Shown here: positions 1 through 34,407 of the stretch, one piece after another
Position numbering within the stretch: position 1 is the stretch's first letter
Layout: each line of letters opens with the position of its first letter
Assembly: GCA_025455365.1 (NCBI GenBank)
Contig: JALOMP010000002.1
Coordinates: 1 to 34,407 of the forward strand
DNA: 34,407 nucleotides
Direction of reading: 5' to 3'
DNA from: Chitinophagaceae bacterium
GTDB taxonomy: Bacteria; Bacteroidota; Bacteroidia; Chitinophagales; Chitinophagaceae
Program-made: the position numbers and the translations under genes
Notes under the pieces: generated by a model
Told to the model about the DNA's origin: nothing
The model's input: only the letters and a program-made list of their open reading frames with translations
Databases searched by the model: none

Positions 1-1
1 G

Positions 2-694
2 AAAGGATGGATCGACTACGTGGCACCCCAGTTGTACTGGGAGTTCAGCCACCCCAACGCGCCTTTCCAGCCACTGCTGGACTGGTGGAGCAGGAATTCC
101 TACGGCAAGGCATGCTATATCGGGTTGGGGTACTACAAGGCAGGCATCAATGCCACCTGGCGGGATCGAACGCTGATCCCCCGGCAGCTGGCAGCCATCC
201 GGCAAACTCCCAACGTGCATGGTGCCGTATATTTCAGCAGCAAGTCATTCCAGGGAAACCCGCTGGGATGGAATGATTCCCTGAAATCAAACTATTACAA
301 ATATCCGGCCCTGATACCAGCCATGCCGTGGATTCCCGGCAACAGGCCCCCCGCCCCCAGGATCCTGGCGGTAACGCAAACGGACAAACGAAAATTGACC
401 TGCCAGGTGGCTCCAGCTTCAAGTCCGGGGGAATCCATCCGGTTGCTCGCGGTCTACCGGCAGACGGATGGAGCACCAGGTTCCCGGGAAGCCATCCTGG
501 TGCAGACCCTTCCATTCCAGGATACCCTGGAGGTGATTATAGACCTTCCGGAAGACTCCCGTCAGAACCTGGTCTATTTTACCTATGTCAGTCATACCAA
601 TACGGAGTCCGACCCGGCAGAAGCCCCGCAGTCAAGGATGGTGATCCGGAAGGAAAAGGATGGTGCCTGGCAATGGAAGATCGCTGCGGATTAA
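2..694 (+). CDS. Family 10-like glycosyl hydrolase (GHL10/DUF187-type), C-terminal fragment; 5' end outside window
   Basis: Open frame runs in from the window edge (KGWIDYVAPQLYWEFSHPNAPFQPLLDWWSRN...). 'DYVAPQLYW' and 'VYFSSKSF' are GHL10-like; followed by a C-terminal Fn3-like region. Confidence 0.7.
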   Translation, partial: KGWIDYVAPQLYWEFSHPNAPFQPLLDWWSRNSYGKACYIGLGYYKAGINATWRDRTLIPRQLAAIRQTPNVHGAVYFSSKSFQGNPLGWNDSLKSNYYKYPALIPAMPWIPGNRPPAPRILAVTQTDKRKLTCQVAPASSPGESIRLLAVYRQTDGAPGSREAILVQTLPFQDTLEVIIDLPEDSRQNLVYFTYVSHTNTESDPAEAPQSRMVIRKEKDGAWQWKIAAD

Positions 695-697
695 CGG

Positions 698-1141
698 CTA
701 CTTGCCCCTGATCAGCAATACCCCCGCCACCAGCAATACAAAGCCCAGCATTTTCGTCCAGCTGACAGGGTTCACGGGAATTCCCAGCCATCCGTAATGG
801 TCCATCAGGACGCTCATGATCAGTTGCCCGCTTACGATCAGGGCGAATGCCAGGCCCGCACCCAGCCTCGGAATCAGTACAATGATCCCGGTTACATAAA
901 CGGCGCCGATCAGTCCCCCTACCCAGTGATACCATTGTGTTTCCCGGGCAAGGGTTGCATTGAAACCCGCCCGGATGGAAAATGCATAGATCAACAGGGC
1001 GATGGTACCCGTGAGAAATGAAATGGTAGCCCCAATTACCGGGTGACCGAAAGTCCGCATCAGCTTGCCGTTGAGGGCCGCCTGGATCGGCAGGATCGCG
1101 CCCATGACCAGGGTCAGGAGCATCAGGATTGTTTTTTGCAT
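698..1141 (-). CDS. DMT-family/YdcZ (DUF606)-like small membrane transporter
   Basis: 147 aa from MQKTILMLLTLVMGAILPIQAALNGKL..., four hydrophobic segments, typical DUF606 start. ORF track extends to 1312, but Met at 1141 is the natural start. Confidence 0.75.
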   Translation of the reverse strand: MQKTILMLLTLVMGAILPIQAALNGKLMRTFGHPVIGATISFLTGTIALLIYAFSIRAGFNATLARETQWYHWVGGLIGAVYVTGIIVLIPRLGAGLAFALIVSGQLIMSVLMDHYGWLGIPVNPVSWTKMLGFVLLVAGVLLIRGK

Positions 1142-1187
1142 GTTGGCTGCTGGATTTAAATGTGGATGATCAGGCCGGCCATGTCCC

Positions 1188-1484
1188 TCATTGATTCTTG
1201 CCCTCCAACCTGTTGACATAGTCGAGGCTGCCCAGCCTGAACCTGAATGCGATGCCGCTGGACTTCTCCAGCTTCCATTCCTGTTTGCAAACCAGCCCCA
1301 GCCGGTCCGCATAAAAGGACGGCGGAATGGCCGCCCCTTGGCTTACACGGATTGCCTGCGGAACCGTCGGCATGCCTGCAGCATCAGCGGAACGGGGCTG
1401 CACAAAGTTTTTTTGTGCAAATATGTTATTGTATAAACCATTGAATAACAATGTTATAATAATAATTAAAAATCCTTTGTACAT
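1188..1484 (-). CDS. Small exported protein of unknown function
   Basis: 98 aa from MYKGFLIIIITLLFNGLYNNIFAQKN... (signal peptide) with C-terminal 'CKQEWKLEKSSGIAFRFRLGSLDYVNRLEGKNQ'. Confidence 0.6.
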   Translation of the reverse strand: MYKGFLIIIITLLFNGLYNNIFAQKNFVQPRSADAAGMPTVPQAIRVSQGAAIPPSFYADRLGLVCKQEWKLEKSSGIAFRFRLGSLDYVNRLEGKNQ

Positions 1485-1571
1485 GTTATCTGGATTTATT
1501 TGTAAATTTAGGCTTGATTTTTGTGGCAAAGAGCGATTTTTTTCGTTCCAAGAAGTACTGATTATATAACC

Positions 1572-3065
1572 ATGGCCCTTCACCAGAGTTTACAGCAAAA
1601 GTTACTGCAGAAACTGTCGCCACAGCAAATTCAGCTGATGAAATTGCTGCAGGTGCCCACGGCCAATCTTGAGGAGCGTATTAAGGAGGAGATGGAAGAG
1701 AACCCGGCGCTTGAACAGTCTGAAGAAGGGCATGAAGAAAATTACGAGGACGACCAGGGCGATGAATTTGAGGGGTCTGATGATGAGGATTATGAAATGG
1801 ATGGCAGTGAGGATGAATATGGGAATATCGATATTTCCGAATACGTGCATGACGAGGATGAAGTGGGGGATTATCGTCTGAGGGATGAACATTACCCTGA
1901 ATTGGAAGAAGGGAAGACCATGCCCCACCGGGTGGAAACCAGTTTTCACGAGTCTTTGCTGGAACAGCTGGGGCTGATGAACCTCAGTGAACACGAACTT
2001 CGGGTAGCCGAACAGGTGATTGGCAGTATTGACGACGATGGGTACCTGCGCAGGGAAACGACGGCCATTGTGGATGATCTTGCTTTCCGGCAGAATATTC
2101 AGACATCCGCCCAGGAGGTGGAATTATTGATTCGCAGGATACAGCTGTTTGATCCGCCCGGCATCGCCGCCCGCAACCTGCAGGAGTGCCTCCTGTTACA
2201 GTTGTATCGCAAGCAGGACACGGTCAGGGACGTTGCCGTGGACTGGGCCATTGAGATCCTGGAACACTATTTTGAGGAGTTTACCAAGAAGCATTACGAG
2301 AAGATACAGAAGGGCCTCAACCTGTCTGACGAGGATATCAGGGATGCGGTGGGACAGATCATCAAACTGAACCCCAAGCCCGGCGGCAACGTGGGCGAGA
2401 CAAACAAAGGGGAAACCTATGTAATCCCGGATTTCTTCATATACAACAACAACGGGAAGCTGGAGCTTTCCCTGAATTCAAAGAATGCGCCGGATTTACG
2501 GATCAGCGAAGGATATCGGGATATGCTGAGGGATTATGAGAAAGGCAGCAAGAAGGATAAGCGACAAAAGGAAGCGGTCCTGTTCATCAAGCAGAAAATT
2601 GATGCGGCCAAGTGGTTTATAGACGCGATCAAACAGCGCCAGAATACCCTGATGCTTACCATGCAGGCCATCCTGGACCACCAGCAAGAATTCTTTTTCA
2701 CGGGTGACGAGACCACCCTTAAGCCCATGATCCTGAAAGACATCGCTGAAGTGACCAACCTGGACATTTCCACGGTAAGCCGTGTGGCCAACAGCAAATT
2801 CGTGCAGACGGAATTCGGCACCTACCGGTTGAAGTTTTTCTTCAGTGAATCCCTGAGTACGGAAAGCGGTGAGGAGGTTTCAACCCGCGAGGTAAAGAAG
2901 ATCCTCAGCAACTTTGTGGAGGGGGAAAATAAAAAGAAGCCCCTGAGTGATGAGAAATTGACGGACATGCTTCAGGAAAAAGGATATAATATTGCACGGC
3001 GAACAGTGGCCAAATACAGGGAACAACTGAACATTCCCGTTGCCCGATTGCGGAAAGCGCTATAA
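1572..3065 (+). CDS. rpoN: RNA polymerase sigma-54 factor
   Basis: N-terminal Q-rich activator region (MALHQSLQQKLLQKLSPQQIQLMKLLQ), acidic region, core-binding domain, HTH (DISTVSRVANSKFVQTEFGTYRLKFFFSE) and RpoN box (ARRTVAKYREQLNIP). Confidence 0.97.
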   Translation: MALHQSLQQKLLQKLSPQQIQLMKLLQVPTANLEERIKEEMEENPALEQSEEGHEENYEDDQGDEFEGSDDEDYEMDGSEDEYGNIDISEYVHDEDEVGDYRLRDEHYPELEEGKTMPHRVETSFHESLLEQLGLMNLSEHELRVAEQVIGSIDDDGYLRRETTAIVDDLAFRQNIQTSAQEVELLIRRIQLFDPPGIAARNLQECLLLQLYRKQDTVRDVAVDWAIEILEHYFEEFTKKHYEKIQKGLNLSDEDIRDAVGQIIKLNPKPGGNVGETNKGETYVIPDFFIYNNNGKLELSLNSKNAPDLRISEGYRDMLRDYEKGSKKDKRQKEAVLFIKQKIDAAKWFIDAIKQRQNTLMLTMQAILDHQQEFFFTGDETTLKPMILKDIAEVTNLDISTVSRVANSKFVQTEFGTYRLKFFFSESLSTESGEEVSTREVKKILSNFVEGENKKKPLSDEKLTDMLQEKGYNIARRTVAKYREQLNIPVARLRKAL

Positions 3066-3069
3066 TCCC

Positions 3070-3717
3070 ATGAGCTTACCATCCTCCCAACCTGTGTTCA
3101 ATGCGCCTTTCAGGTTCTTTGCGCAGTTCGTTTCCATCATTTTCCACCCTTTGTTTATGGGGGTATGGATGATGGCTTACATCACCTACCTGCACCCCAC
3201 ACTTTTTATCGCCGTTTCCGGTCAGAGCCGCTTGTTGAAGTTTGTCACATTCCTCAACAACAACCTGGTTTTCCCTTTGCTGGTGGTATTTCTCCTGAAG
3301 GGACTCGGGTTCAGCCAGTCTGTACTCCTTCGAACCCAGAAGGAAAGGATTGTGCCGTATGTGGCTTCCAGTATCTTTTTTTTCTGGACCTGGAATGTGT
3401 TCAACCACCAGCCGGATGCTCCGCAGGTACTTCGGGACATGTGCCAGGGTATTTTCTTTGCCACCTCCGCGGCATTGATGCTGAATAGCTTTTTCAAGAT
3501 CAGTATGCACGCGATCGGAATGGGTGGCCTGGTTGGTTTAATGCTGGTCATCGCCCTTAGCGGGCAGGCTTATTCGCCCTGGCCAATGGCAGCGGGCATA
3601 TTCCTGGCAGGACTGGTTTCCTCCGCGAGACTGATGGTGTCTGACCATCATCCCTTTGATATTCTCTCCGGCCTGGTGCTGGGATTCCTGGCGCAACTCA
3701 TCGCCTGGTATCTATAA
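3070..3717 (+). CDS. PAP2-like integral membrane protein (degenerate phosphatase motifs)
   Basis: Multiple TM segments; C-terminal 'ARLMVSDHHPFDILSG' matches (S)R-x5-H-x3-D of PAP2 with Ala for Ser. Starts 4 nt after the rpoN stop. Confidence 0.65.
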   Translation: MSLPSSQPVFNAPFRFFAQFVSIIFHPLFMGVWMMAYITYLHPTLFIAVSGQSRLLKFVTFLNNNLVFPLLVVFLLKGLGFSQSVLLRTQKERIVPYVASSIFFFWTWNVFNHQPDAPQVLRDMCQGIFFATSAALMLNSFFKISMHAIGMGGLVGLMLVIALSGQAYSPWPMAAGIFLAGLVSSARLMVSDHHPFDILSGLVLGFLAQLIAWYL

Positions 3718-3727
3718 AAAAAATAAG

Positions 3728-3750
3728 CCCAGTCTCCGTAGCAGACTGGA
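3728..3750. terminator. Probable bidirectional hairpin terminator between convergent genes
   Basis: CCAGTCT-ccgtagc-AGACTGG stem-loop between the 3' ends at 3717(+) and 3779(-), with an A-run on its left side. Confidence 0.6.
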
Positions 3751-3778
3751 CTTTACCTAACCATGGTTAAATCCCACC

Positions 3779-4573
3779 TTAACCATTGAGAATTTTGGAA
3801 TTGCTCAGGTATTTTTTATCCGGAAAGTATACAAAGAGTACGTTCCCGTTTTTGATATGATCTATGATTTGACGGTTGACTTTCCCTGGCAATGCAGGAC
3901 AACCGTAACTCCTTCCCAGGTATCCTTTCCTGCTGATGACATCCTCGTTGGCATAGTCCGCGGCATGCATGACGATGGCGCGGGACATGGCCTGGTCGTT
4001 GTATCCTTTTTCCAATCCATCCAGTTTCAGCGAGTAGCCGTTAGATCCCTGGTAAGTTCCCCTTGTAACGTAGAAGCCAAGACTGCTTTTATGTGAGCGG
4101 GGCTGGTTGGAAAAACTGCGTGCAAATTCTTCACCCGTACCGCGTCCGTGGGCTACCACAGAATGGAAAAGCACATCCTGCGATTTAAGATCAATCACAA
4201 CCAGCCTTTTCTGGCGGGATGACTTGCTGAAATCCACGATCGTAAGGATGCTGTCTGGGCTGATTTGACCTTCCCGGCTGAGTTTGTCAAAACCCTTCAT
4301 GGCCATTTCAAACACGGGGCGTGAAACACCGAAATTTTCCAATCCCGCAGCGGCATAAAACAGGTCTGCTGCTGAAATGGACTTGGCCACACTTAAACCA
4401 GGGGTAAAACGGAAGACGTTTTCGTATGAAAGCTTATCCACCGGGAGGTTTGCTTTCTTGCCTGCGATCATCATGGGTGCAAGTATGATGGCAGCTGCTA
4501 TGATGAGCCGGGGTACGGACGTTTTCATGGATTGGGTCTTCACGGATGACCTGCTAAAAACGAGCTTCCTCAT
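3779..4573 (-). CDS. Murein L,D-transpeptidase catalytic domain (YkuD_2-like) exported protein
   Basis: Signal peptide plus 'VMHAADYANEDVISRKGYLGRSYGCPALPGKV' (His...SxGCPALP). Confidence 0.85.
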   Translation of the reverse strand: MRKLVFSRSSVKTQSMKTSVPRLIIAAAIILAPMMIAGKKANLPVDKLSYENVFRFTPGLSVAKSISAADLFYAAAGLENFGVSRPVFEMAMKGFDKLSREGQISPDSILTIVDFSKSSRQKRLVVIDLKSQDVLFHSVVAHGRGTGEEFARSFSNQPRSHKSSLGFYVTRGTYQGSNGYSLKLDGLEKGYNDQAMSRAIVMHAADYANEDVISRKGYLGRSYGCPALPGKVNRQIIDHIKNGNVLFVYFPDKKYLSNSKILNG

Positions 4574-4739
4574 GTGATATTGCCTTTTTAAAATGAAAAA
4601 ACCAACCCGTTTGAATAGTTAGTTGGTTATAATAATTTTCTACCGGATAATCAGTACTCGTATTCTCAAAAGCGCACAAAAATAGCCAAGTTATCCCTGT
4701 CCGGAGGCACAAATAGTCGCAACAGCTATGATACAGCCC

Positions 4740-4758
4740 TTTCCGGGCATCCCGGAAA
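4740..4758. other. Perfect 8-bp stem / 3-nt loop hairpin in divergent intergenic region
   Basis: TTTCCGGG-CAT-CCCGGAAA read directly. Confidence 0.6.
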
Positions 4759-4812
4759 ATGCCTCGCAATTTGGGCTAATGAATTGATCAACAGGAGAAT
4801 ATACACAGCAAC

Positions 4813-4843
4813 AAAAAAAACGGGGGTTGTAGCCCCTGTTTTT
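4813..4843. terminator. Hairpin with flanking A/T tracts (terminator-like) inside a divergent intergenic region
   Basis: AAAAAAAA-CGGGGG-ttgtag-CCCCTG-TTTTT; T8 tract after the stem when read leftward, T5 when read rightward. Confidence 0.55.
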
Positions 4844-5034
4844 ACATGCAGGGTTTAACATTTTGTTTTACCTGGCATTAACCATTTGCGGATCGCAATA
4901 AAAGAGCTTCCTGATAATTTCATAATATGTTTTTTCATTGTATATTCACATTGTACAATCCGTCCACCCTTATACAAACCTCCCGGAATTTTTAGGAATT
5001 CCTGACTTTTGCTCAATACCTCTCATTCCAGCTC

Positions 5035-5055
5035 AACCACCCAGACCGGGTGGTT
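5035..5055 (+). promoter_or_regulatory. Perfect 8-bp stem-loop in presumptive leader of the first giant gene
   Basis: AACCACCC-agacc-GGGTGGTT; the 3' arm overlaps an alternative GGTT-tcg-AACC hairpin (5052-5062). Confidence 0.45.
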
Positions 5056-5156
5056 TCGAACCCTGATTAGCGGCCCTTACCTGCTTACCTCCACACAAAC
5101 AGCATCCTTTATCCGGGGAATTCCATCCTTTTAATCATTACTAAACGCTTTGAGAA

Positions 5157-8100
5157 ATGAATTGTGAATCCATGTTTGCAATAGCAGGCAAACTGTGTAC
5201 CCCTAACCTTATGTTTACACTTTTACGACGTTGTATCATCTGGATGATACCCGCCATGCTGGCATGCGTCCAGTTACAGGCCCAGAACCCCATTGCCAAT
5301 GAAAATGCCCTGCCTGGCAACCCCCAGTGGGAATGGGATGTGTCCGCTTCGGGTGATCCAAGCATCCAGGGTTTTTCCACGGACATGAGTGTCAATAAGG
5401 GCAATACCGTCCGGTTCAAAGTCAGGATTACAGGGACCAACAAGAACTTCAGCATACGCATTTACAGGCTAGGATATTACCAGGGCAATGGCGCAAGGCT
5501 GATTGCCAACCTTGGTACGGTTACAGGAACCTCACAGCCAAGTCCAAACGTAGATGCCAGCATTGGGCTCATGGATTACGGAAACTGGTCCGTCACCGCA
5601 TCCTGGCAGGTTCCCTCCAACGCGGTCACCGGTATCTATATCGCCCTGTTGCAAAGGCAGGATAACGGCGGTTCCAGCCATATCTATTTCATCGTACGCG
5701 ATGACGGATCCAGCGCGCCCATATTATTTAAAACATCAGATGCCACCTGGCAGGCATATAACAGTTACGGGGGATACAGTTTTTATGGCGGCAGCACCGG
5801 TAACATATCCGGTAGGGCAGATAAACTGAGTTACAACCGGCCGTTTAATACGCGCAGTGTTAAACCCGAATGTTTCCTGTTCAACGCCGAGTATCCCATG
5901 TTGCGCTGGCTGGAAAGGAATGGGTACGATATGGCTTATGTCACGGATGTAGACCTGGAACGAACCACCACACCCATCACCACCGCAAACCGGCAGGTGT
6001 TGCTTTCCGTGGGTCATGACGAATACTGGTCGCAGAACATGCGCAACGTCTATGAGAATGCTCGCAACGCGGGTGTGCACCTGGCATTTTTCAGTGGTAA
6101 TGAAGTGTATTGGAAAACGCGTTGGGAGAATAATAACCGTACGCTGGTTTGTTACAAGGAAGGATACAATGGCCAGGGCGAGTACAACTGCGGAGGCAAT
6201 TGTGACCCAGTGGGAGGGGTATGGACGGGACGCTGGCGAAACGGGTGCGAGTTTGGGGAAGATGGCTGTCGCCCCGAGAATGCACTCACCGGCCAGCTCA
6301 GCTGGACGGAGTCTTCCCTTGCCATGCAGGTGCCATCTGATTACAAAAATCTACCCTTCTGGCGCAACACCAGTATTGCGAACCTCCAGCCGGGCCAGGT
6401 GGCTACGCTCACAGACCAGACCCTGGGCTACGAATGGAATTATGAACAGAGTGATTATGCCTGGGCGAACCCGCAGGGTAGGGTTACCATGTCCAGAACC
6501 ACTTTTAATGGCATGACCCATATGCTGTCCCTGTATACGCACAGCAGCGGTGCCATCGTTTTCGGGGCCGGTACGGTACAGTGGTCCTGGGGTCTGGATG
6601 ATGTGCATGACCGGGGAAACCCGGCTCCTTCGAGGGATATGCAGCAGGCCACCGCCAACCTGTTTATAGACATGGGGGTTCTGCCGGCCACACCACAGGA
6701 AGACCTGGTGGTACCTGCTCCCCCGAGCCCGCCTTCCGGTACTAATTATGCGATTTTCACCAACCAGCTGCCCACCAACCAGAACCAGCGTGACAATACC
6801 TTGGGCATCGTGGTAGGGACCCGATTCAGATCCAATACTGCCGGCTCTGTCACCGCCTTCCGTTTTTATAAAGGCGCCGGAAATACCGGCACGCATATTG
6901 GCCAGCTGTGGACCAATACCGGTACACTGCTCGGACAAGCCACTTTCACCAACGAAACGGCTTCCGGCTGGCAACAGGTGAACCTGGCAAACCCGATTTC
7001 CATCAGCGCCAATGTCGATTATATCGTGTCTTACCATTCCAGCCAGGGCTATTACAGCACCACCGGCAGGTTCTTCCTGAACAGCGTGGTTAACGGCCCG
7101 CTGACCGCTCCGGCGGATGCTACCGGCAGGCGTAATGGTTTGTATAAATATTCAGCAACGCCCATCTTCCCGGATGAGACGTATGAACAGGAAAACTATT
7201 TTGTGGATGTGGTGTTCTCTCCACCCGCGCCACAAGATGGAACGCCACCAACCGTAACGTCGATCGCTCCTGCTCAGGGTGCAACAGGGATATCTACCGG
7301 CACGTCCGTGACCGCAGACTTCAGTGAAGCACTGGATCCTTCAAGGGTCAATGGCACAAATGCCTTCTTAAGGGCGGGCGCTTCAACTATCGCTGCATCG
7401 GTATCATACAGTTCTGCAAGCAACCGGATAACCATCGCACCCAGTTCTTCATTGTCCGGCGGCGTCACGTACACCGTTACCCTGAAGGGAGGCTCAACCG
7501 GAATCCGTGATGTTGCCGGTAACGCGCTGGCCAACGACTATACCTGGAGCTTTACCACGGTTTCTGCCCCGGTGCAGTCGGGCACTTGCCCCTGCACGGT
7601 ATTCAATACTTCGCAGGCGGTACAACCATCCTCATCCATTGCCAAAAACGACGGTTCCCCGTTGAATATCGGGATGAAGTTCATCCCCAGTCAGAATGGA
7701 TTTGTCACGGCCCTCCGTTTCTATAAGTCCATCAACCACAGCGGTACCCATACGGGCCAGTTGTACAATGCGAACGGCACGCTGCTGGCCAGCGCCGTGT
7801 TCACCAATGAAACGGCATCGGGCTGGCAGCAGGTAAACCTGTCCACAGCGGTTGCGGTTACGGCCGGCACCACCTACATCGTGTCTTACCACAGTGCGGA
7901 GGGCAATTACAGCACGACGGTGGGATATTTTGACGCGTCCGTGGTGAGTGGCCCGCTGACAGCGCCATCTACGGGTTCCAGCGGTGGTAACGGCTTGTAT
8001 TTATACGGCGCCACACCGGCGATGCCAGTAAGTAGTTATAATGCCAGTAACTATTGGGTGGATGCCGTGTTCACGGAAAGCACGCAGGGAGACCAGACCG

Positions 8101-9290
8101 CACCAACGGTCACTTCCACATCGCCTGCTTCCGGCGCTACGGGTGTGTCACAGGGTGTTACCATTTCAGCGTTCTTCAGTGAATCCCTCAGTGCGTCAAC
8201 GGTTAATGGCACCAATGTCTTTATCAGGAATGGGGCCACAGCCGTACCGGCTACCGTGGGCTACACATCCGGCAGCCAGCAACTGACCCTTGCTCCTTCA
8301 TCTGCACTGTTGGCCGGCACCACCTATACCGTGACGCTTAAAGGAGGTGCTTCGGGAATAAAGGATGCTGCCGGTAATGCGCTGGCCGCCGATTATACCT
8401 GGAGCTTTACCACGGCTACGGTACCGGTGCAGCCAGGAATATGCCCCTGCACGGTATTCAATACTTCGCAGGCGGTACAACCAACCTCATCCGTTGCCAA
8501 AAACGATGGTTCCCCGCTGAACATCGGGATGAAGTTCATCCCCAGCCAGAATGGTTTTGTCACAGCCCTCCGTTTCTATAAGTCCATCAACCACAGCGGT
8601 ACCCATACGGGCCAGTTGTACAATGCGAACGGAACGCTGCTGGCCAGCACCGTGTTCACCAATGAAACGGCATCGGGCTGGCAGCAAGTAAACCTGTCCA
8701 CACCGGTTGCGGTTACGGCCGGCACCACCTACATCGTGTCTTACCACAGCGCGCAGGGCAATTACAGCACGACGGTGGGATATTTCGACGCGTCCGTGGT
8801 GAGCGGCTTGCTGACAGCGCCGTCCACCGGTTCCAGCGGAGGCAATGGGGTGTACCTCTACAGCGCTGCGCCGGCGATGCCAGTGAGTAGTTATAATTCC
8901 AGCAACTACTGGGTGGATGTGGTGTTTAATACCACGGTCGCGGGTGCTGCTTCAACGCAACTCAGTGGAACGGCCATGACGGACGAGGAAGCTCCGGCAT
9001 CAAGGCCCGGCGTGGTCAGGAACCGGAATGCAGATTTTAGTCTCGCGCAGAACATACCGAATCCAGCCAGCGCATTTACAACCATTCGGTACAGCATACC
9101 CGAAAGTGGCCGGGTAAGCATCAGCCTGCATGATATGCACGGCAGGCTGGTCAGGCAGATGGTGAATGCGCAGAAGCCGGCAGGCACATACACGGTGGAA
9201 CTGGATACGCGCACGCTCAGCAAGGGTGTCTACTATTATCAGATGGTAAGCGGAACCCACCATTCCGTAAGACGCCTGGTTATTGAATAG
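5157..9290 (+). CDS. Giant T9SS-exported protein: N,N-dimethylformamidase-beta-like domain, 3x DUF4082, 2x Big_5/SbsA Ig-like, T9SS type A sorting domain
   Basis: 1377 aa; signal peptide (MFTLLRRCIIWMIPAMLACVQLQAQ; start could be 5211). DMFase-like motifs 'GHDEYWS', 'FFSGNEVYWKTRW', 'HSSGAIVFGAGTVQWSWGL'. DUF4082-like 'TNETASGWQQVNL...YIVSYHS' x3; 'TYTVTLKGG..GIKDAAGNAL' x2. C-terminus 'NIPNPASAFTTIRYSIPESGRVSISLHDMHGRLV..GVYYYQMVSG'. Confidence 0.85.
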   Translation: MNCESMFAIAGKLCTPNLMFTLLRRCIIWMIPAMLACVQLQAQNPIANENALPGNPQWEWDVSASGDPSIQGFSTDMSVNKGNTVRFKVRITGTNKNFSIRIYRLGYYQGNGARLIANLGTVTGTSQPSPNVDASIGLMDYGNWSVTASWQVPSNAVTGIYIALLQRQDNGGSSHIYFIVRDDGSSAPILFKTSDATWQAYNSYGGYSFYGGSTGNISGRADKLSYNRPFNTRSVKPECFLFNAEYPMLRWLERNGYDMAYVTDVDLERTTTPITTANRQVLLSVGHDEYWSQNMRNVYENARNAGVHLAFFSGNEVYWKTRWENNNRTLVCYKEGYNGQGEYNCGGNCDPVGGVWTGRWRNGCEFGEDGCRPENALTGQLSWTESSLAMQVPSDYKNLPFWRNTSIANLQPGQVATLTDQTLGYEWNYEQSDYAWANPQGRVTMSRTTFNGMTHMLSLYTHSSGAIVFGAGTVQWSWGLDDVHDRGNPAPSRDMQQATANLFIDMGVLPATPQEDLVVPAPPSPPSGTNYAIFTNQLPTNQNQRDNTLGIVVGTRFRSNTAGSVTAFRFYKGAGNTGTHIGQLWTNTGTLLGQATFTNETASGWQQVNLANPISISANVDYIVSYHSSQGYYSTTGRFFLNSVVNGPLTAPADATGRRNGLYKYSATPIFPDETYEQENYFVDVVFSPPAPQDGTPPTVTSIAPAQGATGISTGTSVTADFSEALDPSRVNGTNAFLRAGASTIAASVSYSSASNRITIAPSSSLSGGVTYTVTLKGGSTGIRDVAGNALANDYTWSFTTVSAPVQSGTCPCTVFNTSQAVQPSSSIAKNDGSPLNIGMKFIPSQNGFVTALRFYKSINHSGTHTGQLYNANGTLLASAVFTNETASGWQQVNLSTAVAVTAGTTYIVSYHSAEGNYSTTVGYFDASVVSGPLTAPSTGSSGGNGLYLYGATPAMPVSSYNASNYWVDAVFTESTQGDQTAPTVTSTSPASGATGVSQGVTISAFFSESLSASTVNGTNVFIRNGATAVPATVGYTSGSQQLTLAPSSALLAGTTYTVTLKGGASGIKDAAGNALAADYTWSFTTATVPVQPGICPCTVFNTSQAVQPTSSVAKNDGSPLNIGMKFIPSQNGFVTALRFYKSINHSGTHTGQLYNANGTLLASTVFTNETASGWQQVNLSTPVAVTAGTTYIVSYHSAQGNYSTTVGYFDASVVSGLLTAPSTGSSGGNGVYLYSAAPAMPVSSYNSSNYWVDVVFNTTVAGAASTQLSGTAMTDEEAPASRPGVVRNRNADFSLAQNIPNPASAFTTIRYSIPESGRVSISLHDMHGRLVRQMVNAQKPAGTYTVELDTRTLSKGVYYYQMVSGTHHSVRRLVIE
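7220..8075 (+). repeat. Tandem intragenic module copy 1 (Big_5 + DUF4082), ~855 bp
   Basis: Matching landmarks offset by 855 bp (e.g. CCTGCACGGTATTCAATACTTCGCAGGCGGTACAACC at 7591 and 8446). Confidence 0.85.
8076..8930 (+). repeat. Tandem intragenic module copy 2 (Big_5 + DUF4082), ~855 bp
   Basis: Same as copy 1; the DUF4082 part is near identical at DNA level, the Big_5 part clearly diverged. Confidence 0.85.
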
Positions 9291-9324
9291 CGTCGTTGAA
9301 AGTGAATATTTCTTTCGTTAACAC

Positions 9325-9361
9325 CAGGGTCGGCAATTTTGCCGACCCTGTTTTTTTTTTT
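9325..9361 (+). terminator. Rho-independent terminator of the first giant gene
   Basis: CAGGGTCGGC-aatttt-GCCGACCCTG followed by T11, about 35 nt after the stop codon. Confidence 0.93.
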
Positions 9362-9621
9362 GAGGCCTGGTTCAAATCTGATTTTTTATCGCCCCCGCCA
9401 GGGCGAACTTAATAAACTGATATACAGTACGTTTTTTTGAGAAGATGCAATTGCTCAACCGGTGCTGGACCTTTTAAACGAACAGGAACTGGCTACATCT
9501 GTGAGAAATTTAATATCCCTGCTTGCATTATTGGGGATCGCAGATTATTTTTACGTCCTGTATAGACCACAAACGCTTATCTGCTCCGATCCTGGAGCCC
9601 TCTGATTTCCACTATTCCGTT

Positions 9622-9675
9622 GATAACCAGTTTTGCGCTTTTAATTAATTCGTTACCGTACTGAAATTGGTTATC
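9622..9675 (+). promoter_or_regulatory. Long inverted repeat abutting the ORF-track ATG of the second giant gene
   Basis: GATAACCA (9622-9629) and TGGTTATC (9668-9675) perfectly complementary; pairing extends inward to 14 bp allowing 3 G-U wobbles; ATG at 9677. Confidence 0.5.
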
Positions 9676-9676
9676 T

Positions 9677-12600
9677 ATGAGAACATTATGCGTACCCCTG
9701 ACTGGTTTTGCTATTGCGTGCTGGCGAAGTATCGTTGCTTACAGTACGATGATTCTCCTGTTTTTTTCCTCCCCTGCTGTTTACGGGCAAAATGACATTG
9801 TTACCGAGAACCTCAAGCCGGGCGTGAACGCGTCCGTCTGGGACGGGATCTTCAGCTCCGGGGATGGTTCCATCCAGGGTTTTGCCACCGACATGAGCGT
9901 GAACAAGGGACAGCGCGTACATTTCAAGATTAATGTAGCAGACGGAACGAACAAGCAGTTTACCATCCAGGTGTACCGCCTGGGTTATTATGGTGGCAAC
10001 GGCGCCACGCTGGTAGAAGACCTGGGTACCCATACGGGCGTGCAGCAACCGGACCCGCTGGTTGATAACGCAAATGGACTGGTTGATTGCGGTAACTGGT
10101 CTGAATCAGCGCATTGGGATATCCCGGCAAACGCCGTATCCGGCATTTACCTCGCCAAACTGACAAGGCTTTCAAATGGTGGATCGAGTCATATCGTGTT
10201 TATCGTACGTGACGATGCGAAGAATACAGACCTGCTTTTCAAGACATCCGATGCCACCTGGCAGGCATATAATAATTTCGGCCCGAGTTTATACGGTCCT
10301 ACTGGTCCCGGTAATCCACTCACCTTTGGCTACTCGAAGGCGAATAAGGTAAGTTATAACAGGCCTTTCTTTACAAGGGATGCCAGGCCCGCAAACTTCC
10401 TCTTTAACGCGGAATTTGCCATGCTTCAATGGCTGGAAAGAAATGGTTATGATGTAAAATACGTGACGGATGTTGATTTTGACCGGGACGCCACGCCCAT
10501 AACACCCGTTAACCACAAGGTAATCCTGTCTGTTGGACATGATGAGTACTGGTCTAAAAACCAGCGAATGAGATTTGAGGCCGCCCGTAACAGTGGCGTG
10601 CACCTTGCTTTTTTCAGTGGAAATGAAGTGTATTGGAAAACGCGTTGGGAGAACAGCATAGACGGCTCCGGGCAAACCCACAGGACACTGGTTTGCTATA
10701 AGGAAGGTTTGTCTGAGGATATGGGCGAAGTTACCTGCGGGTCCATGAATTGTGATCCGTTGCCGGGAACCTGGACAGGCCTGTGGCGTTTTGGCGGCGA
10801 AAAGGATGCGGGCATGCCTGAGAACATGCTGTCCGGGCAGATGAGCTGGATTGAAAGATCTATTCCGCTCCGGGTGCCAAGCCATTACAGGAACCTGCGT
10901 TTCTGGAAGAACACTGCCGTTAACACCCTCGCTGATGGCCAGACGGCTGTCCTGGGAACCCAGATACTGGGTTATGAGTTTGACTTCGAACAAGAGAAGT
11001 TCCGCGACCTATATCCGAAAGGACGAATCCTGATGTCGAAGACCACCTATGTAGGGGATGGTAACTGCTGTGGTTTCGATGAAATTGAAGACAAATTCGG
11101 TACGATGGAACTGCCCCTGGGTAAGAACTATACGCACCATCTTTCGCTGTACAGGCATAGTAGCGGGGCGCTGGTATTTGCAGCCGGAACCATCAACTGG
11201 GCATGGGGTCTTGAAGAAACCCATGATGTTACACAGGCCCCGGTGGTACCGGAAATTCAGCAGGCTACCGTAAACGTGCTGGCGGATATGGGCGCGCAAC
11301 CGGGATCATTGCAAAACGGCCTGGTGCCCGGCATCATGTCAACGGACTTTACAGCGCCCACCATCAACGTTATATCACCGGTTGAAGGAACTCAGGTAGG
11401 GCTCGGTAAAGTGATTACGATTACCGGAACTGCCACCGACGCGGACGGCGTAACGGCGGGCGTAGAGGTTTCCATTGATGGTGGAATTACCTGGAAAACG
11501 GCGCAGGTAACCAGCACCCTGAACAATACGGTTTCCTGGACATATACTTTTTCTCTTTCCGCGATCGGTAATTTCCCGATACTCATCAGGGGTTTCGATG
11601 ACTCCGGTAACCTTGGCGAAGCCGGGCCGGCCTTCCCCGGATCCATACTAACGTTGGTGGGTACCTGCCCTTGTTCCGTATTCTCTCCCTCTGATGCCGT
11701 TGAGTCGATACCAAGGGACGATGACCCAACACCGCTTACGGTAGGCATGAAATTCAGGACTTCCGTTGACGGGTTTATCCTGGGAGCGAGGTTTTACAAG
11801 GATCCCGAGAATACCGGGCTGCATGTGGCCAAACTGTATTCCTCCGGCGGAACCCTGCTTGCATCCGCCACCTATACCAATGAAACGGCTTCGGGCTGGC
11901 AGCAGATCAGTTTCAACGCACCGGTTCCGGTAACGGCAAACACTACTTATGTGGTTGCCTACTACAGTACCGAGGGGAAATACAGCCTCTCTACCCAAAA
12001 CTTTACAAACGGGATTACCAGGGGCCCGATCCGTGCACTGAGCAATGCTGAGTCCGGGGGTAACGGGGTCTATGCCTATGGAGATATTTTCCCGGCTGGC
12101 TCTTACATGGCGGGCAACTACCTGGTGGATGCCATCTTTAACACCACCACACAGTGTGCTTTCACGCCTGAATTAACAACCCTGAACCCTGTTTGTGCCG
12201 GAGAACCAATTAGCTTGCGGTTATCGGGCGTTTCGGGCACCGGTCCATATTCCCTGCTGCTGAATGGTGTGCCGGTTGACAACATAAACGCGAATGAGAC
12301 ATTCACGGCAGCGCACCTGGTAGCCAACCCAACCACCCTGATTAACGTGAGCATCTGGCCAAGCGGATCCGGCGGCACCGCGTCTTCGGTAACGGAATCC
12401 CGTGAAATAGGCCTGCGTTTCAGGTCAAACACGGCCGGCTATGTAAACGCAATAAGGTTCTTTAAATCAGCGGAATCCGGAACGGGAACTTTCTCCGTCA
12501 GGTTGTATGATATGGAGAATCCTGGCAGCCCGATTGGTTTTGGAAGCATCACTTTTAATAGTCCTGATCAGTCTGGCTGGCAGGTGGCAACGCTGAATAT

Positions 12601-13510
12601 GCCCGTACTCATTACGGCCAACAAGACCTATTTGGCTTCTTATGTAGCCCCCAACGGCCGCTATACGGAGTCTCCAGGCGCCCTCAGCGTGGCCTATACG
12701 AATGGTCCCCTGACAGCCATCGCCAATACCAGTCTTGAGCCCAATGGCTTGTATAAAACAGGCAGCGGAACCGAAGCGCCTTCCATGGAAGAATATCCCG
12801 GTGCGGCCATAAACTACTGGGTAGACGTGGTATTCACGGCGGTCAACCAGGTAAGGTTTACGCAGATCGTGGATAAGTGGGGCGTGACCTGCTTCAATAC
12901 CGCACCCAATTTAAGTACGCTGAACCTCCAACCGGTGAACTGCGCGTTCCTGCCCGTAACCCTGTCGGATTTCAGGATCAGTACACAGGCCGATGATGTT
13001 ACCCTGCAATGGACAACTGCCAGCGAAAACAATAACCGCGGTTTCGAGGTCCAGCGAAGCACCAATGGTAACCAGTGGACCGCGATCGGGTTCGTAAAGG
13101 GAGCTGTCAACAGCCAGGTACAGCGTACATACCAGTACCAGGACAAGGATCTGAAAGAAGGCAGGTATTTCTATCGCCTGAAACAGGTGGATCTGGACGC
13201 TAAGTTCACCCATTCAAAGATCCTCCAGGCGGTGATCAATACCGGTAAAGCAGGATTTGGCCTCGGGCAGAACTATCCGAACCCGACCCACGGCAACACG
13301 ACCATTACCTACACCATACCTCACCGGAGTCATGTACAGATCGCATTGTATGATATGCAGGGAAGACTTGTCAGGCAGATTGTCAATGAAAGCAGGGAGC
13401 CCGGGTACTATACCGCAGACCTGGACACGAAGGGTCTGGGCAAAGGGGTCTACCATTATAAAATGACAGCAGGCGAATTCCAGGAAGTGAAGCGATTGCT
13501 CGTGAACTAG
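9677..13510 (+). CDS. Giant T9SS-exported protein, paralog of 5157-9290: DMFase-beta-like domain, bacterial Ig-like domain, 2x DUF4082, T9SS type A sorting domain
   Basis: 1277 aa; 'GHDEYWSKNQRMRFEAARNSGVHLAFFSGNEVYWKTRW' and 'HSSGALVFAAGTINWAWGLEETHD' shared with the upstream paralog; 'CPCSVFSPSDAVES...TNETASGWQQISF' DUF4082-like; C-terminus 'NYPNPTHGNTTITYTIPHRSHVQIALYDMQGRLV...KGVYHYKMTAG'. Confidence 0.85.
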   Translation: MRTLCVPLTGFAIACWRSIVAYSTMILLFFSSPAVYGQNDIVTENLKPGVNASVWDGIFSSGDGSIQGFATDMSVNKGQRVHFKINVADGTNKQFTIQVYRLGYYGGNGATLVEDLGTHTGVQQPDPLVDNANGLVDCGNWSESAHWDIPANAVSGIYLAKLTRLSNGGSSHIVFIVRDDAKNTDLLFKTSDATWQAYNNFGPSLYGPTGPGNPLTFGYSKANKVSYNRPFFTRDARPANFLFNAEFAMLQWLERNGYDVKYVTDVDFDRDATPITPVNHKVILSVGHDEYWSKNQRMRFEAARNSGVHLAFFSGNEVYWKTRWENSIDGSGQTHRTLVCYKEGLSEDMGEVTCGSMNCDPLPGTWTGLWRFGGEKDAGMPENMLSGQMSWIERSIPLRVPSHYRNLRFWKNTAVNTLADGQTAVLGTQILGYEFDFEQEKFRDLYPKGRILMSKTTYVGDGNCCGFDEIEDKFGTMELPLGKNYTHHLSLYRHSSGALVFAAGTINWAWGLEETHDVTQAPVVPEIQQATVNVLADMGAQPGSLQNGLVPGIMSTDFTAPTINVISPVEGTQVGLGKVITITGTATDADGVTAGVEVSIDGGITWKTAQVTSTLNNTVSWTYTFSLSAIGNFPILIRGFDDSGNLGEAGPAFPGSILTLVGTCPCSVFSPSDAVESIPRDDDPTPLTVGMKFRTSVDGFILGARFYKDPENTGLHVAKLYSSGGTLLASATYTNETASGWQQISFNAPVPVTANTTYVVAYYSTEGKYSLSTQNFTNGITRGPIRALSNAESGGNGVYAYGDIFPAGSYMAGNYLVDAIFNTTTQCAFTPELTTLNPVCAGEPISLRLSGVSGTGPYSLLLNGVPVDNINANETFTAAHLVANPTTLINVSIWPSGSGGTASSVTESREIGLRFRSNTAGYVNAIRFFKSAESGTGTFSVRLYDMENPGSPIGFGSITFNSPDQSGWQVATLNMPVLITANKTYLASYVAPNGRYTESPGALSVAYTNGPLTAIANTSLEPNGLYKTGSGTEAPSMEEYPGAAINYWVDVVFTAVNQVRFTQIVDKWGVTCFNTAPNLSTLNLQPVNCAFLPVTLSDFRISTQADDVTLQWTTASENNNRGFEVQRSTNGNQWTAIGFVKGAVNSQVQRTYQYQDKDLKEGRYFYRLKQVDLDAKFTHSKILQAVINTGKAGFGLGQNYPNPTHGNTTITYTIPHRSHVQIALYDMQGRLVRQIVNESREPGYYTADLDTKGLGKGVYHYKMTAGEFQEVKRLLVN

Positions 13511-13528
13511 CCGGGCAGCACATACGAA

Positions 13529-13558
13529 AAAGGCCGCATGAATATTCATGCGGCCTTT
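13529..13558. terminator. Bidirectional terminator between convergent genes
   Basis: Perfect 30-bp palindrome AAAGGCCGCATGAATATTCATGCGGCCTTT between stops at 13510(+) and 13581(-). Confidence 0.9.
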
Positions 13559-13580
13559 CTTTTACCGGGATGCCCGGAGC

Positions 13581-14714
13581 CTAAGAACGTTTATAATATT
13601 CCAGGATGGTGTCTGCGATAAAGTCAACCTGCTCTTCGGTCAATTCATAAAACAGCGGCAGCCGTAAAAGGCAGTCTGAATACCGGTCGGACTGGGGCAG
13701 TGCGCGCCCGTCGTGTTTGTCCCGGTAGAACGGGGAAGCATGCAGGGACAAATAGTGAAACACTGCGTAAATGCCTTTCTCCTTCAGCAGCGTAATGAGC
13801 CCGATTCTTTCCTCGAGTGTCTTGCACACCAGGTAAAACATGTGGGCATTGTTGGTGGCGAAATACGGTATGTAAGGAAGCTGTATCAGACCTTTTTCTT
13901 CGAGCGGCCTCAGCGCTTTGTAATACCTGTCCCACAGTGTCTTCCGGCGTCCCTGGATTTCTTCGAGGTTTTCCAGTTGTGCATAGAGGAATGCGGCAAT
14001 AATATCCGAGGGCAGAAATGAACTTCCCATGTCCACCCATCCGTACTTGTCCACTTCGCCGCGGAAAAAGGCAGAACGATTGGTTCCTTTCTCGCGAATG
14101 ATCTCCGCCCTCAGTACGAATCGATCGTCATTCACGGCCAGCATGCCGCCTTCACCAGCCATGATGTTTTTTGTTTCATGGAAGGAAAACGCTGCCATCG
14201 TTCCGATACTGCCCAGCGGACGTCCTTTGTAGTAGGAATCAATTGCCTGGGCCGCATCTTCGATGATAAAAAGATTGTGACGCTTTGCCAGGTCCAGCAG
14301 CGGATCCATGTCTACGGCTATCCCTGCATAGTGTACCGGGACGATCGCTTTTGTTTTGGGTGTTATAAGGCTTTCCACCTGGGTAACATCCATATTCGGG
14401 TTATAGTCCGTGCTGTCTGCGAAGACCAGTTTGGCGCCCCGAAGTACGAAAGCATTTGCGGTGGACACAAAAGTGTAGGAAGGCATGATGACCTCATCAC
14501 CCGGTTGAATATTGATCAGCAATGCGGCCATTTCAAGGGCGTCCGTGCAGGAAGTTGTGAGCAGCGTCTTTTTGAAGCCGAACTTTCCTTCGAAGAGGGC
14601 ATGGCATTTTTTGGTAAATACGCCGTCACCGGAGATCTTTCCAGATAGTACAGCCTGGTATATGTAATGTCCTTCTTTGCCTGTCAGGTAGGGTTTGTTG
14701 AATGGGATATTCAT
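13581..14714 (-). CDS. wecE: dTDP-4-amino-4,6-dideoxygalactose transaminase (WecE/RffA-like)
   Basis: MNIPFNKPYLTGKEGHYIYQAV..., 'TTSCTDALEMAALL', 'VIMPSYTFVSTANAFVLRGA', 'FSFHETKNIMAGEGGML' (PLP lysine motif). Confidence 0.9.
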   Translation of the reverse strand: MNIPFNKPYLTGKEGHYIYQAVLSGKISGDGVFTKKCHALFEGKFGFKKTLLTTSCTDALEMAALLINIQPGDEVIMPSYTFVSTANAFVLRGAKLVFADSTDYNPNMDVTQVESLITPKTKAIVPVHYAGIAVDMDPLLDLAKRHNLFIIEDAAQAIDSYYKGRPLGSIGTMAAFSFHETKNIMAGEGGMLAVNDDRFVLRAEIIREKGTNRSAFFRGEVDKYGWVDMGSSFLPSDIIAAFLYAQLENLEEIQGRRKTLWDRYYKALRPLEEKGLIQLPYIPYFATNNAHMFYLVCKTLEERIGLITLLKEKGIYAVFHYLSLHASPFYRDKHDGRALPQSDRYSDCLLRLPLFYELTEEQVDFIADTILEYYKRS

Positions 14715-14728
14715 TTTTGAATATTGGA

Positions 14729-15451
14729 TTATAACCAGAAATGATAGTAATATAATTTTTTATCGAGGTGGAATCCACTGCCGGTGTAGAGTTTGACGGC
14801 GGCTTCGTTGATACCCTGTGTCACAACCTGCACTTCCTGGTATCCTTTTTTTCGGAAATAGGCTTCTGCGGCCGCCATCAGTTTTTTTCCAATGCCCTGT
14901 CCGCGGGCGAGACCTGAAACAGCCACCAGTCCAATATCACCCCTGCCATTTTTTTCACCGAGCGTAACCATTCCCAGGATGCGGTCCTGGTCTTCATACA
15001 CCAGTATTTCCTGGGCGATCTCCTTGCGCACTGATTTTTCAATCCAGATCCGGTACAGTATCTGGTATTCGTTGTGCACAAAACGGGGATCCACCTTGAA
15101 CCGGGAATAAAGGCCGCTGTCTAAAGCGAGCTGAAGCAAATCTTCCGATACAACCGGCAGCGCGTACGAATGGATATGCGGGTCTGCCGCACTTTCAGAC
15201 GCAGCATCCAGTTTTTTGACAAAGGTTAGTTTTTCATCTGCCAGGATGCCGTCAAACGAATGTAATATGCCGGTGTCTGACACTGGCTTCTGCGCAGGAA
15301 AATAGACCAGGCAAAAGCCTTCCTTTTTCATCTCACGCAGTAAAGCGCATAAAGCCGCCTCGGGCAGATTGGAGACATTGATCGCGGCGGTGGGTATGCC
15401 AAAAGTCTGGCTGTCCCATTCCAGTTTTTTATAGAGTAGTTGGCCGATCAT
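14729..15451 (-). CDS. GNAT N-acetyltransferase, possible dTDP-4-amino-sugar acetyltransferase (WecD/RffC-like)
   Basis: N-terminal 'YKKLEWDSQTFGIPTAAINVSN', GNAT core 'DIGLVAVSGLARGQGIGKKLMAAAEAYFRKKGYQEVQVVTQGINEAAVKLYTGSGF'; sits between WecE-like and GT2 genes. Confidence 0.8.
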   Translation of the reverse strand: MIGQLLYKKLEWDSQTFGIPTAAINVSNLPEAALCALLREMKKEGFCLVYFPAQKPVSDTGILHSFDGILADEKLTFVKKLDAASESAADPHIHSYALPVVSEDLLQLALDSGLYSRFKVDPRFVHNEYQILYRIWIEKSVRKEIAQEILVYEDQDRILGMVTLGEKNGRGDIGLVAVSGLARGQGIGKKLMAAAEAYFRKKGYQEVQVVTQGINEAAVKLYTGSGFHLDKKLYYYHFWL

Positions 15452-16386
15452 TCAGCATTGATTTTTTCGCTAATAATATAAATGGGCCTGTTTTTGATAC
15501 CCTCAAAGGATTTGCCCACATACAGACCTACGATGCCAAGCAACATGATGAGAATACCGCTTAAGAGCCAGATCGATACAATCAGGCTCGCATAACCCAG
15601 CACTTCAATCTCTCCCCGGTAGGCGCGAATGGCTGTGATGATGGCGAATATGAATGACATCGTGGAAATCAGGAAGCCAAGTTTGACGGTTATTTTAATC
15701 GGCTTGTCGGATGATGCCAGGATGATGTCCGTGGCCAGCCGGAAAAGCCGCTTGAAATTATAATTCGATGACCCGATTTCCCTTGCCCCGTGTTCCACCG
15801 GTATGGTGGTTTTCCGAAAACCTACCCAGTTAACCATAGAAGGAAAATACCGGATGGGTTCCCGTAGCTGTTTCATGGCATCCACTGCCTTTCGGTTGTA
15901 AATGCCGAAATTTGCGATGCTGGCATCCTGCTTAACCCCTGTCAGGTAGCTCAGGACACGGTAGAATGAACGGGAAAGGAATTTTTTAATGAATGAATCC
16001 TTTCGCTCTGCACGTTGCGCCAGTACGATATCATAACCCTCACGCGCCCGCGCAATGAGGTTTTTTATTTCAGAAGGCTTATCCTGGAGATCACAGTCCA
16101 TCACCACGATCCACTCCCCACAAGCCGCGTCCAGCCCGGCCGTAATGGCATAGTGCTGGCCGAAATTTCTGCTGAGTTTCAAAGCTTTAACGCGCTTGTC
16201 CCCTTGGGCGATCTCTACCATACGCTCCCATGAACGGTCCGGACTGCCATCATCCACCAACACGATCTCAAAATCATGGGTGATAGGGCCTACTTCCTCA
16301 ATGATTTTTTCAACCAATTGATCTACAATGCCTTCGGCACGGTACACCGGAGAAACGATGGACAGTAAAGGTGATTTCAGGGTCAT
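15448..16386 (-). CDS. Glycosyltransferase family 2 (polyprenyl-phosphate-sugar synthase/ArnC-GtrB-like) with C-terminal TM helices
   Basis: 'LSIVSPVYRAEGIVDQLVEKI', 'VLVDDGSPDRSWERM', 'VMDCDLQDKPSEI', two C-terminal TM segments; 4-nt overlap with the downstream GNAT. Confidence 0.9.
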   Translation of the reverse strand: MTLKSPLLSIVSPVYRAEGIVDQLVEKIIEEVGPITHDFEIVLVDDGSPDRSWERMVEIAQGDKRVKALKLSRNFGQHYAITAGLDAACGEWIVVMDCDLQDKPSEIKNLIARAREGYDIVLAQRAERKDSFIKKFLSRSFYRVLSYLTGVKQDASIANFGIYNRKAVDAMKQLREPIRYFPSMVNWVGFRKTTIPVEHGAREIGSSNYNFKRLFRLATDIILASSDKPIKITVKLGFLISTMSFIFAIITAIRAYRGEIEVLGYASLIVSIWLLSGILIMLLGIVGLYVGKSFEGIKNRPIYIISEKINAE

Positions 16387-16615
16387 TTATCAAAACGGGT
16401 TTTCAGTTGACGGTGGAAAAACCAGGCTCCGTTTTTTTATTCAATGAATTGGTAATGAACAGAATAATATAACGAGCAAATTAATACTTTTAGTGTGGAG
16501 GACACAGATTCTGTACGCGCAGGAGCATGGCCGTCCCATTATTCAGGCTTTTCGAACCCGATTTCGCATTTTTCAGGTAAAAAAAAATAACCTGGGAAGT
16601 CCTTTCTAGGAAAAT

Positions 16616-17659
16616 ATGTACCAACACAACTTCTTCCTGTCGTTTCTATTGCGATTTACATGCTTGACCTGTTTTGGGATCGGTTCCACCACCGTATTTG
16701 GTCAAAGGGACTCCCTGGTGATGAAAAACGGGGATATTCTTGTGGGCGAGATCAAGAACATGACCAAGGGTGTCCTGACCCTGGAAACGGTTTACTCCGA
16801 TAAGGATTTTGCGGTGGAGTGGGTGAATGTACGGGAAGCCTATGCAAGGTCAAGATTCCTGCTGTTGCTATCTGACGGCCGGCGTATCACTGGCAGGTTT
16901 TTTACAGACAATGAAAACAACCGGATGGTTATCATGGACCAGGACGGTGCCGCAGACTATGTTTCCCTCGACGACCTCGTGTACATTAAGGCGCTGAAAT
17001 CAAATTTCTGGGGCCGTTCTTCCGCGAATATCGATGTGGGATTTAACCTGGCCAAAGCCAATAACCTGAAGCAATACACGGCCAATGTTAAACTCGGTTA
17101 CCTGGCTGATGCCTGGCAGATTGATATGGCATATAGCCAGCTGTATGCTATCCAGGACAGTATTGATGCAAACAGACGCACAGATGCAAGCATCAACGGC
17201 AGGTATTTCCTGGAGCGAGACTGGTTCCTTGCGGGATCCATAAGTTTTCTTTCCAATACGGAACAGGCCCTGAAACTGCGCAGTAGCGGTGCAGTTGGAG
17301 GCGGAAAATTTCTGAATCGCTCCAATAAGGCTTATTGGGCGGTTGGAGCCGGCCTGTCTTTCAACCATGAAACTTTCTTCAACAGCACGCCAACCCGTAA
17401 AAGCATCGAGCTGTATGCCGGAACCGAGCTTAACCTCTTTGATATCGGCGACCTTAATTTTTACCTGAAACCGGCGGTGTACTACAGCCTTACGGAAGCA
17501 GGACGTTGGCGGATGGACCTTAAATCAGACCTGAAATACGATCTCCCGAAAGATTTCTATATCAAAACCAATCTCACACTCAATTACGACAATCGCCCCG
17601 CCGAACTTGGCAATACCACGGACTATGTCTGGGCAGTGACATTCGGGTGGGAACTATAG
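16616..17659 (+). CDS. DUF481-family outer-membrane protein
   Basis: Signal peptide, 'DSLVMKNGDILVGEIKNMTKGVLTLETVYSDKDFAVEW', C-terminal beta-strand-rich region. Confidence 0.75.
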   Translation: MYQHNFFLSFLLRFTCLTCFGIGSTTVFGQRDSLVMKNGDILVGEIKNMTKGVLTLETVYSDKDFAVEWVNVREAYARSRFLLLLSDGRRITGRFFTDNENNRMVIMDQDGAADYVSLDDLVYIKALKSNFWGRSSANIDVGFNLAKANNLKQYTANVKLGYLADAWQIDMAYSQLYAIQDSIDANRRTDASINGRYFLERDWFLAGSISFLSNTEQALKLRSSGAVGGGKFLNRSNKAYWAVGAGLSFNHETFFNSTPTRKSIELYAGTELNLFDIGDLNFYLKPAVYYSLTEAGRWRMDLKSDLKYDLPKDFYIKTNLTLNYDNRPAELGNTTDYVWAVTFGWEL

Positions 17660-17711
17660 GGTCTTTCCCCTTCGGTCTGGCATCAATGTGCATGATGGAA
17701 GGAAAGCTACC

Positions 17712-18188
17712 TTATTCTGCATGGCGGATATACGCCTGGAATGCTCTTTTAAACAATGGATCGCAAATCTCTGGCATCAGGGGTCCCGTCATGTCCGGTT
17801 TATGCCTGTTGACATAAAATTTCGGCAGGTTGGGCAGGAGGCAACTTGATCCTCCCTCGGTATCCTCGGAACCAAATACGATCCTTCCGATTCCGGACAG
17901 CAATAGCCTTCCGAAACACATACAGCAGGGTTCAAGGGTCGTGTAACAGGTCATCTCCCGAGACCTTTTCCAAAGGGATATGGGAACTTTGTCCAGCGCA
18001 TTCATTTCCGCATGCCCTTTCGGGTCGAAATACGGGATCAGCAGGCTGCTGGCCCCTTCGGCGATGATTTCGTTGTCAAGGGTTATCAGGGCGCCTACGG
18101 GCAGGTTACCCTGCTTTTCTGCCTCCAGGGCAAGTTCCACGGCGCGCGCCATGAATGCATGGTCCTTTGTATGGGATATTCGTACCAT
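17712..18188 (-). CDS. Nucleoside deaminase (tRNA-adenosine/guanine deaminase-like)
   Basis: Zn motifs 'GHAEMNAL' and 'TTLEPCCMCFGRLLLSGIGRIVFGSED'. Confidence 0.88.
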   Translation of the reverse strand: MVRISHTKDHAFMARAVELALEAEKQGNLPVGALITLDNEIIAEGASSLLIPYFDPKGHAEMNALDKVPISLWKRSREMTCYTTLEPCCMCFGRLLLSGIGRIVFGSEDTEGGSSCLLPNLPKFYVNRHKPDMTGPLMPEICDPLFKRAFQAYIRHAE

Positions 18189-18295
18189 CCTTTAAAACTA
18201 ATGAAAAGATGGTTACGGGCATGATGAGGATCAGTGTCCGCTTTCAGGATAAAATTCAAATTTGCTGCGAAATGCCATCGCACATAAACACAATT

Positions 18296-19768
18296 ATGCA
18301 TTCAATACTTTTTGCCATGAAGCGTATCGCCTGCTTTTTGCTCCTGACTGGGATGGTCTTCAGCGTCCGGGCCCAGGTAAAAACAACCCTTCCTGATCTT
18401 TCAGCCAAAAAAATGGAGGTATTTACCACTGCCTACAATACGGATCAACGGATCTCGAGAACCACCGCGACGGGTTTCAAATTGCTGCCTCAACCGGTGG
18501 AAGGGGAAATCAGTGTTTTCGTGGATCCATCACGCACCTACCAGACTTTTGTGGGCATCGGCGCCGCCCTGACCGATGCCAGTGCCGAAGTGTATGCGAA
18601 ACTGCCGGAAGCACAGCAAAGGGAATTCATGCAGGCCTATTACGACCGGGAGCAAGGCATTGGCTATTCCCTTGCCAGGACGAATATCCACAGCTGCGAT
18701 TTCAGCAGCGGAAGCTATACGTATGTACAGGAAGGGGACGGATCACTGTCCAGTTTTTCGGTTGACCATGACCGGCAGTACCGTATTCCCTTCATCAAGG
18801 CGGCTATCCGCGCGGCTGGCGGCAGGCTTCCGTTATATGCCAGTCCATGGAGCCCGCCAGCGTTCATGAAAACCAATGGCAGCATGCTGCAGGGCGGCAA
18901 ACTGAAACCGGAATTCGCGCAGGGCTGGGCCAACTATTACGTGAAATTCATACAGGCATACGAAAAAGAGGGAATCCCGGTCTGGGGTATCTCCCTGCAG
19001 AACGAACCCATGGCTACCCAACGCTGGGAGTCCTGCATTTATACCGCCGAAGAGGAGCGGGACTTTCTGAAAAATCACCTTGGGCCCACGATGCACAAGG
19101 CGGGGTTTGCCAATAAGAAAATCATCGTCTGGGACCATAACCGGGACCTGATGGTACACCGGGCCAATATTATTTTCAGCGACCCGGCAGCCCGGAAATA
19201 TGCATGGGGCATGGGATTTCACTGGTACGAAGACTGGAGCGGGGGCCAGCCCATGTTCCAGAATGTGGGCATCGTGCACCATACTTTCCCGGACATAAAC
19301 CTGATGTTCACGGAAGGTTGCGGCGAGCGATTTGACTTCAACAAATTACAGGAATGGTACCTCGGCGAACGGTATGGACGATCGATGATCAATGATTTCA
19401 ATAACGGCACGGTGGGATGGACGGACTGGAATATCCTGCTGGATGAAACGGGTGGTCCTAACCACGTACAGAATTTCTGTTTCGCCCCTGTGCATGCGGA
19501 TACCCGCACCGGTAAACTTATATACACCAACGCGTACTACTATATCGGCCATTTTTCAAAATTCATCCGCCCGGGCGCAAAACGAATCAGCAGTGCTGCT
19601 TCCCGGAGCCAGTTGATGACAACCGCCTTTGCGAATACGGACAAAAGCATCAGCGTGGTGGTGATGAATACCAGCGACAAGCCCGTGGATTATAATCTCT
19701 GCATCGGCCGATATGCGTCGGTGGTAAATATCCCGGCCCGGGCGATCCAGACCCTGGTGCTCCGCTGA
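18296..19768 (+). CDS. Glycoside hydrolase family 30 (glucosylceramidase-like), exported
   Basis: 'FVGIGAALTDASAEVY', 'YASPWSPPAFMKTNGSMLQGG', 'GISLQNEPMATQRWESC' and 'LMFTEGCGE'. Start at 18296 or 18317 (MKRIACFLLLTGMVFSVRAQ). Confidence 0.9.
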   Translation: MHSILFAMKRIACFLLLTGMVFSVRAQVKTTLPDLSAKKMEVFTTAYNTDQRISRTTATGFKLLPQPVEGEISVFVDPSRTYQTFVGIGAALTDASAEVYAKLPEAQQREFMQAYYDREQGIGYSLARTNIHSCDFSSGSYTYVQEGDGSLSSFSVDHDRQYRIPFIKAAIRAAGGRLPLYASPWSPPAFMKTNGSMLQGGKLKPEFAQGWANYYVKFIQAYEKEGIPVWGISLQNEPMATQRWESCIYTAEEERDFLKNHLGPTMHKAGFANKKIIVWDHNRDLMVHRANIIFSDPAARKYAWGMGFHWYEDWSGGQPMFQNVGIVHHTFPDINLMFTEGCGERFDFNKLQEWYLGERYGRSMINDFNNGTVGWTDWNILLDETGGPNHVQNFCFAPVHADTRTGKLIYTNAYYYIGHFSKFIRPGAKRISSAASRSQLMTTAFANTDKSISVVVMNTSDKPVDYNLCIGRYASVVNIPARAIQTLVLR

Positions 19769-19801
19769 GGACCCGTTTTTAACCCGGACGTTCTTGCAGG
19801 C

Positions 19802-20365
19802 ATGATCGAAATCAAACGCGTTACACAGTCATCTGAACTGGAAGGGATCAAAAAACTCCAGCAGGCCAACCTGCGTGGATTACTCACCGCTGAAGAAAGG
19901 GACCGGGAGGGGTTTGTGACCGCGGAGTATACGCTGGAGTTCCTGCAGCAGATGCATCTTGCCGAGCCGTCCATTATCGCAAAAGACGGAAGCGAGGTAG
20001 TAGGCTATGCGCTGTCCGCCACCAGGGACGTTGGCATGAAACATCCGCTGCTGGCATACCTTTTTGAAGTGGTCGATACCAAACTGTACGCAGGAAGACC
20101 CTTGCGTGGGGAGAACTACATCGTCGTGGGTCAGTTATGTGTGGCGAAAGGATACAGGGGTTTGAAGCTGGCCCAGGGAATGTATGATTTCTACCGGCAG
20201 GAACTTTCCGGAAAGTACCGGTACTGCCTCACCGATATCGATGAAGCGAATCCCCGATCGTTGAAAGCACACCTGAATGCCGGGTTCAAAATCCTGGATA
20301 CCCTTCACTACGAAGGTTCAGCCTGGCATATCGTGATTTGGGATTGGAACCACCAAGGCCATTAA
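19802..20365 (+). CDS. GNAT-family N-acetyltransferase
   Basis: 'MIEIKRVTQSSELEGIKKLQQANL', 'IVVGQLCVAKGYRGLKLAQGMYDFY', 'DIDEANPRSLKAHLNAGFKILDTL'. Confidence 0.8.
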   Translation: MIEIKRVTQSSELEGIKKLQQANLRGLLTAEERDREGFVTAEYTLEFLQQMHLAEPSIIAKDGSEVVGYALSATRDVGMKHPLLAYLFEVVDTKLYAGRPLRGENYIVVGQLCVAKGYRGLKLAQGMYDFYRQELSGKYRYCLTDIDEANPRSLKAHLNAGFKILDTLHYEGSAWHIVIWDWNHQGH

Positions 20366-20377
20366 AGGCGTACAAAC

Positions 20378-21847
20378 TTATCCTGTAGTGGAAGCCACGC
20401 GTCCACCGGCCAGTTCAAGGCGTTTATGGACGCAGGAAGGCATTTCTGCCTGGTAATGACTGACATAGATGAGCGTCTTTCCCAGCATCGTACAGATCGC
20501 ATCAATAAGGCTGGTAAAGGACCGGGTTTCTGAATCATCAAGTCCCTGGCAGGGTTCGTCGAGGATGAGCATGGGCGGGTTCTTCACCATGGCCCGGGCC
20601 AGCAGTACCCTGCGCTGTTCACCGTCTGAAAGCCTTTGAAAATACTTCTCTGCCAGGTGTGAAATATGCAGCAACTCCATCCAGCGGTTGGTAAGCTGTC
20701 GCTGGTCCTCATTCAGTCGGCGGAAAAGGCCCATGGTGTCAAATAGCCCCGACGCAACAATTTCAAAGCAAGCTGACCCGGCCTCAAAATAGTGATGAAG
20801 TTCCGGTGATACATACCCGATTTTTCGCTTGATATCCCAAATAGATTCGCCACTGCCTTTGCGGCGATCGAAGAGGTAGATCTCATTGGCAAATGCCTGC
20901 GGGTTATCGCCATTGACCAGGGATAACAGGGTTGACTTCCCGGAGCCATTGGGTCCCGCCACCTGCCAGCACTCCCCTTTGCGTACGATCCAATTGATCT
21001 TGTCCAGGATCGTCCTGTCATCATAGGTGATGCTTGTATCCACCATTTTTATGGCAACATCAAAATCTTCATCGGCAAAGGCTTTGGGTATTTTCTGTAA
21101 TAATCCGGGATCAATCCGGTCTGTTGGTTCCGGTGCTGTATGTTCCCGGGTGTTGTCATATTCATGTCTCTTCAACAGGCACCGGATACCTCCCCTGTCC
21201 AGGATCGCTACATCGGTGACGCAGGACGGCAGGTCCGCTTGTCCGCTGACCAAGAGGATCTTCGTTCCTTTCAAGACCAATTCATCCAGGATTTCATTCA
21301 GCATTTGCCTTGCGGAGACATCGAGGCCGATGTACGGGCAGTCCAGCAAAAGCCAGTCGGCGCCCTGCAAGAGCGCTTCCGCAATCTGGAACCGTTTGTG
21401 TTCCCCGTTGGAAAGCTGGATCAGGCCAGTATGCCTGAGATGGGCGATGCCAAGCTTTTCAAGCACCCCGTCTATTTCAGGCATGCCAGCCCCGGCCAGC
21501 TTCAGCTCATCTTCCACGGTCCTGGAGTCTTCCGCGTCAAATGAATTGAAGCGCTGCTGGTAATAGAAGGACGACAGGTTTGAAAGGTTCTTAAACCGGT
21601 GTTGCCGGCCGACGACCAGCCTTTTGACCGCTTTACCGGAAACATCCCTGAAGCGGATGGTACCATGGTGGTAGATCCCTCCTGCCAGCGCCTGCACCAG
21701 GGTGGTTTTACCACTGCCCCCGTTGCCCACCACGGCAAGACACTGACCATCGCCAATACTGAATGTGATATGGTCCAGGACCAGGTGCCCGGACATTCGT
21801 ACAGACAGTGAATCAACCTCCAATAAACTTTCCCTGTTTCCTGTCAT
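20378..21847 (-). CDS. ModF-like protein with two ABC ATPase domains and no TM domain
   Basis: Walker A 'GNGGSGKTTL' and 'GPNGSGKSTLL'; signatures 'LSNGEHKR' and 'LSDGEQRR'; 'DRRKGSGESIWDIKRKIGYVSPELH' recalls E. coli ModF. Probable Met at 21847 (MTGNRESLLEVDSL). Confidence 0.82.
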   Translation of the reverse strand: MTGNRESLLEVDSLSVRMSGHLVLDHITFSIGDGQCLAVVGNGGSGKTTLVQALAGGIYHHGTIRFRDVSGKAVKRLVVGRQHRFKNLSNLSSFYYQQRFNSFDAEDSRTVEDELKLAGAGMPEIDGVLEKLGIAHLRHTGLIQLSNGEHKRFQIAEALLQGADWLLLDCPYIGLDVSARQMLNEILDELVLKGTKILLVSGQADLPSCVTDVAILDRGGIRCLLKRHEYDNTREHTAPEPTDRIDPGLLQKIPKAFADEDFDVAIKMVDTSITYDDRTILDKINWIVRKGECWQVAGPNGSGKSTLLSLVNGDNPQAFANEIYLFDRRKGSGESIWDIKRKIGYVSPELHHYFEAGSACFEIVASGLFDTMGLFRRLNEDQRQLTNRWMELLHISHLAEKYFQRLSDGEQRRVLLARAMVKNPPMLILDEPCQGLDDSETRSFTSLIDAICTMLGKTLIYVSHYQAEMPSCVHKRLELAGGRVASTTG

Positions 21848-22025
21848 CTGAAAAAAAGGCGACCAACCGGATGCCCCTGCCAAAAGTATCCAATCATCCA
21901 ATTGCGAAAATGGAATTTTTGGTCTGCCCCCGGAATGGTTGAATGTTTGGCAACTGCTGATGAAAAGCTGCCAGCCCTTTATTATCTTCAGGACCCGGCT
22001 GCCAGTGCGTCAAAAATGTCAGTCT

Positions 22026-22916
22026 ATGTATATGCGTAAATTAATTATGCCGGCGCTGCTGTTCATGTTCTGCATGAGCGCATCTGCCCAGAAAGTCATC
22101 ACCCTGTACAAAGGGAAAGCCCCCGGTTCGGAGTCCTGGAATTGGCCGGAAAAGGAATATTACCATGAGATGACCAAACAGCGGCTCGTGTACAATGTGG
22201 CAGACCCCACGCTGACCGTTTTCACACCACCTGCAGGCACTGCCAACGGTACGGCTGTTATCATTGCCCCTGGAGGCGGCTTCCATTTCCTGGCGATCGA
22301 CCGGGAAGGCACTGAAGTGGCGCAATGGTTGAACAAGAAGGGAATCACGGCATTCGTGCTGAAATACCGGCTGGTGAAATCCCTCACCACCGACCCTTTT
22401 ATGGAGATGATGCAAATGATCAATGCACCCGGGAAAGGGGATTCCCTGATGGCATCGCTGGTGCCGATGTCGATCAGTGATGGACAGGAAGCGATACGGT
22501 ATGTGCGTGCGCATGCCGCTGAATGGGGTATTGATCCCAGGCGGATCGGATTCATGGGTTTTTCCGCCGGGGGTACGGTTACCACGGGGGTAACCTTGAA
22601 TTACACGCCGGAATCTCGTCCTGATTTTTCTGCGCCTATTTACGCATACACGGGCGGAAAGCCTGTGGTGGTACCAAAGGATGCACCACCCATGTTCATC
22701 CTGGCTGCGTCCGACGACGAGCTCAAACTCGGGCCGCACAGTGTACAGTTGTATAACGACTGGATCAACGCCGGGAAACCCGTGGAACTGCACATGTATG
22801 CCAAAGGCGGTCATGGTTTCGGGATGGGAAAACAAAACCTGCCTTCCGATACCTGGATTGAGCGCTTCGTGGAATGGATGGATCAGCAGGGATTCACGAA
22901 GACAGGGAAGAAATAA
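22026..22916 (+). CDS. Exported alpha/beta hydrolase (acetyl-xylan-esterase/AxeA1-like)
   Basis: Signal peptide MRKLIMPALLFMFCMSASAQ; oxyanion 'APGGGFHFLAIDREG'; nucleophile 'GFSAGG'; C-terminal 'KGGHGFGM'. Confidence 0.85.
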   Translation: MYMRKLIMPALLFMFCMSASAQKVITLYKGKAPGSESWNWPEKEYYHEMTKQRLVYNVADPTLTVFTPPAGTANGTAVIIAPGGGFHFLAIDREGTEVAQWLNKKGITAFVLKYRLVKSLTTDPFMEMMQMINAPGKGDSLMASLVPMSISDGQEAIRYVRAHAAEWGIDPRRIGFMGFSAGGTVTTGVTLNYTPESRPDFSAPIYAYTGGKPVVVPKDAPPMFILAASDDELKLGPHSVQLYNDWINAGKPVELHMYAKGGHGFGMGKQNLPSDTWIERFVEWMDQQGFTKTGKK

Positions 22917-22944
22917 TTCCATTCTATCTACTTTAATTTTACGC

Positions 22945-25900
22945 ATGAACCCGAACCGTTGGCATCTTTTTGTTTTAATCGGACTCATATATGCTGTTGC
23001 CTGTAAGGAAAAGGTACAGGATCAGGATAGCCGAACCATCCAAATGGATACGGCAAAAACCGCTGCTATGGCCAGGGTCATTGAGTCCGGGGTGACCCCC
23101 AAACTCGCGGAAGGCCTCACCCTTTCATTATGGGGCATCGACTCCCTGGTGGCGGACCCGGTGTCCATCGATATTGACGACCAGGGCAGGATCTACTATA
23201 CCCGGACCAATCGCCAGAAGAATTCGGAGTTCGATATCCGCGGCCACCAGGACTGGGAAATCAGGTCTGTCAGTTTATCAACCATGGAAGATAAAAGGGC
23301 ATTCCTGCATAAAGAGCTGGCGCCTGAACGGAGTGCACAGAACCCATGGCTGACCGACCTGAACGGGGATTCGTCACGTGATTGGCGGGACATGACGGTC
23401 CAGAAAGAACAGGTGTACCGGCTGGAAGACATCAATGGCGATGGGGTGGCAGATAAATCGCAATTGGTTGTGGAGGATTTCAATGATGAAGTGACCGATG
23501 CGGCGGGCGGGGTATTAAAGCAGGGCGATGATTTATTTGTTGGCATCGGTCCTGATCTCTGGCGTATCAAGGAAAATAAGCAGGGCATTGCGGAATCCAA
23601 AACATCCATCTCCCATGGTTATGGTATTCACATCGGTTTCGGCGGCCATGGCATGTCCGGTATCGAAGTGGGCCCGGAGGGAAAAATCTACTGGCAGATC
23701 GGCGATATCGGATTCAACGGCAAAGGGCCCGATGGGAAGCAATGGAACCACTCCAACAGCGGTGTAATCTGTCGCGCCAATCCCGATGGAAGTGATTTTG
23801 AGGTCTTCGCATATGGGAACCGGAACACCCATGAATTTGTATTCGACGAGTACGGCAACCTCATCAGTGAGGATAACGATGGTGATCACCCCGGCGAAAG
23901 CGAACGCATCGTATACGTGGTCAATGGGGCGGACATCGGCTGGAGAATCAACTGGCAGTTTGGAAAATACAATGATCCCGATAACAATACGTACAAGGTA
24001 TGGATGGATGAAAAGATGTATGTCCCCCGCTGGGAAGGACAACCGGCCTATATCCTGCCCACGATCAGGAATTTCGTGAACGGTCCCACCGGGATGCTCT
24101 ACAACCCCGGTACGGCGCTGGGCCCGGCCTACCGAAATACTTTCTTCGTGGTGGAATTCGTGGGAAGCCCGGCGGGATCTGGTATCCATACGTTTAAACT
24201 GAAACCCAGGGGCGCGTCTTTTGAATTTGCCGATTCAGGAAAAATCCTGGGGAATGTGTTGCCCACGGGCATCGACTGGGGCCCGGATGGCGCCATGTAC
24301 CTGGCCGACTGGATCGAGGGATGGGGAACCAAGGACTATGGTCGCATCTGGAAACTGGATGTGAGCAATGCGGATATGCGTGAACGTAAGGAGACCGAGA
24401 AGCATATCCGGGCGGACTTTACACAATACAGGGATGAACAGTTGAGCGCGCTCCTCCGGCATGCGGATATGCGTGTCCGCCAGAAGGCGCAGTTTGAACT
24501 GGCCGGCCGTGGCCATAAGGGACGCGACATATTCAAGGCAACCCTGGCGGACAAGTCACACCAGCTGGCGCGCGTACATGCCATCTGGGGCATCAGCCAG
24601 TTTGCGCGAAAGGATCTGAAAGATGCGTCATTGCTGGTACCCTACCTGAAAGATGGTGATCCCGAAATACGTGCGCAGGCAGCCAAATGGATCGGTGATG
24701 TTCGATACAGGGACGCGGGACCGCAGTTGATTCCCCTGTTGAAGGATTCGTACAGCAGGGCGAGATTCTTCGCCGCCGAAGCGCTCGGCAGGATCGAACA
24801 TGGCCCGGCTGTTCAGCCACTGATCGATATGCTGGCCGCCAACAATGATGAAGACAATTACCTGCGTCATGCCGGCAGCCTGGCCCTGGCGCGCATTGGG
24901 AAGGCGGCGCCATTGATCGCCCTTTCATCGAATCCTTCCCGGGCCGTGCGCATTGCAGCGGTGGTGGCATTGAGAAGAATGCAGGAACCCGGCATCCGCG
25001 TTTTCCTGAAAGATGCGGATGAGTTTGTGGTAACGGAGACCGCCCGCGCGATCAACGACGATCTTTCCATCCCCGATGCCTTACCCGATCTCGCGCGCGC
25101 ACTGGCTGATCATCGTTTCCGCAATGAAGCATTTGTCCGCAGGGCCATCAACGCCAACCTGCGGGTTGGCAAGGAAGAGAATATAAAGGCCCTGACCGAC
25201 TATATCAACTATGAAGGCGCTCCCGTTGCCATGCGGCAGGAAGCGATTGATGCCCTCGGTACCTGGGCGAAGCCTTCTGTGCTGGACCGCGTCGATGGCC
25301 GCTTCCGCGGGGAGATCACCCGTGACCCTGTGCCCGCGCAGCAGCTGTCATCAGCCTTGCTAGTCAGGATGATGACGCATAAAGAGGCCACGCTGCGGGT
25401 ACATGCCGCGCGGGCGATCGGAAAGCTGCACATCGGCGCGGCGATCGACGTGTTGATGGCCGGCCTGAAAAAGGACGCTTCCCCGTCGGTACGTTCGGAG
25501 GCCCTGAAATCTTTGTCGATATTGCCCGGAAGCCATATGGACCAGGCACTGGGCATTGCTATCGCGGACAAGGACAAGACAGTGCGCGTGACGGGGCTCG
25601 ACCTGTTGCGCAGCGCCAGCCTGTCCAAAGAACGCATGGTGGCTTTGCTGGACGATGTGATCCGCCATCGAACGCCCGAGGAGAAGCAGGCGGCGATCAG
25701 CACTTTGGGCACGCTTCCGCTGGCCCATACGGAGGCGGTCCTCAGCAGGCTGGTGGATGAATTTGCGGCGGGCAAGCTTGCCAGGGAAGTACAGTTTGAG
25801 TTGGCCGATGCGATTGATTCGAGCGGATCAGCAGCCTTGCGTAGCCGGTATGTCGGCCTGAGTCAACAGTCATCGCCCGATTCCCTGAAAGCCGCTTATG

Positions 25901-26331
25901 CGGGCGCGCTGCAGGGAGGTGATCCCCAGCGGGGCGCCATGATATTCTGGAGCAACTCATCGGCCCAGTGCGTACGCTGCCATGCCATCGATGATTATGG
26001 CGGGAATGTGGGTCCGCGATTGAATGGTGTTGCCGGGAGGCTTACAAGGGATCAGTTGCTGGAAGCATTGATCGAGCCCAGCGCACGGATTGCACCAGGT
26101 TACGGGATGGTAAGCCTGGAGCTTAAAAACGGTCAGAAACTCAACGGGGTCATGCAACAGGAGAAGCCCGATGGATACCTGGTTAAAGTAGGGAATCGCC
26201 CTGACACACTGGTAAAAAAATCAGATGTAGCCAGCCGGGTCAATGCGCCCTCCGGGATGCCGCCCATGCACCTGCTGCTTTCCAAAAAAGAGATCCGGGA
26301 TGTGGTGGGATACCTGGCAAGCTTGAAATAG
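22945..26331 (+). CDS. Large lipoprotein: membrane-bound dehydrogenase-like beta-propeller, HEAT repeats, C-terminal c-type heme domain
   Basis: Lipobox 'LIYAVACKEK'; 'GYGIHIGFGGHGMSGIEVGPEGKIYWQIGDIG'; multiple HEAT-like repeats (RAQAAKWIGDVRY, RFFAAEALGRI, RVHAARAIGKL); 'SAQCVRCHAIDDYGGNVGPRLNGVAGRLTRDQLLEALIEPSARIAPGYG'. ORF track start 22681 is too far upstream. Confidence 0.85.
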   Translation: MNPNRWHLFVLIGLIYAVACKEKVQDQDSRTIQMDTAKTAAMARVIESGVTPKLAEGLTLSLWGIDSLVADPVSIDIDDQGRIYYTRTNRQKNSEFDIRGHQDWEIRSVSLSTMEDKRAFLHKELAPERSAQNPWLTDLNGDSSRDWRDMTVQKEQVYRLEDINGDGVADKSQLVVEDFNDEVTDAAGGVLKQGDDLFVGIGPDLWRIKENKQGIAESKTSISHGYGIHIGFGGHGMSGIEVGPEGKIYWQIGDIGFNGKGPDGKQWNHSNSGVICRANPDGSDFEVFAYGNRNTHEFVFDEYGNLISEDNDGDHPGESERIVYVVNGADIGWRINWQFGKYNDPDNNTYKVWMDEKMYVPRWEGQPAYILPTIRNFVNGPTGMLYNPGTALGPAYRNTFFVVEFVGSPAGSGIHTFKLKPRGASFEFADSGKILGNVLPTGIDWGPDGAMYLADWIEGWGTKDYGRIWKLDVSNADMRERKETEKHIRADFTQYRDEQLSALLRHADMRVRQKAQFELAGRGHKGRDIFKATLADKSHQLARVHAIWGISQFARKDLKDASLLVPYLKDGDPEIRAQAAKWIGDVRYRDAGPQLIPLLKDSYSRARFFAAEALGRIEHGPAVQPLIDMLAANNDEDNYLRHAGSLALARIGKAAPLIALSSNPSRAVRIAAVVALRRMQEPGIRVFLKDADEFVVTETARAINDDLSIPDALPDLARALADHRFRNEAFVRRAINANLRVGKEENIKALTDYINYEGAPVAMRQEAIDALGTWAKPSVLDRVDGRFRGEITRDPVPAQQLSSALLVRMMTHKEATLRVHAARAIGKLHIGAAIDVLMAGLKKDASPSVRSEALKSLSILPGSHMDQALGIAIADKDKTVRVTGLDLLRSASLSKERMVALLDDVIRHRTPEEKQAAISTLGTLPLAHTEAVLSRLVDEFAAGKLAREVQFELADAIDSSGSAALRSRYVGLSQQSSPDSLKAAYAGALQGGDPQRGAMIFWSNSSAQCVRCHAIDDYGGNVGPRLNGVAGRLTRDQLLEALIEPSARIAPGYGMVSLELKNGQKLNGVMQQEKPDGYLVKVGNRPDTLVKKSDVASRVNAPSGMPPMHLLLSKKEIRDVVGYLASLK

Positions 26332-26400
26332 ATATTGAATATATGGCTGACCTGGTTATGGCGAACTGTACGCCATTGGGTTAGTCCGGCCGATGCGCAT

Positions 26401-27723
26401 TCATTGGTACAAAGCAGTGTTCATTATCTGAATATCCTCAATGGGAAAACCATAGTTCGATATGGCCATCGCGGCGCCAAGAGCCGACGCCTGGGCCAGG
26501 TTGGCGGCATGGACGGATATGCCTGGCAGACGCCTTGCCAACAGGTGCATGAAAACTTGATTCTGCGCAAAGCCCCCGTCCACGTATAACTGCCCAACAG
26601 GTGCGTCCTTCAGTACAAGGCTGAGTTTGACAACCTGTTCCTCCACCAATTGCCATACCGCTTGATGGTAGGCTTGTTCAAAACTGGTGACGGCCTTTGT
26701 AGTGTCTGGGGCGTGATCTGCCAGGATCGGTGCGGTTAATTGAACCAGGGCCTCGTCAAATACCACCTGCTTGTAGTGATCATACTTTTTCCCAAATTGC
26801 TCGGACAATTCATGGGTGAATTGCGCATGCATCTGCCCGGCAAAGAGCCGTGAAGCCTTGACCTGTTTGCCCTCGTAGCTGAGGTAGCAGAGGCAATCCG
26901 CCGCTAGTTCTTCGTCGGTCAATGGCGAGCTGTTGAATGGATTCAGGCTGATGCTCCAGGTGCCGGTGGACATCAATACAAATGGTTCGCTGAAGGAACG
27001 GAGGTAGGGAATCAAGGCGGCTGAACTGTCGTGCAATCCAACACCCAGGGCTATTCCGTCCGAAGTGATCCCTGCCAGGGAACCGCAGGTTTGCAGCGGC
27101 GCCAGCTTATCCAGGATTCCTTCTTTCCTGGTCCAGTCATGATAACGGTGGTGTACAAAATCCCATAAGTGCGTGTGACAGCCAATGCTGGTGATTTCCG
27201 AAACACAATTGCCGGAAAGAATGTAACACAGGTATTGAGGAAGGTGCAGGGCAACCTTTACGCGTTGAAAAAGTCCCGGTTTTTCATGCTTGATCCGGAA
27301 TAACTGGAGGCCCGAATTGAGGCTGCCAAGGGCCGGCGAAGCAGTTTGCCTGCAAAGTTGCGATTGTCCCCCGTAGGCGTGATAGAACTGTTCCTGCAGG
27401 TCCACTGGATATGGTTTCAGGTAATTGTAGATAGGAGCGGCAATCTTTCCCAGTGCATCCAGGAACACAAAACTGGCGCCGTACCCGGAAAAGTTGACGG
27501 CCTTGATCCTGAAACGATGATCCGCCTTAACCCGGGAGAATGCATCCCTGACCCACTGCGTGAGCAGGTGGATATCCTCGCAGGGAAACCCGTCTTCATC
27601 CGAAGTCTCGGGAAGCGGGTCCGACTGTTCATATACTACCTGGTACTGCTCGTTGAAGAGCAGTAATTTCTTGTTGGTCTTGCCAACGTCAAAAACCGCC
27701 ACGACGGGTGTTCCAGTCATCAT
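26401..27723 (-). CDS. rhaB: FGGY carbohydrate kinase, rhamnulokinase
   Basis: 'VVAVFDVGKTNKKLLLFNEQYQVVYEQ', 'LMSTGTWSISLNPFN', 'LYVDGGFAQNQVFMHLLA'; 4-nt overlap with upstream rhaI. Confidence 0.88.
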   Translation of the reverse strand: MMTGTPVVAVFDVGKTNKKLLLFNEQYQVVYEQSDPLPETSDEDGFPCEDIHLLTQWVRDAFSRVKADHRFRIKAVNFSGYGASFVFLDALGKIAAPIYNYLKPYPVDLQEQFYHAYGGQSQLCRQTASPALGSLNSGLQLFRIKHEKPGLFQRVKVALHLPQYLCYILSGNCVSEITSIGCHTHLWDFVHHRYHDWTRKEGILDKLAPLQTCGSLAGITSDGIALGVGLHDSSAALIPYLRSFSEPFVLMSTGTWSISLNPFNSSPLTDEELAADCLCYLSYEGKQVKASRLFAGQMHAQFTHELSEQFGKKYDHYKQVVFDEALVQLTAPILADHAPDTTKAVTSFEQAYHQAVWQLVEEQVVKLSLVLKDAPVGQLYVDGGFAQNQVFMHLLARRLPGISVHAANLAQASALGAAMAISNYGFPIEDIQIMNTALYQ

Positions 27724-28994
27724 AAGCCGGTTGCAACGGAAAATCGTCCCCTTTCATTAGTCAGTGCGCTACGCACCTCCAGCTTCCTGAACAGGTGCAA
27801 TGGTTCCAGAGCCCCTCCGATGCGCAGGCGGGCCTCCGCCACGATGCTGCGGACATCAGTGCGAAAGGCGTCCTGTAGTATTTCCTGTGCCGATGCCACG
27901 TCGTTCGCCGACTGTGCTTCCTCCAGTTTTTTCCGGTCCACCAGGAGCGCCTGCGCGTAGGCAATCATGATGGCTTCCACGGATTGCAGCAGGTCTTCCA
28001 GGGGATCTTTCACATTGTGCGAGGCGTCGATCATCCACCCGAGCGATGATGCGTGATCCATACCCCAGTGGTCCATGCCTTCCACCAGTTCGTTAAAAAT
28101 CAAAAACAACTGGTAGGGCCTGATGCTGCCAACCGTGAGGTCGTCATCGCCGTATTTGCTGTCGTTGAAATGGAAGCCCGCCAACTTTCTTTCCATGAGC
28201 AGCAGGGCTACGATCTGTTCGATATTGGCATTGGGCAGGTGATGGCCTAGGTCCACCAGGGTATAAGCCTTCGGGCCCAGCTTGGTGGTATATAGCAATG
28301 ATTGGCCCCAGTCGCCTACGGTCATGGAATAGAAATTCGGTTCAAAGGCTTTGTATTCCACGAACATTTTCCAGTTGCCGGGCAGTGCGGCATAAATCTC
28401 CTCCAGGCTTTCAAGGGTATGCTGGAAGGCCCGCCGGAAATTCAGCTGGCCCGGGAAACAACTGCCGTCGCTGAGCCAGACCGTCAGCGCTTTGGAACCC
28501 AGCGCCTCGCCATGGCGAATGACGTCGATATTGTGTTCGATCGCCTGTTTTCGGACAGCCCTGTCCACATGCTGCAGCGATCCGAATTTATAGCTCAGGG
28601 CCTGGTGCTTCTGGTCCTGGAAGGTATTGGAGTTAACCGCGTCAAAGACCAGGCCCAGTTCCGCGGCCTTTGCCCTGATGCCGGTATAGTCTTCCGGAAT
28701 GTCCCATGGTATATGCAGGGAGATCGCCCCGCTGCTGCGGTTCAGGGCATGTAATAGGCCTACATCCTCCATTTTCTCTTCCAGGCTGCCAGGCTCACCC
28801 GGGCCGGGAAAGCGACCGAAGCGTGTGCCGCCGGTGCCCAGTGCCCAGGAGGGTATGGCCACGTTGAAAGCAATCAGCCTGGAAATAATGTCTTCAACAT
28901 GCGCGATATCCGACGCGATGTATTCGAATCTTCGTTTATGCGTAGCGTATAGTGTTTCGTTGTGGGCATCGATGCTTGTCCGGGATATGTGCAT
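27720..28994 (-). CDS. rhaI: L-rhamnose isomerase, RhaI type (TIM-barrel sugar isomerase)
   Basis: 'ALGTGGTRFGRFPGPGEPGSLEEKMEDVGLLHALNRSSGAISLHIPWDI', 'LVDLGHHLPNANIEQIVALLL', 'FHFNDSKYGDDDLTVGSI'; operon context. Confidence 0.88.
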   Translation of the reverse strand: MHISRTSIDAHNETLYATHKRRFEYIASDIAHVEDIISRLIAFNVAIPSWALGTGGTRFGRFPGPGEPGSLEEKMEDVGLLHALNRSSGAISLHIPWDIPEDYTGIRAKAAELGLVFDAVNSNTFQDQKHQALSYKFGSLQHVDRAVRKQAIEHNIDVIRHGEALGSKALTVWLSDGSCFPGQLNFRRAFQHTLESLEEIYAALPGNWKMFVEYKAFEPNFYSMTVGDWGQSLLYTTKLGPKAYTLVDLGHHLPNANIEQIVALLLMERKLAGFHFNDSKYGDDDLTVGSIRPYQLFLIFNELVEGMDHWGMDHASSLGWMIDASHNVKDPLEDLLQSVEAIMIAYAQALLVDRKKLEEAQSANDVASAQEILQDAFRTDVRSIVAEARLRIGGALEPLHLFRKLEVRSALTNERGRFSVATGL

Positions 28995-29014
28995 ACAATC
29001 GTTTTATAGTGTGC

Positions 29015-31135
29015 TTACCGTAAGAAGGCGGCCGCGACGCCTCCGTCTACATTCAGGGTATTGCCGGTTGACTTGCTGAGTAGTCCGCCGACCAATGCAA
29101 AGCATGCATTGGCGATGTCTTCCGGCAGGATGGTTTCATGCAGCAAGGTACGTTTTGCATAGTATGCGGGCAGTTCTTCCACGGTAATGCCATAGGCTTT
29201 GGCGCGTCCTTCTGCCCATCCGCCCGCCCAGATATGGCTGTCTGCAATCACGGCATCCGGGTTCACGGTATTGACACGGATTTTATCAGGCCCGAGTTCA
29301 GCCGCAAGGAGTCGCGCCAGGTGGGCCTGCGCCGCCTTGGCACTGCCATAGCCGGTATTGTTGGGACCGGCCACGATGGCATTCTTGGAGACCACATTCA
29401 CGATATCGCCCCCGAATCCCTGTTTGCGCATGACGGCTACCGCTGATCTGGAGACCAGGAACTGGCCTTTCACCAGGATATCGTAGAGCCTGTCCCAATC
29501 TTCCAGCGTATGTTCTTCGATCGGTTTTGAAATGCTGATCCCGGCATTGTTGACAATGATGTCCACCCCGCCGAATGCCAGGCTTGCCGCGTCAACGGCA
29601 GCGGAGACAGAATCCTGGTCAGTGACATTCAGCGGCGTAGACGCCACGATATCCTTACCGAACGCCTGTTGGAATTCCGCAGCTGCCTGTGCGAGGCGTT
29701 CGGCGTTGATGTCATTGAGCACCACGCAGGCGCCTTCCTGCGCAAGCTTCTTGGCGATGGCTTTGCCGATGCCGCCGGCGCTCCCGGTGACCAGCGCGAT
29801 CCGCCCGGTCAGGGGTTTGGGCTTTGGCATCCGCTGCAGTTTTGCTTCTTCCAGCAGCCAGTATTCGATGTTGAAGGCTTCCTGCCGGGGGAGCGATGTA
29901 TACTCGGAAACGGCTTCCGCCCCGCGCATCACGTTGATGGCATTGATATAGAACTCCGCCGCTACGCGCGCCGTTTGTTTGTCTTTGGCGAAGGTGAACA
30001 TGCCCACGCCGGGATAAAGAATCACCACCGGGTTGGGATCCCGCATGGCTGGGCTGTCCGGATGTTTGCAGCTGTTGTAATAATCCGCGTACATCGTCCG
30101 GTATGCGTCAAACTGCGGGCCCAGTTTTTCTTTAACAGTGGCCGGATCCGTTATATCATCCGCGGGCGAGAGGTCCAGGACCAGGGGCGAAATTTTTGTC
30201 CGCAGGAAATGATCCGGGCAACTGGTGCCCATGGGCGCGAGCCTGTGCAGGTCCTGCGAATGAATGAACTGGAGCACCCGCTCATCATCCGTAAAATGAC
30301 CGATCATCCGGGTGTGTGCGGAACAGAAGCTGCGCAGGACGGGGGCGATGGCAGCCGCTTTTTTCAAACGTTCTTCTTTGGGCAACGGGCTCAGTTTCTG
30401 CCCGCCGAAAACCGGACGATGCCTGCCCTGGTGATCTTCCAGGTATTGCGCGCAGCGTTCGATCACTTCCAATGTATTGATATAGCTCTCGTATGCCGTA
30501 TCGCCCCAGGTGAACAAACCGTGGGAGCCCAGCATGATCCCGCGGATGTGGGGATTTTCATCGAGGCAGGCCCGCAGTTTCAGGCCCAGGTCGAACCCTG
30601 GTCGTTGCCAGTCTACCCAGCCGATGGTGCCGCTGAACAGTTCTTCCGTGATCTTCTTCCCGTCTTTCGCGGCCGCGATGGCGATGGCCGCGTCAGGATG
30701 CAGGTGATCGATATGCTTAAAGGGCAGGAATCCATGTAGCGGTGTATCAATAGAGGGCGCCTTGGATGCCAGGTCATAGATGCAATGGTTGAAGAGCGAT
30801 ACCATTTCGTCTTCGTGTTCTATGCCACGATATACATCAACCAGGCTGCGCAGACGATCCACATACAGCGCCGCCAGCCCGTCCCGTTTCATGGACCCGA
30901 GATCGCCCCCGCTGCCCTTCACCCACATGACTTCCGTTTCCTTTCCGGTCAAGGGGTCTTTGGCCATGGCTTTGCAGGATGTATTGCCGCCGCCGTAATT
31001 GGTGAGGCGCAGGTCTGCACCCAGCAAGTTGGAACGGTATACCAGCAGCGCAACTTCATCGCCGGCCATGCCCGCCGCAACGGATGCATCCCACAGGTAA
31101 CTCACGTGTTTAAAACTTTTTTGTGCCGCGCTCAT
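29015..31135 (-). CDS. rhaEW: Bifunctional rhamnulose-1-phosphate aldolase / short-chain dehydrogenase
   Basis: N-terminal class II aldolase domain ('LRLTNYGGGNTSCK', 'MWVKGSGGDLGSM', 'HLHPDAAIAIAAA', 'GLFTWG'); C-terminal SDR ('ALVTGSAGGIGKAIAKKL', 'NNAGIS', 'YGSAKAAQ'). Confidence 0.93.
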   Translation of the reverse strand: MSAAQKSFKHVSYLWDASVAAGMAGDEVALLVYRSNLLGADLRLTNYGGGNTSCKAMAKDPLTGKETEVMWVKGSGGDLGSMKRDGLAALYVDRLRSLVDVYRGIEHEDEMVSLFNHCIYDLASKAPSIDTPLHGFLPFKHIDHLHPDAAIAIAAAKDGKKITEELFSGTIGWVDWQRPGFDLGLKLRACLDENPHIRGIMLGSHGLFTWGDTAYESYINTLEVIERCAQYLEDHQGRHRPVFGGQKLSPLPKEERLKKAAAIAPVLRSFCSAHTRMIGHFTDDERVLQFIHSQDLHRLAPMGTSCPDHFLRTKISPLVLDLSPADDITDPATVKEKLGPQFDAYRTMYADYYNSCKHPDSPAMRDPNPVVILYPGVGMFTFAKDKQTARVAAEFYINAINVMRGAEAVSEYTSLPRQEAFNIEYWLLEEAKLQRMPKPKPLTGRIALVTGSAGGIGKAIAKKLAQEGACVVLNDINAERLAQAAAEFQQAFGKDIVASTPLNVTDQDSVSAAVDAASLAFGGVDIIVNNAGISISKPIEEHTLEDWDRLYDILVKGQFLVSRSAVAVMRKQGFGGDIVNVVSKNAIVAGPNNTGYGSAKAAQAHLARLLAAELGPDKIRVNTVNPDAVIADSHIWAGGWAEGRAKAYGITVEELPAYYAKRTLLHETILPEDIANACFALVGGLLSKSTGNTLNVDGGVAAAFLR

Positions 31136-31198
31136 TTCAGTTTAATTGATGTTTTCGATAAAGGCAACCGGCCATATGCCGGATCAGCCTGTCATGTT

Positions 31199-32287
31199 TT
31201 ATTTCAGGGAATTTCCATAGCCCACCAGCAGGACTGAAACCAGAATGGTCACAATCCCGGCAATGATGGTAGCAGTGGTAGCCCGGTTTACGCCTTTCCA
31301 TTCTTTAAGGGCCAGGCCCCACAGATTGGCCACCAGGATGATGAAGGCCATATGCAGGATCCAGGAACTGGGTCCATTGCCCAATTTGCTTTCGCCCATA
31401 CCATAGAAAAAGAACTGCAGGAACCAGGTGGTCCCGGCCAACGCGGCAAACACATAATTGGATAACAAGGGTGTCTTCCGGTTGCCGTAATCGCCAAAGG
31501 TTTTATTCCGCGCGTTGAGGATCATGCACCATATAAAATTCGTGGTCAGACCTCCCCAGAGCAGCACCACGTAAATCACATTATTCCGGTACAGGAATTC
31601 GCCCTCACCCGGGTTCGCAAGCTTCCATGCGTCATTGGCCACGGTGGCCATCGACTGCCCGGCTTCGAGCCCGAAATTGAAACAGGCGCTGAGCACCCCG
31701 GAAATAATCGACACCAGCATGCCCAGCCCGAATTTGTATTCGGTCTTTAGATCCATTCCATGTGGATCCTTCGCTTCGGTGCTCAATTGCTTTTCCTTCA
31801 TCATCCCTGCCTTGCCGCAGATGATGATGCCCACTACGCATACCAGCAGTCCTGCCAGGACGGTCCTGCCCCAGGTGGAGCCAGCCATCATGCTCATGGT
31901 GTCTTTACCGGCTACGGGTGAGAAGTCGTAATAAATGGCGGGTATCAATGCGCCAAAAACCATGCAAAGGCCAAGGATGATGCTGCTCCCGAGTGAAACG
32001 CCCAGGTACCGAACGCCCAGCCCATAGGTTAGTCCGCCGATACCCCAGAGCAGTCCGAAGAGAAATGTCATACCGAGTACGGAAGATTGTTCTCCCCGGA
32101 TGATATCACTGAACCCGGGAATGGTGAGCCAGGCTGCCAGTGGCGGGACGATCAGCCAGGAAAACAACCCGCCGATGATCCAGTAGCTTTCCCAGTGCCA
32201 TCCCTTTATTTTCTTGTAAGGGATATAAAAACTGCCGGACGCAAATCCGCCGATAAAGTGAAACAGTATGCCTAAGACTACCTGCAT
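31199..32287 (-). CDS. rhaT: L-rhamnose/proton symporter
   Basis: 'LFHFIGGFASGSFYIPYKKIKGWHWESYWIIGGLFSWLIVPPLAAWLT', ~10 TM segments, operon context. Confidence 0.92.
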   Translation of the reverse strand: MQVVLGILFHFIGGFASGSFYIPYKKIKGWHWESYWIIGGLFSWLIVPPLAAWLTIPGFSDIIRGEQSSVLGMTFLFGLLWGIGGLTYGLGVRYLGVSLGSSIILGLCMVFGALIPAIYYDFSPVAGKDTMSMMAGSTWGRTVLAGLLVCVVGIIICGKAGMMKEKQLSTEAKDPHGMDLKTEYKFGLGMLVSIISGVLSACFNFGLEAGQSMATVANDAWKLANPGEGEFLYRNNVIYVVLLWGGLTTNFIWCMILNARNKTFGDYGNRKTPLLSNYVFAALAGTTWFLQFFFYGMGESKLGNGPSSWILHMAFIILVANLWGLALKEWKGVNRATTATIIAGIVTILVSVLLVGYGNSLK

Positions 32288-32298
32288 TTTTTACGTTT

Positions 32299-33303
32299 TT
32301 ATGGCTGTTTTCCTGGCCTGGACATCCATGCTCCGGACCGGAGCCATTGTACGCAGGATTCAAACCAATCCACATCGCTGGTTTTGTTGTCCATCCCGTA
32401 TCCGTGTCCGCCTTTTGCATAAAAGAAAGCGTTCACCGCTACCTTGTTTTGCTGGAGCGCGGCTATGAAAAGTATGGAGTTTTGAACTTTTACCACATCA
32501 TCGTCGTTGGCGTGTGTGATGAAAGTGGGCGGTGTGTTCGGGGTTACGTGAAGCTCATTGGAATACTCCCTGATTTTTTCAGCGGGAACCGGGTATTTGG
32601 CGAATTCCTTGTCCGCGTTTTCCCAGTCTTTTGTGATCCGTTCGTACTCTCCGTCTGGTAATACAGGTCCCGCCAGGTTAAACCGGGATCCAATATGGGT
32701 CAGGCTGTCGGCAAAGCTGATCACCGGGTAATTCAGAATCAAAAAATCCGGGCGGAGGTTTGCGCCTTCCAGTCCGGCCAAGTAGGTTTTCGTGAAATGC
32801 GTTCCGATGGTGGAGGCCAGGTGACCACCTGCGGAGGATCCCATGATCCCCAGTTTCGAGGGATTGATTCCCCAGGCCTTTGCATTTTTTCGTACCAGGG
32901 CGATCGCCTGTTGCGCATCCTGCAGGGGAACGAACTCCTTGTTGTTAACGTATTTGGGATTGGGGAGCCGGTAACGCAATACAATCCCGGTGATCCCTTC
33001 GTCGCGCAGGCGCATGGCAATGCTGTCGCCTTCATGACCGGATGCTATGCCCGTATAGCCGCCACCCGGGCATATAATCACCGCCAAACCGGTATTGATT
33101 TTTTTATCGGGCAGGTAGAGGGTAAGGGTGGGTTTGAGGACCACCGTTTCAAACCTGCCCATAGGGATATCAAAAGCCTGTTCTTTAAATCCGCTGTCCT
33201 TTTTAGCATTGGGTATTTGCCCTTCATACAGGGGAATTACTTTTTGTGAAAAGCCCTGGAAGGATAGGAACAAAAGGCAGGCTACATGCCATAAAATTTT
33301 CAT
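32299..33303 (-). CDS. Exported alpha/beta hydrolase (carbohydrate-esterase-like)
   Basis: Signal peptide MKILWHVACLLFLSFQGFSQ; 'CPGGGYTGIASGHEG'; 'GSSAGGHLAS'; 'KGGHGYGM'. Confidence 0.87.
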   Translation of the reverse strand: MKILWHVACLLFLSFQGFSQKVIPLYEGQIPNAKKDSGFKEQAFDIPMGRFETVVLKPTLTLYLPDKKINTGLAVIICPGGGYTGIASGHEGDSIAMRLRDEGITGIVLRYRLPNPKYVNNKEFVPLQDAQQAIALVRKNAKAWGINPSKLGIMGSSAGGHLASTIGTHFTKTYLAGLEGANLRPDFLILNYPVISFADSLTHIGSRFNLAGPVLPDGEYERITKDWENADKEFAKYPVPAEKIREYSNELHVTPNTPPTFITHANDDDVVKVQNSILFIAALQQNKVAVNAFFYAKGGHGYGMDNKTSDVDWFESCVQWLRSGAWMSRPGKQP

Positions 33304-33310
33304 GGTTGAA

Positions 33311-34407
33311 TCATTTCAGGGTTAATATACGCACTGGTCCCAACAATCCGGAAGGAAGCAGGGGTGAATTGGCCTGGTAAAAGGGCATCGTGGTATAGGT
33401 TATTTTCGAAGCACCCGGCTGCATGTCCCCGATCAGCCGGTTCACCCAGAGATTGGTAACACGTATTTCCAGTTTGTTCTCCCCGGGCCTCAGCGAGCCT
33501 GCGAGGTCAACCTGGAATGGTGCTTTCCAGGTTATCCCCAGCGATTTCCCATTGACGATAACTTCTGCCAACTCCCTCACATCACCCAGGTCGAGCACGA
33601 GTCTTGCATTGTTCTCAAACCAGTCTTTGCTGGCTGTGATGGTTTTTGCGTATGTGGCTGTTCCCGAAAAATATTTAACGCCTGCATCACTGCTTTTTGT
33701 CCATGATTCCAGCTGGTGAAGGGTAACGGTAGCCGGCGCACCGCGTTGCTCCTGGAAATGCACGGTCCAGTCGCCATCCAATGAAGCAACGGATGCTTCA
33801 ACGGGTACCGGTAACTGCACGGACGTTTTCGCGGCTTTTTCCCTGAACACGACAAATACCGCGTCATGGGGCTGCAGGGTCAGTGTTACTTTTGTAGCCC
33901 CGTTTTCAATGGAATAGGATACCGCTTCCTTGCTGGCGTTTTCCGCATGCCATAGTTCAGGCACTTTACCGGTTACACGAAAACTGGCGGTGACAATTTC
34001 CTTTCGGTTGTTGCGATTGTTCACCCAATATATTTCCCTGTCCGGCAGGGTACGGTGCACATACAGAAGCTTTGTGTCTTTATTCGTTTTGTCATATTCG
34101 AAATCGGGCCGGGTATCCAGGGCGGTCATTATATCGCCCAATGGCTTTCCCGTAAAAACCCTGGCACGGGACGAACCCCATATCTCCTGTACGAGCCTGT
34201 TGAATGCATCCTGGTCATCAGACAAACTGGGCGTTGACAACGGTTTTACGCCGGTGACGGCTGCGCCCGCTTTAACCAGTGCGCTGATTTTACGCAGCAC
34301 GGGCAGGGACATCTTCGAAGCATTACTGTCGAGCACCAGGACGCGATACCGCATGCCGCTGGGTGTCTCCAGCATTCCGTCTTTTGCTGATAACAGGTTG
34401 ATCAGGG
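33311..34407 (-). CDS. Alpha-L-rhamnosidase (GH106-like), C-terminal fragment; 5' end outside window
   Basis: Frame open to the window edge (LINLLSAKDGMLETPSGMRYRVLVLD...); 'DGDWTVHFQEQRGAP', 'YAKTITASKDWFENNARLVLDLGDVRELAEVIVNGKSLGITWKAPFQVDLAGSLRPGENKLEIRVTNLWVNRLIGDMQ'; rhamnose operon context. Confidence 0.78.
   Translation of the reverse strand, partial: LINLLSAKDGMLETPSGMRYRVLVLDSNASKMSLPVLRKISALVKAGAAVTGVKPLSTPSLSDDQDAFNRLVQEIWGSSRARVFTGKPLGDIMTALDTRPDFEYDKTNKDTKLLYVHRTLPDREIYWVNNRNNRKEIVTASFRVTGKVPELWHAENASKEAVSYSIENGATKVTLTLQPHDAVFVVFREKAAKTSVQLPVPVEASVASLDGDWTVHFQEQRGAPATVTLHQLESWTKSSDAGVKYFSGTATYAKTITASKDWFENNARLVLDLGDVRELAEVIVNGKSLGITWKAPFQVDLAGSLRPGENKLEIRVTNLWVNRLIGDMQPGASKITYTTMPFYQANSPLLPSGLLGPVRILTLK

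Follow-up and report, generated by a model that had tools for sequence, protein, structure and literature searches.

Exported-type dimethylformamidase-like proteins with DUF4082 modules, encoded in tandem next to amino-sugar genes in a Chitinophagaceae bacterium

The large subunit of the Paracoccus N,N-dimethylformamidase (DMFase; PDB 6lvb/c/d/e, 7w8j) has an Ig plus ThuA-like core, in which the ThuA-like part is domain III (PMC7686228) and a pentraxin domain II (residues 74-337) is inserted in the Ig domain. Iron is bound by Y399, Y440 and E521, N547 appears in the drawing of the active site, and the mutants Y440A, E521A and H519A are inactive, as is the large subunit devoid of the small one (PMC7686228). 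The 2-Tyr-1-carboxylate iron centre was called unique when found in DMFase, the substrate of which, an industrial solvent, was introduced in 1893 (PMC7686228). The same Tyr-Tyr-His-x-Glu-Asn set is found in the N-acetyl-(R)-beta-phenylalanine acylase (PDB 8huy, 8i59, 8i5a), which among the matches listed is one polypeptide only, and whose Ig domain is interrupted by an extra domain of more than 250 residues. Titles and abstracts of the literature on dimethylformamidase or DUF4082 yielded no functional description of proteins in which a DMFase-type domain (DMFA2_C, PF20254) is joined to DUF4082 modules.

Two genes of this type lie side by side on the plus strand of the window, the whole 34,407-nucleotide stretch analysed here, and both are intact. 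ORF1 (5157-9290, 1377 aa) encodes a secreted-type protein with a DMFA2_C domain (aa 100-482, 5454..6602; E 1.8e-91, 307.8 bits, cut-off 27), three DUF4082 copies (6771..7205, 7623..8060 and 8478..8915; PF13313 472.1 bits, cut-off 28.4), two Big_5 modules and a Por_Secre_tail (aa 1301-1376). A 139-nt stretch of the third DUF4082 copy is 96% identical to the second, which is modelled by AlphaFold2 as a beta-sandwich (pLDDT 94.3). ORF2 (9677-13510, 1277 aa) features in the order DMFA2_C (aa 96-515, 9962..11221; E 1.6e-99, 334.3 bits, same cut-off), Big_7, two DUF4082 copies (11693..12127 and the divergent 12377..12823; 245 bits) and a Por_Secre_tail (aa 1200-1276). By eye, both N-termini are hydrophobic, and end in QLQAQ and VYGQ, respectively. 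The C-terminal ends are T9SS type A sorting domains, found at 9057..9284 in ORF1 (PF18962 47.1 bits, TIGR04183 42.9 bits) and at 13274..13504 in ORF2 (45.9 and 46.9 bits), all above the curated cut-offs (27 and 23). The two proteins thus look like T9SS type A cargo, in agreement with the modular order reported in the first-pass annotation; none of the T9SS cargo enzyme families named in NCBIfam is matched by their catalytic-type domain.

The DMFA2_C domains of the two proteins are about 60% identical and group as sisters in the tree (support 98); the pair results from a tandem duplication. The ORFs are separated by a 386-bp gap, in which a strong terminator-like hairpin (9325..9350, plus strand; 11 pairs followed by T10) is located, and are therefore probably separate transcription units. 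As had been noted at first reading, there is no small-subunit gene nearby, either in the gap, where the largest ORF is 47 aa long, or among the annotated genes of the window. The rpoN gene of the same contig (1521-3065) is 77% identical to that of a same-genus genome, and contamination of the metagenome-assembled contig was rejected on this ground. A search of 24 other genomes of the genus with ORF1 returned no match to the DMFA2_C domain.

The resemblance to the DMFase large subunit, proposed earlier from the sequence, extends to the fold. Residues 38-537 of ORF2, as modelled with AlphaFold2 (pLDDT 85.6, pTM 0.90), have in the PDB only two strong Foldseek matches, the beta-phenylalanine acylase and the DMFase large subunit (E 5.6e-20 to 1.2e-16), the next match being at 4e-6. 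The ORF2 domain thus has a predicted Ig plus ThuA-like fold, and is no purely adhesive beta-sandwich. Similarly, the only real matches obtained by profile search of PDB sequences are the acylase (8i5a/8huy, 1e-38) and DMFase (6lvb/c/d/e, 7.7e-34). At the sequence level the Tyr/Tyr/Glu ligands are all there in both proteins, along with the equivalents of H519 and N547. By alignment, Y399 corresponds to Y201 in ORF1 (5757..5759) and Y198 in ORF2 (10268..10270), Y440 to Y210 (5784..5786) and Y206 (10292..10294), N547 to N315 (6099..6101) and N316 (10622..10624). The catalytic H519 and the ligand E521 correspond to H287-x-E289 (6015..6023) and H288-x-E290 (10538..10546). In the alignment with PDB sequences, 6lvd (Y440A) and 6lve (E521A) place Y440 in an S-x-Y motif and fix E521 in H-x-E-Y. 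In a first mapping Y440 had been assigned to the tyrosine of GNEVYW, which was discarded because the column varies (Y/F/W/C).

The acylase is the best match for both fold (5.6e-20) and sequence (1e-38), yet it is only about 14% identical to the window proteins, which lack its inserted domain, and has neither DUF4082 nor a sorting domain. The five active-site residues and the core are likewise shared with DMFase. In contrast, the pentraxin domain is absent from ORF1 and ORF2, whose profile alignment jumps over DMFase residues ~43-337; DMFase needs a small subunit, for which these genes have no partner alongside, and carries neither DUF4082 nor a T9SS signal. In the tree, which has long branches, DMFase and the acylase make up a group of two (support 100) distinct from the DUF4082 clade (support 100). 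Because the pentraxin domain and the small subunit are missing, and the branch is a different one, ORF1 and ORF2 are not DMFase proper.

The fusion of a DMFase-like domain to DUF4082 is no peculiarity of this locus: the architecture is widespread, with at least 587 matches in about ten phyla. These relatives were found with an alignment query; a single-sequence scan of genome contigs with ORF1 retrieved none. DUF4082 proteins of Rhizobium, Bradyrhizobium and Actinomycetota (for example RL_RS26640 and RL_RS26650 on pRL9) have the same DMFA2_C-Ig-DUF4082 organization, with domains 45-50% identical, and tandem genes are found in rhizobia too. Alphaproteobacteria relatives differ in having cadherin-like repeats in place of the T9SS tail, and in their linkage to genes for type I secretion and for a COG0523 GTPase. 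Y399, Y440, H519, E521 and N547 equivalents are kept in 109 of the 109 domains examined, which span about ten phyla. The results point to a large natural reservoir, made up of hundreds of secreted-type proteins with a full active site.

Up to five DUF4082 modules, along with Ig/cadherin-like ones, are found in members of the family, and DUF4082 is modelled as a beta-sandwich weakly similar to the CBM35 and PHR folds. These traits would fit proteins acting mainly as surface adhesins or matrix components, in which DMFA2_C is of minor importance or a structural metal-binding domain. Adjacent sugar genes, which are biosynthetic and not catabolic, would then make a glycan that serves the protein as decoration, anchor or ligand; in Bacteroidota this could be the anchor sugar of T9SS cargo. 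This reading is unlikely. The invariance of the five catalytic residues in so many distant domains, and the 61% mean column identity of DMFA2_C in the DUF4082 group, argue for catalysis, and the linkage to sugar genes occurs also in Actinomycetota and Acidobacteriota. T9SS is not expected in these two phyla.

What is new here is the genomic context, in which genes for N-acyl amino-sugar nucleotides are found beside the family. Directly downstream of ORF2, on the minus strand, are genes encoding a WecE-type dTDP-4-amino-4,6-dideoxygalactose transaminase of the DegT family (13581..14714; NF008687 569.7 bits, cut-off 375; TIGR02379 524.7 bits, cut-off 434.85), which is a conserved neighbour, and a WecD-like GNAT sugar N-acyltransferase (14729..15451; PF00583 above cut-off, best NCBIfam model PRK10975 at E 6e-28, below its cut-off). 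Next to them on the same strand is a family 2 glycosyltransferase gene (15448..16386), homologues of which also adjoin the DMFase-like gene in two other loci (L047 and L048). DegT aminotransferase genes are found in 31 of 91 loci of the family, in 53 copies versus the ~1.1 expected from a genome-wide density of 0.88/Mb. Gfo/Idh genes, with UDP-GlcNAc 3-dehydrogenase-like ones among them, LegB/GalE-like epimerase/dehydratase genes, NeuD-type acyltransferases and PseC-like transaminases also accompany the family, and the sugar-gene context is found in Bacteroidota, Acidobacteriota, Actinomycetota, Alpha-, Beta- and Deltaproteobacteria. PF20254 proteins lacking DUF4082 have DegT genes in 1 of 11 loci.

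The context bears on two further readings. An iron amidohydrolase scavenging environmental small amides, peptides or N-acyl amino acids as nutrients, unrelated to the sugar genes, would agree with the acylase being the closest solved relative and with the retention of all catalytic residues. It is quite unlikely, as the amino-sugar context recurs across phyla and is mostly missing where PF20254 proteins carry no DUF4082, and scavenging enzymes do not usually have so long and repeat-rich a surface architecture. The ThuA-like nature of DMFase domain III (PMC7686228) and the recurrence of Gfo/Idh genes could alternatively denote a reaction on sugars other than amide cleavage, the substrates being, for instance, 3-keto or amino-keto sugars produced by the linked dehydrogenase. 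This is highly improbable: the His/Glu/Tyr/Asn set is exactly that of amidases, the enzyme is outside the cell whereas nucleotide sugars are inside, and the accompanying DegT transaminases already account for the Gfo/Idh gene, the two together being explained by 3-amino sugar synthesis.

ORF1 and ORF2 are tentatively regarded, with a probability slightly short of even, as exported, surface-attached iron amidohydrolases of the DMFase superfamily acting on N-acyl groups of surface amino sugars. Domains, sorting signals, fold match, the five conserved active-site residues and gene linkage are what the sequences and models show; iron, catalysis, the role of DUF4082 and the substrate are what we infer from them. 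The Ig plus ThuA-like domain would bind one ferric iron through Y201, Y210 and E289 in ORF1, and Y198, Y206 and E290 in ORF2. The metal would polarise the amide carbonyl and activate water, with the assistance of His287/288 and Asn315/316. DUF4082 and Ig modules would be spacers that probably also bind glycans or surfaces; routing of the proteins through T9SS would be due to the C-terminal signal. The likeliest substrate would be the amide that holds an N-acyl group (acetyl or formyl) on the amino sugars of a polysaccharide or glycoprotein at the cell surface; the biosynthesis genes of this glycan would adjoin the gene of the enzyme, which would de-N-acylate or remodel it. The sorting domain, together with the amino-sugar genes conserved nearby, lends indirect support to the surface amide-cleaving or glycan-acting role already envisaged in the first-pass annotation. 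Against the amidohydrolase reading, the sugar genes may serve protein glycosylation or anchoring, or make a capsule merely bound by the protein; DegT linkage concerns one third of the loci, not all; and the DMFase large subunit is inactive alone (PMC7686228), and the small subunit is absent here. Enzymes that modify surface glycans may gain a new class with this family.

A CobW/COG0523 GTPase (metallochaperone) gene is found on the same strand, mostly within 100 bp, in 21 of 34 Alphaproteobacteria loci, and in none of the 11 loci of PF20254 proteins without DUF4082; this speaks for the iron amidohydrolase reading. Against that reading, the linkage is confined to one class, where the partners resemble type I secretion substrates, and CobW, a cytosolic chaperone, would have to load a partner exported unfolded. 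Members of the reservoir often adjoin N-acyl amino-sugar genes; those of rhizobia have a metallochaperone gene next to them. A broader proposal, that the family is a widespread, undescribed group of secreted 2-Tyr-1-Glu iron glycan de-N-acylases that remodel N-formyl or N-acetyl surface amino sugars, encoded beside amino-sugar genes and, in Alphaproteobacteria, a dedicated COG0523 metallochaperone, is doubtful. If true, the proposal would imply a de-N-acylase metal centre and fold unrelated to those of classical zinc polysaccharide deacetylases. N-formyl sugar was discarded as the general substrate, since Formyl_trans_N is found near the locus in only 1 of 20 genomes; the sole case is a relative of the window (locus L047, genome G439), where the gene is ~7 kb away.

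The sorting signals of two neighbouring paralogues, ORF1 (5157-9290, + strand, 1377 aa) and ORF2 (9677-13510, + strand, 1277 aa), establish an exported architecture. The first-pass annotation described the pair as giant T9SS cargo proteins, in which a DMFase (N,N-dimethylformamidase) beta-like domain is joined to DUF4082 modules, and considered an enzymatic role plausible. Both genes are intact, and the description is correct. Pfam matches far exceeding chance assign DMFA2_C (PF20254) and a T9SS tail to both proteins, together with three DUF4082 and two Big_5 in ORF1 and with Big_7 and two DUF4082 in ORF2. The contig is consistent with its own genome, and a terminator-like hairpin, followed by T10, lies between the genes. 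The two sequences are sisters (support 98) within a clade of Bacteroidota (Pontibacter, Cyclobacterium, Dyadobacter) and one Planctomycetota row. Two ORF1 DUF4082 copies have a 139-nt stretch in common (7775-7913 and 8630-8768, 96% nucleotide identity), the result of recent internal duplication or gene conversion. Contigs C186, C225 and C161 of the same genome encode at least three more proteins with DUF4082/Big_5-like modules, lacking DMFA2_C and in some cases provided with sorting tails.

The ORF2 region spanning aa 38-537 was modelled with AlphaFold2 from 44 sequences (pLDDT 85.6, pTM 0.90; ligand-holding blocks 83-92). The Foldseek PDB list is led by N-acetyl-(R)-beta-phenylalanine acylase (E 5.6e-20, TM by query 0.67) and wild-type DMFase (E 1.2e-16, TM by query 0.57), the following match reaching only 4e-6; the supposed likeness to DMFase is thus borne out by the model, and the fold is established. 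DMFase residues ~43-337, pentraxin domain II included, have no counterpart in the window proteins. DUF4082 is modelled as a confident beta-sandwich (pLDDT 94.3) weakly matching PDB entries, among which PHR domains, phage fibres and CBM35 modules, and this makes a binding role plausible.

In DMFase, Fe(III) is held by Y399, Y440 and E521, the mutants H519A, Y440A and E521A are inactive, and N547 is depicted within the active site (PMC7686228). Motifs were anchored by PDB alignment, the E of SHPEY being altered in 6lve (E521A) and the Y of STY in 6lvd (Y440A). The aligned residues are Y201, Y210, H287, E289 and N315 in ORF1, and Y198, Y206, H288, E290 and N316 in ORF2. The expected Tyr/Tyr/Glu ligands are therefore present at the sequence level, the active site is intact, and the window proteins would bind Fe(III). 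All five residues are invariant in 109/109 domains, a count affected by selection bias because 80 loci were retrieved with the patterns VGHDEYW or DxTWQAYN, which cover three of the five; the Y440 and N547 positions lie outside the patterns, and conservation agrees in the two solved enzymes and in the 11 relatives that the phylum survey found by HMM, all free of this bias. The domain and its fusion to DUF4082 are already known to databases; what is new is the full conservation of the iron site in the secreted clade, and the linkage of the clade to amino-sugar and metallochaperone genes.

DMFA2_C is scarce in the phylum (10/396 genomes), and no match was found in 24 same-genus genomes. The DMFA2_C-DUF4082 fusion is nevertheless not peculiar to the window. 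Relatives of the domain occur on 163 plasmid records, mostly rhizobial, all below 60% identity. An alignment-based scan of species genomes confirmed at least 587 relatives, the best 80 of which include Bacteroidota, Acidobacteriota, Actinomycetota, Pseudomonadota, Cyanobacteriota, Planctomycetota, Chloroflexota, Gemmatimonadota, Myxococcota and Thermodesulfobacteriota. Among full-length members, almost every one has between one and five copies of DUF4082. Public records name them 'DUF4082 domain-containing protein' or 'N,N-dimethylformamidase beta subunit family domain-containing protein', and no functional report on DMFA2_C-DUF4082 proteins was found. DUF4082 proteins adjoining a DMF gene (one encoding a DMFA2_C protein) feature an N-terminal WD40 propeller in a cyanobacterium (L052:4886-9445) and an ice-binding-like N-terminal domain in Microtetraspora (L090:7128-9434).

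Flanking ORFs were clustered at 91 loci (the window, 10 plasmid and 80 genome loci). DegT aminotransferases recur beside DMF genes (53 ORFs, 31/91 loci), whereas ~1.1 ORFs are expected in the 1.30 Mb of flanks from the genome-wide density of 94 strong matches in 106.9 Mb (20 of the genomes). NAD-dependent epimerase/dehydratases, Gfo/Idh dehydrogenases and hexapeptide acyltransferases are further recurrent partners. Best NCBIfam matches, mostly under equivalog cut-offs, are PseC/LegC-type transaminases, LegB/GalE-type dehydratase/epimerases, UDP-GlcNAc 3-dehydrogenase-like proteins and NeuD-type acetyltransferases, the NeuD model exceeding its cut-off at L048 and L116. Such enzymes make N-acyl amino-sugar nucleotides. 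Eleven PF20254 loci without DUF4082, treated alike, gave one DegT and zero CobW. This control is small, and loci that are related do not count as independent cases. At L048 of Cyclobacterium, genes for Gfo, acyltransferase, DegT, acyltransferase, GT2, epimerase and DegT follow one another in this sequence, and the DMF gene comes after a further 155 bp. In the window, a WecE-type transaminase convergent with ORF2 ends 77 bp away, and is followed by a WecD-like GNAT and GT2; L047, in a Bacteroidetes MAG that is the closest relative in context, shows this convergent layout too, with a spacing of 73 bp. A formyltransferase-domain gene (contig C14, ~112983-113360 of genome G439) lies ~7 kb from the L047 DMF gene and close to the DegT genes, a hint that the sugar may be N-formylated.

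This gene linkage is established. The iron of DMFase serves formamide hydrolysis, and the acylase is named after removal of the N-acetyl group. For surface proteins whose genes adjoin N-acyl amino-sugar genes, the simplest reading would be glycan de-N-acylases, hydrolysing amides of amino sugars. The main rival is that the proteins are surface adhesins, the neighbouring sugar genes making the adhesin's own glycan or anchor.

Metal dependence of the putative de-N-acylases is independently, if indirectly, supported by CobW/COG0523 GTPase genes, a lineage-restricted linkage: they adjoin the DMF gene at 21/34 alphaproteobacterial loci and at 0/57 loci elsewhere. They are always on the same strand, mostly within 100 bp, and the background of ~0.75 genes/Mb in such genomes predicts about one in all flanks together. 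R. johnstonii pRL9 and several relatives have two DMF genes, each with its own CobW gene. Type I secretion genes neighbour these loci, bearing on when metal would be loaded. Rhizobia (L036, L098, L102 and L109) have two DMF-DUF4082 genes, every one followed by its own CobW gene; the two genes belong to two old separate subclades, whereas the window pair reflects a more recent duplication.

Elsewhere in the window, a 537-aa GH30 family glycoside hydrolase (18155-19768, +) and a 1216-aa protein combining DUF7133, HEAT repeats and a cytochrome c domain (22681-26331, +) are encoded. Genes for an FGGY kinase, an isomerase-like TIM barrel, an aldolase/short-chain dehydrogenase fusion, a RhaT symporter and a BD-FAE-type esterase (26401-33303, -) probably make up a rhamnose catabolism operon.
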